A DNA stretch of 64,000 nucleotides. Origin: Mesorhizobium sp. SARCC-RB16n. GTDB taxonomy: Bacteria; Pseudomonadota; Alphaproteobacteria; Rhizobiales; Rhizobiaceae. The notes beneath the pieces were generated by a model. The model saw only the letters and a program-made list of their open reading frames with translations, was not told where the DNA came from and made no database searches. A program made the position numbers and the translations under genes. The DNA lies in NCBI RefSeq assembly GCF_008520305.1, contig NZ_ML703276.1, positions 32,814 through 96,813 of the forward strand, in the 5' to 3' direction. Shown piece after piece: positions 1 through 64,000 of the stretch. Each line of letters opens with the position of its first letter. Position 1 is the stretch's first letter.

Positions 1-1205
1 CCTGGTGTGGCTACACCTGTCCGCAGACGGTCTGGGTCGACTTGTTTCTCGTGGTTGAGCGCGCGATCGAAGGCGATCGCAATGCCCGCATTAAACTCGA
101 TGCCGGACCATGGACGCTGCGCAAAATTCTTTTGTGTATGACCAAACATGCCGTGTGGCTGGTGATCGCGGTTGCCACGGGCGGCGCCTGGATCTTTTAC
201 TTTGCCGACGCGCCGAAATTGCTCGGTGAAATCATGGCCGGAACGGCGGCGTCCGCGGCTTATGTCACGATCGCCGTCCTGACCGGAACCACATACGTAT
301 TCGGCGGCCTGATGCGCGAGCAGGTGTGCACCTACATGTGCCCATGGCCGCGCATCCAGGCCGCCATGCTCGACGAGAATTCCCTGACCGTGACATACAA
401 TGACTGGCGCGGCGAACCACGTTCGCGCCATACCAAGAAGGCCGTGGCCTTTGGACAGCCTGTAGGCGATTGCGTCGATTGCAAGTCCTGCATGGCGGTC
501 TGCCCGATGGGTGTCGATATCCGGGATGGCCAGCAGCTGGCGTGTATCACCTGCGCGCTGTGCATCGACGCGTGCGATGGTGTCATGGCCAAGCTCGGCC
601 GCGCGCGCGGGTTGATCTCCTATGCAACGCTGGCGGACTACAATGCCAACATGGCGCTGGCCACCGCCAACGGCACTGGTGCCGTCAACCCGACGCTGAT
701 CAGGAACTCGAACACCAGCTTCGTCGACGGTGTTGCGCATTTCGATCTGCGGAAGATCCTGCGGTTGCGCACCTTCATCTACCTTGGCGCATGGTCGGCG
801 ATCGGGTTGGTGCTGGTCTATGGCCTGCTGACGCGTGAGCGGCTTGAGTTGAATGTGCTACACGACCGCAATCCGCAATTTGTAACGCTCTCCGACGGCT
901 CGATCCGAAACGGCTACACGGTCAAATTGCTCAACATGATTGCCGAGCCGAGGACGATCGTGCTCACAATGGAAGGGCTCGCCGGCGCGGACATGAGTGT
1001 CGCCGGGGTCGACCCGCCAGCGGGCCGTTCATTCGCCATTCCAGTGGAGCCCGACCGGCTCACAACGATCAAGGTTTTCGTCCGCCAACCGGCGGACCAA
1101 ATCAACAAACCGATGCAAAGTTTCACGTTTCGGATTGCGGATGAGACGAGCTCTGAGTCCGCCGAATACACCGCCAGATTCAATGCGCCGGAGATCGCCC
1201 GATGA
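1..1205 (+). CDS. fixG: FixG, cbb3 oxidase accessory ferredoxin-like membrane protein (5' end outside window)
   Basis: Membrane iron-sulfur protein of the fixGHIS operon, needed to assemble the high-affinity cbb3 terminal oxidase used by bacteroids. The frame is already open at base 3 (WCGYTCPQTVW), so the start lies upstream and about 400 codons remain. Visible are hydrophobic segments, CTYMCPWPR, and a bacterial ferredoxin-type pair of cysteine clusters (DCVDCKSCMAVCP and CITCALCIDAC) that would bind two 4Fe-4S clusters. The C-terminal part is a periplasmic-type Ig-like region. The stop overlaps the fixH start in an ATGA, implying translational coupling. Identity is secure; only the start is missing. 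Confidence 0.95.
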   Translation, partial: WCGYTCPQTVWVDLFLVVERAIEGDRNARIKLDAGPWTLRKILLCMTKHAVWLVIAVATGGAWIFYFADAPKLLGEIMAGTAASAAYVTIAVLTGTTYVFGGLMREQVCTYMCPWPRIQAAMLDENSLTVTYNDWRGEPRSRHTKKAVAFGQPVGDCVDCKSCMAVCPMGVDIRDGQQLACITCALCIDACDGVMAKLGRARGLISYATLADYNANMALATANGTGAVNPTLIRNSNTSFVDGVAHFDLRKILRLRTFIYLGAWSAIGLVLVYGLLTRERLELNVLHDRNPQFVTLSDGSIRNGYTVKLLNMIAEPRTIVLTMEGLAGADMSVAGVDPPAGRSFAIPVEPDRLTTIKVFVRQPADQINKPMQSFTFRIADETSSESAEYTARFNAPEIAR

Positions 1206-1711
1206 CCGCCAAAATGCACAGAGCAGGCGAATTCACTGGCAAGCACATGCTGCTGACAATTCTCGGTTTCTTTGGCGTCGTGATCGGCGTCAATGTGACC
1301 ATGGCAACACTCGCCACCACGAGTTGGACTGGCCTGGTGGTGGAGAACACATACGTGGCTAGCCAGCAGTTCAACAAAAAGGCCAGGCAAGGGCGGGCAC
1401 AAGCGGCACTTGGCTGGGATGGCAGGTTGATCATTGCCTCCGGCGAGGTTCGCTACAGCCTTGTTGACGCGAAGGGCAAGCTGGTTCCGCTGCACGGCGT
1501 GCGCGTCCTATTTCGGCACCCGTCCTATGACGCGCAGGATAAAGCCGTGACACTTACAGCCGCTTCAGATCCCGACAGCGCCGGGGAATTTGCCGCGCGT
1601 CATACGCCGAAGGATGGCGTCTGGATCGTCGAGATCGATGCCGATGCAGGCCTGGCTTTGCCATTTCGTGATGTCCGCCGCATCATGATCTCGAAGGGAG
1701 CGCTGCAATGA
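1202..1711 (+). CDS. fixH: FixH, cbb3 oxidase assembly membrane protein
   Basis: FixH is a 169-aa, single-span inner-membrane protein of the fixGHIS operon. It is thought to act with the FixI copper pump in cbb3 oxidase maturation. The N-terminus carries one hydrophobic helix (about residues 15-40) followed by a periplasmic domain, as in the family. It overlaps fixG (ATGA at 1202) and fixI (ATGA at 1708), so the genes are translationally coupled. Assignment rests on position, length and topology more than on a catalytic motif, but the operon leaves little doubt. Confidence 0.93.
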   Translation: MTAKMHRAGEFTGKHMLLTILGFFGVVIGVNVTMATLATTSWTGLVVENTYVASQQFNKKARQGRAQAALGWDGRLIIASGEVRYSLVDAKGKLVPLHGVRVLFRHPSYDAQDKAVTLTAASDPDSAGEFAARHTPKDGVWIVEIDADAGLALPFRDVRRIMISKGALQ

Positions 1712-3999
1712 GCTGCTGCGCGCCAGGCGCCGAAATGGCATTGGATGTCGTCGACACAGCGTCGGCCCTGCCCTCAAGCGCCGAGATCAAACTGGCCAGC
1801 CGCAGTCTGGGTGGCGACACGAACCAGACCGATCTGTCGTTGCCCACAATTCATTGCGCGGCCTGCATGCACGCCATTGAGACAGCCCTGAAGAAGCTGG
1901 AGGGCATCGAAAGCGCTCGCGTAAATCTATCCACCAAACGCGTGTCGGTGCGCTGGCATGGCGACCAGGTGCCACCGATTTTCGCCACACTCGGGCAGCT
2001 TGGCTATCAGGCGCATCTGTTCGACCCGGAGATCGCGAACGGGGACAAGACTTTGTCGGAGCTGATCCGGGCGGTTGCCATTTCCGGGTTTGCCGCCGGC
2101 AACATCATGCTGCTGTCGGTTTCGGTCTGGTCGGGGGCGGAAGGCGCTACCCGCGACCTGTTCCATTGGGTTTCGGCTCTGATTGCCATCCCTGCCCTTG
2201 CTTTCGCCGGCGGCATCTATTTCCGTTCGGCGTGGAATGCTCTTCGCCATGGGCGGATGAACATGGAGGTGCCGATCACTGTCGGGATTTCACTGGCCTA
2301 TGCCATGAGCCTCTACGAAACGATCACCCATGGTGAGCATGCCTATTTCGACGCGTCAGTGTCGCTGCTCTTTTTCCTTTTGATCGGCCGCACGCTGGAC
2401 CACGTGATGCGCGAACGGGCACGCACCGCCGTGAGTGGCCTTTCGCGGCTGGCCGGGCGCGGCGCCATCGTCCTGCGCACTGGCAGGGTACGAGAATACC
2501 TGCCGGTCGGGCAGATCGAGCCGGGCATGGACCTGGTGATTGCCGCTGGAGAGCGCGTGCCCGTCGATGGTGATATCCTTAACGGCAGCTCTGATATCGA
2601 TTGCTCACTCGTTTCAGGCGAAAGCACGCCTCGTCCTGTTGGCCCAGGATCGGATATCCAGGCCGGCACGCTCAATCTCACCGGTCCGTTCACCATGCGA
2701 GCGACGGCGGCCGCAAAGGATTCATTCCTTATGGAAATGGTTCGGCTGATGGAAGCCGCCGAGGGCGGACGTTCACAGTACCGCAGGATTGCCGACCGCG
2801 TCTCTGCCCTCTACGCCCCGATGGTGCATCTGGCCGCACTCATGACCTTCCTTGGATGGATGATCGCATCGGGTGACTGGCATGTGGCGGGGACGATCGC
2901 GATCGCCGTTCTCATCATTACATGCCCATGCGCGCTCGGCCTTGCCGTGCCGATCGTGCAGGTGGTCGCGGCGCGACGTTTGTTCGATGCCGGCGTGATG
3001 GTCAAGGATGGTTCTGCCATGGAACGGCTGGCGGCCATCGACACAGCCGTGTTCGACAAGACCGGAACACTCACCTTTGGGAGGCCGCGGCTTGTCAACG
3101 CGCCATCGATCGATCCGGCCCTGCTGGCAATCGCCGCCGACATGGCCACGCATTCTCGCCATCCGTACGCTAAGGCGATCAGCATTTTCTCAGGCTCTTC
3201 CAGCCAACCGGGACTGGCTTCGATCAGCGAGCATCCGGGCTTCGGCATCGAGGCCACCATGGAGGGGAACATTTGGCGCCTGGGCCGGCGGGAATGGGCC
3301 AAATCGGAGGCTCAGAGCGTTGGGCAAGGTAAGTATGGCAGCAACGGCGGGACGGTGCTTTCGCGGAACAGGATGATCGTCGCCTCCTTTGATTTTCAGG
3401 ACGCCGCGCGGGCTGACGCCGGAGCAGCAGTGAAGCAATTGCAGGACGCTAACGTCTCGATCGAGATGCTGTCGGGTGATACCGCCCAGGCTTGTCGCGA
3501 ATTGGCCAAATCCTTGCGAATAGGCAACTTCGTGCCATCGCTTCTTCCGTCCGGCAAAGTTGACCGCATCGAGGCGCTGACCAGGGCCGGCCACAAGGTC
3601 TTGATGGTAGGGGACGGGCTCAATGACACGCCTGCGCTGGGCGCCGCGCACGTCTCTATGGCTCCCGCCAGCGCGGCTGACGTTGGGCGCAATGCCGCCG
3701 ATTTTGTTTTCCTGCGCGAAAGCCTTCTGGCAGTTCCTTTCGCGTTGGACATCTCACGACAGGCGGGCCGACTGATCCGTCAGAACGTGGCGATTGCAAT
3801 TCTCTACAATGTCTTTGCCGTGCCGATCGCCATATCAGGGCATGTGACGCCGCTAACCGCTGCGATCGCGATGTCCGCCTCCTCCCTGATCGTGGTCACA
3901 AACGCCATGCGGCTGCAGGCCTTCAAAAAGCGTGCGGTGCCTGGAAACGGTCTGCCCGAAAGGCGGGCATGCCTTGACATACGGGATCAGTCGAGATGA
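1708..3999 (+). CDS. fixI: FixI, P1B-type copper-transporting ATPase
   Basis: A 763-aa heavy-metal P-type ATPase that supplies copper for cbb3 oxidase assembly in the inner membrane. The N-terminal metal-binding domain has HCAAC (about residue 49). The transmembrane CPC motif (TCPCALGL) is near residue 405, the phosphorylation motif DKTGTLT near 449, an HP motif (SRHPYAKA) near 484, and the hinge motif GDGLNDTPAL near 634. All hallmark residues are present, so the pump looks functional. It overlaps fixH upstream and fixS downstream by four bases each. Confidence 0.96.
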   Translation: MSCCAPGAEMALDVVDTASALPSSAEIKLASRSLGGDTNQTDLSLPTIHCAACMHAIETALKKLEGIESARVNLSTKRVSVRWHGDQVPPIFATLGQLGYQAHLFDPEIANGDKTLSELIRAVAISGFAAGNIMLLSVSVWSGAEGATRDLFHWVSALIAIPALAFAGGIYFRSAWNALRHGRMNMEVPITVGISLAYAMSLYETITHGEHAYFDASVSLLFFLLIGRTLDHVMRERARTAVSGLSRLAGRGAIVLRTGRVREYLPVGQIEPGMDLVIAAGERVPVDGDILNGSSDIDCSLVSGESTPRPVGPGSDIQAGTLNLTGPFTMRATAAAKDSFLMEMVRLMEAAEGGRSQYRRIADRVSALYAPMVHLAALMTFLGWMIASGDWHVAGTIAIAVLIITCPCALGLAVPIVQVVAARRLFDAGVMVKDGSAMERLAAIDTAVFDKTGTLTFGRPRLVNAPSIDPALLAIAADMATHSRHPYAKAISIFSGSSSQPGLASISEHPGFGIEATMEGNIWRLGRREWAKSEAQSVGQGKYGSNGGTVLSRNRMIVASFDFQDAARADAGAAVKQLQDANVSIEMLSGDTAQACRELAKSLRIGNFVPSLLPSGKVDRIEALTRAGHKVLMVGDGLNDTPALGAAHVSMAPASAADVGRNAADFVFLRESLLAVPFALDISRQAGRLIRQNVAIAILYNVFAVPIAISGHVTPLTAAIAMSASSLIVVTNAMRLQAFKKRAVPGNGLPERRACLDIRDQSR

Positions 4000-4178
4000 C
4001 GACCCTTGTCTATCTCATACCGGTTGCGCTCTTTCTGGGTGCGCTTGGACTGGCCGGTTTCCTGTGGGCTGTGCGTAGCGGCCAATACGAGGATCTCGAC
4101 GGTGCGGCAGAGCGCATCCTTATCGATCGGGACGACGAGCCGGACGGTTTGACTCGGCGCGCGAATATGTGGAACTGA
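3996..4178 (+). CDS. fixS: FixS, small cbb3 oxidase maturation protein
   Basis: A 60-aa protein with one N-terminal membrane span (about residues 4-26) and the short charged tail typical of FixS/CcoS, which is required for cofactor insertion into cbb3 oxidase. It starts within the fixI stop (ATGA) and ends the fixGHIS operon. The next gene, acdS, is convergent. Confidence 0.92.
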   Translation: MTTLVYLIPVALFLGALGLAGFLWAVRSGQYEDLDGAAERILIDRDDEPDGLTRRANMWN

Positions 4179-4179
4179 A

Positions 4180-4234
4180 TTCCAGTCGCTGATCGCGGCG
4201 AGACAGAGGAACGAGCTCTCTTGCCCGACTGGAA
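4180..4234. terminator. Inverted repeat between convergent fixS and acdS
   Basis: TTCCAGTCG (4180-4188) is matched by CGACTGGAA (4226-4234) with a 37-nt loop, in the 110 bp between two convergent genes. A bidirectional terminator role is inferred from position only. There is no flanking T-run, so it is not a classic intrinsic terminator. Confidence 0.35.
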
Positions 4235-4288
4235 ATTGGAATTCCCCCGATGGCGCCAACCTTACACGGCGGGCGATACCCGCAAACC

Positions 4289-5302
4289 TCAGCCGTTGCG
4301 AAACGTATAGCTGTAGCCGTTGATCGCCGGCACTCCGCCGAGATGCACGTAGAGGACGTTCGATCCTTCTGGAAAGAAGCCTTTCTGGACAAGGTCGATC
4401 ATGCCTTGCATCGATTTGCCCTCATAGACGGGATCGGTAATCATACCCTCAAGCCTGGCGCACAGACGGATGGCTTCCTTTGTTTCCTGCGATGGGATGC
4501 CATAACACGGGTATGCGTACGCCTTGAGCAGCACCACATCGTCCTTGGTTAAATCGGTGCCAAGGCCCACGAGCTTTGCGGTGTTTTTGGCGATGTCTAG
4601 CACTTGCGCGCTGGCCTGCTCGGGGGTCGCGGAGGCATCGATGCCGACCACATTGCGCTGTCGTCCGTCTTGGGCGAAGCCGACGATCATGCCGGCCTGC
4701 GTCGAGCCCGTGACCGTGCATACGATGATATAGTCGAAGGCAAATCCAAGCTGCTTCTCTTGCGCGCGCACCTCCTGGGCGAACTGAACGTAGCCGAGTC
4801 CGCCATATTTGTGGACGGAGGCCCCGGCCGGTATTGCGTAGGGTCTGCCGCCCCTTGCCTTTACGTCGTCGAGCGCCTCTTCCCAACTGCGGCGGATGCC
4901 GATGTCAAAGCCTTGGTCGACCAGGCGCACCTCTGCTGCCATGATACGACTCAAGAGAATGTTGCCGACGCGGTAGTAGACGGCATCCTCATGAGGCACC
5001 CAGCTCTCCTGTACCAGGAGGCATTTCATGCCGATCTTGGCGGCGACCGCAGCGACCATGCGTGTGTGGTTTGACTGCACGCCGCCGATCGAGACAAGTG
5101 TGTCGGCAGTTGACGCGATCGCGTCAGGGATGATGTATTCGAGCTTGCGGAGCTTGTTTCCGCCGAATGCAAGACCGGAGTTGCAGTCCTCGCGTTTGGC
5201 GTAGATGTCCACCTTTCCTCCCAGATGTTGGCTGAGACGCTCGAGCTTCTCGATGGGTGTCGGGCCAAAGGTGAGCGGGTAGCGTTCGAATTTTTCCAGC
5301 AT
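4289..5302 (-). CDS. acdS: 1-aminocyclopropane-1-carboxylate deaminase
   Basis: Cytoplasmic PLP enzyme (337 aa) cleaving the ethylene precursor ACC to alpha-ketobutyrate and ammonia; in legume symbionts this lowers plant ethylene. The PLP lysine is Lys50 in [10 protein letters not shown]. Glu294 (DPVYEGKS) and Leu321 (VHLGGVPA) match the two residues that separate true ACC deaminases (E295/L322 in Pseudomonas numbering) from D-cysteine desulfhydrases. In Mesorhizobium acdS is known to be NifA-controlled, but no convincing -24/-12 site is visible in the 98 bp upstream. It may be cotranscribed with the exoX-like/fdxB genes ahead of it. Confidence 0.95.
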
Positions 5303-5400
5303 GTTCTCTCCGAGGGCCCGGGTTGAGCTATAGGGTGCTAAAGGGTCGTGTGCGGCCTGGGGTCAGCTGCCCGCTTGTGGGTACCGCGAAGTCCGAGGGT

Positions 5401-5661
5401 TCACTTATCGTCCTCACGACAGGGTGGCGACTGGCGCCGGCTTACCTTGCCGCCATCGGAATGCTTTGCCTTTTGGGTAGCTCTCTGGCCTGACCACCAG
5501 ATAAGAAAGAGCACGCTTGCGAAATAACCTACCTGGGCAATCAGCGAAGATGCGAACGTCTTGACGATTATCGTGCGGATGGAATCCGAGAGGAGGTAGA
5601 AAATCAAAGCGTTGATGGACAGGACCACCGCAAGGGCGATGCAAAACATTCTGAGGGGCAC
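5401..5661 (-). CDS. ExoX-like small membrane protein (exopolysaccharide production repressor family)
   Basis: An 86-aa protein if started at the GTG at 5661, which has an AGGAG seven bases upstream; an ATG at 5691 without a good ribosome site is the alternative. It has two membrane helices, the second with the pattern AQVGYFASVLFLIWW, and a basic hydrophilic tail. This matches the small inner-membrane ExoX/PsiA-type proteins that down-regulate exopolysaccharide synthesis. A second copy with the same core lies at 49794-50045 in the nod region. Family assignment is from the helix-2 pattern and topology. It lies between fdxB and acdS on the same strand. Confidence 0.6.
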   Translation of the reverse strand: MPLRMFCIALAVVLSINALIFYLLSDSIRTIIVKTFASSLIAQVGYFASVLFLIWWSGQRATQKAKHSDGGKVSRRQSPPCREDDK

Positions 5662-5678
5662 CGACGTTCTCCTGTGTG

Positions 5679-6002
5679 TCAGGCAGACCATGCTTCGGCG
5701 TTATCAGCCGCAAGATGGGTCTGGCAGTTCTTCGGACAGACGCGGGCGCAGGCTCCGCAGCCGATGCAGCGGCCGGCGTGGTCGACGACCATGATCATGC
5801 GATTGAGCTCGCCGTCGAAGTCATCCTCATCATCACAAACGCCGAGGATTTCACCCGCGTCATCGACGCCGTAGAGATGCATGACCTCGCGCGAGCAGAC
5901 CTTGAAGCAGCGGCCGCAACCGATGCAGGTCCTGCCATCGATAAAGGTCAGATAGTCGGGCATCCATTTGGAGCCATCGCGGGTAAAGGACGGGCTGGTC
6001 AT
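5679..6002 (-). CDS. fdxB: Ferredoxin III, nif-specific (FdxB)
   Basis: A 107-aa 2[4Fe-4S] ferredoxin, a likely electron donor for nitrogenase or cofactor assembly. Two cluster motifs are clear, CIGCGRCFKVC and CIGCGACARVC, with the CPKNC extension, separated by the acidic insert typical of FdxB. The ATG at 6002 overlaps the DUF683 stop (ATGA), which fixes the start over a slightly longer upstream option. The DUF683-fdxB pair is a standard nif-cluster arrangement. Confidence 0.92.
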   Translation of the reverse strand: MTSPSFTRDGSKWMPDYLTFIDGRTCIGCGRCFKVCSREVMHLYGVDDAGEILGVCDDEDDFDGELNRMIMVVDHAGRCIGCGACARVCPKNCQTHLAADNAEAWSA

Positions 6003-6208
6003 CGTGAATCCTCCCACGCTGCGAGTTCTCTCTTTGCAGCGTCCAACTCGGCAAAAACGTCGAACGTTTTCCCGGCGACGGTCTTTATCTTGATCTTGCG
6101 GCAGGCGACCGGGAGGTGCTCGGCAACGTCGTGCAAGTCCATCTTCGCGGCTCCCGCGCGCGACTGCAGCTTGCGGACTTTCAGTTGCAGTTTCTCAAGG
6201 TCCGACAT
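5999..6208 (-). CDS. NifX-associated small protein, DUF683 (CCE_0567-type)
   Basis: A 69-aa, mostly helical protein of the DUF683 family found next to nifX/fdxB in diazotrophs; its exact role is not established. The start at 6208 (MSDLEKL) is set by an AGGAAGG ribosome site just upstream, rather than a longer frame beginning at 6304. It contains a coiled-coil-like N-terminus (LQLKVRKLQSRAGAAKMDLHD) typical of the family. It is translationally coupled to fdxB. Confidence 0.85.
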   Translation of the reverse strand: MSDLEKLQLKVRKLQSRAGAAKMDLHDVAEHLPVACRKIKIKTVAGKTFDVFAELDAAKRELAAWEDSR

Positions 6209-6323
6209 GAATTCCTTCCTCCGAACCGATCGCACGACCCGCTCTGTTTGCCAGCTCTTCGGCTGGCTCCAGCCGAACCGTTTGGCCAGGCTCAATCTCT
6301 CCATGCGGCAACAGCTTCGATCT

Positions 6324-7196
6324 TCAAGCCGCCGCGAACAGCGGCAATCGCGGCTTCTCGATCATCCACCCGATCACGCCGCCGAAAATCCGCTCACGCA
6401 GCCGAGGGCGGCTCCAAGCGCCCATGACGACCATGTCGGCGGCCGTGTCGATCGCGTGCTGCACGAGGATTGTGGTCACCGATTGCGCGACGCTCGGCAG
6501 CCGGTCGACAACCACCCGAATACCGTGCCTAGCGAGGTAGGCCACGATGTCGATCCCCGGCCCAGGGCCATTTCCGTTGCCGATTGCCTCTGGATCGACC
6601 AGAGTGACACGAACTTGGTCGGCACCGGACAGCAGATGCAGTGCTCCCCGAATGGCACGCGACGTCTCGACTCGCGTATCCCAGCCGACCAGGATGCGCT
6701 GCGGCCGCAGAGAGGCCTTGGCGCCGCGCGGAACAACAAGCACCGGCTTCCCCGATTCGAACAGGCAGCCGTTAATAGCAGCTGGTCCGAGATCATCGTC
6801 GTTGAGGAGTGAGGGGCCAATGACTACAAGGTCTGCACAGAGCGCCCGCTGCCGCACTGCGTCACCGACACAGGCCTGGTCGCAATAGTCGGTGTAAACG
6901 TCAGAGGGAATCCCCATGGCCTCCAACAAGGTATGGATTTCCCTGGACCGTTTTACCAATCTGTCGATTTCTCGGGAAAACGTCTGAATTTCGCTAAGCT
7001 GGGTTTCCAGTCTGAATGCAGCTTGTATGCGCTCAGGCCATAGGGCGGGACCTGCGCCGAACGGCCGACGCCCGGTAAATTTGATGATCAGTACGGACAG
7101 ACGTGCACCAACCTCGGCGCACAGATCGGCAGCGGTTCTGACGTCCTGATCGGAGTGTTCCATTTCCGTTACGCACAATGCGGTTTTAAAAGTCAT
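6324..7196 (-). CDS. Universal stress protein family (tandem UspA-like domains)
   Basis: A 290-aa cytoplasmic protein with two Usp-like halves. The first ends near LVVIGPSL...KPVLVVPRG. The second (RILVGWDTRVETSRAIRGAL...DMVVMGAWSRPRLRERIFGG) has the Gly-x2-Gly-x9-Gly-type nucleotide-binding ending. The start at 7196 (MTFKTALC) follows a hydrophilic upstream frame that looks non-coding. It sits, unusually, between the DUF269 gene and DUF683-fdxB in the nif cluster, on the same strand. Usp proteins are often induced under microaerobic conditions; control here is unknown. Confidence 0.8.
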   Translation of the reverse strand: MTFKTALCVTEMEHSDQDVRTAADLCAEVGARLSVLIIKFTGRRPFGAGPALWPERIQAAFRLETQLSEIQTFSREIDRLVKRSREIHTLLEAMGIPSDVYTDYCDQACVGDAVRQRALCADLVVIGPSLLNDDDLGPAAINGCLFESGKPVLVVPRGAKASLRPQRILVGWDTRVETSRAIRGALHLLSGADQVRVTLVDPEAIGNGNGPGPGIDIVAYLARHGIRVVVDRLPSVAQSVTTILVQHAIDTAADMVVMGAWSRPRLRERIFGGVIGWMIEKPRLPLFAAA

Positions 7197-7453
7197 CTGA
7201 CTGCTACTCGGAGTGTCGTTGTATTTGCACATGCATTCGAAGCCGCACCATTTACCCGCAGCCAAGGGGGACGATGGGCAAGGGCGCGGCATTCGTCGTA
7301 TTGTCCGCCGCCCTTCTCCCCGAGGGAGTAGCCGGCCAGTTCGTGGCACCGCTTGGGCTGGCCTAAATGGCGCAGCTACCGCACCTCGCGGTTCCGGGAC
7401 GACAGCAGCTGCCGAGGTTCTTCTGCACTCATCAAGGCTCTGAGAGTGAGGCA

Positions 7454-7930
7454 TCAAGCCCGCGCCGCGTCGGGATAGATTTCGATGGCCGCGAGCGCAT
7501 CGTCGACCAGTCTCGTGCCGGCCTCAGCAAGCTGCCGAAAACTCTCGAACCCGAAGCGGTGGACGTCGCGAAGCGTCTTCGACAGGACCACCAATCGCCC
7601 AGCGGTGAGAAGCACGCGTCCAAAGCCCTCATGGCTGATATTCATCATGGGCGATGCCATCAGGCCGGCGCGTTCCTCGATCGCAAGCCCAACTGCGGCG
7701 TAATAGACATCGAGCCTCCACAGCACGTCCGGATCAGGATCGCCGATGATCGGGATTTCACGACGCTGTTCTTTGGTGACAATGAAGTCGGCCAGCAGCT
7801 CTGGGGCCGGTTTGCCTTCCCATGAGCCGTAGGAGTCCTGCGCGCGAAGCAGCCGGACGAGACACTTGACGAAAGAGGTGGCAAGCGCCGCCTGGTCTTC
7901 TTTGACAGCGGGGATGACCGCATCAGCCAT
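7454..7930 (-). CDS. NifX-associated nitrogen fixation protein, DUF269
   Basis: A 158-aa protein of the DUF269 family, almost always encoded just downstream of nifX. It is implicated in FeMo-cofactor handling, without a defined reaction. The start at 7930 has an AGGAG site seven bases upstream. The family core is recognisable ([45 protein letters not shown]). It lies 17 bp after the nifNX stop and is surely in the same operon. Confidence 0.9.
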
Positions 7931-7947
7931 TGTCGGTTCTCCTCATT

Positions 7948-9792
7948 TCAATTTTCGTCTTGAAAGAACGGTTTTTTTCGGCGAACGCCCGCGTCCGCCA
8001 ACACCTTGCGCAGCCAGGGCGGAGGAGCCTCCCTAAGCATCTTCTGGGTTCGCGACAGGACGTCAGTGATGGGTTGAGGCTGCGGCGCTTTGATTGGGTG
8101 GATTTTTGCCGCAACAAGTTTGGCTGCGGAAGGGCCGCCGATCGCCAGACAGAACAGAAGATGGCAGCCCTTCAGTGCCGAGACCTTCCGGGTGATGCGG
8201 TCATCGCCCTCGGGTCGATGCGTTCCGCTCTCATCGGAAACGTCGTCGAACTCTACTGCTTCCACGAAATTCCATTCGGCGGGCGTCACCTCGTAGACGG
8301 CAAAGCACCTGGCCGATCCAAAATGGGCATTAAGCTCGATCAGGTCCTGTGTGGCGATCGCCACGCGCAAAGCGCCGGCTTTCCTGTCCGGCGGCAATGG
8401 GTGAACCTCGTCAGTGACGAGCGAGAGGCGACGAGGGGATGTCATCTGGCATTCTCGGTTGCGGAATGGGTTGAGGGTCTCAGGCCTCGGCGCAGGCTGG
8501 TTGGCCTGGAAGACGTTAGCGATTTCGAAGATGAGGTCGCGCGTTCCCTGATAGAGGATTGTGAGCTTGTGCTGGCTGCCCAGGCGGTCGAAGATCGGGA
8601 AGCCGACGCGCATGAGCGGAATGCCGAGGCGCTCTGCCGCCTGTCGACCGTGGGAATGGGTGACAAGAAGGTCTGTGCCGGCAGCTAGGGCTTCCAGATC
8701 GCCGAGATCGCCGACCTGGACTGATTGCGCTGGAATATTCTCGACAATCTTCGACGTGCCGGTTGTGGTGACCGCCGCGGCGATTTCGGCGCCCATATCC
8801 ACAAAAAAGCTTGCCAGTTGGTAGAGGTGGTCTGGTTCGGCAGCGATCGCAATTTTCTTGCCGCCGAAATGAAAATGTCCGTCGAGCAAGGCATCCTGCA
8901 ACTGGCCCCGTTGATGGCGTAGCTTGGCCGGCGACGCTGCGCCCGAAATGACCGAAAGGAATGAGACAAGCCGATCGGCGGCCTTCAAGCCGGTGAGAGA
9001 GTGAAACAGCATGTAAGGCACACCCGTCAGCCTCTGCAGCGCCTCAGCTGAGCTGCGCATTTGCTCGCCGATGGCGATGCAATGCGCCACGGCGCCAAGC
9101 TCGCGAATGTCCTCGACGCTGGTGCCGCCAAGGGTGGTGGGGATCCAGCGGTCTGGTACCGAACCTTGGAGCGAGCCTGAGACGTCCGGCAGGATCACCG
9201 GCTGGAGGCCGAAGCCTACCACCACCTCGCGCAAGTGCTCGATGTCGGCCACGGTGAGGTTCCAGCCGGGCAGGACCGCGATCTTCTTCGAGTGCCGCGC
9301 CCGCTCGCCGGGCCGTGTCATGCCTTCGATCATCGCGGTGACTGCCTTGGCCCAGCCCTCTTCGAGGGCGCCGTCGAAATCCGGCGTGCTGGCCAACATG
9401 ATCTCCGTACCTGCGAGTTCTTCGGCGTGCTTGCGCTGGATGGTAGCGATGTCGCCTGCGAAGTCTTCGCCACGGGTTTCCACAAGCGCCGTCGTGCAGA
9501 CGCCGATCAGCTTTGGTTTGGTCCGGCTCTTGAGGTTCAGGATCGCCTCTTCGAGATGACCTGCCCCGCCGAGGATTGTCGCCAGTTCGTCCATTGCCGT
9601 TGTCTGCAAGGGAACTGCTTCCTTGAAATGCCGCACGAGGAGCACCAGAGCGAAGCTGGTGCAGCCTTGGCTGCCGTGGAACAGCGGAATCGCACCGTCG
9701 ACCCCGAGAAAAGCGAAAGCAGCACCCAGCGGCTGGGAGGATTTCAGCGGATTGACTGCCGCCGATTTGGTTTGGGGAAGGATGCTGGCCAT
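7948..9792 (-). CDS. nifN: NifN-NifX fusion, FeMo-cofactor scaffold
   Basis: One 614-codon frame encodes NifN (about residues 1-449), the beta-like half of the NifEN scaffold, followed in frame by NifX (about 450-614), a FeMo-co precursor carrier. NifN features include FHGSQGCTSFALVLLVRHF and IGVCTTALVETRGED. NifX begins at MTSPRR (ATG 8445) and carries RVAIATQDLIELNAHFGSA, its conserved core. In most rhizobia the two are separate genes. No stop lies between them and the internal ATG has no strong ribosome site, so a real fusion is the simplest reading; a lost one-base overlap junction is the alternative. Start at 9792 chosen for its GAGG site, over a TTG at 9804 overlapping the nifE stop. 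Confidence 0.88.
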   Translation of the reverse strand: MASILPQTKSAAVNPLKSSQPLGAAFAFLGVDGAIPLFHGSQGCTSFALVLLVRHFKEAVPLQTTAMDELATILGGAGHLEEAILNLKSRTKPKLIGVCTTALVETRGEDFAGDIATIQRKHAEELAGTEIMLASTPDFDGALEEGWAKAVTAMIEGMTRPGERARHSKKIAVLPGWNLTVADIEHLREVVVGFGLQPVILPDVSGSLQGSVPDRWIPTTLGGTSVEDIRELGAVAHCIAIGEQMRSSAEALQRLTGVPYMLFHSLTGLKAADRLVSFLSVISGAASPAKLRHQRGQLQDALLDGHFHFGGKKIAIAAEPDHLYQLASFFVDMGAEIAAAVTTTGTSKIVENIPAQSVQVGDLGDLEALAAGTDLLVTHSHGRQAAERLGIPLMRVGFPIFDRLGSQHKLTILYQGTRDLIFEIANVFQANQPAPRPETLNPFRNRECQMTSPRRLSLVTDEVHPLPPDRKAGALRVAIATQDLIELNAHFGSARCFAVYEVTPAEWNFVEAVEFDDVSDESGTHRPEGDDRITRKVSALKGCHLLFCLAIGGPSAAKLVAAKIHPIKAPQPQPITDVLSRTQKMLREAPPPWLRKVLADAGVRRKKPFFQDEN

Positions 9793-9800
9793 CGGTTTCC

Positions 9801-11291
9801 TCAACCCAGGCCGACGGCGTTGGTACCGGTGCTGGCAAATTTCTCACGAGCGCGGCCGGTCGTGCTGACGCTGATTGTGCTCGTCAGTTCATGCTCCAAG
9901 GCAGGATGGCTATCCCACGGCGCTGGCCCCCGTACCTGCTGCCAGATCGGGTTGTGAATGGCGCGGTCGATCTGAGTTATGAGCTCAATCATGCCGTCAT
10001 AGCCGGCATAGGGGTGATGACGCTCCTGGTTGATATCGAGCCAGGGTGTCTTTGCCTTCAGCGCGACGAATTGCGTGCGCCCGCCCGACAGCATGATGTC
10101 GGCCTTGCCTTGTGAGAGCATGGTGAAAAGCTCGCGCGGTGGTATGGATTCGAAGATCTGGTTTTCTTCCTTCAGGGTCTGTTTGATACGCTCCTTGTCT
10201 TCGACCGTCGATTTCTTGACCGAGGTTCCGACGATCTCGATGCCGACTTCCATAAGCGCATTGACGAGCGACCAGGACTTCACACCGCCGGTGTTGAGCA
10301 GCACGCGCTTGCCTTCGAGCCTCGGGCGGTAGGCCGCAAGCTTCTTCCAGGCAATCGACTCCTCCTGCGCGATCAGCGCCTCGGTGCGGCCGACGAGCCC
10401 CGGATCGGCCCCCCTTCTGACGAGCAGATCAGCGATGTTGCGAAGTGCTTGCGAGGTCGCGGTGATGCCGTAGAAGGAACCCTCGAAGAAGGGGATCTCC
10501 CAGCGTTCCTCCATCTTGCGAGCGACATTGATGAGAGCGGTCGAGCAGACCATCATCGCCGCCCGCGCGCGGTGCGCGCAGGCAATATCGAGGTAGCGTG
10601 CATCGCCCGGAATGCAGGCGCGCACGCGGATGCCAAGTCGATCCAGGAGTGGCTTTACCAGCCAGAACTCGCCAGAGAGATTGAATTCGCCGATGATATT
10701 GATATCGCACGGGCCGGCATCATCGGGCTCTGCCGTACCGATCACGTGATCGAGCAACGCCTCGCCGGCGAGCTTGTTGCCGAGATTTTTAGAGCCGACG
10801 AAGCCCGGCGCATTGATCGACACCACGGGCAGTCCGAACTTTGCCGTCGCATGCCTGCAGACGGCGTCGATGTCATCGCCGATCAGCGCGGTCACGCAGG
10901 TTGAATAGACGAAGATCGCCGACGGCGCATACGTTTGCTTGATCTCGCGAATCGCATTGAAAAGCTTGCGCTCGCCCTGCCCCATCACGACGTCGAGTTC
11001 GGTGAGATCGGTCGTGAAGCTTGTGCGCCACAGGGCTGATCCGGATGACGTCGCGCCCCGATTGTCCCAGGCATTGCCCTCGCAGGCAAGCGGCGCGTGG
11101 ATCAGATGCGCGACGTCGGTGATGGGCTGCAACGCGACTTTGGCACCGTCGAAGGCGCAGCCTCCGGCTGCCGCTCCAGGGGTGAGCGGCTTGGAACAGC
11201 CCTGTTGGCGCGTTTTGGCATTCTTGGCCTGGTTCTTCTCGCAAGCGGGCTCGCTGAACACATCCTGCAGTTTCGCGCTCGGCAAGGACAT
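9801..11291 (-). CDS. nifE: NifE, FeMo-cofactor scaffold alpha-like subunit
   Basis: A 496-aa protein that with NifN forms the NifEN scaffold on which the NifB-cofactor is matured to FeMo-co. It resembles NifD: cluster-ligand cysteines lie in GGCAFDGAK, PLACEGNAWDNRG and YSTCVTALIGDDIDA. The start at 11291 (MSLPSAKL) has a GGAG site; a frame five codons longer is less likely. Only eight bases separate it from the nifN start, so translation is coupled. It lies 56 bp downstream of nifK. Confidence 0.95.
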   Translation of the reverse strand: MSLPSAKLQDVFSEPACEKNQAKNAKTRQQGCSKPLTPGAAAGGCAFDGAKVALQPITDVAHLIHAPLACEGNAWDNRGATSSGSALWRTSFTTDLTELDVVMGQGERKLFNAIREIKQTYAPSAIFVYSTCVTALIGDDIDAVCRHATAKFGLPVVSINAPGFVGSKNLGNKLAGEALLDHVIGTAEPDDAGPCDINIIGEFNLSGEFWLVKPLLDRLGIRVRACIPGDARYLDIACAHRARAAMMVCSTALINVARKMEERWEIPFFEGSFYGITATSQALRNIADLLVRRGADPGLVGRTEALIAQEESIAWKKLAAYRPRLEGKRVLLNTGGVKSWSLVNALMEVGIEIVGTSVKKSTVEDKERIKQTLKEENQIFESIPPRELFTMLSQGKADIMLSGGRTQFVALKAKTPWLDINQERHHPYAGYDGMIELITQIDRAIHNPIWQQVRGPAPWDSHPALEHELTSTISVSTTGRAREKFASTGTNAVGLG

Positions 11292-11347
11292 TAAGCCGGT
11301 CTCCAAAGTCCATCGGGATAGCGGCCAACCCAGTGCTGGCTGCGGCT

Positions 11348-12889
11348 TTAACGGGTCAGATCGAAGGAATAGTCGGTCACGCCCGGATCCATCGTCTCTC
11401 GGTCGAGCTTGTCGAAGATCTTGTCGAGGATCGTCGTCAACACGCGCAGGCCACCTTGGTAGCCTATCAGCGGGAAGCGGTGGTGATGGTGCCGATCGAA
11501 GATCGGGAACATCAGTCGGATCAGCGGCGTGCCCGTATCGCGCTCCAGATACTTGCCGTAAGAATTGCCGATCAGCAGGTCCACTGGTTCTGTAAAGAGC
11601 AGAGAGCGCATGGCCCAGAGGTCCTTGCCTGCCCAGACCTGGGCATCCTTGCCGAAGGACGAGGTTGCGAGCAGCTTCTTCATCTCAGCTTCCCAGGCAT
11701 TGGTGCCGTTGGTGGCCAAGCAGTGGGTCGGCTCGCCGCCTGTCTCCATGACGAAGCGGGCCATAGCGTGGACAAAGTCCGGGTCGCCATAAATCGCGTA
11801 TTTCTTACCGTGCAGCCATGACTGACTGTCGGCCATCGCATCAACCAGGCGGCCACGCTCCCGGGTGATCGCCTCCGGGATTTCCTTGCCCGATATCTCC
11901 GATACCCTCATCAGGAGTTCGTCGGTTGCCTCAACCCCCAAGGGGTAATGGAAGGAGGCCGTTTCCTGCCCGACCTCCTGGCAATATTCCAGCGTCTTGC
12001 GGGTGTTGTAGTGTTGCAGCGACAGCGTTGCCTCGGCGTTGAGTGCCGCCTGCACGTCTTCGATCTTGGTCCCGCCGTCATACATGCGAAATTCGCCATC
12101 CGACGGCGTGTCAAACTGGTCCGAAGCGTCTTGGATGAGGGTGTAGGACACACCCATTAAATTCAGCAAACGCTTAAGCTCGCGGTTGTTGCCGACGCAG
12201 AAGCCATCGAAACCGGGAATGATGTTTACGGTGTTGGCGAGGACGGTTCGTTGCTTTCCCTTCCAGAAGTTTTCCAAGACGCCCTTGACCATCGCATCAT
12301 AGCCATCGACGTGGCTGCCGACGAAGGCGGGGGTGTGTGCGTAAGGCACTTCGAAGTCCTGTGGGACGGAGCCTTCCTGCCGGGCATTTTCGATGAACGA
12401 ATGTAGATCGTCGCCGATCACCTCTGCCATGCAGGTGGTTGAGACAGCGATCATCTTGGGGTCGTAGAGCTTGTAGGTGTTGGCGAGCCCGTCGATCATG
12501 TTCTTCATGCCGCCAAACACCGCTGCATCTTCGGTCATGGACGACGAGACCGCCGACGACGGCTCCTTGAAGTGGCGTGAGAGGTGCGAACGGTAGTAGG
12601 CGACGCATCCTTGGCTCCCATGGACGAACGACATTGTGCGTTCGAAGCCTGCTGCGGCGAACACCGCGCCGAGTGGCTGGCAAGCCTTGGCCGGATTCAC
12701 CACGAGCGCTTCGCGGGCGAGGTTCTTGTCGCGATATTCCCAGGTTTTGGTGAATTCGCGTTGGTCTGTAACGATCTCATCGGGATGCGGGCATTCGAAA
12801 TTCAGCTTCTTTGCGGCGAGCATCTGCCTGTATTCCGCCTCACGGAATAGAGGAGCATGATCGAGAACTTTTTCAGCCGACTGCGGCAT
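11348..12889 (-). CDS. nifK: Nitrogenase MoFe protein beta subunit
   Basis: The 513-aa beta subunit of Mo-nitrogenase (start MPQSAEKVL at 12889, the usual rhizobial length). P-cluster ligand regions are seen in [30 protein letters not shown] and [12 protein letters not shown]. The frame is open further upstream, but that part overlaps the end of nifD and lacks family similarity. The ribosome site is weak (AAAGG about 13 bases upstream). It lies 124 bp after nifD. Confidence 0.96.
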
Positions 12890-13013
12890 TGGGGGTAACC
12901 TTTTTGATGTGGCGGCGCCATGCGGCGGCACAGGGACGTCAAGACGTACGGATCTCCCGCGGATCAGGGATTGCGGGCGTTCGAGGTCTCGCTGAAGATG
13001 CGAAGCAAGGTTC

Positions 13014-14516
13014 TCATTCGGCTGCGATCGCCGCTGGCTGAGCTGATTTCTTCTTCCAGGGCGCGTCGTAGAGGTCCCAGACAGGGTTGTTGATGGCCAA
13101 GTCCATGTCGCGGGCGAAGATGGCGAAGCCGTCATACCCATGATACGGGCCGGAATAGTCCCAGGAGTGCATTTGACGGAACGGTATTCCCATCTTCTGG
13201 ACCGGGTACTTTTCCTTGATGCCGGAGCCAACGAGATCGGGGCGGATTCCCTCGATGAACTTCTCCAATTCGTAACCGGTGACGTCGTCATAGATCAGCG
13301 TGCCCTCTTGCACGTAATGACCGGTGCGCTGATAGTCGTCGTTGTGGCCGAATTCATAGCCTGTGCCGACGATCGCCATGCCGAGGTCTTCGTAGGCGGA
13401 GACGACGTGCCGAGGGCGCAGGCCGCCGACGTACAGCATCACCGTCCTGCCTTCCAGGCGCGACCAATACTTGTCGATGACGGCGTCCACGAGGGGCCGG
13501 TATTTGGCAATCACGTATTCGGTCTTCTCTTCGATATCCGGTCCGAAATGCTTGGCGATGTTGCGCATTGAGGATTCGATCTGGGAAGGTCCGAAGAAAT
13601 TGTACTCCATCCAGGGCACGCCGTACTTTTCTTCCATATGTCGACAGATGTAGTTCATCGATCGGTAGCAATGGATCAGGTTGAGCTTGGCTTTTGGCGC
13701 GCGTTCTATCTCGGCGAGCGTAGCGTCACCTGACCAGTTGCCAACCACGCGCAGGCCCATCTCCTCCAGCAGGATGCGCGACGCCCAGGCATCACCGCCG
13801 ATATTGTAGTCACCGATGACGTTGACATCGTAAGGACCTGCCTCGAACTTGAGTTCCTTTTTCTCAAAGACCCAGTCGCGGATCGCGTCATTGGCGATGT
13901 GGTGTCCAAGCGATTGAGACACGCCGCGGAATCCCTCGCAGCGCACCGGCACGATGGTCTTTTCGTATTCCTTGGTCTTCTTCCGCGAGACCGCCTCGAT
14001 GTCGTCGCCGATCAACCCAATCGGGCATTCGGACTGGATGGTGATGCCCTTGCTCAGCGGGAATAGATCTTCGAGCTCGTCGATGATCTTTTCCAGCTTC
14101 TTATCGCCGCCGAAGACAATATCCTTTTCCTGAAAGTCGGAGGTGAACTGCATCGTCACGAAGCTGTCGATGCTGGTGGTGCCGACATAGTAGTTGCGGC
14201 GCTGCGACCAGGAATAGTGGCCACACCCGACCGGCCCATGCGAGAGGTGGACCATGTCCTTCACAGGGCCCCACACGACGCCCTTGGAACCGGCATAGGC
14301 ACAGCCCCGGATCGTCATCACACCGGGAATGGACTTGATGTTCGATTTGACGTCGCATTCGGAGAGGGCCTGCGTCTCTCCGGCAAGCTCTTGTCCGCGG
14401 GTGGCGACGCTCAAGTGTTTCTTGCGTCGCTTTGCCGTCTTGTCTGGATATCGCGATAGCACTTGCTCAATGAGCTTGGTGTGCAACGCGCCGCTATTTT
14501 GGGAGTCAAGGCTCAT
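13014..14516 (-). CDS. nifD: Nitrogenase MoFe protein alpha subunit
   Basis: The 500-aa alpha subunit, which holds FeMo-co and shares the P-cluster. Key residues are visible: P-cluster cysteines in [22 protein letters not shown] and [11 protein letters not shown]; the FeMo-co cysteine ligand in [12 protein letters not shown]; and the FeMo-co histidine region in [16 protein letters not shown]. The start at 14516 has an AAGGGCAG site. It is separated from nifH by 93 bp containing a strong hairpin. Confidence 0.97.
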
Positions 14517-14578
14517 AAAGCTGCCCTTTTTGAGGTTCTTCGGCTGGCGCCTGGCTTTTTAGACGCCCGTTCGGTGAA

Positions 14579-14599
14579 GGCGCCGGAATGGCCGGCGCC
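14579..14599 (-). other. nifH-nifD intergenic hairpin
   Basis: Perfect 8-bp arms (GGCGCCGG at 14579-14586 and CCGGCGCC at 14592-14599) around a 5-nt loop, just after the nifH stop. nifH-nifD spacers in other diazotrophs often hold such stems, thought to stabilise or process the mRNA so that nifH is made in excess. No T-run follows, so full termination is unlikely. Confidence 0.6.
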
Positions 14600-14609
14600 C
14601 TGAGCGGGA

Positions 14610-15536
<927 letters not shown>

Positions 15537-15585
15537 CTAATACACGCGATACCGGTCGGCGGATCATGCCGCTCGCAACAGAAGC

Positions 15586-15601
15586 ATCAAAACTCGTGCC
15601 A
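15586..15601 (-). promoter_or_regulatory. Probable sigma-54 promoter of nifH with altered -12 element
   Basis: Read on the minus strand the site is TGGCAC-GAGTT-TTGAT. The -24 element is perfect. The -12 element reads TTGAT where TTGCA/T is expected, as if one C had been lost (TTGATGC against TTGCATGC). It lies 83 bp upstream of the nifH start and about 86 bp from the NifA box. Confidence 0.7.
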
Positions 15602-15686
15602 ACCTGCCTTGATCGGGATGAAGAAAAGTTTTCGTTTGTTTTCGGCCGTTTAGGCTCCTGCAAGAGGCTGATCGGTCGAACACCCA

Positions 15687-15702
15687 TGTCGCGGAACCGA
15701 CA
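15687..15702 (-). promoter_or_regulatory. NifA upstream activator sequence for nifH
   Basis: TGT-CGCGGAACCG-ACA is an exact TGT-N10-ACA match at the usual distance (about 86 bp) from the -24 box. NifA would bind here and contact RpoN holoenzyme through DNA looping. Confidence 0.8.
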
Positions 15703-16012
15703 AAGCCTACACAGGTGTCGATCGGTAAATGTCGCTTGAGACCCAGAGCCACAGCGGCTGATCCGGACTGGCAACTCCTTGACCCTGACCTCTGGCAGGA
15801 CGGCGTCCATGCAATCGCCGTGAGCAAGGACGGCATCTATCAAACGATCGGTGGCCGGCGCGAGAGGCCCATATCTGACCAGTGCCGGCGTCGGCCTCTC
15901 AGCAGGAACACCCGCCCTATAGGCGGTAGCATCCTACCCCAGCTGTCATCCCGTTGCCGCGGCCGTCACCGGGCCGAATGGACTTCGGACGCAGAAGGTC
16001 TCGCCCTCAGAT
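15703..16012. other. Intergenic stretch upstream of nifH regulatory sites
   Basis: No credible gene: the open frames here run across the nifH promoter and NifA box and have no family resemblance or ribosome sites. It separates the nifH control region from the tandem small-peptide array. Confidence 0.5.
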
Positions 16013-16222
16013 TTAGTACCGCCAGATCCATCGTGGCAAGAACCGCCAGATGAACGTGTAGTCTGGTATATGGATTAATTTCCTGGCGGCACCCTGCCTC
16101 CCAGCGCTTACTTCCGTGGGCGTTATGGCAGTCCGGGCGACTAAAGACCCAAACGATATCGCTGCTGCCGACAAAGCAAGCAAGCCAACTACGGTCGTTG
16201 CGAGTAGAGTGGTCCTCTTCAT
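16013..16222 (-). CDS. Small predicted secreted peptide, array unit A
   Basis: A 69-codon ORF with a GGAG site seven bases before the ATG and a clear N-terminal signal/anchor: basic MKRT, then a hydrophobic stretch (TLLATTVVGLLALSAAAISF). The tail is rich in aromatic and basic residues (FIWRFLPRWIWRY). It is the first of four tandem units spaced about 480 bp, all read toward nifH. The signal region and leader are shared with the other units; the tail is not. Function unknown. Confidence 0.5.
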   Translation of the reverse strand: MKRTTLLATTVVGLLALSAAAISFGSLVARTAITPTEVSAGRQGAARKLIHIPDYTFIWRFLPRWIWRY

Positions 16223-16539
16223 TTCTGTCTCCGTTGATTGGGAACTGCAAATTGGGTCAAAGCCATAATTGCGGGGTTTGACTTGCAGGGTGGCGGGCAG
16301 ATCGATCTGACAACATTAGGAACTGCTGCTGACGACATCCTGACGGAGCGCCCACCACGGGCTAGGAGGACCGGAGGAGATCCTCATGATCTTGGCCGCT
16401 GCAAAAACCGTGCATATCGGCCCGGTCGGCATGGCTGACGGCAAGCTCATTCCTGTGGAGAGAGATCGCCGACACGCTCACAGCGAGGATCAGTGCCCGT
16501 CCCGAACCATACCGAGCGGAGTGTTTGGCCGACCCCAGC

Positions 16540-16698
16540 TCATCGGTTCGACCTGTGGCGGAACCATGGCTGTTGGTCGGTCGGTGCGGAGCTGGAGCCA
16601 GCCGGAGCCGATTGGTCGACGGACACAAACGATCTCGCTGCCACAAGCAAACTGAGCAGGCCAATCACGATCACTGCCAGAAGAATGGCCTTCGTCAT
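16540..16698 (-). CDS. Small predicted secreted peptide, array unit B
   Basis: A 52-codon ORF beginning MTKAILLAVIVIGLLSLL, a strong signal peptide/anchor, with a GGAGACAGAG site before the ATG. The mature part is short and rich in Ser, Pro and Ala. Downstream of its stop a conserved 3' segment continues in another frame, so the ORF may be truncated relative to unit D. Function unknown. Confidence 0.45.
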   Translation of the reverse strand: MTKAILLAVIVIGLLSLLVAARSFVSVDQSAPAGSSSAPTDQQPWFRHRSNR

Positions 16699-17109
16699 TT
16701 CTCTGTCTCCATTGATCCATTTGGCAGCGGCAAATTGCGTCAAAGCCACCCTGCCGGTTGTTGAGCCGCAGGTGCCGGTGGACGGACTTGACGAAGATAG
16801 GGACCGCTGCTGACGCTATCCTGACGGAGCTGCCATAACGGATCAGGCTATCGGAGCAGATGCTGCGTGATCCTGGCCGCTACACGCTCGGCGCCCCTAT
16901 CGCCAGGACTCGCCTGATCAGCATGGCCGACGGCAAGGTCTGATTCATCGCTCAAAAGCGAGGATCCGTGCACTTCCCGAGCCGCAGGAGACAGCGGAGT
17001 CTTTCGCCGGCCCCAGCTCATCGGCGCGACCTGTGGCGGAATCATGGGTGTTGGTCGGTTGGTGCGGAGTTGGAGGCAGCCGGAGCCGATTGAACGACGG
17101 ACACAAACG

Positions 17110-17113
17110 ATCT
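17110..17113. repeat. Target-site duplication (left copy)
   Basis: ATCT directly precedes the IS left end and recurs at 18163-18166 after the right end. The uninterrupted sister unit B has a single ATCT at the same place (AAACGATCTCGCTGCC near 16627), which confirms a 4-bp duplication. Confidence 0.8.
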
Positions 17114-17177
17114 TGACCTTGCCCCTCTGATCTAATCCGGTTCAAAGTTCGTTCTGGCCCATCGAGAGGACCAGGAC

Positions 17178-17480
17178 ATGAAACGTAGCCGCTTCTCCGA
17201 AGAGCAGATCATCGGCATTTTGAAGGAACATGAGGCCCGGCTATCGGTTGCCGATCTGTGCCGCAAGCACGGGGTCAGCGACGCCTCGATCTACAACTGG
17301 AAGGCCCGCTTCGGCGGGATGGATGTCTCCGAGGCTCGGCGACTGAAGGCGCTGGAGGACGAGAACACGCGGCCGAAGCGGCTTCTGGCCGACGCCATGC
17401 TCGACAATGCCGCGTTGAAGGATCTTGTGGGAAAGAAGTGGCGACGCCCGCGGCCAAGCGCAAAGCTGTCGCTCGCCTGA
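17178..17480 (+). CDS. IS3-family transposase OrfA
   Basis: A 100-aa helix-turn-helix protein (KRSRFSEEQIIGILKEHE, SVADLCRKHGVSDASIYNWK) followed by a leucine-rich segment, typical of OrfA in IS407-group elements. It binds the IS ends and is normally fused to OrfB by frameshifting. It looks intact, but its partner is broken. Confidence 0.85.
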   Translation: MKRSRFSEEQIIGILKEHEARLSVADLCRKHGVSDASIYNWKARFGGMDVSEARRLKALEDENTRPKRLLADAMLDNAALKDLVGKKWRRPRPSAKLSLA

Positions 17481-18146
17481 AGGAAGGCTTCGGTATGAGC
17501 GACCGGCGGGCCGGCTGTTGCCGTATGACGGTTCGCTACGAGACCAGCAGGCCGGACGACCGCGAGGTTCGCGAGCGGATGAAGGCGATCGCGCAGGAGC
17601 GTCGCCGGTTCGGCTACCGGCGTCTTCTCGTGATGCTGAGGCGGGAGGGCCTGGTTGTGAACCACAAGAAGCTGTTCCGGCTCTATCGGGAGGAGAAACT
17701 CGCCGTTCGCCGCCGTGGCGGCCGCAAGCGGGCGATCGGGACCAGGGCGCCGATGCTGGTTCCGCTGCGTCCCGATCGAGACCTATCGTGCTGGCGTTCA
17801 TCTTCGTCGCTCCCTGTTAAGTTGAAGGGACATCATACGGCCAATCGGTTCGGGGCGGGGCCGCCTTCCCCATCAACGGCCAACTGCGCGATGAACTGCT
17901 CAACGAGACGCTGTTTACCTCGCTGGCTCAGGCGCGCGTAGCCATAGCCTTGTGGCGCGCCGACTACAACTTCGCGCGGCCGGACTCCCAAATCGCCTGG
18001 CAGACACCGGCCGAGTTCGCCACCACCTTCAATCCGCGACAGTCGCTCGCGCTGCGCTATTCCAAAGGCTCCGCGCCAGCGCCAGTCGCTTCACCCGCCC
18101 AGCAGGGCACAACCCACGCCGGAAACGAACTCAAAACTGGAAAAAA
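17477..18146 (+). pseudogene. IS3-family transposase OrfB, internally deleted
   Basis: The 5' part encodes the usual OrfB N-terminus (GCCRMTVRYETSRP, ERRRFGYRRLLVMLRREGL, RRRGGRKRAIGTRAPM). After about 17780 the frame degrades and the rve/DDE core is absent. The C-terminal part (RDELLNETLFTSLAQAR, ALWRADYNFARPDS) resumes from about 17875 in a different frame. Non-functional. Confidence 0.8.
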
Positions 18147-18162
18147 ACTGGGGGCAAGGTCA

Positions 18163-18229
18163 ATCTCGCTGCCACAAGCAAACTGAGCAGGCCAATCACG
18201 ATCACTGCCAGAAGAATGGCCTTCGTCAT
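18163..18229 (-). pseudogene. 5' part of array unit C, interrupted by the IS
   Basis: Starts MTKAILLAVIVIGLLSLL at 18229, identical to unit B, and runs into the IS right end after the signal peptide. The rest of the unit lies on the other side of the IS, below 17114. Joined across the IS, the reading frame would stop early (44 codons), so this copy was probably already degenerate. Confidence 0.6.
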
Positions 18230-18484
18230 TTCTCTGTCTCCATTGATCCATTTGGCAGCGGCAAATTGCGTTTAAGCCAACCTGCCGGTTGTTGAGCCGC
18301 AGGTGCCGGTGGACGGACTTGATGAAGGATAGGGACCGCTGCTGACGGTATCCTGACGGAGCTGCGATAACGGATCAGGGCTATCGGAGCAGATGCTGCG
18401 TGATCCTGGCCGCTACACGCTCGGCGCCCCTATCGCCAGGACTCGCCTGATCAGCATGGCCGACGGCAAGGTCTAATTCATCGC

Positions 18485-18730
18485 TCAAAAGCGAGGATCC
18501 GTGCATTTCCCGAGCCGCAGGAGACAGCGGAGTCTTTCGCCGGCCCCAAGATCATCAATAGTGGCAGCGGGTGTGGCATCTTTGCGGTCGTCGCTTGGTG
18601 CCGTGGGTGCCGTGGATGACGTAGGTGCCGTAGCTGGATGGTCGTTGGCTTCGGCCGCAAACGATTTCACTGTCACAAACAACCCCAGCAAGCCAATCAT
18701 GGCCGCAGACCGCAGCGAGGACTTTTTCAT
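18485..18730 (-). CDS. Small predicted secreted peptide, array unit D (fullest copy)
   Basis: An 81-codon ORF with a signal peptide (MKKSSLRSAAMIGLLGLF) and a likely cleavage after KSFAAEA, then a Pro/Thr/Ala-rich linker and a C-terminus with two cysteines (ERLRCLLRLGKC). The 3' segment is present in units B and C but read in another frame owing to a one-base difference, so unit D may represent the ancestral form. GGAG-type ribosome site upstream of the ATG at 18730. No known family recognised. Confidence 0.5.
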   Translation of the reverse strand: MKKSSLRSAAMIGLLGLFVTVKSFAAEANDHPATAPTSSTAPTAPSDDRKDATPAATIDDLGAGERLRCLLRLGKCTDPRF

Positions 18731-18760
18731 TTCTGGCTCCGTAATCAATGTGGGATGACA

Positions 18761-19086
18761 GTCGCTGTGCCGGCTTTGACTCGCAGGCGGATTTCTACGA
18801 GCAGATAGAGGCTGTTGCTGACGACATCCTGACGAAGCCGCGTGCGGACAGGATCGTTGCCGCGGGCGTCACTGCCGCGATTGCAGTGGACGGCGAGCCG
18901 CTGGCTGCCGAAAAGCACACATTCAGCCCAGTCACACGAGACTGACGGCGCGAGAGAAGGTGCGCGGCGCGGATCTTTCCAGCATGAGCCAAGCCGCGAG
19001 ATTTTCCCGATTCCGTCCCGGAAGACGGCATCGACCATGTATGCTCACGGATATTCGACGCCGAGCAGCGCCGCGCCAGATGCCGC
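18761..19086. other. Intergenic stretch between peptide array and monooxygenase
   Basis: Contains the shared leader segment of the array (near 18810) but no recognisable gene. The short frames here lack ribosome sites. Confidence 0.4.
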
Positions 19087-20166
19087 TCAATTCAAGTCAG
19101 GTCTTTGCGACCTTGCAACCCTGTGACCGAGTGCCTTGTTGACGGCCGGGATGATCTTGTCTCCCCAGAGCTCGATCTGGCGCAGCATCGTCTTGTGATC
19201 GAAATCTCCCAATTGGGTCTGAATGGCGATCTGGTCCGGTTTTAAGATGTCCATCTCTTCCAGTAGGCGATCGATTACGCGATTCACGCTGCCGATCGGC
19301 AAGTTCTCACGCATGACCTCGAGGGACAGATCCTGCTGCGTCGGTGTTTCCTGCAGCAGGTAGCCGTCTTGGCTTTGTTGGCGGCGCTGGTGCAGTGCTT
19401 CAGATAGCCGGCGCTGGAAGCGCGCGTTGTCAAGATAGCTGTTGATCTCCGCAGCGTTGTCGCTGGCATAGCAGCAGCGCAGGAGGGAAATCTTGGCTTG
19501 CGCGGCATGCTTACCTTCGGAGGCCGCCGCCTTTTCTATGCTTTCGCGCAGCATGCGCAGGGTCTCCAAGCCGTCGTGGAACGCGGTGACAAATAGATTG
19601 TGTCCCTCACGATATGCCCGGCCCATGCTGCGCGCGGACCCGGCGGCGATCCAGATCGGCGGCGTCGGCTTCTGAAGGGTGCGCACCGAGATCGCCGTCG
19701 GTGGTATCTTCTCGTACTGGCCGTTGTGCTCGAAGATCTTCTGCTTGAGGCCCTTGAGCAGAACCCCCAAATATTCAGAAAACACCTCCGGCGCCTGATC
19801 GATGTCAACGCCGAAACGTTCGAACTCGAACTGCTGGTACCCCGAGCCCACTCCAAGCTCGAGGCGGCCGTTCGAAACGACATCGGCAAAGCCTATCTCG
19901 GAGAGCAGGCGCTGTGGCTGGTAGAGCGGTAGAACGCAGACGCCGGTGCCGAGCCGAATGGTGTCCGTCACGCCTGCGCAGTGCGCCACCATCATCAAGG
20001 GCGACGGAACCAGGCTGTAATTGTTGAAGTGGTGCTCGGCGAACCAGGCGGTGTTGAATTTAGCCTGCTCAGAAAGCACCGCCTGTTCGATTGAGTTCCG
20101 GATCACACTGCTGGACGATTGATGATAGCCGCGCTGTGCGGCCAGGATGAATGTCGCAAATTCCAT
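19087..20166 (-). CDS. Luciferase-like (LLM class) flavin-dependent monooxygenase
   Basis: A 359-aa protein of the bacterial luciferase family, predicted to use reduced flavin and O2 on an unknown substrate. Family signs are WFAEHHFNNYSLVPSP, IRLGTGVCVLPLYQPQRL, GRLELGVGSGYQQFEFERFG and the C-terminal dimer region. The start at 20166 has an AAGGAAC site. I recall a similar arrangement beside P450 CYP127 in Rhizobium sp. NGR234 (y4vJ-like), which supports a shared pathway with the upstream SDR, ferredoxin and P450. A strong hairpin lies in the 218 bp before it. Confidence 0.85.
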   Translation of the reverse strand: MEFATFILAAQRGYHQSSSSVIRNSIEQAVLSEQAKFNTAWFAEHHFNNYSLVPSPLMMVAHCAGVTDTIRLGTGVCVLPLYQPQRLLSEIGFADVVSNGRLELGVGSGYQQFEFERFGVDIDQAPEVFSEYLGVLLKGLKQKIFEHNGQYEKIPPTAISVRTLQKPTPPIWIAAGSARSMGRAYREGHNLFVTAFHDGLETLRMLRESIEKAAASEGKHAAQAKISLLRCCYASDNAAEINSYLDNARFQRRLSEALHQRRQQSQDGYLLQETPTQQDLSLEVMRENLPIGSVNRVIDRLLEEMDILKPDQIAIQTQLGDFDHKTMLRQIELWGDKIIPAVNKALGHRVARSQRPDLN

Positions 20167-20301
20167 GGTCGTTCCTTGTTTTACGCAATTTGGCTGATCG
20201 GGGATTCTTGAGATGTGCCTCGAGCGCGTTTGGCGTGTCGATCCTGTCGACTACATCGCCGTAGATTGCTTCTGGTCCGCGGATTGCGGCTGCGACCGGA
20301 G

Positions 20302-20336
20302 GCAGCAAGGCACGCCCGAGGGGCGTGCCTTGCTGC
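20302..20336. other. Perfect 16-bp-stem hairpin between SDR fusion and monooxygenase
   Basis: GCAGCAAGGCACGCCC (20302-20317), a 3-nt loop GAG, then its exact complement (20321-20336). There is no T-run on either side. It could partly terminate, process or stabilise the mRNA of the P450 operon. Confidence 0.7.
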
Positions 20337-20384
20337 ACCAGCCGCTCCCGCCGGCTGGGTCGACAACCATTGCCCGTACTCGGT

Positions 20385-22670
20385 TCATTCCTGGCCAGGT
20401 TCGCTGGTCAATCCTGCATCGCCGGACAAGGTGCAGCCGCCGTCCACGTACAGGATTGAGCCGTTGACGTATGAAGCGTCCGGCGAAGCCAGGAAGAACG
20501 CTGCGTCGGCGACCTCCTCCGGCCGACCCAGCCTGTGCATCGGGATCCGCAGGCTGATCGCCTGCGGTTGGTCGATGCTGCCGAGCTCCATCGACTGAAT
20601 GGTCCCTGGCGTGCGGATGTAGCCAGCAGCGATGGCGGCCGTCCGAATGCCGCGCGGCCCGAGTTCGGCCGCCATGCACCGTGTCAGGATTTCCAACCCG
20701 GCCTTGGATGCGCCATAGGCAAGGCGCGGTGCCTTCGGGAGACGGGTATTGGTCGATCCGATATTTAGGATCATGCCTTCGGGGCGCATAAGCTTGATCG
20801 CCTCACGCGCGCAAGTGAAGGCGCCGGTAAGAGTGAGATCAAGAATCTGTTCGGTCTGTGCCGGCATTTGTTCGATCCCTGACATGTCCGGGGCGACAGC
20901 ACTGTTGACGAGGACATCGATGCGGCCGAACCGCTCCTGCAATTCTTCGAACAGCGCCACGACTTCGCTCTCGACAACCACGTTCACGATCTTGGCCACA
21001 TGCTTGCCGCCGAGCGATCGAGCGAGTTCTGTCGCAGCACTGCGATCCCTGTCGGCAATCACGACGGTGTCGCCGTTCGCGGCGAAGCGGCGAACGACCG
21101 CAGCGCCTATTCCGTTTGCGCCGGCTGTGACAAGTACGATCCGCTCACGGGTGTGCTCGGCCGGACGGGAGAGTTCGGCTCCTGGCGTCCCATCCGCCGG
21201 CGGATGCGCATCGCCCGGCTGGTTGAAGGATGTCCAACCACCATCAACGGTCAGCACCGATCCGGTGATGTAACTTGCTTGCGGGCTGGCCAGGAACCGT
21301 ACGGCCCGGGCGATCTCGTCGGGGCGCCCCATGCGGCCCATCGGCACGCGGCGGCGCACCGCCTCCAGGTCCGTTTTGCCCGCGCGTTCAAGGGCCGCGG
21401 TCATGGACGTGCGCACATAGCCCGGCGCTACCGCCGTGACGCGAATGCCGCGCGAAGCCCACTCGCGCCCCAACGATTTCGTGAAAGCGATCAGGCCGGC
21501 TTTCGACGCAGCGTAGGCATTGCGCTTGGGATTGCTGACCAAGCCCGCTATCGAGGCGACATTGACGATAACGGCCCCCGGCTGCATCCGCCGCGCCGCT
21601 TCGCGGGCCATGACGATGGGCCCGAACAGGTTGACTGCCAGTGTGCGCCGGAAGGATTCAATACTGGTCTCGACAGTCGCGTCCACGGCGGGCCCAATAC
21701 CTGCATTGTTGACGAGAACGCTGATCGGCGCGAACTGTGCTTCGACACGACGGAAAAGGGCGAGGATGTCATCCTCGTTCGAAACATCGTACTCGAGGCC
21801 GAGATGCGGAGGGCCGAGACCGCGGGCCAGTTCAAGCACCCCACTGTCGGGAAGGTCCACGGCAACGACGACGTCTCCATCCGCGGCAAGCGTTTCGGCC
21901 AAGACACTGCCGATCCCGCCTGCAGCACCTGTAATGATCACGATGCGTCGTGCCAGTTGCTTCCTGAGAACTTCTCTGCCACCGGGGACACCGAGCTCGG
22001 GCCGCCGCCAGGAAATATCCTTCTCGCCACAGTTGCTCGCCTTGGGGACGCTCCATTTCCCTCCGAACTGGGCCTCCGCTCTTGCCTTATTCGCAGAATG
22101 CCAGGCGGACAGGTCATCGCCGAATATTGCAGCATACTTCGCCTCCGCTGCAGCCGTTCCCAACCCATAGACTGGATCGTCTGGATGCGGTGCTCCGATC
22201 GGCTGCCGGGGCCCGAACCGCTCTGGCTCGAAGCCCGTCGGCGGGATCTGCTCCTGCAGCCAATCGTAGACCACCGTCCGTTCGGCAATCCGCCACTCCC
22301 CTTGTCGCTTCTGAAATAAATCGCAATAGCGGCCGCAGAGGAGTTCTTGGCGTATCTCGCCGGAGGTGTCTGGTCCACGTTGCAGCGCGGTGAAATAGCT
22401 CTCGACTGCGGCCCTGGTCGGGCTGATGAAATCGATCAGGATGTTGGTGACCTGGTGAACGTAGCGCGGCTGGGTCTTGAACACATCCAGCGCAAACTGG
22501 ATGAAGTCTTCGGCCGAGCCGGAATGTGCACCATGATGGTCATGCGCATCGGGCCAGTACGCGCTGCGCAGTGCCGCCTCATCAGCGCGGTCTATTCCGC
22601 GGCAGTACCGATAGAGGCAGTCGCGGATGGCCTCCCTGTCGAGCAGTTCGGTGATTTTTGCATGGCCCAT
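20385..22670 (-). CDS. NTF2-like / short-chain dehydrogenase / short-chain dehydrogenase fusion
   Basis: A 761-aa three-domain protein (start [12 protein letters not shown] at 22670). Residues 1-200 resemble the SnoaL/NTF2-like fold. Residues about 240-490 are an SDR with TGAAGGIG and catalytic YAASK. Residues about 505-755 are a second SDR with VTAGANGIG and YGASK. Both SDRs keep the Tyr-x3-Lys pair, so two oxidation/reduction steps on one chain are likely. Dehydrogenase tandem fusions occur beside CYP127-type P450s (y4vI-like, from memory). Substrate unknown. A longer upstream frame lacks family similarity and was not used. Confidence 0.82.
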
Positions 22671-22812
22671 CGCTTTGTCCCAGGTTTGAGGAAGAGGCGT
22701 TTCGAGGTTTTTTTGTTCAGTGCCCGACGGACGCGGGAGCTGCTCCTTGCCGACTGTTTGCGTGTCTGGAGCAGCTCGATGCGGCCGCGTCGCGAGAAAG
22801 ACGGTCGCCGAT

Positions 22813-23016
22813 TCAAGAAGTGGCCGCGCGATCGATTGCCAGGGCACGTTCAGGGCAGGATCGTGCCCCTCGTGCCGCCTTCAGTTCGTCTCTCTTCGCC
22901 ACCTTAATGTCACCGGGCTCGATGTAGCCCTCGTCATCAAGCGTGAAGATCTCCGGCGCTTGCGCCCAGCATCGCGCGTGACCCTGACATTTTGCTTTGT
23001 TGACGATGACGCGCAT
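22813..23016 (-). CDS. Small [3Fe-4S]-type ferredoxin, P450 redox partner
   Basis: A 67-aa ferredoxin with cysteines in [13 protein letters not shown] and SCPERAL; the spacing fits the single-cluster 3Fe-4S ferredoxins that serve bacterial P450s. The start at 23016 ([10 protein letters not shown]) has a GGAG site. It lies 58 bp after the P450 stop and is almost certainly its electron donor. Confidence 0.85.
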
Positions 23017-23074
23017 GGCGCTCGCTCCATATTCTCCAACTCGCGACATCTTCTCCAACTCGCGACGGCATTGT

Positions 23075-24307
23075 TCAGGACCAGTCCAGGATCAGGTTGT
23101 CGATCCCGAACGCATGGCCACCATGGGTGATGGGGGCCGTACCTTCCTTGATCCGGAGCGCCGGGATGCGCGCCAGCCACTCCTCCAGGCCAATGACAAT
23201 CTCGCGCCGGGCAAGATGTGACCCAAGGCAGCGGTGGGGGCCATGGGCAAAGGCGGTGTGGCGATTCTCCTCGCGCGCCAGATCGATCGTGTTGGGGCAT
23301 TCGAATTCCGCCGGGTCGCGATTGGCAATCATGGTGGCACAGGAAATATAGTCCCCTTTACGGATCGGCACGCCGTCGAAGTCGATGTCTCGTGTTGCCA
23401 CGCGGATCATCTGCACGGTCGGGTAAGCGCGCAGTAACTCTTCGGCTGCGACCACGATGCGGTTTGGTTTGCTTCGCAGCCACTCCTGGTCTTTCGGATT
23501 GCGCGAGAGATGGGCCAAGTCAAAGCCTATGGCTGCTGCAACCGTGTCGAGACCCGCGACGAACAGAAGCACGCCGATGCCACGGACTTCCTCGTTGGTC
23601 AGCGGGCGGCCCGCGACCTGTGCCTGCACGACGAAGGTCATGAAGTCATCAACGGGTGCCTTGCGGCGCAGGGCTGCAAGGTCGTCGATGAAAGCGACAA
23701 TCCGCTGGGCCGCGGCCTTCCTTTTGACAGCGTCGCCATGGAGCAGATCCTTTCCCCAGCCGACAAAGATGGCGAGCCGGTCGTCGGGTAGCCCGAGAAA
23801 GCGAAGGAAGATGTTGACCGCGAAAGGGTAGGCGAAATCCTTCATCACATCGCAGTTTGTGCCGGACGCGGCGATCGTGTCGATCAGCGCGATCGCCCGT
23901 TCCCGAACGGCCGGTTCCAGTGCCCTTACACGCTGGGGTGTAAACAGTGGGTTGAGGAGTGAACGAAAGATGCCGTGGGCCGGCGGGTCCAGTTCGAGGG
24001 GAATCATCGGCCAGTTTTCGCCAAGCGCGGAGGCGAAGATGCTGCGGTGGCTGGAAAAGGTTTCGGTGTCCTGCAGCACTTTGCGTTGGTCACTGGCGCG
24101 CGTGATGACCCAGGTACCCCGGCCATCGCGCGTGTTGTTGGGAGCATAAAAGATCGGCGGCCCGGCATGGACGCAAGTCACGGCTGCGTGGGGATCCCCG
24201 TTGGCCGTGGGTAACATCCCAGGCGACGTGAACAGGCTGAAGTTCCTTACCATTTCGGGCGGGACATGATCTGGAACCGGATTGCTCCGAAGCTGGTTTT
24301 TCGTCAT
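23075..24307 (-). CDS. Cytochrome P450 (CYP127-like)
   Basis: A 410-aa soluble P450. The heme-thiolate loop AFAHGPHRCLGSHLA puts the cysteine near residue 357, the I-helix O2-activation motif AGLDTV is near 247, and ExxR is in the AAEELLRAYP region. The start at 24307 (MTKNQLRS) follows a perfect AAGGAGG; upstream codons in the same frame are not part of the family. Gene order P450-ferredoxin-SDR fusion-LLM matches the CYP127A cluster remembered from NGR234 (y4vG-J). It begins 76 bp after nifQ on the same strand, so NifA control through the nifQ promoter is likely. The exact CYP number needs alignment. Confidence 0.88.
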   Translation of the reverse strand: MTKNQLRSNPVPDHVPPEMVRNFSLFTSPGMLPTANGDPHAAVTCVHAGPPIFYAPNNTRDGRGTWVITRASDQRKVLQDTETFSSHRSIFASALGENWPMIPLELDPPAHGIFRSLLNPLFTPQRVRALEPAVRERAIALIDTIAASGTNCDVMKDFAYPFAVNIFLRFLGLPDDRLAIFVGWGKDLLHGDAVKRKAAAQRIVAFIDDLAALRRKAPVDDFMTFVVQAQVAGRPLTNEEVRGIGVLLFVAGLDTVAAAIGFDLAHLSRNPKDQEWLRSKPNRIVVAAEELLRAYPTVQMIRVATRDIDFDGVPIRKGDYISCATMIANRDPAEFECPNTIDLAREENRHTAFAHGPHRCLGSHLARREIVIGLEEWLARIPALRIKEGTAPITHGGHAFGIDNLILDWS

Positions 24308-24383
24308 ATGTCGCCTCCTTGGAGCGGCATGGCGTTGGGCCTCTGTCTCAAGGGCCCTGGCACAAGAAATCGCCAAGCGATGA

Positions 24384-25145
24384 TCATCCCCGTTCCAGCA
24401 GTAGCGCGGGATCAAGCGCTGGCGCTCTCGTAACTCCTGAAGACGCCTCTTCATCCAAATCAATGTCGTTCCTGATCCGTGCAAGGTGGCTCTCATCTTC
24501 CTCCGAGCCAAAGCAGCTTTCGAAATCGGTGCATTGGCGGCAACTGGGCGCGGTACATATTGAAAAACCTTCAGCCTCGCAGAGCATGCGGTAGAGGTAC
24601 TTCTTCCATTTCATGTTCCTGGTGTTGCCGGCTGCCAGTGCCGGGAAATGCGTGGCGAGTAAGCGGCTGAGTTCGGCCCGATTGAAAAGGCCAAGATCCT
24701 GCCAGAGATGGTCATCGCGCATGGCGCGCCGGGCGATGATTTTGGCAAACCGGGCGCTCGCCGGGTCTCCCGGCCGGGCCTGCATTAACAACAGGTCGCG
24801 CAGCAGTTTTTCTTCCATCTCCGGTTCGACGTCCGATGCCTCTTCTAAGGCGAAGGCGCTGATAGGGGCGTGCGGAAAACGATCCGTCAGAACATCGCGC
24901 AGATCGGCAAGCGAAAGGCCGGTTGCCTGGGTGGCAGTCGCCTCGCCGACATCGATCTCATCGAGCGCTCTTGAGAGGACGCAGGCAAGCACATGCTCGT
25001 CGAAGCTGATCGCCTGATCTATCAAAGGCCACTGGCCGGTGCTGGGCGCATGTGCGTGTGGAAGCCGATCGGGCCGATAGGCCGTTCGAACACGGCGGCT
25101 GACGCCCATCCTCCAAATAATGCCTTCCTGAGGCTGACCTGACAT
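24384..25145 (-). CDS. nifQ: NifQ, molybdenum donor for FeMo-cofactor
   Basis: A 253-aa NifQ, an iron-sulfur protein that provides Mo to the NifEN/NifH complex. The C-terminal signature MKWKKYLYRMLCEAEGF with the cysteine set CTAPSCRQCTDFESC is intact. The start at 25145 (MSGQPQEG) has an AAGGAAG site; a much longer upstream frame crosses the promoter and is rejected. A consensus -24/-12 promoter sits 86 bp upstream, with NifA boxes shared with prxS. Confidence 0.92.
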   Translation of the reverse strand: MSGQPQEGIIWRMGVSRRVRTAYRPDRLPHAHAPSTGQWPLIDQAISFDEHVLACVLSRALDEIDVGEATATQATGLSLADLRDVLTDRFPHAPISAFALEEASDVEPEMEEKLLRDLLLMQARPGDPASARFAKIIARRAMRDDHLWQDLGLFNRAELSRLLATHFPALAAGNTRNMKWKKYLYRMLCEAEGFSICTAPSCRQCTDFESCFGSEEDESHLARIRNDIDLDEEASSGVTRAPALDPALLLERG

Positions 25146-25230
25146 TTCGCTTCCTTGTTTCGTGGTCTCGATCGCGATGTCATCGGCGACTTGAAAGCCT
25201 ACGCAGCGACCTACCGCTCGTGGTGAAGCG

Positions 25231-25246
25231 AGCAAACGCCGTGCCA
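25231..25246 (-). promoter_or_regulatory. Sigma-54 promoter of nifQ (P450 operon)
   Basis: Read on the minus strand TGGCAC-GGCGT-TTGCT is a full -24/-12 consensus. It should drive nifQ and probably the P450, ferredoxin, SDR and LLM genes behind it. Confidence 0.85.
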
Positions 25247-25449
25247 ACTGCGGCGCCTGCGACAAAACGAGAGCTGGAAAGCATTTCTTGGGAGCTTTGG
25301 TCGGAGCACAGCCAAGAACGGGGATGACACGGGCGTCACCGGCTCGACAAACCCGACACAGGCGTGTCCGTTTCAGGCACTCCCAAATGGTGGAGAGGAT
25401 GCTCACAGCCGAAGCGGAATTGCCCAAGCCAAGCGACCGCGGCTCGCAA

Positions 25450-25472
25450 TGTCCGATGTCCGACATGCGACA
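25450..25472. promoter_or_regulatory. Overlapping pair of NifA sites between nifQ and prxS
   Basis: Two interlocked TGT-N10-ACA sites, 25450-25465 and 25457-25472. They lie about 45 bp from the prxS-side promoter and about 200 bp from the nifQ promoter, so they can serve both directions. Confidence 0.8.
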
Positions 25473-25515
25473 TAGCACATTAGGACCCGCCCCTTGTTTT
25501 CGAACGATTTCTCCT

Positions 25516-25531
25516 TGGCACGATCCATGCG
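25516..25531 (+). promoter_or_regulatory. Sigma-54 promoter toward prxS-rpoN
   Basis: TGGCAC-GATCC-ATGCG has the invariant GG and GC with ten bases between them. It is the only -24/-12 site seen upstream of prxS, although 590 bp from its start codon. Confidence 0.75.
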
Positions 25532-26122
25532 TGGAGATCCGAGAACACGTCACGGACGAAGGAGATGAGCCTTGTTGCAGAGGGAATGGCAATGTCGATG
25601 TGGCGTGAATGTAGGACCCATGCATATGTCACCGCCTTTGGCGGGCACGTTGCGCACCGCCAGTGTTGCTGACGGCGAGGCAACGCGTTTCCGGTGCGTT
25701 CAAACGACGTTGGGGAACGTTCGCGTCCGTACGGGAGTCGATCACACGAGCGGTGTGTCCGGCGAGGATGCTGCTCGGGCCATCGTCAATATTGATGAAT
25801 ATCCCTGCCTTGCCCTCGAGGGCCATCCTGACGTCGGCAACCCTGTCGTTACGCTTCGAGGCCTCTTGAGTGCCCCGGCGCACTTTACTCACAAACGCGC
25901 AATTCGTCGTCGATATCCCGTTCAACGGCACGGCCGTAGAAGGCGCACCAGAGAACCCAAGTCACCCCGATCGACCTCGTCGGGTGCCGAAGAGCTGGAG
26001 CCTGGCCCTGGCCGCGGCAAGGATCGGCGCCGCAAGACGCCTCACCCTAACCGGCCAGTGTCGAGCTTACGGCTGCCCCATAGAGACGCACTGCGCCAGT
26101 TTCCCTTACAGGAGCAAAATTG
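25532..26122 (+). other. Long leader between sigma-54 promoter and prxS
   Basis: Nearly 600 bp with open frames on both strands but no recognised family, no good ribosome site and no consistent coding frame. It is either an untranslated leader or remains of a lost gene. Confidence 0.4.
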
Positions 26123-26692
26123 ATGACCGTTCCCTTCGCGACGTTTCGCACGCGTGTTCGCGACGAATCTATTGGCGGGCCGAATCCGTTCCGCTGGGAA
26201 GACACCACTTCCGACGACTATTTCAAAGGCAAGCGCGTCATCCTGTTCTCGCTGCCGGGCGCCTTTACGCCGACCTGCTCGACTTACCAAGTGCCGGATT
26301 TTGAAGAGCTCTATGATGAGTTCGAGAAAGAGGGAGTTGAGGCTATCTACTGCATGTCGGTCAACGACGCCTACGTCATGAATGCCTGGGGCAAAGCTTT
26401 GGGACTGCAGAAGGTCCAGCTCATCCCGGATGGCTCGGGCGAGTTCACGCGCAAGATGGGTATGCTGGTGGCCAAGGACAATGTCGGCTTCGGTATGCGC
26501 TCCTGGCGTTACGCCGCCGTGATCAACGATGGTGTGGTGGAGCGGTGGTTCGAGGAGGACGGTTTCTGCGACAACTGTGAGACGGACCCGTATGGCGTCT
26601 CTTCGCCGCAGAACATTCTTAAATCGCTGAGAGAGGTTCAAGGCACGCCTTCTGGAATGAACGTCTCACAGGGTCCAGTGCGCACAGCCTAG
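26123..26692 (+). CDS. prxS: Peroxiredoxin (Prx5-type, PrxS)
   Basis: A 189-aa thiol peroxidase detoxifying peroxides. The peroxidatic cysteine is in the PGAFTPTCSTYQVP motif (about residue 52), the hallmark of the Prx5/AhpE-like group. The ATG at 26123 has an AGGAG site; a TTG one codon earlier is less likely. It lies directly before rpoN, as in the NifA-dependent prxS-rpoN2 operon described in Rhizobium etli. Confidence 0.92.
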   Translation: MTVPFATFRTRVRDESIGGPNPFRWEDTTSDDYFKGKRVILFSLPGAFTPTCSTYQVPDFEELYDEFEKEGVEAIYCMSVNDAYVMNAWGKALGLQKVQLIPDGSGEFTRKMGMLVAKDNVGFGMRSWRYAAVINDGVVERWFEEDGFCDNCETDPYGVSSPQNILKSLREVQGTPSGMNVSQGPVRTA

Positions 26693-26723
26693 GTGCGTCG
26701 CTCAACGGGAGTTGGCGGTAGTC

Positions 26724-28157
26724 ATGAAGTCCTCAGCAAGCCTGCTTCAGAGCCAGAGGCAATCCCAGGTTCTGACACCTCAACTCATTGAGTCGATCCG
26801 CTTGCTGCAACTGGCGCACACGGAACTGCGTCAATTCGTGGAGCAGCAAGTCGAGAAAAATCCGCTTCTGGAGCTGACATCGAACACCAGTGAGTCTGAT
26901 AGTAATACCTCACCGAGTTCGGGGGAGAATCTTCCCAGCGACGAACGCGAAAGCCGGGTCGATGGGCCTATCGGGGGCCAGTGTTCGGATCGGCTCCGGC
27001 CACAGAAATCAACGCGCGACACAGCCACTGGCACGCCTGGGGAAGAATTTTCGCCAGAGAAGTTTGTCCCCAATCCTGAAACACTGCACGAACATATCGC
27101 TGGTCAGATCGCCCTCACTGCGTTCAACCCAGGGGAGCGGGTGATTGCCGGCGCGCTGGCCAGTCATCTGGACGACACCGGGTATCTTCAGGTGGACATT
27201 CTGGAGCTAGCGGCAATCGTGAATGCCCCCATGGCTGTTGTGGAACGGGTTCTGGCAACCCTGCAGCTTTTTGACCCGCCGGGGGTATTTGCGCGAACCC
27301 TCGCCGAGTGCCTTGAAATCCAGTTGCGTCAGCAGGACCGGTTCGACCCGGCGATGGCAGCTTTGATCGCCAATCTCGAGATGGTTGCTGAAGGCGACTT
27401 CAAGGGATTGAGGCGGCGTTGCGGGGTCGATGAAGACGACTTTGTCGACATGTTGCACGAACTGCGTGCGCTCGATCCAAAGCCTGGTAACCGGTTCCAA
27501 TCAGGGGGGCCGGAAACAATCGTACCTGACGTGTGGGTCCTGCCGTCGCCCGCGGGTGGATGGAATGTCGAACTTGATCCAGACACGCTGCCCCGACTGC
27601 TCGTCAACCAGAGCTATTTTGTCGAAGTGTTGCGCCTCACCGCCCAAAATCCGAAGGACCAGGCATTTCTAAACGAATGCCTGGACAATGCGAATTGGCT
27701 CGTGCGCAGCCTCGACCAGCGCGCCAAGACGATCCTCAAGGTGACCGCGGAAATCGTGCGCCAGCAAGATGCCTTTTTGAGACATGGCGTAGCCCATCTG
27801 CGGCCTCTCAATCTCAGAGCCGTTGCGGATGCGATCAACATGCATGAGTCGACTGTGAGCCGGGTGACGTCGAACAAGTACATGCTCACTCCGCGTGGCG
27901 TGTTCGAACTCAAGTATTTCTTCACCGTTGCGATCGGCTCCTCCCAGCACGGCGACGCCCACTCCGCTGAAGCCGTTCGCCATCAGATCAAGGCGATCAT
28001 CGCCGCGGAAGATGCCGCGCTCTCCGATGAGGACATCGCTGCCCGGCTCAGGCAAAACGGCATCGACCTTGCTCGCCGGACTGTTATGAAATACCGGGAG
28101 GCAATGAACATCCCATCCTCCGTGCAACGGCGCCGTCAAAAGCGCGGCTGGCGTTGA
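26724..28157 (+). CDS. rpoN: RNA polymerase sigma-54 factor (symbiotic RpoN)
   Basis: A 477-aa sigma-54. The Q-rich activator-interaction region I (LQSQRQSQVLTPQLIESIRLLQLAHTEL begins it), acidic region II, core-binding region, a helix-turn-helix (MHESTVSRVTSNKYM) and the RpoN box (ARRTVMKYREAMNIPSS) are all present; the usual Ala-Lys in the box is Met-Lys here. The ATG at 26724 is preferred over a TTG at 26712. It lies in the NifA-dependent prxS operon, giving a positive loop with the -24/-12 promoters in this window. Confidence 0.95.
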   Translation: MKSSASLLQSQRQSQVLTPQLIESIRLLQLAHTELRQFVEQQVEKNPLLELTSNTSESDSNTSPSSGENLPSDERESRVDGPIGGQCSDRLRPQKSTRDTATGTPGEEFSPEKFVPNPETLHEHIAGQIALTAFNPGERVIAGALASHLDDTGYLQVDILELAAIVNAPMAVVERVLATLQLFDPPGVFARTLAECLEIQLRQQDRFDPAMAALIANLEMVAEGDFKGLRRRCGVDEDDFVDMLHELRALDPKPGNRFQSGGPETIVPDVWVLPSPAGGWNVELDPDTLPRLLVNQSYFVEVLRLTAQNPKDQAFLNECLDNANWLVRSLDQRAKTILKVTAEIVRQQDAFLRHGVAHLRPLNLRAVADAINMHESTVSRVTSNKYMLTPRGVFELKYFFTVAIGSSQHGDAHSAEAVRHQIKAIIAAEDAALSDEDIAARLRQNGIDLARRTVMKYREAMNIPSSVQRRRQKRGWR

Positions 28158-28661
28158 TGATGACGATCAGGCCGTGGCCGTTCTTCCTGCCGACGAAAGC
28201 TTCCAAATCGATGGCGGGTGGGTCTCGCCTTTCTCGCGCCCGGATCCTGAATCGACTTCCGGCATAGTCTGCATCCCGGCAGAGACTCGCGCAACGACTC
28301 GAATGTTTCCTGAGTCTTCGATCGTTGAGATCGCCTTCGCCTCGGGCGGAACGGAAGCGGCAATGCGGCGATCGTTCCGGGCTACCTTACCGCGAGGAGA
28401 TCGTGGCCTCTTCGGTGACCATCGGCCTTGCTGACGCTCCGCGCGCTGCCGGGGATGCTGGCGCACGCCAGCCGCAAAGTGTTCACGCATTGAGGAGCTC
28501 GTTCTGCGTTGATTGCTACGGCGACGAGTTCCTCCACTTAAAGCGCTGAGGCACTGTCGACATCGTCGTTGCCGGATCAAGGCGCTCTATCAGACATCAT
28601 CGTTGAGGCGCTGATCCCAGTACAACAATATCTCCACCGGAATCCATTTGCTCTGCTGACC
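28158..28661. other. Intergenic region after rpoN
   Basis: Apart from the nifS-like remnant it holds no recognisable gene. It separates convergent rpoN and the ABC exporter. Confidence 0.4.
28262..28450 (+). pseudogene. Degenerate nifS fragment
   Basis: Short stretches match the intact nifS at 31490 in order: an N-terminal ATTRMFPES piece (nifS has ATTRVDPEV), then EIAFASGGTE (EIAFTSGGTE), then, in another frame, EEIVASSV (TEIVTSAV). The DNA around GAGATCGCCTTC and TCGGGCGGAACGGAA is nearly identical to nifS. Deletions and frameshifts leave no usable ORF. I read it as a remnant of a second nifS copy; the alignment was done by eye. Confidence 0.5.
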
Positions 28662-30464
28662 TCAGACCGGGTCAGTTGTCGACCCCAGCGCCTGCCCTTT
28701 GATCAGCCGGCTATAGACACCACCCTCCAGGCGGATCAGCGAATCGTGATCTCCCTGCTCGACGATCTGGCCGCGATCGAATACGAGCAGCCTGTCAAGC
28801 GCGCGTACCGTCGAAAGCCGGTGCGCGACGACGAGCGTGGTGCGGCCGAGCGTGAGCCGTTCCATCGCGCTTTGGATCAACGCCTCCGACTCTGAATCAA
28901 GACTGGAGGTCGCCTCGTCAAGAATTAAGATTCGCGCATTGGCGAGAAAAGCGCGCGCGATCGCTACTCGCTGGCGCTCGCCGCCGGAAAGCTTGACCCC
29001 GCGTTCACCGACAAGCGTGCCGTATCCCTTCGGCAGTTGCACAATGAAATTATGCGCGCTGGCAAGCCGCGCCGCTTGCTCGATCTCTGCTTGGCTGGCG
29101 CCAGTTCGGCCGTAGGCAATGTTCTCGGCGAGGGAACGATGAAACAAGACGGGCTCTTGTTGCACGATCGCGATCTGCGAACGAAGAGAAGCCTGCGTCA
29201 CCCTCGAGATATCCTGCCGGTCGATCAGGATTACGCCATCACTCACGTCGTAAAGGCGCTGGATGAGCTTCACGAACGTCGTCTTTCCTGAACCGGAGGG
29301 GCCGACTAGACCGACCCGCTCGCCGGCCTGGATTGAGACCGATAAGTCGCGATAGAGCGGCTGCTGACGGCTGCCATAGTGGAACGAGACCTTCTCGAAT
29401 TCGATGTGGCCTTCCGTGATCCGGATCGGTCTGGCCGAGGGATCCTCGGCGGCACCAAGAGGTTGGCCCTGAATATCGACCAGCTCTTCCAAATCATTAA
29501 CAGAGCGCTGCAAGTAGCGGAGGTTCAAGCCGACATCACGAAGATAACCCTGTAGCAAGAAGAAGGAGGTCAGCACCAGGGCGATATCGCCCGCGGTTGC
29601 CTGGCCGCGCGACCACAGCAGTAAGGCATAGCCGACAACAGCCGTTCTAAGTGCGAGGATCGCTATGCTTTGGGTTGTGGCGTTAATCGTCGCGCGCACC
29701 CAAGTGCGGCGAGTACGGTCCCGCCATTTCGCCACGACCCTCGCGAGGCGATCGTCCTCTCGCGTTTCGGCACCGAACCCTTTGACCACTGCATTGCAGC
29801 TGATTGCATCCGCCAACGCGCCGCCCAGCTTTGTATCCCAGCGGTTGGCAAGGCTCGCGGCCGGCGCCACGTAGCCTAGCGATAACGCGACCGTCAACGT
29901 CAGGTAGACGATTGAACCGCATGCAATAATCAATCCCATCACTGCCCAATGCCAGCCGAGCAACACGGCCGAACCGATCAGCATGGCCAACGAAGGGAAC
30001 AGCGCGGTGAGAAGCGTGTAGTTCAGGAGGTCGATGGCCCACAAGCCGCGGGTGATCTTGCGCATTGTCGAGCCGGCGAAGTTGTTGGCATGCCAGTCAG
30101 TGGAAAAGCGCTGTACGCGCTGGAAGGCATCGCTCGCGGCATCTGTCATCATCTTCAACGTCAGCTCCATTAGTGCGGTCGAGCCGACGTGCCGGACGAT
30201 GGTCGCTCCAAATATGAGAGCAATCCCCACGAAGAAGGCGGTAAGCACCGCATCCCAGGCTGTTGCATCCAGGGCGGTACCCTGAGCAACGCGATCGACG
30301 AGACGGCCCGCATAGAACGGCATCAGCACGTCAGCCAGCGTGGCCGCAAGCTGCGCCGTCAGTACCGTCGCGAGCCGGGCTGGCTGTCTGCGCCATTGTT
30401 GAACCGTGTGGCCGAGAACGTCGCGAAAAGCGCCGTCGCGCAGCTTGTGATGAATTCTGTCCAT
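28662..30464 (-). CDS. ABC exporter, fused permease-ATPase (ABCB type)
   Basis: A 601-aa half-transporter. About residues 1-310 contain six membrane helices (ABC transmembrane type 1). The C-terminal ATPase has Walker A GPSGSGKTT (about 390), signature LSGGERQRVAIARA (about 493), Walker B ILILDEATSSLD (about 510) and the H-loop VAHRLST. It would work as a homodimer exporting a lipid, peptide or drug-like substrate. The start at 30464 (MDRIHHKLRD) is chosen over a TTG seven codons earlier, though neither has a strong ribosome site. It is divergent from the iscA-nifS operon and has a sigma-54-like site upstream. Confidence 0.88.
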   Translation of the reverse strand: MDRIHHKLRDGAFRDVLGHTVQQWRRQPARLATVLTAQLAATLADVLMPFYAGRLVDRVAQGTALDATAWDAVLTAFFVGIALIFGATIVRHVGSTALMELTLKMMTDAASDAFQRVQRFSTDWHANNFAGSTMRKITRGLWAIDLLNYTLLTALFPSLAMLIGSAVLLGWHWAVMGLIIACGSIVYLTLTVALSLGYVAPAASLANRWDTKLGGALADAISCNAVVKGFGAETREDDRLARVVAKWRDRTRRTWVRATINATTQSIAILALRTAVVGYALLLWSRGQATAGDIALVLTSFFLLQGYLRDVGLNLRYLQRSVNDLEELVDIQGQPLGAAEDPSARPIRITEGHIEFEKVSFHYGSRQQPLYRDLSVSIQAGERVGLVGPSGSGKTTFVKLIQRLYDVSDGVILIDRQDISRVTQASLRSQIAIVQQEPVLFHRSLAENIAYGRTGASQAEIEQAARLASAHNFIVQLPKGYGTLVGERGVKLSGGERQRVAIARAFLANARILILDEATSSLDSESEALIQSAMERLTLGRTTLVVAHRLSTVRALDRLLVFDRGQIVEQGDHDSLIRLEGGVYSRLIKGQALGSTTDPV

Positions 30465-30659
30465 GAGATTACAAGGGCGCGCCAAAGCGCACAGACGCTA
30501 GAAAGCTAAAGGCGGAAACTACGTACGGGGACGAAAACGTCTTTCGAACTTTGGGGCTCCGATACCGAGCTGACATGTTTTTGCTGTCCTTCCCTCGTTG
30601 CGTTGCCACAGGCGATATGAAATGGCGGCCGCTTTCCTGCGTGTTCGCGACGAGGGCTT

Positions 30660-30675
30660 TTCAAAAGCCGTGCCA
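30660..30675 (-). promoter_or_regulatory. Possible sigma-54 promoter of the ABC exporter
   Basis: On the minus strand TGGCAC-GGCTT-TTGAA. The -24 element is perfect; the -12 lacks the usual GC, like the nifH promoter in this window. The NifA boxes at 30852-30895 lie about 180-220 bp upstream. Confidence 0.45.
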
Positions 30676-30851
30676 ATTGCGCCGAAGGAGCCTCGACTAG
30701 TCCTGACTTGAAAGAGCCCGAGAAAAAGCCAGGGCTGAACCCCCTTGTCGCGGGGCTCGACTAACCGAGGGTGGGTGTTTGTTGCCGGGCATTTGCGAGG
30801 AAGGGCGGAGTGGAGAAAGACCCTGCCCGGTCATCCAATCAGGCTGCGCGT

Positions 30852-30895
30852 TGTGCGATATCCGACACACGACGTGACCTGTCGAAAATATCACA
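30852..30895. promoter_or_regulatory. Two NifA sites upstream of the iscA-nifS operon
   Basis: TGT-GCGATATCCG-ACA (30852-30867) and TGT-CGAAAATATC-ACA (30880-30895), both exact TGT-N10-ACA matches, 25-53 bp before the -24 element of the next promoter. Confidence 0.8.
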
Positions 30896-30919
30896 TTGAT
30901 TAGAAACAGCTTTCTCCGC

Positions 30920-30935
30920 TGGCACGATACCTGCG
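30920..30935 (+). promoter_or_regulatory. Sigma-54 promoter of iscA-like, nifS, nifW
   Basis: TGGCAC-GATAC-CTGCG keeps GG-N10-GC and lies 44 bp before the iscA-like start, downstream of two NifA sites. Confidence 0.82.
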
Positions 30936-30978
30936 TCGACATGGGCGAACGCATCGCGGACTGAGGAGAAAGCGTCCC

Positions 30979-31299
30979 ATGATCACGCTCACCGAAAATG
31001 CTGTTGCCGCCGTAAGGACCGCGCTTTCCCAAGCCAGCGAGCCGGCGGCGGGGTTACGCATCAAGGTCGAAGGGGGCGGGTGCGCCGGACTGAAGTATAT
31101 CATGGGCCTGGAAAGCCTCGCGCGCGATGGCGATGCGGTCATCGAAAAAGAGGGGGTCAGGGTGTTCGTGGACCTATCCTCGCAACCCCACGTCGCTGGC
31201 ATGACGGTCGATTTCGTCACCAGCTTCGAAGCCTCTGGCTTTGTCTTCGACAACCCCAACGCGCTGGAGAAATGCGCCTGTGGGAAGTCCTTCGGCTGA
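30979..31299 (+). CDS. HesB/IscA-type iron-sulfur assembly protein
   Basis: A 106-aa A-type carrier that hands Fe-S clusters to target proteins. The three family cysteines are in GGGCAGLKY and EKCACGKSFG. It has a GGAG site and is first in a NifA-type operon with nifS and nifW. A similar gene before nifUS in other rhizobia is called iscN; here no intact nifU follows. Confidence 0.9.
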   Translation: MITLTENAVAAVRTALSQASEPAAGLRIKVEGGGCAGLKYIMGLESLARDGDAVIEKEGVRVFVDLSSQPHVAGMTVDFVTSFEASGFVFDNPNALEKCACGKSFG

Positions 31300-31489
31300 T
31301 TTGGCTGGGAGTAGAGAGATCCTGTGGGACTACGCGCCGCGCAATACCTCTTCTGCCCAGCCGTTCTGGCGAGTGCTGTCGCCTATCGGCGCCTGGACGA
31401 TTGCCGATCCACTTCGTCACCATCGCCTGGGCCAGGACCTCGTGGAGCATCTTGCCCAGGCGTGTTCCCGGTCAGCTAAGGAGAGATTC

Positions 31490-32668
31490 ATGAGGCCTAT
31501 CTATCTCGACAGCAACGCAACGACACGCGTGGACCCTGAAGTCTTTGAAGCGATGCGGCCGCTCTTTGTGGATCAGTTCGGCAATCCTTCGTCAAAGCAC
31601 GGTTTTGGCGCTTCTGTCAGCGCGGTTGTGAAAAGGGCGCGCCAGCAGTTGCAAGCGCTGATCGGCGCGCAATTCGAGGATGAGATCGCCTTCACATCGG
31701 GCGGAACGGAAAGCAACAATGCAGCAATCCTTTCGGCGCTGGGGGTGATGCCTCGCCGCACAGAGATCGTGACCTCAGCAGTCGAGCATCCGGCCGTGAT
31801 GGCGCTCTGCGAGCATCTTGAAAAGACGTGCGACATTAAGGTGCACAAGATCCCGGTGGATGGCCGTGGCCGGCTCGACGTTGACGCCTACAAGGCGGCG
31901 CTGACCCCGCACGTGGCAATCGTCTCAATCATGTGGGCGAATAACGAGACCGGGACGATTTTCCCTACGGCAGAGCTTGCTGACTTGGCCAAGGAAGTCG
32001 GTGCCCTGTTCCATACGGACGCGGTGCAGGCCGTCGGTAAGCTTCCGGTGGATTTGACTTCGACAGCAATCGACATGCTGTCGCTCTCCGGTCACAAGCT
32101 GCACGGTCCCAAGGGGATCGGTGCGCTCTATATCAAGCGCGGCGTACCCTTTCGGTCGCTAATCAAGGGGGGACACCAGGAGCGCAACCGGCGCGCCGGC
32201 ACAGAGAATACGCCTGGCATAGTCGGACTTGGCAAGGCAGCCGAGCTTGCCATGAAATTTATGGATGAGGACAGCAAGCGGATAAAGTCTCTCCGCGATC
32301 GGCTGGAGTGCGGGCTTCTCCAGCGCATTCCAGCGGCTTTCGTGATCGGCGATCCGATGGAGCGGCTCTCGAACACCACCAACATCGCCTTCGAAAATGT
32401 TGAAGCCGACGGCCTGCTGCTTCTTCTCGATCGCGAGGGGATCGCCTGTTCTTCGGGGTCCGCCTGCAGCTGCGGCTCGCGGGAACCGAGCCACGTCCTG
32501 AGAGCAATGAACATTGCCAGCACCGCGGTACAAGGGACAATCCGCTTCTCGCTGTCACGCGACAACAGCGGGAAGGATATCGACCGGGTGCTCGACGTGA
32601 TGCCCGCGCTCGTGGAGAAGCTGCGTGATTCCTCCCCGACCTGCAACGGATACGGCGAAGGGATTTAG
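31490..32668 (+). CDS. nifS: Cysteine desulfurase NifS
   Basis: A 392-aa PLP enzyme that releases sulfur from cysteine for nitrogenase clusters. The start (MRPIYLDSNATTR at 31490) has an AAGGAG site; the frame open upstream is not NifS-like. The PLP lysine is in LSGHKLHGPKGIGALY, and the catalytic cysteine loop is SSGSACSCGSREPSHVL. It lies 190 bp after the iscA-like gene; nifU, often found there, is absent. Confidence 0.95.
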   Translation: MRPIYLDSNATTRVDPEVFEAMRPLFVDQFGNPSSKHGFGASVSAVVKRARQQLQALIGAQFEDEIAFTSGGTESNNAAILSALGVMPRRTEIVTSAVEHPAVMALCEHLEKTCDIKVHKIPVDGRGRLDVDAYKAALTPHVAIVSIMWANNETGTIFPTAELADLAKEVGALFHTDAVQAVGKLPVDLTSTAIDMLSLSGHKLHGPKGIGALYIKRGVPFRSLIKGGHQERNRRAGTENTPGIVGLGKAAELAMKFMDEDSKRIKSLRDRLECGLLQRIPAAFVIGDPMERLSNTTNIAFENVEADGLLLLLDREGIACSSGSACSCGSREPSHVLRAMNIASTAVQGTIRFSLSRDNSGKDIDRVLDVMPALVEKLRDSSPTCNGYGEGI

Positions 32669-32732
32669 ATCCGGGCCTTGGTGAAGACCAGAAATCCGAG
32701 CCTGAGATTCATCACCAATCAGGGAGATTGCC

Positions 32733-33113
32733 ATGAGCCACTGTTCCGCCGAAAGGCCAAACATCGACGTCACCGACATCCTCACGCGGCTGAACGGCTT
32801 GTCTTCCGCGGAGGAGTTTTTCCAGGTCCTTGGCGTCTGCTATGATCCGAAGGTGCTCAATGTCTCGCGTCTCCACATCATGAAGCGCATGGGCCAATAT
32901 CTTGCCAAAGAGGATTTCCGCGATCTTACCGATCAGGTGATCGCCGCACGGGCACGCGCCACACTGGAACGTGCCTATGAGGACTTCGTGACTTCCTCGC
33001 CACTCAGGCACCGGGTCTTCAAGGTGCTCAAAGACCACGATCCAGATGGTCCCGTCACGCCGGGCCGCGCCTTCGTCCCTTTCGATTCCATCCTAAAGCC
33101 GTTTGAGGAGTGA
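32733..33113 (+). CDS. nifW: NifW, nitrogenase-stabilising protein
   Basis: A 126-aa protein of the NifW family, associated with protection or maturation of MoFe protein. Family landmarks are RLNGLSSAEEFFQVLGV, DPKVLNVSRLHIMKRMGQYL and the C-terminal F-V-PFDSI region. A GGGAG site precedes the ATG. It lies 64 bp after nifS and 176 bp before fixA, so it probably ends the iscA-nifS-nifW operon. Confidence 0.92.
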   Translation: MSHCSAERPNIDVTDILTRLNGLSSAEEFFQVLGVCYDPKVLNVSRLHIMKRMGQYLAKEDFRDLTDQVIAARARATLERAYEDFVTSSPLRHRVFKVLKDHDPDGPVTPGRAFVPFDSILKPFEE

Positions 33114-33227
33114 ACGCGACACGGTTGCCACAGGACAAGGTCTTAAAGCCGACAAAATCGCCCTTCCGCAAACACTGCTTGGAAGCACAACGCCGCGTCT
33201 CAAAGGGATCGCGCCGATACTAATCGT

Positions 33228-33243
33228 TGGCACGAATGGTGCT
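33228..33243 (+). promoter_or_regulatory. Sigma-54 promoter of fixABCX
   Basis: TGGCAC-GAATG-GTGCT has GG-N10-GC and is 46 bp before the fixA start. No exact TGT-N10-ACA box was found in the preceding 180 bp, so NifA may use a weak or distant site. Confidence 0.7.
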
Positions 33244-33289
33244 TGCAGACAGATCAAGCGCTAAGCCGCATAGAGGCCAGAGAGACCGC

Positions 33290-34138
33290 ATGCATATCAT
33301 CGTCTGTATCAAACAGGTCCCGGACTCCGCGCAGATACGCGTCCACCCGGTGACGAATACGATCATGCGCCAGGGGGTGCCGACCATCATCAACCCATAC
33401 GATCTGTTTGCCCTTGAAGCAGCACTCAGCTTACGCGATATCGTTGGCGGCGAAGTCACCGTGCTCACCATGGGTCCTCCTATGGCAGAGGACGCGCTGC
33501 GCAAGGCGCTCACCTACGGCGCTGACCGCGCGGTGCTCCTGACCGACCGTTTTTTTGCCGGCTCCGACACGTTGGCGACCTCCTTCGCGCTTTCGCAGGC
33601 AATATGCAAAATCGCGGAGGCATTCGGCCCGCCGGATATGGTGTTCACGGGCAAGCAGACAATCGACGGCGACACTGCCCAGGTCGGGCCTGGCATCGCC
33701 AAACGCCTTGGCCTCCTGCAACTCACCTATGTCGCCAAGATCGCCTCCCTGAATCTCGATGCGCACGAGATCACGGTCGAGCGCCGCGCCGAAGGCGGTA
33801 TGCAGATGCTGAAGACCAAGTTTCCTTGCCTCATAACGATGCTGGAAGGCACCAACGAGATCCGTCGCGGCTCGCTGGATGATGCCCTGCGCGCCGCCCG
33901 CAGCCAGATCGTGAAATGGAGTGCGGCCGATGCCGGTATCGAGGACCTGAGCAAATGCGGCCTTCGTGGATCGCCGACTGTCGTGAAGCGTGTGTTCGCC
34001 CCTGCCAGCCGGGCGGTGAAGGCGGTTCAGATCGACACCGCAGATAAGCTGCTGCGTGATCTCGCTGACGAGCTGATTGCCGCGATTTTCGCCCGCCGGC
34101 CGGCGCTGGAACATGAACTGGCCTTCGAAGGTGCCTGA
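33290..34138 (+). CDS. fixA: FixA, electron-transfer flavoprotein beta-type subunit
   Basis: A 282-aa ETF-beta homologue. FixABCX is a membrane-associated electron-bifurcating complex that reduces ferredoxin for nitrogenase. The N-terminus ([18 protein letters not shown] at 33290) is canonical, with [17 protein letters not shown] and the C-terminal FAD/AMP region. A frame extending 21 codons upstream contains the sigma-54 promoter and is rejected. Confidence 0.95.
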
Positions 34139-34154
34139 GGGCAAGGAGCTGAAG

Positions 34155-35261
34155 ATGTCGAGCGTTAACCGAGAAACCCCTCCTCACGGTGGTCGTGCCG
34201 GCATGAAGAAGGATCTGCCCGAGCGTTTCAGGGACTATCGGCACGTCTGGGTTTTCATCGAGCTGGAGCGCGGCGAAGTCCATCCGGTTTCTTTCGAGCT
34301 GCTTGGCGAAGGTCGCAAGCTGGCCGACAAGCTTGGCGTGGAGCTTGCGGGGGTGGTGCTCGGACCCACTGGAGAGGCCTCTTGGCAAGCCGTCGCCCAG
34401 GCCTTCGCCTATGGTGCCGATCTTGCCTACATCGTGGAGTCGCCGCTGCTCGTCGACTATCGCAATGAGCCGTTCACAAAGGCAATGACTGACCTGGTCA
34501 ATTCATACAAACCCGAAATCCTGCTTCTGGGTGCCACGATGCGTGGCAGGGATCTTGCCGGCTCCGTGGCGACCACCTTGCTGACAGGGCTCACGGCCGA
34601 CTGCACCCAACTTGACGTGGATCCTGACGGTTCGCTTGCCGCGACTCGGCCGACCTTCGGGGGCTCCTTGTTGTGCACGATCTACACGCTCAACTGCCGG
34701 CCGCAGATGGCGACAGTGCGGCCGAGAGTCATGCCTTTGCCGCAGCGGGAGGAAAAGCCTGTCGGACGTGTCATCCAGTACAAGCTGTCGATGCTCGAGG
34801 ACGAGATCGTCACCAAGGTCCTTGCCTTCCTGCCCGATACGCAGTCGGTTAAGGCAAATCTTGCCTTTGCCGATGTTGTGGTTGCGGGAGGCCTTGGCCT
34901 TGGCGGGGCGGAGAACCTGCAGGTTGTGACGAAGCTCGCACGCACGCTCGGCGCCGAATATGGCTGTTCGCGCCCACTGGTCCAGAAAGGCTGGATGCCG
35001 GCTGAACGGCAGATTGGCCAGACCGGCAAGACCATCCGGCCGAAGCTCTACATAGCGGCGGGAATTTCGGGCGCTATCCAGCACCGGGTGGGCGTTGAAA
35101 GCGCCGATCTGATCGTGGCCGTCAATACCGACCCGAACGCGCCGATTTTCGATTTCGCCCATATCGGTATCACCACCGATGCGATCCGCTTCCTGCCGGC
35201 GTTGACGGAAGCCTTCACCCGACGGCTGTCGCCGCACAGTCGCGACAAGCTTGCGAGCTAA
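34155..35261 (+). CDS. fixB: FixB, electron-transfer flavoprotein alpha-type subunit
   Basis: A 368-aa ETF-alpha homologue, with FixA forming the bifurcating flavin dimer. The start at 34155 has AAGGAG. The C-terminal FAD-binding domain is clear ([40 protein letters not shown]). It is spaced 16 bp from fixA and 11 bp from fixC. Confidence 0.95.
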
Positions 35262-35272
35262 GGGAGACGGCG

Positions 35273-36580
35273 ATGATCGAGGAAAAATTTGACGCCATCG
35301 TCGTTGGGGCCGGCATGGCTGGAAACGCGGCTGCTTTTACGATGGCAAGCTGCGGCCTGAAGGTGTTGCAGTTGGAGCGCGGCGAGTATCCGGGATCCAA
35401 GAATGTCCAGGGCGCCATCATGTATGCGCACATGCTTGAGAAGATCATCCCGGACTTTCGCGATGACGCGCCTCTTGAGCGGCATCTGGTCGAGCAACGC
35501 TTCTGGATGATGGACAACACATCCCATGCTGGGATCCACTATCGATCCGACGACTTCAACGAGGCAAAGCCAAACCGCTACACAATCATCCGCGCCCAGT
35601 TCGACAAGTGGTTTTCGCGCAAGGTGCGCGAGGCCGGCGCGACGGTCCTATGCGAGACGACGGCGACGGAGCTCGCATACGACACTGCGGGCAAGGTCGT
35701 AGGCGTTCGCACCGACAGAGCCGGCGAAAGGATCTTGGCCGACGTGGTCGTTCTCGCAGAGGGCGTGAACGGACTGCTTGGCACGCGGTCGGGGCTGCGC
35801 GAAATGCCTAAGCCAGAAACTGTGGCGCTCGCCGTCAAGGAAATGCATTTCCTGCCCGAAGAGCTGATCGAGCAGCGCTTCGGCCTCAAGGGCAATGAAG
35901 GCTGCGTGATCGAGGCGGCGGGGACCATCTCCCGCAGCATGACAGGGCTGGCGTTTCTCTACACCAATAAGGAATCGATCTCACTTGGCATTGGTTGCCT
36001 CGTTTCGGATTTCGCTGCCACGATGGAGAGCCCTTACGTTCTGCTTGATGCATTCAAGAACCACCCCTCGGTCCGGGCGCTGATCGCGGGCTCGGAGGTG
36101 AAGGAATATGCCGCGCATCTTATTCCCGAAGGTGGTTATAAGGCGGTCCCGCAGCTCTTCGGCGACGGTTGGGTCGTGGTCGGAGATGCAGCGCAATTGA
36201 ACAACGCGATTCACCGTGAGGGGTCGAACCTCGCCATGACGTCCGGCCGCATCGCGGGCGAGGCGATCGTTCAAATCAAGGGCCGGAATCTCACGGCGTC
36301 CAAAAAGAACCTCGCCCTCTACAAAACCATGCTGGAGAGTTCTTTCGTCCTCAAGGATCTCCGAAAACATAAGGACATGCCGGCACTGCTGCATACCAAC
36401 TCGCATACTTGGTTCATGACGTACCCGCAGCTGATTTCTCTGGCTGCGCAGAACCTCGTGCGGGTCGACGGCACTCCGAAACTTGAAAAGGAAAAGGCGA
36501 CCACTGCCGCATACATCGCCGCGCGTTCGCGCTGGGGGCTGGTCCGCGACGCATTGCGCCTGGCATTCGCCTGGCGCTGA
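35273..36580 (+). CDS. fixC: FixC, flavoprotein quinone oxidoreductase
   Basis: A 435-aa FAD protein related to ETF-ubiquinone oxidoreductase, the quinone-reducing branch of FixABCX. The dinucleotide-binding motif [12 protein letters not shown] is at about residues 9-20, and the second FAD motif is in [19 protein letters not shown]. An AGGGAGA site precedes the ATG. Confidence 0.95.
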
Positions 36581-36591
36581 GGGAGAGCAAG

Positions 36592-36891
36592 ATGACGATC
36601 GCAGTGCCGACCGTGCGTGTCGAGGACAAGCTCTATCAAAACCGATATCTCGTCGATGCCGGGCGCCCTCATATCAAGGTGCGACCTCACAAAAGTCCGA
36701 GCCCGAACCTGCTGGCATTGACACGCATCTGCCCAGCCAAATGCTATGAGCTGAACGCCACGGGCCAAGTTGAGATCGCGGCCGACGGGTGCATGGAGTG
36801 TGGCACATGCCGAGTGCTGTGCGAGGCCAGTGGGGAGATCACGTGGGATTATCCGCGCGGTGGCTTCGGTGTTCTGTTCAAGTTCGGGTGA
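36592..36891 (+). CDS. fixX: FixX, ferredoxin-like protein
   Basis: A 99-aa ferredoxin-like subunit of FixABCX. Cysteines are in ICPAKCYEL and [12 protein letters not shown], matching the cluster-binding pattern of the FixX/ETF-QO C-terminal domain. It lies 11 bp after fixC with a GGAGAG site and ends the operon unless nifA is read through. Confidence 0.94.
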
Positions 36892-36994
36892 TCGCACCGG
36901 CAGGTGCTCGCAATTGAAGACGGCATGGTCGATACTTCTCCTCGACATCCGAAAAATACAATCTGCCGGTGGGGGGACACACGGAGCTGTTTGA

Positions 36995-38749
36995 ATGGAC
37001 GACACAATGCGCGGCAGGCTCAACGGAGTCGGACTTGGCAGCACCCCACCTGAACCAGCCATAGCAAGCGCGCACAAAGCGGATATTTCGCTCAAGGGCC
37101 TATACGAGATATCGAAGATCCTGACCGCCCCTGCCCGGCTGGAGACCACGCTGGCCAATGTCGTCAAGGCGCTATTTCCATTCGTGCGCATGCGTCGTGG
37201 AGCAATCACCGTCTTTGGGGCCGATGGAAAGCCGGACATCTCCGCAACAACCGGCAACGTCTATCCACCCCAGTCGCGCCGCGCCATTCCGCAGGCCATA
37301 ATCGACCAAATCATCGCTACGGCGAGGCCGGTGATCATACAGGATGTCAGCAAGTCCGAACTGTTTCAGGGTGAGTTTGAAAGGGCGTCGAACGACAACG
37401 CTGTTACACTGACCTTTCTCGGCATCCCTGTTAAAGTTCAGCATGAAACTCTTGGAATATTGTCGATCGAGCGCGCCAACGAACCCAGCTACGTCCACCA
37501 CAATGAGGACATGTGCTTCCTGAACATGGTCGCCGACCTGGTCGGCCAAGTTGTCCATCTCCACCGCCTTGCGAACAATGATGGACAACATCTCGTCGAA
37601 CAGCAAACTGGACCGGGCAAACCGCGCGACCAAGAACGGACCGCCAGCCGGTATGCGTCGGTCAAAATCGACGGAATCATCGGGGAGAGCCAAGCAATTA
37701 AGCGGGTGCTTGAAATGGTTCCAACCGTGGCAAGGACCAATTCCACCGTCCTTCTGCGGGGCGAGAGCGGCACTGGCAAGGAATTCTTCGCGCAAGCGAT
37801 CCATAAGCTTTCAACTCGAAAGACGAAGGCTTTCATCAAATTGAACTGCGCTGCGTTGCCTGAAAGCGTTCTGGAATCGGAGCTGTTTGGGCATGAAAAG
37901 GGCGCCTTCACCGGGGCTATCGCGCAACGGGCGGGCCGTTTCGAATTGGCGCATGGCGGAACCTTGTTACTCGATGAGATCGGCGAGATTTCGCCCGCCT
38001 TTCAAGCCAAACTGTTGCGCGTGTTGCAGGAAGGTGAACTGGAGCGGGTCGGCGGAAACAGGACACTAAAGGTCGACGTTCGGCTTATATGTGCCACCAA
38101 CAAGGATCTTGAAACGGCCGTGGTGAATGGGGAGTTCAGGGCTGACCTCTATTACCGCATCAGCGTGATACCAATCATCCTGCCTCCACTGCGAGCCCGA
38201 CCTGGCGATATTCCACGCCTGGCAGAAGCCTTCCTCGACCGGTTCAACAAGGAGAACCATCGTGAGCTCGCCTTCGCACCCTCGGCGCTTGACGTCGTGT
38301 CGCAATGCTACTTCCCTGGCAATGTTCGCGAGCTGGAAAATTGCGTGCGAAGAACGGCTACACTTGCCCGGTCCGGGACGATCGCTCCGTCCGATTTTGC
38401 CTGTAAAAACGGCCAGTGTCTTTCCTCGCTGATTTGGAAACGAGGCGGCTGTTCGCAGGGAACGAATACCGTTGCCGATGTTCCCCGTGGCGACATGAAC
38501 CGGGATGGATCGCCGCTGCCGGCCAGGCGCATCTCCGGCTCGGCCGATGGATGGGCCGACAGCGCCGGCGATGCGAACGATCCTGATCGTCCCGCGCTTG
38601 GGACCCGGCTGACGGAACGCGACCGGCTGATCGCCGCGATGGAAAAGGCCGGCTCGGTCCAGGCCAAGGCGGCTCGTCTCCTCGGCCTCACGCCCCGCCA
38701 AGTCGGCTATGCACTACGCAAGCACGGCATCGAGGTGAAGAAATTCTAG
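36995..38749 (+). CDS. nifA: NifA, sigma-54-dependent nif activator
   Basis: A 584-aa enhancer-binding protein. It has an N-terminal GAF domain (about 30-195), an AAA+ domain with Walker A GESGTGKE (about 254) and the sigma-54 contact loop ESELFGHEKGAFTGA (about 300), and a C-terminal Fis-type HTH (AKAARLLGLTPRQVGYALRKHG). Between them the cysteines follow C-x11-C-x19-C-x4-C exactly (CYFPGNVRELENC ... CKNGQC), the redox-sensing motif of oxygen-sensitive rhizobial NifA. It lies 103 bp after fixX with no obvious -24/-12 of its own, so read-through from fixABCX is plausible. Confidence 0.97.
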   Translation: MDDTMRGRLNGVGLGSTPPEPAIASAHKADISLKGLYEISKILTAPARLETTLANVVKALFPFVRMRRGAITVFGADGKPDISATTGNVYPPQSRRAIPQAIIDQIIATARPVIIQDVSKSELFQGEFERASNDNAVTLTFLGIPVKVQHETLGILSIERANEPSYVHHNEDMCFLNMVADLVGQVVHLHRLANNDGQHLVEQQTGPGKPRDQERTASRYASVKIDGIIGESQAIKRVLEMVPTVARTNSTVLLRGESGTGKEFFAQAIHKLSTRKTKAFIKLNCAALPESVLESELFGHEKGAFTGAIAQRAGRFELAHGGTLLLDEIGEISPAFQAKLLRVLQEGELERVGGNRTLKVDVRLICATNKDLETAVVNGEFRADLYYRISVIPIILPPLRARPGDIPRLAEAFLDRFNKENHRELAFAPSALDVVSQCYFPGNVRELENCVRRTATLARSGTIAPSDFACKNGQCLSSLIWKRGGCSQGTNTVADVPRGDMNRDGSPLPARRISGSADGWADSAGDANDPDRPALGTRLTERDRLIAAMEKAGSVQAKAARLLGLTPRQVGYALRKHGIEVKKF

Positions 38750-38814
38750 ACGTCTGCGTGACGGCCGTTTTGCAGAAAAGGGACCGTCCTCTCGGGGCCC
38801 ATTCGCTTCGCCAA

Positions 38815-38830
38815 TGTCGGAAGTCTGACA
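38815..38830 (+). promoter_or_regulatory. NifA site upstream of nifB
   Basis: TGT-CGGAAGTCTG-ACA, an exact TGT-N10-ACA match, 75 bp before the -24 element of the nifB promoter. Confidence 0.8.
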
Positions 38831-38905
38831 GGACCGAAGTCGTAAGCAGCTGACAAACCAGACACGACAAGCCGAGATTATGGCTGAATGCCACCACTTC
38901 GGGCT

Positions 38906-38921
38906 TGGCACGGGCCTTGCG
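38906..38921 (+). promoter_or_regulatory. Sigma-54 promoter of nifB
   Basis: TGGCAC-GGGCC-TTGCG is a full-strength -24/-12 match 36 bp before the nifB start. It probably drives nifB-fdxN-nifZ-nifT and perhaps the SIR2-like gene. Confidence 0.87.
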
Positions 38922-38957
38922 CCTGGAAGTGTAACGTCAGCCTAACAGAGCCATTCA

Positions 38958-40421
38958 ATGTCCCCACCGATGACTTCGCTTGAAAGCGAGACCAAAACGA
39001 TCTCGCCCGCGAAATCGGCAGGATGCGCGTCTTCAACCTGCGGCTCGCGCGCGAGCCCTGACGTCATGGAGTCGGCTGTCTGGGAGAAGGTCAAGGACCA
39101 CCCCTGCTATTCAGAAGAAGCGCACCACTATTTCGCCCGCATGCATGTGGCGGTCGCCCCGGCTTGCAACATTCAGTGCAACTACTGCAACCGCAAATAT
39201 GACTGCGCCAACGAGAGCCGACCTGGTGTCGTCTCCGAAAAGTTGACGCCTGAACAAGCGGTCCGCAAGGTGATCGCGGTCGCGAATCAAGTGCCCCAGC
39301 TTTCCGTGCTCGGCATCGCGGGACCGGGCGACGCCTGTTACGACTGGAACAAAACAAAGGCGACGTTCGGACGCGTCGCCGAGGAAATCCCCGACCTCAA
39401 GCTTTGCATCTCGACCAACGGCCTCGCGCTGCCGGACCATGTCGCCGATCTTTGCGACATGCATGTCGATCACGTTACGATCACCATCAACATGGTCGAC
39501 CCCCAAATCGGCGCAAAGATCCATCCTTGGATCTTCTACAAGCACCGCCGCTATACCGGCATTGACGCCGCCAGGATCCTGCACGAGCGGCAAATGCTTG
39601 GCCTGGAGATGCTGACGGCGCGCGGCATCCTTACCAAAATCAATTCGGTGATGATCCCCGGCGTCAACGACGAACACCTGATCGAGGTGAATAAATGGGT
39701 CAAGGCGCGCGGCGCCTTCCTGCACAACATCATGCCGCTGATTTCGAACCCGGAGCACGGCACGCATTACGGCCTGACGGGGCAACGCGGCCCTAAGGCG
39801 ATGGAGTTGAAGGCACTTCAAGATCGTCTCGAAGGCGGTGCCAGATTGATGCGCCATTGCAGGCAATGCCGGGCCGATGCCGTTGGCCTGCTCGGAGAGG
39901 ATCGTGGCCAGGAGTTCACGCTCGACCAGATCTCCGACGAGGTCACCTACGATGCGAGCAAGCACGATGCGTATCGCGAGGTGGTCGCCCGCGAGCGCGG
40001 CGATCGAGCGGTGGCCAAAAGCGAGGCGACCGAAATGGTCAAGGCAGCGGGTTCGGGCAAGTCGCTTCTTATCGCCGTGGCCAGCAAGGGCGGTGGCCGC
40101 ATCAACGCACATTTCGGCCACGCGAGAGAGTTCCAGATCTATGAGGCCTCGCCGAGAGGAATCAGCCTGGTCGGGCATCGGAAGGTCGAGCAGTACTGCC
40201 TGGGCGGCTGGGGCGAGGATGCTACCCTCGCAGGCGTCCTCGCCGCCCTCGAAGGCATCGACATCGTGCTGTGCGCCAAGATCGGAGATAGCCCGAAGGC
40301 TCAGCTCAGGGGAGCTGGAATCCGGGGAACGGATGATTATGGCTATGAGCATATCGAGACCGCGATCAGCACGGTTTACGCCGCCGAGTTTGGCGCCAAA
40401 CCATTGGCCGCGACGGCCTGA
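38958..40421 (+). CDS. nifB: NifB, radical SAM FeMo-cofactor precursor synthase
   Basis: A 487-aa protein making NifB-co, the 8Fe-9S-C core. The radical SAM motif CNIQCNYC lies near residue 70, followed by SAM-binding features (LSVLGIAGPGD). A C-terminal NifX-like domain begins near residue 370 (GRINAHFGHAREFQIYEA). The arrangement and length are usual for rhizobia. Confidence 0.96.
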   Translation: MSPPMTSLESETKTISPAKSAGCASSTCGSRASPDVMESAVWEKVKDHPCYSEEAHHYFARMHVAVAPACNIQCNYCNRKYDCANESRPGVVSEKLTPEQAVRKVIAVANQVPQLSVLGIAGPGDACYDWNKTKATFGRVAEEIPDLKLCISTNGLALPDHVADLCDMHVDHVTITINMVDPQIGAKIHPWIFYKHRRYTGIDAARILHERQMLGLEMLTARGILTKINSVMIPGVNDEHLIEVNKWVKARGAFLHNIMPLISNPEHGTHYGLTGQRGPKAMELKALQDRLEGGARLMRHCRQCRADAVGLLGEDRGQEFTLDQISDEVTYDASKHDAYREVVARERGDRAVAKSEATEMVKAAGSGKSLLIAVASKGGGRINAHFGHAREFQIYEASPRGISLVGHRKVEQYCLGGWGEDATLAGVLAALEGIDIVLCAKIGDSPKAQLRGAGIRGTDDYGYEHIETAISTVYAAEFGAKPLAATA

Positions 40422-40458
40422 AATCTCTCAATCCAAACCGACCAGGAGTTGAACAAAA

Positions 40459-40653
40459 ATGGCGTTCAAGATCATCGCATCCCAATGCACCCAGTGCGGA
40501 GCCTGCGAGTTCGAATGTCCTTCGGGTGCGATCAAATTCAAAGGCGAGGCGTACGTCATCGACCCGCAGAAGTGCACAGAATGCAAGGACGCCTTTGATG
40601 CACAGCAATGCGCCTCGGTTTGCCCGGTGGAGATGACCTGCGTTCCGGCCTGA
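40459..40653 (+). CDS. fdxN: Ferredoxin FdxN (2[4Fe-4S])
   Basis: A 64-aa ferredoxin with cluster motifs [12 protein letters not shown] and [18 protein letters not shown], the second loop having the longer spacing typical of FdxN. It donates electrons to nitrogenase or NifB reactions. An AGGAG site precedes the ATG; 37 bp after nifB. Confidence 0.94.
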
Positions 40654-40742
40654 CGTCCCAATAGGCCAGAACGGCCGGTCACTGCAAAGCATACTTTGAA
40701 CAGCTTTATCGGCAGTGTGCAGCTGCCAGAAGGAGAACAGCC

Positions 40743-41069
40743 ATGACGCTCTGGCGCGAACAGGAGGTCGAAATCCACAAGCGTCCAGGGTTTATGCCGG
40801 GCGAACGGGTCCGCGCCACACGCCACGTCAAAAATGACGGCACCTATCCCGGTAGGGAGATTGGCGAAAACCTGGTGCGGACGGGTGACGAAGGTTATGT
40901 GCGCGACATCGGCACCTTTCTCCAGCAGTTCTACATTTATGCGGTCGAGTGGATTGGTCGTGGCACAGTTGTGGGAATGCGGGCGCGTGAAATGGTGAGC
41001 CTCGACAGGTCCTGTACTCCATCTGATGGCGAAATGAATGCCGCGGCTGACAAACGGGCAGCCACATGA
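40743..41069 (+). CDS. nifZ: NifZ, MoFe protein maturation factor
   Basis: A 108-aa protein of the NifZ family, involved in forming the second P-cluster of MoFe protein. Family features are FMPGERVRATRHVKNDGTYPG and GTFLQQFYIYAVEWI. An AAGGAG site precedes the ATG, and the stop overlaps the nifT start (ATGA). Confidence 0.93.
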   Translation: MTLWREQEVEIHKRPGFMPGERVRATRHVKNDGTYPGREIGENLVRTGDEGYVRDIGTFLQQFYIYAVEWIGRGTVVGMRAREMVSLDRSCTPSDGEMNAAADKRAAT

Positions 41070-41278
41070 AGTTGATGATCCGCAGGACCGGCGCCGGCCT
41101 GTCGGCCTATGTTCCCAAGAAAGATCTCGAAGAGCCGATCATCCAGATTGAGAATGAATGCCTCTGGGGCGGAGCCGTAACGCTTAGGAACGGCTGGCGC
41201 TTCGTCCTGCCCGACCTTCCGCGGGATACGCGATTGCCGATCACCGTTGAGGCTCGAAAAATCTCTGACGCCGAGTAG
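41066..41278 (+). CDS. nifT: NifT/FixU family protein
   Basis: A 70-aa small beta-rich protein of the NifT/FixU family, conserved with nifZ but of undefined role. The core is recognisable (SAYVPKKDLEEPI, LWGGAVTLRNGWRF). It is translationally coupled to nifZ. Confidence 0.92.
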   Translation: MKLMIRRTGAGLSAYVPKKDLEEPIIQIENECLWGGAVTLRNGWRFVLPDLPRDTRLPITVEARKISDAE

Positions 41279-41295
41279 GAAGGCGGGTGGATAGC

Positions 41296-42186
41296 ATGAA
41301 GGCTAATGGAATGAGCATGAACACCGTCCCGCGCCATCTTTTGATCACTCGGGACAGCCATGCCGAAACGCGGCTTGACCTGATCAAGGAGGCGCTCGCG
41401 GCCGACGTGATGGTTCCCTATCTCGGCCCGGGGCTTCTCCAGCTCGGCTGCGCGAAACCGCCGGTACCGCACACGCCGGAAGCCATCGCCTCGGCACTCA
41501 ACGCGCGCGCCCCAGCCCCCTCCAAGATCCGCACCAATATGTGGTCTGTCGCGCAGTTTATCGAACAGCGCCGACATCGCCGGACACTTCAGGGTTGGAT
41601 GGCCGAGATCTTCGCACCGCCTGCAGCGCCGACCATCCTCCACGCCTGGCTCGCCACGCTGCCGCTCTCGCTTATCGTCGACAGTTGGTATGATGGCGCC
41701 ATGCGCGCGGCCCTCATCGCGACCGGCCGAACGGATGTCGTCGAGATACAAGGCGTCACGCGGGCGAACGAAACCAAAGACATTTGGACCAAAGCCTATG
41801 ATTTGTCCGGAATTGAACTCGACCCGGTACCGCCGGTTGAGACCGTTCTCTATGTGCCCCATGGCAGCATCAGGCCTGCGGCAAACTTCCTGGTTTCAGA
41901 TTCCGACTATGTCGAAGTGCTGACAGATATCGATATCCAGACCCCGATCCCTAATCAGGTGAAGCAGCGGCGGAACAATCGGGGCTTCTTCTTCGTCGGC
42001 TGCCGCTTCGACGATCAGATGCTACGCACCTACGCCTTGCAGATCATGAAGCGATCCGACGGCCCACATTTCGCGCTCATTGATGGGTCGGTGCTGACCA
42101 GAAACGAACGCCGGTTCCTGGCTGCGTGTGCAGTCACAGTCATTGACATGCCGATAGACGTAGCCGCAGCTCGGCTTGCCGCATGA
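41296..42186 (+). CDS. SIR2-like domain protein in nif operon
   Basis: A 296-aa protein (ATG 41296, after an AGGAAGG; an in-frame GTG at 41287 is too close to that site). The N-terminus has DVMVPYLGPGLLQLG, resembling the NAD-binding loop of SIR2-like proteins, and the C-terminus ends in a Rossmann-type FFFVGCRFDDQMLR...HFALID as in SIR2_2-type domains. The classic sirtuin zinc cysteines are not evident. It follows nifT by 17 bp on the same strand, so it is probably NifA-controlled. Whether it deacylates, hydrolyses NAD or only binds nucleotide is unknown. Confidence 0.7.
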   Translation: MKANGMSMNTVPRHLLITRDSHAETRLDLIKEALAADVMVPYLGPGLLQLGCAKPPVPHTPEAIASALNARAPAPSKIRTNMWSVAQFIEQRRHRRTLQGWMAEIFAPPAAPTILHAWLATLPLSLIVDSWYDGAMRAALIATGRTDVVEIQGVTRANETKDIWTKAYDLSGIELDPVPPVETVLYVPHGSIRPAANFLVSDSDYVEVLTDIDIQTPIPNQVKQRRNNRGFFFVGCRFDDQMLRTYALQIMKRSDGPHFALIDGSVLTRNERRFLAACAVTVIDMPIDVAAARLAA

Positions 42187-42894
42187 GGTATTCCGGTAAA
42201 TGGCCAGAGCCGTTGCGCAAGCCCCAGCCGACGGCTGAATCGACCGGCGGCATAGACAGGTGTGTGCATCTCATCTGCGGCGCTCCTGCGCCATTCGCCC
42301 CAAGGTCGCGTTGTATCGTTGCAGCGGGTGGATGCCGCGGTTGAAACGGCTGAGCTTCAGAATCTGCACAGTGGCGCTGCTGTCACGGTGCGGGTCGGTC
42401 AAGCGCGATCGTTGGCCAGTAAGCTGGCCTGTTAGCGATTGGATGTCGAAGCTGTCCAGCATGGGTTCTGTGAGGCTTGGTCAAGAGAAAGGCTTTGAGG
42501 AACGGCGCGGGTTGCGGCCTACGCTTGCGATTCAGTCGAGCTGAAATAAGCCATCAGCGTCGCCCGGCACCTTCCCAGAGGATGGCCAAACCGAGGCCAC
42601 CCACAACAATAACTGATCTCGCCCGTCGGATCCGGAGGCCGTACGGAGGTCAGCTGCGGGAAGGCTGCATGGGGGACGACGATGCTGCGGGCCAGCTATC
42701 GCGCCGGTGGGGAGCGAGGGCATCTCAGACGAGGATACGTCCGAAACACGTCACCTGATTGCACGATACCAGTTTACCTCGCGGTCGGGACGCCCAAATG
42801 TGTTTGGAATGCAAACACCTTTCTGAGGGGTTGCGGGCGAGGACGCCCGGACGGGACGTCCTTCCGTTGGTGATACTTGCCATCCCCCATTGAA
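42187..42894. other. Intergenic region between SIR2-like gene and nodD
   Basis: About 700 bp between the nif and nod blocks. Besides the doubtful 63-codon ORF, I see no gene, nod box or -24/-12 promoter. Confidence 0.4.
42271..42462 (-). CDS. Short ORF of unknown function
   Basis: A 63-codon frame (LDSFDIQSLTGQLTGQ ... HPLQRYNATLGRMAQE) with codon use like neighbouring genes but no clear ribosome site. No family recognised; it may be a fragment. Confidence 0.25.
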   Translation of the reverse strand: MLDSFDIQSLTGQLTGQRSRLTDPHRDSSATVQILKLSRFNRGIHPLQRYNATLGRMAQERRR

Positions 42895-43836
42895 CTAAGA
42901 GGTCTTGAGGGCCCCAGTCTCCTGGGGAGAAGCCAAGCGGGATGCTTCCTCCAATAGAATGTCCCGCATCCAAATGCTTGCCGAGTCGCTGTTGTGAAGC
43001 GCAGGCCATTGGAGGGCCAATGTGAATGCGGGAAGTGGCAGCGGAAGTTCGACAATTCGCAGGGGCACTGCTTTTGCAAAGTGCTTGACCAGCCGTAATG
43101 GTAAGGTCGCTATGCGATCAGTATGCGGCAGCAAGGGCGGGATCATGCTAAACCCCTGCACGACCACCTCGAGACGTCTCTTGATACCGTGCTCGAGCAA
43201 AAGCCATTCTTCAATAGATGGCTGCCGGGTACGCCCGAATTTGGCGGCAACGTGCCCCATCGACATGTACTGCTCAAATGTGAGCTGTCCTGACAGCTGC
43301 TCGTTGGTGGGGCAGCCCACGCACACGAATGTCTCGTCGAACAGTGCTGCTTTAGGATGTGCGCTCGACATGAACACGTCTGGAAGGACTAGGAAATCGA
43401 TCTCACCGCGCCGGAGTAGTTCATCGGGGTCATCGGTGAGAGAAAGCAACTCAAAGCTGACGGCGGGAGCTTCTCGCGCGACGCGCTGCACGACCGCTTG
43501 GAAAAATACGAGCGTCATGTAGTCGGAAATGCCGATCTTGAAGCAACGCTCCGATTGACCTGGGTTGAACATGTCCCAGGAAATGATGGAGAGCTGGACG
43601 TGCAGCAGAGCCTCGCGGACCGCGGGAGCAAGCCCTTCGGCACGAGGCGTTGGGACAAGTTCGCGGCCCCTCATCGTAAACAGCTCATCGCGAAAAAAGT
43701 CGCGCAACCGGGCGACGGCCGCGCTCATGGCCGGCTGGCTCAGGTTAATGCTGCGCGCGGCAGCAGTCAGGTTGCGCTCGTTCATGAGCGCGTCGAGCAC
43801 GACGAGAAGGTTTAGATCGAGGCCTTTAAAGCGCAC
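42895..43836 (-). CDS. nodD: NodD, LysR-family nod gene activator
   Basis: A 313-aa flavonoid-responsive LysR regulator. The N-terminal HTH is canonical ([34 protein letters not shown]). Start is GTG at 43836, the usual N-terminus of the family. It is divergent from nodH, with a nod box in between. Confidence 0.95.
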
Positions 43837-43846
43837 CTGGCATTTT

Positions 43847-43895
43847 ATCCATAGCGTGGATGGGAGGCATCAAAACAGTGAATTTTACCAAGTTT
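43847..43895 (+). promoter_or_regulatory. nod box upstream of nodH
   Basis: The elements ATCCATAGCGTGGATG, GCATCAAAACAGTG and AATTTTACCAAGTTT appear in the nod-box order and spacing. It points to the + strand and lies 10 bp from the nodD start, so NodD binding could also repress nodD. The third block carries GTGAATTTT where CGATTTT is commoner. Confidence 0.82.
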
Positions 43896-44355
43896 ATGGA
43901 GTGGGGCATAGTAAAGTGTCAATCTTGAGAATTAGGCTGCTGACGAGAAACACGGCTGCTCACTTCCGCCGGTTCCCGACGTGTGCACCGAGCCTCAACC
44001 GATGCCCATGTCCGGTGTAATCATGTTGTTCGTGTGCCCGCAATAAGCTCCCACTCGGCTGCTTCGAGCAGGCGTACTCCCAACACCCCTGCGGACGCGT
44101 CGAAACGGCTCCAGTTTGAACGCTTTTGGCGCGTGTCTCAGCAAGTGGCGACAGGGGTCCTGACAGGACCTTTCGAAATGACTGGAGCGCTGGGTATCAC
44201 CGATCATGTCGAATTCGCCGAGATCTTTGGATCGAGGCACAACGTTTCGAGAGTGCGGCGGCTCACATCGGCTGCGGCGCAGCTTCATCCAGACCGCTGT
44301 TCCCGTATAGTCCCAGTCGAATTTTTATCAGCAATGCTGATCGGAGACACATCCA
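43896..44355 (+). other. Long leader between nod box and nodH
   Basis: 460 bp without a recognisable gene. The open frame from 43983 lacks a ribosome site and resembles no family I know. Probably leader or remains of a lost nod gene. Confidence 0.4.
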
Positions 44356-45138
44356 ATGACCTATCCCATGCCCGCACCCGGCCCATTTGTGATCCTTGCG
44401 ATGCCGAGGACGGGCACGCATTACCTGGAAGAGTTGTTGAACGAGCATCCGAACGTGCTGAGCAACGGTGAGTTGCTCAACACCTACGACGTGAACTGGG
44501 CCGATAAGGGTCGCTTGCTAGGCAGTGACCGCGAACTCCTCGAGCTTGCCTATCTGCGCTTCCCCAATCCAACTGACAAGGCGGTAACGCGCGTTGGTTG
44601 CAAGATCAACGAACCTCAGTTTCACGAGCGTCCGAGCTTTTTTGCTGAGCTCGCCCGTTGGCCAGGTCTCAAGGTCATCCTCCTGGTCCGCGAAAACACA
44701 TTGGAGTCGCTGCGATCGCTGACACAGGCGAGGCAAACCCGCCAGTGGCTGAAGTTCAGTTCGGACAACGACGCGGCTCCGTCCGTCAAGCTGCCAGCCG
44801 CTTGCTGCGAGGCTTATTTCAAGACCGCCGATGATTTCCACAATCGTGTCGCGCGCTCCTTCGCGTCCACCGACTTGCATGTGGCCGAGTATGAGACGCT
44901 TCTTCGCGAGCCCTCGGCGTGCTTGGCTAAAATTTGGGAGTTTCTGGGGGTCGCAGCGTTTGGGCCCTCTGGTACCGCTAACCTAAAGCGCCAGGAAGCA
45001 CGCCCGCTGGACCAAACGATAGAGAATTTCGAAGAGTTGCGGCGCCACTTCGCACGCGGACCGTACGCGAAATTTTTTGAGGTCGGCGACCGTCTGACTC
45101 CTCGTCGCAGTGGCAAGGAACGGCTTGCCCGTTCTTAG
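44356..45138 (+). CDS. nodH: NodH, Nod-factor sulfotransferase
   Basis: A 260-aa PAPS-dependent sulfotransferase that sulfates C6 of the reducing-end sugar of the Nod factor. It is very similar to Sinorhizobium NodH throughout: the 5'-phosphosulfate loop ILAMPRTGTHYLEELLNEHP at residues 13-32, VGCKINEPQFHERPSFFAEL, and LVRENTLESLRS. A GGAG site precedes the ATG. The C-terminal tail is slightly longer than in S. meliloti. Confidence 0.94.
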   Translation: MTYPMPAPGPFVILAMPRTGTHYLEELLNEHPNVLSNGELLNTYDVNWADKGRLLGSDRELLELAYLRFPNPTDKAVTRVGCKINEPQFHERPSFFAELARWPGLKVILLVRENTLESLRSLTQARQTRQWLKFSSDNDAAPSVKLPAACCEAYFKTADDFHNRVARSFASTDLHVAEYETLLREPSACLAKIWEFLGVAAFGPSGTANLKRQEARPLDQTIENFEELRRHFARGPYAKFFEVGDRLTPRRSGKERLARS

Positions 45139-45806
45139 GCTCCGGGCACCGGCAGGGCGAGCTTACCTCCCTCGCGACAGTGGCGCGGCGCCACAGTTCG
45201 GGCGAAAGCCGGGATAAAGGTGAACATAGGGCATCCAAATCTGGACACCGCCGTGCGATTTTTGTCCTTCTTCTGCTGGTGCGACGACTACCGAGATCCA
45301 AACCGTAGACTGGGTGCACGAGTTCTGGCGCTTCAGCGTTGGCCTCCGTGTTTTTGACCATGTCGTTGCGTCCGAACAGCAAAACTGCCCGCAACAGAAT
45401 GCCCGACTCCTGGCGCTTCCATCACTGCTGGTTCTCCTGGCGCGAAGCGCCGTCGTCGCGAGAGCCAGGGCGGAGAATCCCGCGCATTCTGCGTGACCAC
45501 ATGATCGGTGACAGCGAGCCCTACTCAGCGGCACCGAGAATGGTTGCCCCATGCTCGCACGCCGAGGTCGCCATCGCAGAGCCAATTGAATTGAGGATCA
45601 GTCTTCGGAGTTTTTGGTAGTTGGGTCTATCCGGCCAAAACAGGCACTTTGGTGCAAACCGGCAGGGCATTTTTCGCAACCGCCTAACCGCCGACGACCG
45701 ACGTTAGTGCGGTGTTCCGCCTGCATGTGCGAAAACCCGCACAAATCGGCTGATGGACAGTGGCGAAGCCATGAGAAAAACGGCGCCATCGCAACGTTTC
45801 TCGGGC
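45139..45806. other. Intergenic region downstream of nodH
   Basis: No gene recognised. Frames on both strands are Arg/Pro/Ala-rich with no family resemblance or ribosome sites. A TGTGCG/CGCACA inverted repeat (around 45725-45742) resembles a NifA site but has 12 rather than 10 bases between TGT and ACA. Confidence 0.35.
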
Positions 45807-45822
45807 TGGCACGCATCTTGCG
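45807..45822 (+). promoter_or_regulatory. Orphan sigma-54 promoter in nod region
   Basis: TGGCAC-GCATC-TTGCG is a full -24/-12 match comparable to that of nifB. No nif or fix gene follows, only a 21-codon ORF with an excellent ribosome site. Confidence 0.75.
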
Positions 45823-45898
45823 ACCGAGACTGCCGCCGCGCTCGACCGGAGCGCCGCGACCCGTGAAGTCCGGCCCAAACCGGCCAAGGAGAGCAAAA

Positions 45899-45964
45899 AT
45901 GTTAGCTGCACCAGTTCGAAGCGCGAAACCCGCGCGTCCAAGGCGCCTCAGTGCCCAACCTTAA
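45899..45964 (+). CDS. 21-codon ORF behind sigma-54 promoter
   Basis: ATG at 45899 is preceded by AAGGAG at ideal spacing and followed by 21 codons, basic and Pro/Ala-rich. It sits 76 bp after the -24/-12 promoter. It may be a microprotein, a leader peptide, or the 5' end of a deleted NifA-regulated gene. Confidence 0.4.
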   Translation: MLAAPVRSAKPARPRRLSAQP

Positions 45965-46440
45965 GTGCAGGTGCTTGGCCGCATTATCCTCGGACCGCAT
46001 CTGGGAATGTCTATCCCACGATCGGCGAAATGCTGACGCCGTTTGCGCCGCCTTCCGTACGCGTGATGGCTGTATCGACATTTCAGGATCTACGTTTTGA
46101 CGAAGCGACTTCCCCGCCTGACGGTCTTCGCGGGATTCGTCGCCCCTCGCGAGCCATCGCTGTCATACACTTGCCAGCTTCCCGGCTCGGCTGCGGCGGG
46201 TCTCCTGCAGTGGGGTGCTTGCGCCGCTGCCCGGCCTCATGGGCACTTCAACGGGTTCGCTGCAATTTGTCCCGTTCGGCTGCCGCCTTCGTCGGCGCAA
46301 GCTGGTGTCCCCATGCGGGCTGGCGGCCTTCCTCACGTGTAACGGTCACAATCGTCCATCCACCCTTGCAAAAGACACGCGCGCGGGAACGGGCGAACGG
46401 ATGCTAGCGGCGCCTGAAGCTGCCCACGGCCACTCCTTCT
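45965..46440. other. Intergenic region before the nodA nod box
   Basis: No recognisable gene; reading frames are short and mutually overlapping. Confidence 0.4.
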
Positions 46441-46489
46441 ATCCAAGAGTTGGATGACCGTTATCAAAACAATCGATTTTACCAACTTT
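46441..46489 (+). promoter_or_regulatory. nod box upstream of nodABC
   Basis: ATCCAAGAGTTGGATG, then TATCAAAACAATCG and ATTTTACCAACTTT, close to the full nod-box consensus including the AATCGATTTTACCA block. It lies 250 bp before nodA and should drive nodABC(S) and probably nodIJ. Confidence 0.92.
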
Positions 46490-46738
46490 AGGGAATGCTG
46501 CATTAGAGAAGCTCGAAGCTTAGAATTCGCCAGCCAAAAGGAAGACTGTCTACAGCTCGGCTCCAGAGAACCACCTTTAGTTGCAAAGCAGGCTATCGAT
46601 AGAGGCGGCTGTCCATTGCTGCAAGGTTTTGTCAGTATCCCGTGTGACAATAGATGCTGGATCCGAACAGACAACTCTCCCGCTAGGCTGAACTGCTTGG
46701 CATACAAGTCGTAAATTGTTTCGAGATTGGATCAAGTT

Positions 46739-47359
46739 ATGCTTGACTCAGTAGCACAGCAAGGAACAACGCGATCAAAATTGCGCTGGAGACTGTGTTG
46801 GGAAAACGAGCTTTCTCTTGACGACCATGTGGAACTTGCGGCGTTCTTCCGAGCAATCTATGGTCCGACCGGGATATTCAATGCCAAACCATTCGAAGGC
46901 AGTCAGAGTTGGGGCGGTGCGAGGCCTGAACTCCGTGCAATCGGCTATGACTCGAAAGGGGTAGCCGCCCACATCGGTCTGCTGCGCCGCTTCATCAGGA
47001 TTGGCGCGATCGATCTGTTGGTGGCGGAGCTTGGCCTTTATGGGGTGCGTCCGGACCTTGAGGGGCTCTGGATTGCGCATTCAGTCCGGGTCATGCATCC
47101 AGTCTTGCGGGAGCTCAATGTCCCATTCGCTTTTGGCGCGGTTCGACCCGCGCTGCAGCAGCATGTTGCAAGGTTCAGCCGGCACGGTTTGGCGACGATT
47201 ATGGCTGGTATCAGCCTGCGATCCACCCTTCCACGTGCGCTTCTCGACAAACCGCCCACCCGCACCGAGGACGTAGTCCTCATCGTTCTCCCGATTGCAC
47301 AGCCGATGTCCGAATGGCCGGCCGGCACGATAATCGATCGAAACGGGCCAGAGCTGTGA
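46739..47359 (+). CDS. nodA: NodA, N-acyltransferase
   Basis: A 206-aa enzyme that adds the fatty acyl chain to the de-N-acetylated chitooligosaccharide. The core is unmistakable ([46 protein letters not shown]). The ATG at 46739 is preferred to a TTG at 46727, though neither has a strong ribosome site, and the N-terminus is longer than in many NodA. The stop overlaps the nodB GTG. Confidence 0.95.
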
Positions 47360-48033
47360 GACCCCTCAGCTGCATACCCGAATTGCGCGGTGAATGTGGC
47401 GAGGGCGCCGGCGATCGCACAGTTTATTTGACGTTTGACGACGGTCCCAATCCGCGCTGCACGCCGGACATCCTCGATCTTCTTGCGGAAAACCGGGCGT
47501 CGGCAACTTTCTTCGTCGTCGGGGCGTATGCGGCGGAACATCCCGAGCTCGTCCGACGGATGGTTGCAGAAGGGCACCGGGTTGGCAATCACACAATGAC
47601 GCATCGCGAGCCGTCCGAATGCCACCTTGGCCAGGTACAGTATGAGATACTCGAGACAAACAGGGTCGTCCGGTTGGCATGTCCCGAGGCCTCACTGGCG
47701 CATATGCGCGCGCCGTATGGCAATTGGACGGAACAAGTCCTCACGACCTGTGCGCGCGCTGGTCTGACGCCGGTCCACTGGTCGATCGACCCTCAAGACT
47801 GGTCTCGGCCCGGCGTCGAGGCAATTGTCGATACGGTAATGGCCTCCGTCCGCCCGGGCTCAATCGTGCTCTTGCACGATGCCTGTCCCCCCAACGAGTT
47901 CAGTCCAAATGCTGAGGCCGGTCAGCGGGACCAGACGCTGAATGCCCTGTCTCGTCTGATCCCAGAGTTGCACGAGCGGGGATTTGCAATCCGCTCCCTC
48001 CCCCAACCCACTGAACAAAGCGACATCCCATGA
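47356..48033 (+). CDS. nodB: NodB, chitooligosaccharide deacetylase
   Basis: A 225-aa polysaccharide deacetylase removing the N-acetyl group from the non-reducing end. Catalytic/metal motifs [12 protein letters not shown] and HTMTH are intact, with APYGNW and [10 protein letters not shown] further on. The GTG start at 47356 overlaps the nodA stop (GTGA); the stop overlaps the nodC ATG. Confidence 0.95.
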
Positions 48034-49385
48034 ACCTGCTCGACGCAATCAGCATTGGTGCTGTCTCGGTCTACGCATTGCTCTCGACTGCCTACAAAGG
48101 CATGCAGACGGTTTATGCTTCGCCGGCAGACCCGTCCTCGACCTCGGATGGCCCGGCCGGTTCTCGCCTTCTGCCGAGCGTGGATGTCATCATCCCATGC
48201 TATAATGAGGACCCGGACACTCTCTCTGCCTGCCTAGCTTCTATTGCGGACCAAGACTACGGCGGAAAACTGCGGATCTATGTGGTCGATGACGGGTCTG
48301 CAAATCGGGCTGCCGTGGGACCCGTTCACAATATCCATGCGCATGATCCGAGGTTCAACTTCATTCTGCTCCCGCGCAATGTCGGAAAGCGCAAAGCGCA
48401 GATCGCTGCGATCCGCCGCTCATCCGGAGATTTGGTGCTCAACGTCGACTCCGACACAACGCTCGCTTTCGACGTGGTGACGAAGCTCGCGTCAAAGATG
48501 CGAGATCCCCAGATCGGCGCGGCCATGGGTCAGTTGATAGCCAGCAACAGGGACGAGAATTGGCTGACCCGGTTGATTGATATGGAGTACTGGCTTGCTT
48601 GCAACGAGGAGCGCGCAGCCCAAGCTCGTTTCGGTGCGGTTATGTGCTGCTGTGGCCCATGTGCGATGTATCGCCGGTCGGCGCTGCTTATGGTTCTTGA
48701 TCAATACGAAACGCAGCTGTTTCGTGGGAAGCTAAGCGACTTCGGCGAGGATCGCCATCTCACGATCCTCATGCTGAAAGCAGGGCTTCGAACCGAGTAC
48801 ATTCCGGACGCGATCGCGGCAACGGTCGTGCCGGATCGGGTGCGGCCATATCTACGCCAGCAACTGCGCTGGGCGCGAAGCACCTTCAGAGACACGCTGC
48901 TTTCGCTGCGCCTGCTACCCAGCCTTGATCGCTATCTCACCTTGGACGTGGTCGGGCAAAATGTCGGGCCGCTCCTCCTCGCTGTGTCCGTGTCAACAGG
49001 GATCGCGCACCTTGCGCTGACTGACGAAGTTCCTTGGTGGACTGGCATCATGATTGCGGCCATGACGCTGATCCGCTGCAGCGTGGCAGCGTTTCGTGCT
49101 CGCGAATTGCGATTTCTGGGATTTTGTCTCCATACACCCATCAATCTGTTCCTTTTGCTTCCTTTGAAGGCGTATGCGCTATGCACCTTGAGCAATAGCG
49201 ATTGGTTGTCGCGCAACTCTGCTGCCACTGTGCCAAGCAGCGGTGGCAAAGATGTTCCGATCAGAACCCCCAGCGTTGGTTCGAGAACCACCGACGCGTC
49301 GGAAGATACCGCGCTATCGCATAGGCCCACTCTTTTGAGGGATTTTTCGACGGTGACATCATCCGGCATCGGCGCCCAAGAATGA
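48030..49385 (+). CDS. nodC: NodC, chitin oligosaccharide synthase
   Basis: A 451-aa membrane GT2 glycosyltransferase building the N-acetylglucosamine backbone. Key motifs are VIIPCYNEDPDT, VVDDGS, NVDSDT, DFGEDRHLT and QQLRWARS. It has an N-terminal hydrophobic segment and C-terminal membrane helices. It overlaps nodB and the nodS remnant by ATGA junctions. Confidence 0.96.
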   Translation: MNLLDAISIGAVSVYALLSTAYKGMQTVYASPADPSSTSDGPAGSRLLPSVDVIIPCYNEDPDTLSACLASIADQDYGGKLRIYVVDDGSANRAAVGPVHNIHAHDPRFNFILLPRNVGKRKAQIAAIRRSSGDLVLNVDSDTTLAFDVVTKLASKMRDPQIGAAMGQLIASNRDENWLTRLIDMEYWLACNEERAAQARFGAVMCCCGPCAMYRRSALLMVLDQYETQLFRGKLSDFGEDRHLTILMLKAGLRTEYIPDAIAATVVPDRVRPYLRQQLRWARSTFRDTLLSLRLLPSLDRYLTLDVVGQNVGPLLLAVSVSTGIAHLALTDEVPWWTGIMIAAMTLIRCSVAAFRARELRFLGFCLHTPINLFLLLPLKAYALCTLSNSDWLSRNSAATVPSSGGKDVPIRTPSVGSRTTDASEDTALSHRPTLLRDFSTVTSSGIGAQE

Positions 49386-49711
49386 TTGCGAATCGAAGGG
49401 AGACGGACTTGGCAGAGCATGACAGTCGCCATTGGCCGCATGTAGAATTGGCCACAGACGATCCCTGGCGGTTCGACGGCAATCCGTTCGAAGGCAGGCG
49501 TCACCCGCAAGCGCTCGACCTGTCGCTTACCCAGGGATCTGTCACAAACGCCCTGCAAATCGGATGCGCGGCTGTGACATTTGACGAAGTCTTTCGCCCG
49601 GCGGCTATAACCTCAGGGTGCCGCTTGTCGGCGCTGGGACACCCCGCTGGCGCCGACACCGCGACGGCACGTCACCGGAGACCAGGTCGATCGTCAGCAG
49701 AGGCCAAGTGA
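49382..49711 (+). pseudogene. nodS: Truncated nodS (Nod-factor N-methyltransferase)
   Basis: The start overlaps the nodC stop, as for an intact nodS. The first part matches NodS (VELATDDPWRFDGNPFEGRR, LSLTQGSVTNALQIGCAA, the SAM-binding motif I region). From about codon 60 similarity fades and the frame stops at 109 codons, about half the usual length of some 200. The rest of the methyltransferase domain is missing, so N-methylation is unlikely from this copy. Confidence 0.75.
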
Positions 49712-49793
49712 ACCATCAACAAACATTCCTCGCTGGCTTTGGAAGTCCCGTTCGGCTTCAGGTGCATCGGATTCCGGCAGACGGGAGGGCTGA

Positions 49794-50045
49794 ATGGAGG
49801 CATCACATTTCTTGATACACGTGATCGGCGCATCGGTGGCTTCCGCCTTGTTGACCTATTGCTTGACCAGTTCGCTCGTTCAGACGGCTCTCTGCGCCGT
49901 GCTAGCTCAGGTCGGGTATTTCTTGGCGATGCTCTGTCTGGTGTGGAGAACCGAGCAGAGGTCCACGAGGCGTTCGCGACCACACACAACAGAGGCGGAG
50001 CGGTTGAGTGAAGTCAGCGACGATCACTCTGGGAAGGCCGAATAG
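49794..50045 (+). CDS. ExoX-like small membrane protein (second copy)
   Basis: An 83-aa protein with two membrane helices and the same helix-2 core as the copy at 5401-5661 (here LAQVGYFLAMLCLVWR), followed by a basic tail. It has a GGGAGGG site before the ATG. ExoX-type proteins limit exopolysaccharide synthesis, so this copy would tie polysaccharide production to nod induction if read from the nodA nod box. Confidence 0.65.
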   Translation: MEASHFLIHVIGASVASALLTYCLTSSLVQTALCAVLAQVGYFLAMLCLVWRTEQRSTRRSRPHTTEAERLSEVSDDHSGKAE

Positions 50046-50072
50046 CCTGCGGGCTCCAAGAAAGGAGGCACT

Positions 50073-50252
50073 ATGCGCATGGACGGCATGAAGGTGATGC
50101 GTGACGGGGTGATTGCCCATGACGAGGACCGACGCCTCTTCTGTCACTTTGAACAGGAGCAGCAAGGCGAGGCTCCGCCCCGTCAGATCCACAGGCGTGG
50201 ACCGCCGTCGCGGGACACGGTCGGCACGCTAGGGATGGGGCCAAGCGAGTGA
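50073..50252 (+). CDS. 59-codon ORF coupled to nodI
   Basis: ATG at 50073 has a near-perfect AAAGGAGG site. It encodes a charged soluble peptide ([19 protein letters not shown] begins it) and its stop overlaps the nodI GTG start (GTGA). Coupling on both sides argues for a real gene. No family recognised. Confidence 0.6.
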
Positions 50253-51307
50253 GCGCGTTCTGGCAGGGCGACGCCAACTCGTCAGCCGAGGCCGTCAGCG
50301 GGGCGCCCTCCCCCTCTCTCCCTCGCGAGATCGCGAGTTTATGCAGGCCACCTGAGGCTGGTCGACTACCTTCTGCAGAGGGAGACAAGCACATATCCAC
50401 GCTAGCAATCGACCTTGACGGCGTGAGCAAGTCGTACGGCAACAAGTTGGTTGTGAACGGGCTGTCGTTCACTGTCGCGGCAGGAGAATGCTTCGGCCTG
50501 TTGGGCCCGAACGGGGCCGGCAAAAGCACGATCACGCGTATGCTCCTCGGCATGACCCCGCCTGATTCCGGCAAGATCACGGTGCTCGGCATGCCAGTAC
50601 CAGCACGCGCGCGCCTGGCACGCGGACGCATTGGAGTCGTCCCGCAGTTCGATAACCTTGATCTCGAGTTCACCGTACGTGAGAACCTGTTGGTGTTCGG
50701 GCGCTACTTCGGCATGAGCACGCGTGCGCTAAAAGCGGTCGTACCATCCTTGCTTGAGTTCGCCCGCCTCGAGAGCAAGGCTGATGCCCGCGTAGGCGCG
50801 CTGTCCGGTGGCATGAAGCGCCGCCTGACGCTCGCGCGAGCGCTGATTAACGATCCGCAGTTGCTTGTCATGGACGAACCCACCACAGGCCTCGATCCGC
50901 ACGCGCGCCACCTGATCTGGGAGAGACTGCGCAAGCTCCTGTCGCAGGGCAAGACGATCATTTTGACCACGCACTTTATGGAAGAGGCCGAGCGGCTGTG
51001 CAACCGCCTTTGCGTTCTTGAGAGAGGGCGCATTATCGCTGAGGGTCGACCACACGCGCTGATCGAAGAGCAGATCGGGTGCGACGTTCTCGAAATATAC
51101 GGTGGTGATCCGCATGAACTGAGTGCGATGATCGAGCCATTCGTACAGCGCATCGAGATGAGCGGTGAGACACTTTTTTGCTATGGGCCCGATCCAGAGC
51201 AGGTGCGTATGCAACTGCAAGGACGCGCGGGTCTGCGTCTCCTGCAGCGTCCACCGAATTTGGAGGACGTTTTTCTGCGGCTGACCGGGCGCGGGATGGA
51301 GAACTGA
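50249..51307 (+). CDS. nodI: NodI, Nod-factor export ATPase
   Basis: A 352-aa ABC ATPase with Walker [12 protein letters not shown] (about 86), signature [15 protein letters not shown] (about 184) and Walker [13 protein letters not shown] (about 205). With NodJ it exports lipochitooligosaccharides. The GTG at 50249 overlaps the 59-codon ORF; the N-terminal 45 residues before the ABC domain are non-conserved, so a later start is possible. Confidence 0.94.
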
Positions 51308-52092
51308 TGATGGGTCACGGTTATGCGGCGGCTCTGCCGGCCAACCCTTGGAACTGGGTCGCTGTATGGCGCCGTAACTACCTGGCCTGGAAGAAAGTGG
51401 CGCTTGCGTCGCTCATCGGGAATCTGGCCGACCCTATGATCTCCCTGTTCGGGCTCGGCTTTGGCCTCGGGATAATGGTGGGTCCCGTCGAGGGCACGCC
51501 GTACATCGCGTTTTTGACAGCCGGCATGGTCGCTGCCAGTGCGATGACCTCCTCCACTTTCGAAACGATCTATGCAACTTTCGGCCGAATGCAGCGGACC
51601 TGGGAAGGAATCCTTCACACGCAGCTCACGCTCGGCGACATCGTGCTGGGTGAATTGGCGTGGGCAGCCACGAAGGCCTTTCTGGCCGGCACAGGAATTA
51701 TGATAGTGGCCACTGCGTTGGGCTTAGTGGCTTGGCCATCCGCTCTTTATGCGCTGCCAGTTATTGCCCTTTCGGGCCTAGCCTTCGCGAGCCTGGCTAT
51801 GGTTGTGACGGCGCTTGCGCCCAGTTACGACTACGTTGTCTTTTATCAGACGCTGGTCATCACACCCATGTTGTTTCTATCGGGGGCTCTGTTCCCGGTC
51901 AGCCGAATGCCCCGTGTTTTTCAGCAGGTAGGCGGCTTCTTGCCGCTTGCCCATTCGATCGAACTCATTCGGCCGGCCATGCTTGGCCGCCCGGCCGTCA
52001 GCGTCGGTCTGCATATCGGGGCGCTGTGCATCTACACAGTGTTGCCGTTCTTCCTGTCGTCAGCGCTGCTGCGTCGGCGCCTAATGCCATGA
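51307..52092 (+). CDS. nodJ: NodJ, Nod-factor export permease
   Basis: A 261-aa ABC-2 type membrane protein with six predicted helices; family segments include [30 protein letters not shown] and [17 protein letters not shown]. The ATG at 51307 overlaps the nodI stop (TGATG), fixing the start. Confidence 0.95.
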
Positions 52093-52680
52093 CGGGTGGA
52101 CGATCGATAAGAAAGAAGGAATCAACTACTTTCAAGTTGGGGCCGGCAACATTGCTTGCTGTAGATGGTCGCGCTTACATCTTGCGCAGCTTCACTCGCT
52201 TCCTATCCCGCCCTTACCAAGGATCACACCCACCTCCGTCCAATGGCATTAACAAGCTGAAGGTGGCCGGTAACGGCTGCCATTCCTAGGCGTGTGCATA
52301 CCATAACCTAGTAAGTGCTTCAGGTGAGAACCGCGGCTGTGCCGCTGGCCACCAAAAGGGTGCATGTCTAAGGCAATTAAGTGCTTTTTCCAGAGGATGT
52401 ATCACGGTTGCGGCTGCGGGATCACCTTCCGCTCGCTTCCGACACGGAGATGGTGCACAGGCAGCCGACCACTCCGGCGTGTCTAATCCTGGCGGATACC
52501 GATATCCGGCCTGCTCGGGAAGACCGCTTCGCATCCGGGCAGAAAGCAGAAAAAGCCCCGACACTTGTTGCATTTGTCGTTTCCGCGACGCGTGTTCTCA
52601 ACCGCCTCCCCTGGACCTCAGCCTGTTAATTCCCAGTAACAAATGCCCGAGATCCTTTTCGCAGTTGGCATGATTTTTGA
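52093..52680. other. Intergenic region downstream of nodJ
   Basis: No gene recognised in about 590 bp. This marks the change from nod genes to the LuxR-linked accessory cluster. Confidence 0.4.
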
Positions 52681-52727
52681 AGCTCGTGTTTGGAGGATGC
52701 CTCGGTATTGTAGGCATACAACGAGCT
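52681..52727 (+). promoter_or_regulatory. Nested inverted repeats in the luxR-type gene leader
   Basis: AGCTCGT (52681-52687) pairs with ACGAGCT (52721-52727) and, inside it, ATGCCT (52697-52702) pairs with AGGCAT (52712-52717). It ends 24 bp before the start codon. It could be a regulator-binding dyad or an RNA stem affecting translation. Confidence 0.4.
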
Positions 52728-52751
52728 CAAAACACGAAGAAGGGAAATCCG

Positions 52752-53504
52752 ATGCCCTTCCAGTCCAGCGACCCTCGCGACGCGTTTGCGCTGGAGTTCG
52801 GTCGATTTATTGAACACGTCAATAGTACTGCCCGGTCCGAGCTATTATTCGGCGTCTTAAGAGCCTTCGCGATGAAGTTCGATTACCCATGGATTGCTTA
52901 TGGCTCTCCCACGGCAGAACAGAGATGTTTGGAGCCGCCACAGTACGATCCGATGGTCATGCTGAACTATCCTACTGAATGGCAGGAGCGCTGCTCCCAA
53001 ATGGGCTACGGCAAGCTAGAGCCGACGGTCAAAACGAGTCGGGCCCGATTGGGTGTCTTTCGGTGGAGCGAAGTGTATACCGATGCGAGCACGACGAGGG
53101 AGGAGCGCCATGTTTTCGACGAGGCGGCGGCGTTCGGGCTGACATCAGGGATCACTGTTCCATTGCACGGGCCCGACGGCCATTTTGCTATCATGAGCTT
53201 CGCTCAGCCTCGCAACCGCGACTTCCAACACGGAACAATCGCCTATTTACAGCTTGCCGCCTCTCATTTCCATTTGCAATTCGCCAGGTCCCGAGTGTAT
53301 GCGGACGTTCCCAACCTCACACGGCGAGAAAAAGAATGTATACTTTGGGCATCAAGAGGTAAATCCTCTTGGGAAACAGGAATGATTATGCGTATATCTT
53401 TGAACACCGTAAATTTTCACCTGAAGAACGCCATGAGAAAATTGGACGCCTCCAACCGAACAGTCGCAGCAATGAAGGCAGTACGCTTCGGCATTATAGA
53501 GTGA
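52752..53504 (+). CDS. LuxR-family regulator, autoinducer-binding type
   Basis: A 250-aa protein with an N-terminal autoinducer-binding-type domain (about 20-165; FDYPWIAYG, GVFRWSEVY, GLTSGITVPLHGPDG) and a C-terminal LuxR HTH (LTRREKECILWASRGKSSWE, LNTVNFHLKNAMRKL). An AAGGGA site precedes the ATG at 52752. No luxI-type synthase is in the window, so it would be an orphan here. It lies beside, and convergent to, the first ATP-grasp gene. Confidence 0.85.
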   Translation: MPFQSSDPRDAFALEFGRFIEHVNSTARSELLFGVLRAFAMKFDYPWIAYGSPTAEQRCLEPPQYDPMVMLNYPTEWQERCSQMGYGKLEPTVKTSRARLGVFRWSEVYTDASTTREERHVFDEAAAFGLTSGITVPLHGPDGHFAIMSFAQPRNRDFQHGTIAYLQLAASHFHLQFARSRVYADVPNLTRREKECILWASRGKSSWETGMIMRISLNTVNFHLKNAMRKLDASNRTVAAMKAVRFGIIE

Positions 53505-53813
53505 AAACTGGCATCAGCAGGCACATCCGGTCTTTACGAGGTTGCTGTGCAATCTAACGTCACGGCCCGTGCCTGTGAGGGCCTAAAGGCAGCGTTAACA
53601 AACTCTTGCCGGCCACACGCCAACGCTGCCGTGTCCGCATTATGGGGAACATCCTTGCCTAGGTGCCCAATAAAACCGGGTCTTCCCAGCAGTCGTCCAC
53701 CGCTGTCGCCGAGGCGGCGCGCGGTTGCCGACCCAGATCCGGCCGAATCTGGTGCCATCGGGACGCGGCGAACGCTTAAGCAGTCACCAGTGCTTCCGCA
53801 AGGTTTCCTCTCA
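53505..53813. other. Gap between convergent luxR-type and ATP-grasp genes
   Basis: About 310 bp; no gene or clear terminator recognised. Confidence 0.35.
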
Positions 53814-55073
53814 TCAGTCTGGAAAATCAGGGGCGCCAAATTGTTCCTCTTCGCCAGCGGTCGAAAATGGCGTAATCGACCAACCGATCAAGTCAATGGC
53901 ACGTTGAACTATCTCCTCGGTCTGCGCGAGACACGGTGAAACGCCAACCACATATCCCATACGGTCGCGGTTATCCCCCTTGTTTACGATCGGGCACCGG
54001 GGTTGAACATACAATCTGACCTCGGCGATACCTGGCAATGCAGCCGCCTGACTGTCGCCACTGATCCATTCGAGAGTGCCATCTCCATCCGCAATTAGGG
54101 ACTGCGCGATTGCGGTACGCGAATGCTTTTTGCGCAAATCCCATTCGTCACCGATAGCGAGCTTGATGTGCTCGGTGAACAGATCGACACCGAATGCCAG
54201 CTGTAGAAGTTGGGGATCGGGGGCACCGGCAAGACGGGGATTGACTTCAATGACTACAGGACCGTGTTTCGTCCATCGGAACTCAATGTTTGTGGGTCCC
54301 CAGCCAAGTCCGAGAGCTCGCAAGCAGTTCATTGAAGCTTCGCGGAGACGGTTCTGTTCATCGTCAGTCAAGACGGCCGGAAAGATCAAGCGCCGAAAGA
54401 CGAAATACGGTGGCGGACCGTACTCGGCGGCGCCTATCCCAAGGACCTCATCTCCCATTATGGCCGCGAAATAATGGGTCCCTTGGGCGAATTCTTCGAC
54501 CAGCATCTCCGGCGAAGAGCGCCAATTATGTTTCATCGCCAGCAGATACGCCGCATGTTCGGACACCTCATCGGCGTCCCGGCACAATCGGACGCCCCGA
54601 CCACCGCTGCCTACCGATGGCTTAAGAATGACCGGCAGGCCGATCTCTGCGGCTGAACTTCTGACTTCAGCCGCGTTAGCCGCCATGCTATAAGCAGGGA
54701 TAGGAACGCCAGCCTCCGACAGAAGCTTACGTTGAATAAGTTTGTCGCAGCATTGCTCAACAGACGCGGAGTTCGGACCCGGTAGATCGAAAAAGCGGCA
54801 CAGCTTGCCGACTGTCGAGTAGAACGACTCTGTGGCGCTCGTGATGCCAGCAACCTCGTAGCTCTCGCGTAGCTGAGAACATTGGAGGATTAAGTCATTG
54901 ATGTTGCCTGTATCTACCCGAACAACAGTGAGATCTTCGGTGGTAGAAATTCCGTATCGATCTGGATCGGATGACAGCATTATCGGATGCAAGCCAAGAC
55001 GCTGAGCCGCTTTGACATAGAACGCGCCATTGCTCCTCGTGGTCTCCAGCAAGATGAGAGCTCTTGTTGCCAT
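53814..55073 (-). CDS. ATP-grasp ligase (carnosine-synthase/biotin-carboxylase-like)
   Basis: A 419-aa ATP-grasp enzyme, expected to join a carboxylate to an amine via acyl-phosphate. It shows the N-terminal preATP-grasp fold, the nucleotide lid (LPVILKPSVGSGGRGVRL), LVEEFAQGTHYFAAI, and the metal-binding end GPTNIEFRWTKHGPVVIEVNPRLAG. Length and pattern fit amino-acid ligases of small peptide pathways better than primary metabolism enzymes. It has a GAGGA site upstream. Substrate unknown. Confidence 0.82.
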   Translation of the reverse strand: MATRALILLETTRSNGAFYVKAAQRLGLHPIMLSSDPDRYGISTTEDLTVVRVDTGNINDLILQCSQLRESYEVAGITSATESFYSTVGKLCRFFDLPGPNSASVEQCCDKLIQRKLLSEAGVPIPAYSMAANAAEVRSSAAEIGLPVILKPSVGSGGRGVRLCRDADEVSEHAAYLLAMKHNWRSSPEMLVEEFAQGTHYFAAIMGDEVLGIGAAEYGPPPYFVFRRLIFPAVLTDDEQNRLREASMNCLRALGLGWGPTNIEFRWTKHGPVVIEVNPRLAGAPDPQLLQLAFGVDLFTEHIKLAIGDEWDLRKKHSRTAIAQSLIADGDGTLEWISGDSQAAALPGIAEVRLYVQPRCPIVNKGDNRDRMGYVVGVSPCLAQTEEIVQRAIDLIGWSITPFSTAGEEEQFGAPDFPD

Positions 55074-55307
55074 GGTCGATCGGTCCTCACCTGTTACTGC
55101 GCCAATACTGCATTGAGGTAATCACCCTCAGGGGCAAAGGATTCCCGTCGGAAGAATAGTGGCTCGCTCGCCAAAACCTGTCTCACAAGCCGCATCAGAC
55201 TGCCGCCGCCCCGGCGGTGTGACCAGGGTACGGGGAGCCGGGGCAATCACAAGAGGCACACCGGGAAAGCCGGCATTGCCTCCCGCGCCCGGTCATTCAT
55301 TCGCGGG

Positions 55308-56267
55308 TCAACTTACATAATTCAAGTATGGCTTGTACAACGGAAACGTAATGTCTTCTGGCATCTTTGTGATCACTCCCAATGCAGAGATGGCATTGTA
55401 ATAAGCAACCTCACGCGGCATTCCTTTGTCCGCCTCCGCTAACGCCCCCAATACGCTCTGCGCCGTGTGAAAGTCGATATTGAAGGAGATCGACGTCGTT
55501 AAGCTGCGAACGTGATGGAGCGTTCCGGGCGGCATGTAAAGCATGTCGCCAGCCCTTACGGTGATGGTGACGGGTGTCGCATGCCGGTACTGCGGAAAGC
55601 GCAAGTAGTCCGGTTGCTCAGGGTCTACATCAAACCATCTCCAACTACGGCGCCCACAGCACGCAGCCTGACGTGGAGGAAGGATGGTGAACTGTTTCGC
55701 GCCATAAATCTGGAAAAACAAATTGTGAGTAAGGAGCGTGTCGAAGTGAAGAGGTGTAACCGTACCGGCCGGACCCATGAAAAACTGCGAATAACGCCAC
55801 CAATGCTTGCGGTACCACGGGCTAAGGTAGTTTACTTGAAAGGGTTGGCAATCCCCAGCCAGGCTCTCCACAAGCGTTAGAAGTGGAATGTCGTGGCAAT
55901 ACGGAACTGCAGTTGGTCTCGGTGAGTCTTCGCCTTTGCGTACCGGCTGCTCCTGGAGGAACCGCGTGTAATCCGAGAGCTTCCAGGAGGAGACCTTAAT
56001 TTCACCGCCGTCGAGCGTCTTGACCGGTATAATAAGTGCGCCAGCAACTTGTTCCAGATATTCAGGTGACCAGCGCAGGCAGGCGCTCCAACCAGAGCAC
56101 GCACTACGGAGAAGGACCGGTCGCATTGCATCTCGGTAATTGTTTGCAAATTCGAGGTCGGATAGTACTGTCGGGCTAGCAACCGATGACCATCCCGAAT
56201 CTTCTAGCGTCGACAGTGAGTAGTCATACGGCGCTTGGATTGACGTTCCCGTCTCTTGTCCAACCAT
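55308..56267 (-). CDS. Cupin/JmjC-type (cupin_8) Fe(II) oxygenase
   Basis: A 319-aa JmjC-like protein. Metal ligands are suggested by the HFD pair in VTPLHFDTLLTHNLFFQIYG and the distant histidine in MPPGTLHHVRSL; KQFTILPP supplies the usual 2-oxoglutarate lysine position. Predicted to hydroxylate a small molecule or peptide residue using O2. An AAGGAA site precedes the ATG. Same strand as the flanking ATP-grasp and GNAT-like genes. Confidence 0.8.
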   Translation of the reverse strand: MVGQETGTSIQAPYDYSLSTLEDSGWSSVASPTVLSDLEFANNYRDAMRPVLLRSACSGWSACLRWSPEYLEQVAGALIIPVKTLDGGEIKVSSWKLSDYTRFLQEQPVRKGEDSPRPTAVPYCHDIPLLTLVESLAGDCQPFQVNYLSPWYRKHWWRYSQFFMGPAGTVTPLHFDTLLTHNLFFQIYGAKQFTILPPRQAACCGRRSWRWFDVDPEQPDYLRFPQYRHATPVTITVRAGDMLYMPPGTLHHVRSLTTSISFNIDFHTAQSVLGALAEADKGMPREVAYYNAISALGVITKMPEDITFPLYKPYLNYVS

Positions 56268-56752
56268 ACTGTTTTTCCTTCGCTTCCATCCCGCATGGAC
56301 GTTTGTGGCTGCGCCGTGTCCCAGCGGCCCGTTACCACAAATCTAAGAAATGACTCCAAGCTGCTCAACCACCAATCTAGGTAGGCTTCGAAGTCCGGTC
56401 GCACCCTGCGAGCACTTAGGCGTGCTGCTCGGAAGGTGCGCGATGTTCAGAATCTCCGACTGGAAAAGTTGCTCACCTCGGCAAAGTTCCTTTGTGGGGA
56501 CGTGGTCGTTCAATGTCGCACCGGGGCCGCTAGCCTAGCGCGTCACAGGTGTCCCCTCTGGCAGAATTTTGGTGGCTTTTGCGAAAGAAGGAGTGCGGAG
56601 CGACTCTCGGCCGCTCGCGGCAGTCCGTGTAGGTCAGATGGTCCCGTCTTCAACAGCGCGAAAGGAACCCGGTTTGCAGCCTTGCCAGTTCATTACAAAT
56701 TGATTGGACAGTAATTGTGTAGGAAAGCAGCTTACGATCTAGAGTTTCATAT
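56268..56752. other. Gap between cupin and GNAT-like genes
   Basis: 485 bp with no recognisable gene. Base composition is lower in GC than in the nif region, as across this whole cluster. Confidence 0.35.
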
Positions 56753-57493
56753 CTAGTATTCAGGCGTCAGCTTAGAACCCTTGCTGTCTGACAATCTATT
56801 CTGGTCCGCGACACCAAACCCCGACATCTTTAACAGTTCGTCTCGGGTCAGCCAAACGAGCCAGTCGTTATCGTCTATTCCCCGGTCGGGCAACCGCAAA
56901 ATTGATCCGTGCGGCTCTTGGTGAAAATATCCGCTTTGATGGGCTAGGCCCTTTTGGATATACCACTCAGCAACCAGCGCATAAATAAAGTGCGGCGACC
57001 ACCTAAGGTAGGCGATAGCAAATGCGATGGGACCAAGGCACGCTGCTAGGTCGTGGCCTCTAAAGTCTTCTCGCAGCCACACATCCCCGCGATATGCGAC
57101 GCGCCCCGTTATGCTGCGGGCGGCCGGCGCGGAGCAACTACACGATGAACCGGGCCCGGCTTTCAGGCCGGGATCGGCAAAGCAGGCTCTCAGCGACTCA
57201 AGGTGCTGAGCAAGGGTTGTGTTGGAAAGGTCGTCAAAACGCGTTGCCTGGACATGCGCTATGCCTCCGTCCTGGTCACGTCCCATAATCCAAAAAGCCT
57301 TTTCCGGCGATAGGTCGGAACAATCCGGACGGAAGTTAGGAAAGGTGGGATACTTTCCGGGCAGTGTGCTGGTAATCGCGACATACTCGTCGAAATCATC
57401 ACCCATCGTAAGGTGGAGGCCAGACTTGCGAGCCAGATCGTTTGCCGCACAGATGTACTTTGAGACTTCCAACGTGGCCGCACTGCCATTCAT
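56753..57493 (-). CDS. GNAT-like acyltransferase candidate
   Basis: A 246-aa protein. The segment VWLREDFRGHDLAACLGPIA resembles GNAT motif A (a basic R-x2-G turn before a helix), followed by FIYALVAEWYIQKGLAHQSG like motif B. No closer family recognised. In this cluster an N-acyltransferase acting on a diamino acid or dipeptide would make sense, but this is inference. Confidence 0.5.
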   Translation of the reverse strand: MNGSAATLEVSKYICAANDLARKSGLHLTMGDDFDEYVAITSTLPGKYPTFPNFRPDCSDLSPEKAFWIMGRDQDGGIAHVQATRFDDLSNTTLAQHLESLRACFADPGLKAGPGSSCSCSAPAARSITGRVAYRGDVWLREDFRGHDLAACLGPIAFAIAYLRWSPHFIYALVAEWYIQKGLAHQSGYFHQEPHGSILRLPDRGIDDNDWLVWLTRDELLKMSGFGVADQNRLSDSKGSKLTPEY

Positions 57494-57923
57494 CCCGACA
57501 CCTCACTTCTGAAACAACATGGCTTCTACAACTCCGCGCCAGCAGCGCGACTGCGGCACCTAGTAGTTGACACATGCGCTAATGGCGGTCCGGAGCGGCT
57601 TCGGCGTTGGGAAGGCGTAGGCCAAGCATAGATTCGATAGAGGTCATCTGTGGGACGGGTGTAGACGTCAGAAGCTAGCATCGCTCTTCCCGCTGCTTTT
57701 CCGATGATATGCCACGAAGCAATCTCGTCCTGCCAATAAAGAGCCTCTTGGTCGTTCTCCCGAAGGCTGCAGATGCTTGTCGCGGAGTCAGCCGACGCGA
57801 ATTCGTTGAAGCACCCGGAGAGGGGAGCTCTTTGAGACTAATTGGCCGCGGCAATCGCGGCCGATTTCCTAGGCAAATTGGTGTCCGAATCTTTCCGAGG
57901 GCCGCGCGTTCGATTCGCTCAAC
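57494..57923. other. Gap between GNAT-like and Ddl-like genes
   Basis: 430 bp; no gene or regulatory motif recognised. Confidence 0.35.
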
Positions 57924-58931
57924 CTAAGAGATCCCAACGCCAAAGTACCTGTTGTGGGCGACGTCGACGATGCGATTGACCAAACTTGAGAAGCTGTGTC
58001 CCGCCATCGCCCCCGCCAGGACATAGGGGCCGTCCATACCGAGTCCTGGCATCGAGTTAACCTCTAAGATAAAGGGTTGGCCAGAACGGTCGATCCGGAG
58101 GTCGACACGAGCATAGTCCTGGCAGTGGCAGGCATGGAAAGCTGCAACGGAAATATCCCGCAGCACCGTGCTAAGTTTGCTCCCGATTTCCGCCGGGCAA
58201 ATCTTCTGAGGCGCGCCCCTATGCATGTACTTCGCTTCCCAAGTTATAAGACGCGGTTCGTGATCCCCAAAATCGAGCTCCACCAAAGGCAAAACCTCAA
58301 GCTCTCCGTTTCCTAGCAGCGAAACTGTGATTTCCCGCCCGTCAATGTATTCTTCTACGAGTGCATCCTGGGCATACTGCATGGCGATCGCTTCCACGGC
58401 CTGCCTCAACTGAGCAGGTTCAGGCACGAGCTGCAATCCGAAGCTGTTGTCTTCATTACGTGGCTTCACTACCACCGGGAATTGGAGATCGCCGCTGCTC
58501 TCGGTGCCGCAACTCATGACGCGAAAGTTCGGCGTCGGAACGCCCGATTCGCGGATTAGCGTCTTGCTGATTACCTTGTCGTCTGCAAGCGCATGCCCGA
58601 GCGGGCTTGATCCGGTGTACGGAACACCGGCCATCTCCAGCATGGCCGGAACGTGCGTGAAACGATATTTGCCCTGAATCCCCTCGGCCAAGTTAAAGAC
58701 GATTCCGGAAGGGCGGCCTAACGCATCGGGCGGCATGAATCGCTCGAGCGTAGTGAGCAGTCCTTTATCGCCTTGGCACAGAAGCGTCTCGTGGCCGTCC
58801 TCTTGCACGGCCGCCACCAAGTGTTCGTAGTAGGAAACCTGCGGCCAAGGCTGCGGCGGCTGCGGATAAGACTGGCCGAACCGGTTGATCACGCCGGTAA
58901 CATCGCTGTTCGTCACTACCGCTACTTTCAT
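57924..58931 (-). CDS. D-alanine--D-alanine ligase-like ATP-grasp enzyme
   Basis: A 335-aa protein of the Ddl superfamily. Characteristic are VFNLAEGIQGKYRFTHVPAM (Ddl-type N-domain), PYTGSSPLGHALADDKVISK, the ATP-binding FPVVVKPRNEDNSFGL, EEYIDGREITVSLLG and the metal site RIDRSGQPFILEVNSMPGLG. Placement in an accessory cluster with another ATP-grasp gene suggests a peptide-bond-forming role outside cell-wall synthesis. An AGGAG site precedes the ATG. Confidence 0.85.
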   Translation of the reverse strand: MKVAVVTNSDVTGVINRFGQSYPQPPQPWPQVSYYEHLVAAVQEDGHETLLCQGDKGLLTTLERFMPPDALGRPSGIVFNLAEGIQGKYRFTHVPAMLEMAGVPYTGSSPLGHALADDKVISKTLIRESGVPTPNFRVMSCGTESSGDLQFPVVVKPRNEDNSFGLQLVPEPAQLRQAVEAIAMQYAQDALVEEYIDGREITVSLLGNGELEVLPLVELDFGDHEPRLITWEAKYMHRGAPQKICPAEIGSKLSTVLRDISVAAFHACHCQDYARVDLRIDRSGQPFILEVNSMPGLGMDGPYVLAGAMAGHSFSSLVNRIVDVAHNRYFGVGIS

Positions 58932-59701
58932 AAGCTACTCCTGGGATTGCTCATAATGTCCCAAGCAATTGGCGTGCCGCCAAGACCATTGGAGGGCGCT
59001 GCCAAAACCGGTGGTTTTCCACGGCGATTTCGAAGTACCAGCGCCTCAGTGTGTCAGTTTCCTGACATAGGTGCTGTTCAACCGGACACCGCTGAGCATG
59101 CGAGCAGACGTCGGATGCGACGGCCAAATCGTCCGTGGTCTTCTCGGCAGATAGTGCCAGCGTTCCCCCACCCGCAGAGAATGCCACAGGGCGTGGCCTA
59201 CCAGAACGCGGCTGTAGCCCGCGGGAATGATGGGGGGCCGTGCTGGTGGTGAGCTTGCGCCGCACGACGGCCGTCCTGATCGGCTCTGATTTGCCGATCT
59301 CCGACTAGCGCCTTGCGGCGGCCACCGGTGTGATTACGATTGCCCGCGTGGTTTGGGCCATCTCGTTCTCGCAATCTCTTCCCGGTCCAGGACTGCTAAA
59401 TCTCGACCTGGGCTGAGGGGCAACGAATCCGGTCTGACGTCGCTTCGATGTATTCCGCGCCTTGCAGTTGAGGATGGTCGTTGAACTGGTTTACGGTGTT
59501 GATCCGATCACCGAGCACAGCACCTGTGCGAAGACATTGGCCCGTGTTGCAGTCCCTTCATTCGGCGGAGGGGCAGAACCACGCCTATCGACCGACTCCA
59601 TCATGGCCGGTGACGATACTACCAAACCAAGTAGGTGTATGGACCGAGCATGTCGTTTAATTGTGGTTCGCCAGCGACAAAATTCAATCGGGTTCAGGAA
59701 G
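58932..59701. other. Divergent intergenic region of the accessory cluster
   Basis: 770 bp between the divergent Ddl-like and transaminase genes, holding the palindrome above. No gene recognised; this is the likely control region for both directions. Confidence 0.4.
59052..59067. promoter_or_regulatory. 16-bp palindrome upstream of Ddl-like gene (possible lux-type box)
   Basis: TGTCAG-TTTC-CTGACA is a perfect dyad, 121 bp upstream of the Ddl-like start and about 640 bp before the divergent transaminase. Its CTG/CAG-type arms recall LuxR-binding boxes. Binding by the regulator at 52752 is inference. Confidence 0.4.
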
Positions 59702-60985
59702 ATGATAAACAAAGAGAGCGCCAATAGTCCAAACTCATTATCTTCGTTCGAAGAACTTGAATCTAATGTACGCTCATATTCTCGCTCCTTTCCCGTCGTG
59801 TTCAGAAAAGCTGCAAGTGCCATTCTCGAGGACGAGAATGGCTCCGAGTTTATCGATTTTCTATCAGGTGCCGGCGTCCTTAATTACGGACATAATGATC
59901 CCGATCTGCTAGACGCGGCAATAGCATACTTGAAATCGAACGGAATCGTCCATGGATTGGACATGGCCACATCAGCCAAAAGACGATTCATGGAGGATTT
60001 TGGCGCGATTATTTTGCGTCCTCGCGGCCTGACATACAAGTTCCACTTTCCTGGGCCCACTGGAGCCAATGCCGTAGAAGCCGCACTGAAACTGGCGCGT
60101 AAGGTCACTGGCCGACACAGTGTAATTTCCTTCACAAACGGCTTTCACGGTGTGAGCTTGGGCGCACTCGCAATAACCGGTAATCGATACTACCGCGACG
60201 CGGCAGGCCTTCCTTCAGCCGGCGCAGTGTTTATGCCCTATGACGGATATTGGGGGGCCGACACTGACAGCTCGGAATATCTGGAAAGGGTGCTTGCTGA
60301 TGCAAGCAGTGGCGTTGACCTGCCTGCAGCGGTCATTCTGGAAACCGTTCAGGGCGAAGGGGGCATCAACCCTGCGAGCAAAGAGTGGTTGCAGTCGATC
60401 GAGCGTATCTGCAGAAAGGACGACATCGTCCTGATTGTGGATGACATTCAGGCAGGCTGCGGCAGAACGGGCAGTTTCTTCAGTTTCGAGTTCGCGGATA
60501 TCTCGCCTGATATAGTGGTTCTGTCGAAGTCCCTTAGCGGCAGCGGTTTGCCGCTGTCGCTTTTGCTGCTCAAGCCCGAACTGGACGTGTGGCGGCCGGG
60601 CGAACACAATGGAACGTTTCGAGGCAACAACTTGGCACTCGTGACCGCGACTGCCGCCTTGCGAAAATATTGGACGAATGAAAAGCTTTCTGAAGGCGTT
60701 GCCGAAAACGGGCGTATCCTGAAAGAGCACCTTCAGCATCTCGCTCAATGCAGTCGAGATCATAACCTTTCCGTGCGCGGACGGGGCATGATGCTAGGGC
60801 TCGATTGCAGCACGGGTAACTTGGCCGAAAAAATCGCCCGCAAGGCCTTCGAGAATGGGCTTGTGGTAGAACGATGCGGCGCCGAGGACCAGGTCATCAA
60901 GTTTCTTCCTCCTTTAACGATAGATGGGCCTGCGCTTCAACGCGGCCTCGACATTCTGGACAAGTCAGTCCGCGCAAGCACCTAG
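59702..60985 (+). CDS. Class-III aminotransferase, diaminobutyrate (EctB-like) type
   Basis: A 427-aa PLP transaminase resembling L-2,4-diaminobutyrate--2-oxoglutarate aminotransferases: FIDFLSGAGVLNYGHNDP, FPGPTGANAVEAALKLARK, ILETVQGEGGIN, VDDIQAGCGRTGSFFSFE, and the PLP lysine in VLSKSLSGSGLPLS (about residue 276). It would convert aspartate semialdehyde to 2,4-diaminobutyrate. ATG at 59702 chosen as the first in-frame ATG before conserved sequence; the AGGAA is unusually close, and the frame is open upstream. Confidence 0.86.
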   Translation: MINKESANSPNSLSSFEELESNVRSYSRSFPVVFRKAASAILEDENGSEFIDFLSGAGVLNYGHNDPDLLDAAIAYLKSNGIVHGLDMATSAKRRFMEDFGAIILRPRGLTYKFHFPGPTGANAVEAALKLARKVTGRHSVISFTNGFHGVSLGALAITGNRYYRDAAGLPSAGAVFMPYDGYWGADTDSSEYLERVLADASSGVDLPAAVILETVQGEGGINPASKEWLQSIERICRKDDIVLIVDDIQAGCGRTGSFFSFEFADISPDIVVLSKSLSGSGLPLSLLLLKPELDVWRPGEHNGTFRGNNLALVTATAALRKYWTNEKLSEGVAENGRILKEHLQHLAQCSRDHNLSVRGRGMMLGLDCSTGNLAEKIARKAFENGLVVERCGAEDQVIKFLPPLTIDGPALQRGLDILDKSVRAST

Positions 60986-61090
60986 AAATGTCGTACATGG
61001 CGAACGCGGCGGATGCTCAGTAGCGGCGGTCGCCGCAAACTTCGAGTAGTCGCCGCATCTGTGATTGGCAACCAACGTGCATGGTGGAAG

Positions 61091-62251
61091 ATGGACGCGA
61101 CTGTTCTCAAATTCGGGGGCTCAACCTTTGTGCATCCTGCCGAATACGATCGAGTCGCGAGGCACATAGCTGGCCGACTGGTGACAGAGAAAAGGAAAAT
61201 CGTGGCCGTAGTCAGCGCGATGTCGGGAGCAACCGATAAGCTCAAAGCAGTTATGCTCGACGTGAACAAGCAACCGTCGCCGTCAAACCTAGACGCGGCC
61301 CTGGCAACCGGAGAGATGCTCAGCGCCTGCCTGCTGGAGGCCGCCGTCGGCCGACTAGGAGTTCTGGTGACGTCGTTGAATGGCTATTCCCTTGGAATCC
61401 GCACGAATTCAGACTTCGGAAGCGCGTCGATAAAAAGTGCGGATCCTCAGCCAATCTGTGCAGCTCTACTAGAAAACGACGTTGTTATTGCTGCGGGCGC
61501 GCAGGCAATCGACCAAGCTGGCAGATTAACGTTTCTCGGCAGAAACTCCTCTGATCTAACTGCTGTCGTAATCGCCTCCATGCTGGAACAGCACGCTTGC
61601 GAAATTTACTCGGATGTTCCGGGCGTCTACACGGCAGACCCTTATCTCGTCTCAGGGGCACAACTGATACCGGAGATCGGTCACCGCAGAGTCGCAGAGA
61701 TGTCACGACATGGCGCAAAGGTCCTACACTACAGGGCAGTGGACTACGCTGAGAAGCAGGCGGTCACCATCATTTGCAAATCGCTCACCAGCGAAGGAGC
61801 CGTTGTAGGCACGACTGTTAAAGGCCATGCTAAAGTGCCTTCCGTCACAATCGCTCGGGACGCAACGGTGCTATCATGCTCCAACTTTGCAGAACGCGAC
61901 AACCTCCGCGACGTCCTTGATCAACATGACATCGCTGCGATCTCCATAGAGGATAGCTGCGGGGCCGCCATATGCATCGTAAGCGATATAGATTCTGCCA
62001 TGCGGCTTGGCCCGCTGAAGGGCGCTCGGGTCTCAATTAAACGAAGCACTGCGGTCACGGAGCTTGGAACTTCAGTGTGCACCCATTTGGAGAGCGATCA
62101 CGAGCGAGCTGTTTCCCTGGCCCGTCGCATCCACGATCGAATGTATCCTGGAGCGGCGGGTAAGCCGCTTGAGGCGAGAATGGCTAAACAGCGCTCGTCA
62201 GATAGATCGCCGTTCATCCGCAGAAACGATGGGCCGCGAAACTCGTCTTAA
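61091..62251 (+). CDS. Aspartate kinase
   Basis: A 386-aa aspartokinase: KFGGSTF near residue 7, VVSAMSGATDKL, FLGRNSSDLTAV, SDVPGVYTADP, and a C-terminal ACT-type region that looks divergent. It phosphorylates aspartate, the first step to aspartate semialdehyde. Its position 105 bp after the transaminase parallels the specialised aspartokinase of ectoine clusters and suggests precursor supply for diaminobutyrate rather than housekeeping Lys/Thr synthesis. Confidence 0.87.
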   Translation: MDATVLKFGGSTFVHPAEYDRVARHIAGRLVTEKRKIVAVVSAMSGATDKLKAVMLDVNKQPSPSNLDAALATGEMLSACLLEAAVGRLGVLVTSLNGYSLGIRTNSDFGSASIKSADPQPICAALLENDVVIAAGAQAIDQAGRLTFLGRNSSDLTAVVIASMLEQHACEIYSDVPGVYTADPYLVSGAQLIPEIGHRRVAEMSRHGAKVLHYRAVDYAEKQAVTIICKSLTSEGAVVGTTVKGHAKVPSVTIARDATVLSCSNFAERDNLRDVLDQHDIAAISIEDSCGAAICIVSDIDSAMRLGPLKGARVSIKRSTAVTELGTSVCTHLESDHERAVSLARRIHDRMYPGAAGKPLEARMAKQRSSDRSPFIRRNDGPRNSS

Positions 62252-62355
62252 GGACTTCGCCTGGTGGCTAGGACACCGGGAGGGCACGCCTCGCGTGGGT
62301 TGCAACCAACTGGGACGGCCGGACCATAGCGCAGGAAATGGCTTTCTCAACGTGC

Positions 62356-63768
62356 TCAGATACCTATCGCCTCATACGCAGCTGCAACCCTGCGAATGGC
62401 CGTGACGTAAGCAGCGGTCCTGTAGTCGCCAAGTTGTGGCTGTGCCTCAAGAAGGCCGGCAATGCTCTCCCACGTGCTGCGCATGACGTCTTCGAGGCCG
62501 GAGCGGACAAGGTCTATCTCGGCGCCAGCTTCCAGAAATTGATCGCGCATATCGGCGGGAAACGGCTTACCTGTCATTCGCTCGAGAGCTGTGGCAATAG
62601 TCTGATTACGGTGCTCCCGTCGGCGTCGTTCCATCAGGCCGAACGGAATGTGGGTCAGGTTCTTCACCCATTCGAAGTAGCTGACAACAACGCCGCCGGC
62701 ATTCACATAGAGGTCAGGCAGGATCGTCGCGCCTCGAGCGCGCACGATTCGATCTGCCTCGAAGGTGACTGGCCCGTTGGCGGCTTCAACGATGAGATGC
62801 GCTTTAATGCGCTCGGCGTTTGCGCCATGAATGGCATTCTCCATGGCCGCTGGGATGACAATGTCACATGCTTCTTCGATCCCGGTCATGTCGCCCGCAA
62901 AGGACTTCGCGCCATCGAAACCCAGCACGCTGCCCCTACTCAGCTGATGTTGTTTGAGGGCTTCCACTGAAATCCCGTCGTGGTTGGCGACAAATCCATC
63001 TCGCTCCGCGACGACAGTGATCCGTGCACCATCTTGCTCGGAGAGGAACTTCGCGGCGTGATAACCGACGTTGCCAAAGCCTTGGACAACTACACTTGCG
63101 CCCTTGAGAACCCGGCGGCCACCAATCCCAGGCGTTCGCAGGTCGCGGAGGTAGTTCTGGATGGCAAACTGCACGCCGCGGCCTGTTGCCTCGGTCCGAC
63201 CAGCGATGCTACCTTTCGAGAGCGGCTTGCCGGTCACGCAAGCACGGGCGTTGACAACGTCCATGGGATTGGCGCGGCGGAACTCATCCATCATCCAGGC
63301 CATTTCGCGCTCGCCGGTGCCCACATCCGGCGCAGGCACGTTGAGTCCGGGCCCAATCAAGCCGCGTTTGGTGAGTTCCTGAGTGAAGCGCCGGGTAATA
63401 CGCTCAAGTTCCTGAGGCGTCCACTCCCGCGGATCTATCTTCAGCGCTCCCTTGGAGCCGCCGAACGGCACGTCGACCAAGGCGCATTTCAAGGTCATTA
63501 GCGCCGCGAGCGCTTCCACCTCTTCCGCATCGGCATCGGGGGCGAAGCGAATGCCACCCTTGACCGGCTCGCAATGTTCGCTGTGGACCGATCGCCAGCC
63601 GACAAAGCTGTGCATGCGGCCGCGCAGTCTAACACCGAAGCGGACCGTGTAGGTTGAGTTGCATTGCATGATCCGCTCGGACAGTCCCTCCGGAAGGTCA
63701 AGAAAGGTAATGGCGTGACGGAAGTTCTGGTCGACGCTCTGGAGAAAAGTGTCGGCTTGGGCCAGCAT
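62356..63768 (-). CDS. Glutamate dehydrogenase (Glu/Leu/Phe/Val family)
   Basis: A 470-aa NAD(P)-dependent dehydrogenase: catalytic Lys region PVKGGIRFAPDA, VPFGGSKGAL, NVPAPDVGTGEREMAWM, and nucleotide loop VVQGFGNVGYHAA. A GGAG site precedes the ATG. It interconverts glutamate and 2-oxoglutarate plus ammonia and could feed the transaminase with glutamate. It is convergent with the aspartokinase gene, so membership in the accessory cluster is uncertain. Confidence 0.9.
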   Translation of the reverse strand: MLAQADTFLQSVDQNFRHAITFLDLPEGLSERIMQCNSTYTVRFGVRLRGRMHSFVGWRSVHSEHCEPVKGGIRFAPDADAEEVEALAALMTLKCALVDVPFGGSKGALKIDPREWTPQELERITRRFTQELTKRGLIGPGLNVPAPDVGTGEREMAWMMDEFRRANPMDVVNARACVTGKPLSKGSIAGRTEATGRGVQFAIQNYLRDLRTPGIGGRRVLKGASVVVQGFGNVGYHAAKFLSEQDGARITVVAERDGFVANHDGISVEALKQHQLSRGSVLGFDGAKSFAGDMTGIEEACDIVIPAAMENAIHGANAERIKAHLIVEAANGPVTFEADRIVRARGATILPDLYVNAGGVVVSYFEWVKNLTHIPFGLMERRRREHRNQTIATALERMTGKPFPADMRDQFLEAGAEIDLVRSGLEDVMRSTWESIAGLLEAQPQLGDYRTAAYVTAIRRVAAAYEAIGI

Positions 63769-64000
63769 GGCTCAGCTCCGTAGAAGGTGTTGTCCGCGTT
63801 GGCTGTCCAGCGGACGTGAGCTGGTCAGCAGCATTCTTGTCAATTATCTACTAGGCAGCCGCGCGACTACAGAACGTCTCAAACGGACCATCTTCTCGCG
63901 CAACATGGAGTGCTTTGATGCGCCCCGGGTCCGAGCTACACGAAGTCTCAATTCAAGACTGTGTAGCTAGATGTTTGATCCCAGGGTTTGATGGTGCATT
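63769..64000. other. Window end, no gene recognised
   Basis: 232 bp upstream of the glutamate dehydrogenase. It should contain that gene's promoter, but no specific element is evident. Confidence 0.3.

Follow-up and report, generated by a model that had tools for sequence, protein, structure and literature searches.

What might be made by the enzyme genes that adjoin the nodulation genes nodBCIJ in Mesorhizobium sp. SARCC-RB16n? In the 64-kb stretch of DNA analysed here (the window), the region from 52.7 to 62.3 kb encodes a LuxR-type regulator, an ATP-grasp ligase of the L-amino-acid-ligase kind (LAL), a cupin_8/JmjC oxygenase, a GNAT-fold protein (GNATl), a Ddl-like ATP-grasp ligase, EctB and an aspartokinase-like protein (AK), all of them intact, and in this the first-pass annotation of the locus proved correct. 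Its further claims of a supply of 2,4-diaminobutyrate (DABA), of ligases of the peptide-bond kind, of a tie to nodulation and of a set lacking EctA, EctC and NRPS also held, whereas its conserved six-gene cluster did not. Considering the enzyme families, promoter elements, co-occurrence and linkage documented below from sequence, we lean towards the reading that a kit for a DABA-based, peptide-like metabolite of nitrogen-fixing bacteroids is dispersed among rhizobia and that the window genes are one local selection from it.

The EctB-type L-2,4-diaminobutyrate:2-oxoglutarate transaminase (59702..60985, plus strand) passes the curated cut-offs of TIGR02407 (661.7 bits vs. 552.2) and PRK09264 (662.1 vs. 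438), matches structure 6rl5 at E 2.9e-160 and groups in our tree with Rhizobium leguminosarum Dat (77% identity), apart from the ectoine-type EctBs (support 95/92). Dat has DABA aminotransferase activity and makes DABA in pea bacteroids, nodule DABA being lost in a dat mutant (PMC10228743). By transfer from this orthologue the window EctB very probably forms DABA, and DABA is thus very probably made by the enzyme set. The aspartokinase-like amino-acid kinase (61091..62251) follows EctB on the plus strand after a gap of 105 bp. Its sole Pfam domain is PF00696 (124.2 bits) and the asp_kin_monofn profile covers residues 2-272 of 407, with no ACT regulatory domain recognised in the Pfam and NCBIfam scan; the protein stays under the NCBIfam equivalog cut-offs (best 215.5 vs. 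376) and has no match among solved structures at E 1e-40. All eight matches to aspartate-semialdehyde dehydrogenase (ASD) in the plasmid loci examined adjoin an AK gene, one of which is a fragment and another in two pieces.

Family profiles bear out the ATP-grasp assignment of both ligases. LAL (53814..55073, minus strand) carries ATP-grasp and LAL_C2 domains (PF18603, 39.6 bits vs. 29.4; CPSase_L_D2, 71.8 vs. 19.8), and its structure matches include 4wd3, 3vot and BacD, although some biotin carboxylases score higher. The C-terminal catalytic half of the Ddl-like ligase (57924..58931, minus strand) matches D-Ala-D-Ala ligase (PF07478, 126.6 bits) and the protein aligns to 8evv and E. coli DdlB. 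By profile it does not qualify as a D-alanine–D-alanine ligase, as its N-terminal half has no match to the Pfam Ddl N domain PF01820 at E 1e-3 and its best NCBIfam score is 167 bits against a cut-off of 243; despite this, it may work like such a ligase. Catalytic ATP-grasp domains and LAL_C2 are shared with known dipeptide systems (BacD of bacilysin, L-amino-acid ligases and Ddl), from which the window set differs in partners and regulation.

GNATl (56753..57493, minus strand) is an N-acyltransferase-like protein with a GNAT fold and a conserved R-G-x-G stretch, for which no Pfam or NCBIfam family was found at E 1e-3; close homologues were seen only in rhizobial genera, and plasmids of Roseibium and Azospirillum carry distant ones. 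The cupin_8/JmjC oxygenase (55308..56267, minus strand; Cupin_8 112 bits, JmjC 29.8 bits) has the HxD...H residues that serve as iron ligands in the double-stranded beta-helix of this family, its H-F-D and later H aligning with JMJD5- and JMJD7-type structures; homologues of more than 60% identity occur in 6 plasmid records, all 6 with EctB. The regulator (52752..53504, plus strand) combines an autoinducer-binding domain (PF03472, 98.7 bits) with a GerE helix-turn-helix (PF00196, 59.2 bits). Taking W57, Y61, D70 and W85 to be the AHL ligand-pocket residues of TraR, and reading the correspondence by eye, we find the Trp positions kept and the Y61 and D70 positions varying among 8 relatives. Downstream of AK the profile scan identified a glutamate-dehydrogenase-like enzyme (62356..63768, minus strand), possibly an amino donor supplier, whose membership of the kit is uncertain: of 14 related plasmids, 9 carry a match at E <= 1e-40, which in 8 cases stands at 79-85% and lies apart from the kit loci read on that plasmid; a more distant relative (42%) in R. 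leguminosarum is lined up with LAL, KamA and a GlutR-like gene.

Aspartokinase and EctB as a DABA supply recall ectoine clusters, which consist of ectABC, sometimes with a dedicated aspartokinase, as in Vibrio pelagius, where aspartate kinase follows ectABC. Unlike these, the window has two ATP-grasp ligases and an EctB across the 95/92 branch from the ectoine type. A Pfam and NCBIfam scan of the 10 proteins at 50.3-63.8 kb matched no EctA, EctC or NRPS family, and an ectoine biosynthesis cluster was accordingly rejected.

The Ddl-like gene is preceded by a sigma-54 (-24/-12) element, CGGCACGCCAATTGCT (58964..58979, minus strand), whose score of 15.8 is the second best in the window, and, 88 nt upstream of the -24 element, by a NifA-type upstream activator site of the form TGT-N10-ACA, TGTCAGGAAACTGACA (59052..59067, minus strand), which sits in the interval from which the Ddl and EctB genes diverge; together they give a NifA-RpoN pattern. 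Among six Ddl orthologues a -24/-12 element was present in L001, L010 and L016, each with no NifA site found before it, and absent in L007, L012 and L015. The LuxR gene fits the pattern weakly, having a sigma-54-like element, TGGCATGATTTTTGAA (52666..52681, plus strand; score 12.1, weak on its own), and 91 nt upstream a NifA-site-like sequence with one mismatch, TGTCGTTTCCGCGACG (52575-52590). Elements of the TGGCACGACTTTTGAA type precede LuxR relatives in L004, L005, L006 and L013, a similar one being visible in L028, and 5 of 12 LuxR genes, the window's included, reach the threshold, with 7 below. At that threshold the element is rare before EctB (2/33), LAL (1/27) and AK (1/10) genes and was found before none of the GNATl (0/46), cupin (0/4) or ASD (0/8) genes; in the window no NifA-RpoN pattern was found for other genes of the set. 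The enzyme set may be at least partly under the nitrogen-fixation switch.

In the two genera surveyed, EctB (E <= 1e-90) is confined to nodC-positive genomes, in line with the proposed symbiotic tie: 75/90 nodC-positive against 0/39 nodC-negative Mesorhizobium genomes (Fisher 5e-21), and 21/55 against 0/75 in Rhizobium (Fisher 1e-9). Most Mesorhizobium EctBs are of a second lineage (50-58% identity), at least 80% identity being reached in only 3 of 75 genomes. Among nodC-positive Rhizobium, LAL occurs in 20/21 genomes with EctB vs. 6/34 without (1e-8) and AK in 10/21 vs. 3/34 (0.002). EctB is present in all 24 GNATl-bearing Mesorhizobium genomes, GNATl lying at most 16 kb from it in 17, and in 20 of the 33 plasmids that have both genes the start of a LuxR relative is no more than 5 kb from EctB. 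On the 42 plasmids with a window-group EctB, AK was found on 30 and missing from 12, and GNATl (pieces counted), Ddl and cupin were found on 13, 7 and 6. A single plasmid record, pRgalIE4872c, unites EctB, AK, GNATl, Ddl, LuxR and cupin, with GNATl in pieces; LAL, with 60 of its 109 records listed, was left out of this count. The homologues are scattered, which the first-pass annotation had named among its refuting conditions, but several gene pairs are together well beyond chance; the six enzymes represent part of a kit that is spread over symbiosis plasmids and islands of rhizobia. The kit also includes ASD, a KamA-type aminomutase and MFS/MATE transporters. Neither this wider kit nor the NifA-RpoN type promoter nor the characterised orthologue Dat had featured in the first-pass annotation.

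In R. leguminosarum UPM791, dat (RLV_1844, pRlvC) is the EctB orthologue and stands in a row TlpA-dat-LAL-Ddl-GlutR-like-LAL-MFS adjoining nifHDK, with an AK-ASD pair across nifHDKEN. Its Ddl has a Ddl N domain, unlike the window's, of which it is a distant paralogue, and the 49 kb read there has neither GNATl nor a close cupin_8 relative. Six products of this row are higher in pea than in lentil bacteroids (PMC7950203, Tables 3-4), and KamA and Ddl rank 38 and 39 among 1,104 bacteroid proteins (PMC11784457). Paraburkholderia phymatum pBPHY02 has a NifA-dependent ectB, followed at about 0.9 kb by a GNAT gene, and NifA-dependent Ddl and MatE genes: in nifA-mutant nodules ectB, the nearby GNAT, Ddl and MatE are down by more than 7 log2 units and 2,4-diaminobutanoate is lower, while one ATP-grasp gene is up (PMC8305402). 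However, its EctB falls outside the window EctB's group, its GNAT has no detectable relation to GNATl, and its Ddl-type protein matches the window's at only 29% over part of its length; by sequence the P. phymatum set consists of similar parts from other sources. Across separate papers, DABA transaminases are NifA-dependent or abundant in bacteroids of three symbionts, two of them with ligase-like proteins.

The authors of the Dat study, in which the words 'ATP-grasp' and 'aspartokinase' do not occur, explained the phenotype through homoserine use and pantothenate supply: the mutant grew more poorly on homoserine and had lower beta-alanine in pea bacteroids, and DABA relieved pantothenate auxotrophy (PMC10228743). 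DABA would then be a nutrient intermediate from host homoserine through aspartate semialdehyde to beta-alanine and pantothenate, with the ligases as passengers. Since panD is a neighbour of KAM in AR10 and is some 8 kb away from EctB in Bradyrhizobium 187, beta-alanine may indeed matter in those neighbourhoods. We nevertheless consider this account doubtful for the kit, as it offers no explanation for the presence of aspartokinase, semialdehyde dehydrogenase and ligases on the plasmids: aspartokinase is needed only in the aspartate-to-semialdehyde direction, yet window-type AK is on 30/42 EctB plasmids; EctB travels with LAL (20/21 vs. 6/34); and dat, two LALs and Ddl share one row and are raised together in pea bacteroids (PMC7950203). 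Many nodulating genomes in each of the two genera also carry EctB, and most of their hosts are not known to be rich in homoserine.

The genes could also be independent passengers of symbiosis islands, each common for its own reason and brought close by accidents of insertion-sequence shuffling. Gene order does vary among 16 stretches of 14 plasmid records, many with transposase genes around and between the kit genes, only one plasmid unites the six, and close relatives of the glutamate-dehydrogenase-like gene lie away from kit loci; but the EctB-GNATl and EctB-LuxR linkage and the EctB-LAL co-occurrence among nodC-positive genomes exceed what shared island membership readily gives, and the coordinated abundance in R. 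leguminosarum bacteroids (PMC7950203) likewise makes this unlikely. EctA is itself a GNAT, and GNATl, with its fold, its conserved R-G-x-G and its position near EctB in many loci, might replace it, in which case the product would be an N-acylated DABA or an ectoine-like compatible solute rather than a peptide and the ligases would serve something else. With EctC absent from the set scanned, GNATl on only 13/42 EctB plasmids and LAL accompanying EctB in 20/21 Rhizobium genomes, we regard this as quite improbable. The DABA-peptide reading also faces contrary evidence: GNATl, Ddl and cupin are rarely with EctB (13, 7 and 6 of 42 plasmids), most Mesorhizobium EctBs belong to the other lineage, the -24/-12 element is absent before 3/6 Ddl orthologues and precedes few or none of the other kit genes, and the region from 52.7 to 63.8 kb encodes no exporter. 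Moreover, an M. loti mutant (msi260) in a DABA transaminase reported to be NifA-dependent was fully effective (PMC3538637), the Dat phenotype has its published explanation (PMC10228743), and the P. phymatum GNAT and Ddl are no close relatives of the window's, one ATP-grasp gene there rising in the nifA mutant.

Under the DABA-peptide reading, which we prefer, a bacteroid supply line from aspartate to DABA would feed ATP-grasp peptide ligases. Aspartokinase, with ASD from elsewhere in the genome, would convert aspartate to aspartate semialdehyde, which EctB would turn with glutamate into DABA. The two ligases may then couple DABA to other amino acids by amide bonds, giving a small peptide-like compound; GNATl would probably acylate an amine, most likely that of DABA or a DABA peptide, and the oxygenase would hydroxylate a building block or the product. 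In the nodule, where oxygen is low, NifA-RpoN would activate the Ddl-like gene at the least and perhaps LuxR as well. We infer the order of steps, the substrates of the ligases, GNATl and oxygenase, the export and the role of the product.

The kit brings together findings that have so far been published apart: full symbiosis with pea requires a DABA aminotransferase, DABA-transaminase genes of M. loti and P. phymatum depend on NifA, and Ddl-like, LAL-like and KamA proteins abound in bacteroids of pea. It is possible, though we put it forward tentatively, that in alpha- and beta-proteobacterial legume symbionts alike a DABA transaminase, an N-acyltransferase and ATP-grasp ligases have been drawn repeatedly into the bacteroid programme that NifA controls, where they would use newly fixed nitrogen to make peptides of DABA (and of beta-lysine and beta-alanine) with effects on the host or on bacterial competitors. 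The window would then hold one such version, equipped with a hydroxylase and a LuxR solo, and the peptides would be a general class of nodule metabolite that has gone unrecognised. If the DABA-peptide reading is true, nodules contain bacterial peptide metabolites of a class that is controlled together with nitrogen fixation and that NRPS/RiPP genome mining would miss owing to the scatter of the genes, and the purpose of bacteroid DABA would become testable.

The gene set that the first-pass annotation had placed at 52.7-62.3 kb of the window, beside nodBCIJ, is present as described, namely genes for a LuxR-type regulator, a LAL_C2-type ATP-grasp ligase (LAL), a cupin_8/JmjC oxygenase, a GNAT-fold protein (GNATl), a Ddl-like ATP-grasp ligase, the 2,4-diaminobutyrate (DABA) transaminase EctB and an aspartokinase-like protein (AK). 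Its reading of these genes as a cluster was half right: the parts travel together, but not as a conserved block. A conserved six-gene operon was rejected because gene orders and gene sets differ among plasmid records; orders differed in 16 stretches from 14 records, often with transposase genes around them. Forty-two plasmid records carry an EctB of the window group (at least 74% identity to the window protein) and, with per-gene E-value cut-offs set by us, AK was found on 30 of them, LuxR on 33, GNATl on 13 (pieces counted), Ddl on 7 and the cupin on 6. A single plasmid, pRgalIE4872c of Rhizobium gallicum, carries EctB, AK, LuxR, GNATl, Ddl and the cupin, its GNATl being in pieces. LAL was left out of this joint count, the best 60 of 109 records having been listed; among these it occupies up to five places on some plasmids. 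Measured start to start, LuxR lies less than 5 kb from EctB on 20 of the 33 plasmids having both, and AK less than 15 kb from EctB on 16 of 30.

Family-wide sampling was too thin (GNATl in 3 of 151 genomes) and was replaced by sampling of 129 Mesorhizobium and 130 Rhizobium genomes; housekeeping Ddl is included among the Ddl matches of one genome survey, and these did not enter the counts. EctB (E ≤ 1e-90) was found in 75 Mesorhizobium genomes, all with nodC (90 of the 129 have nodC, 39 lack it), mostly as a lineage at 50-58% identity and at 80% or more in three genomes only. GNATl occurs in 24 Mesorhizobium genomes, all with both nodC and EctB, and lies within 16 kb of EctB in 17 of them, the two being on separate contigs in the other seven. 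In Rhizobium, the 21 genomes with EctB (best matches 75-81%) all fall among the 55 with nodC, and within these 55 LAL (E ≤ 1e-130) accompanies EctB in 20 of 21 genomes vs. 6 of 34 without EctB, and AK (E ≤ 1e-75) in 10 of 21 vs. 3 of 34. An alignment scan of a species-genome collection for GNATl gave 37 loci, all Rhizobium, Mesorhizobium, Microvirga or Bradyrhizobium by title. Weaker GNATl relatives were found on plasmids of Roseibium, near an amino-acid kinase, a class III aminotransferase, a GMC oxidoreductase and an MFS transporter, and of Azospirillum argentinense, with defence genes nearby and none of the kit genes. The Roseibium stretch (L018:11926-23602) holds, beside the distant GNATl, DegT and class III aminotransferases, the amino-acid kinase, an NDK-like gene, the GMC oxidoreductase, a GNAT and the MFS gene, and is likely a biosynthetic cluster outside symbiosis. 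Plasmid pHRC017, described as restricting host range and raising competitiveness, carries within 48 kb (L011) two genes for aspartate-semialdehyde dehydrogenase (ASD), each beside an AK (one a fragment), three LALs, an aminomutase-type KamA, EctB, glutamine synthetase, glutamate synthase and isocitrate dehydrogenase; these copies hint at effects on hosts or competitors and prove nothing.

The window EctB can be aligned with the EctB structure 6rl5 over nearly its full length (E 2.9e-160). Ectoine synthesis was rejected: EctA and EctC were absent among the proteins scanned, and in a tree of 35 rows a 95/92 branch separates the window protein, its characterised R. leguminosarum orthologue Dat and EctBs of Sinorhizobium and Rhizobium plasmids and of Bradyrhizobium from the ectoine types of Vibrio, Streptomyces and Mesorhizobium AR02. 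Because a six-row Mesorhizobium island group and Paraburkholderia phymatum fall on the ectoine side (the P. phymatum row is long-branched, and the position of long branches, which the tree program advised leaving out, is unsure), symbionts seem to have acquired DABA transaminases on more than one occasion. A rhizobactin-type siderophore was likewise rejected, since in profile searches the protein lies above the cut-off of the EctB model and below those of PRK06931 and PRK06938, and the IucA/IucC families, which are markers of such siderophores, were absent among 10 proteins. In structure alignment the C-terminal catalytic half of the Ddl-like protein is retained, the aligned KY and EVN stretches included; the Pfam scan matched no Ddl N domain in its N half, so that its first substrate is probably not D-alanine, and a chromosomal Ddl is reported to be lower in bacteroids of NGR234 (PMC3732241), which together make a peptidoglycan role unlikely. 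Aspartokinase profiles match roughly the first 70-80% of AK, the Pfam scan found no ACT domain, and the enzyme may plausibly have escaped feedback control; against the PDB, AK had no match at E 1e-40. The oxygenase keeps HxD...H. In Methylocystis bryophila a cupin_8 relative at 43% identity (L021:11989-12888) has a giant NRPS/PKS gene nearby, from which neighbourhood the window's type of oxygenase may act on peptide products. The seven sequence matches of GNATl to solved structures (E 0.16-0.26) were taken as chance, and the open-licence literature yielded no usable paper on NrgB of Bradyrhizobium japonicum, a candidate GNATl relative, and no paper on y4qH.

In R. leguminosarum, Dat (RLV_1844) is reported to be a DABA aminotransferase; without it pea bacteroids contain no DABA, and in pea, though not in lentil, shoots weigh less, nodules are smaller and competitiveness is lower (PMC10228743). 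On pRlvC the order is nifH, TlpA, ectB/dat, LAL, Ddl, a GlutR-like gene, LAL and MFS, and an AK-ASD pair lies beyond nifHDKEN. RLV_1843A, 1844, 1845, 1846, 1848 and 1849 are reported to be more abundant in bacteroids of pea than of lentil (iTRAQ 2.41-3.77; PMC7950203). A second row of pRlvC, beside fixABCX-nifA, with a glutamate-dehydrogenase-like gene (GDH), an unnamed protein, LAL and KamA, fits RLV_1887-1884; old RLV numbers are matched here to the present annotation by gene order. Among 1,104 bacteroid proteins listed in PMC11784457, KamA, a GlutR N-domain protein and the LAL of this second row rank 38, 96 and 99, and the Ddl RLV_1846 ranks 39; the RPSM of 297 printed there for RLV_1846 in full extracts fits neither rank 39 nor the 111 of PMC7950203, and the rank is used here. 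The 315-aa protein between the ligases (L017:25929-26876, +) has a GlutR N-domain match only, at 28.2 bits, and the corresponding position next to LAL and KamA holds an unnamed gene (L068:9540-10478, -), where PMC11784457 lists the GlutR N-domain protein; such a protein is possibly an aminoacyl-tRNA-using step. The window's GDH (62356..63768) is a possible member of the kit.

In other symbionts, the DABA transaminase gene msi260 of Mesorhizobium loti R7A is reported to be poorly expressed in nodules of a nifA2 mutant, its own mutant being fully effective (PMC3538637). In nifA-mutant nodules of P. phymatum, DABA falls, as do ectB (log2 -7.58), the GNAT gene Bphy_7268 (-8.06), a D-Ala-D-Ala ligase (-8.45) and MatE (-8.21), and the ATP-grasp gene Bphy_7724 is up, according to PMC8305402. 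Bphy_7268 follows ectB by about 0.9 kb, no relation of it to GNATl was found, and the best Ddl-type match on its plasmid, pBPHY02, is at 29% over part of the window protein; the parts are thus similar to those of the window, but of other lineages.

Sigma-54 elements were sought with an untrained matrix built from the known consensus, with 10 plain base shuffles as control. In translations generally, the first residue was written as M. The window has 15 elements at threshold, seven with a NifA-type site (TGT-N10-ACA) within 200 nt, compared with means of 5.5 and 0.1 in the shuffles. The second best element, CGGCACGCCAATTGCT (score 15.8), precedes the Ddl-like gene with a NifA-type site, TGTCAGGAAACTGACA, 88 nt upstream of it, an arrangement like that before a nifB-like gene at 38,958 (site at -91) and nifH (site at -101). 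Three of the six Ddl orthologues with enough upstream DNA (NGR234, S. meliloti and S. medicae) have an element 122-135 nt before the start, with no TGT-N9-11-ACA in the 330 nt read; those of L007, L012 and L015 have none. Five of 12 LuxR genes reach threshold; the elements are nifH-like in R. gallicum, R. tropici, S. numidicum and NGR234, and among those scanned S. numidicum alone has a NifA-type site. Four of seven KamA-like genes have both element and site, three of them Bradyrhizobium loci with KamA upstream of GNATl, two of these with EctB or pieces of it between. These loci (L049, L050 and L054) show a near-perfect NifA-RpoN type promoter, KamA-like and then GNATl, with a full-length EctB match between in L054, pieces only in L049 and none seen in L050. 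Against a background of 44 of 689 ORFs of at least 200 aa, Fisher tests gave P ~4e-4 to 5e-4 for Ddl (4/7), LuxR (5/12) and KamA (4/7), values that, like those of the co-occurrence tests, are too small as related genomes, plasmids and orthologues are counted as independent. Since elements are mostly absent before GNATl (0/46), cupin (0/4), ASD (0/8), LAL (1/27), AK (1/10) and EctB (2/33), NifA control is suggested for part of the set only. Both EctB genes with an element are from R. leguminosarum (L017 and L025); the Dat authors noted no obvious site for NifA or FnrN upstream of dat (PMC10228743), and TGGCACGAAACTTGAA lies 126 nt before the annotated start with no NifA-type site within 200 nt of it. 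No useful palindrome or repeat common to the six promoters was found.

Elsewhere in the window, the strongest element, TGGCACGGCGTTTGCT (18.4), lies at 25246 (-) among genes of 19087-25625 (-) beside nif, named by reading their translations as flavin-dependent-monooxygenase-like, double-SDR with an NTF2-like part and P450-like. Also named by reading are an MsbA-like ABC exporter (28662-30485, -), with an element at 30675 (-) and a NifA-type site 192 nt upstream, and a SIR2-like open frame (41287-42186, +) beside a nodD-like gene (42895-43836).

ASD matches lie beside an AK in all eight cases (one AK a fragment, one in two pieces). AK, often so paired, suggests a route to DABA that starts at aspartate and not at homoserine; the ligases accompanying EctB point beyond free DABA. 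We therefore think that the kit would make a DABA-containing, peptide-like compound in bacteroids and that it is, at least in part, under NifA, perhaps tuned by LuxR, in which the residues presumed to line the ligand pocket are variable. For pea, the pantothenate reading already in print may hold alongside this one; it leaves the ligases unexplained. No paper joining these findings into one pathway was found in the open-licence literature. The broader pattern is of greater interest than the window taken by itself.
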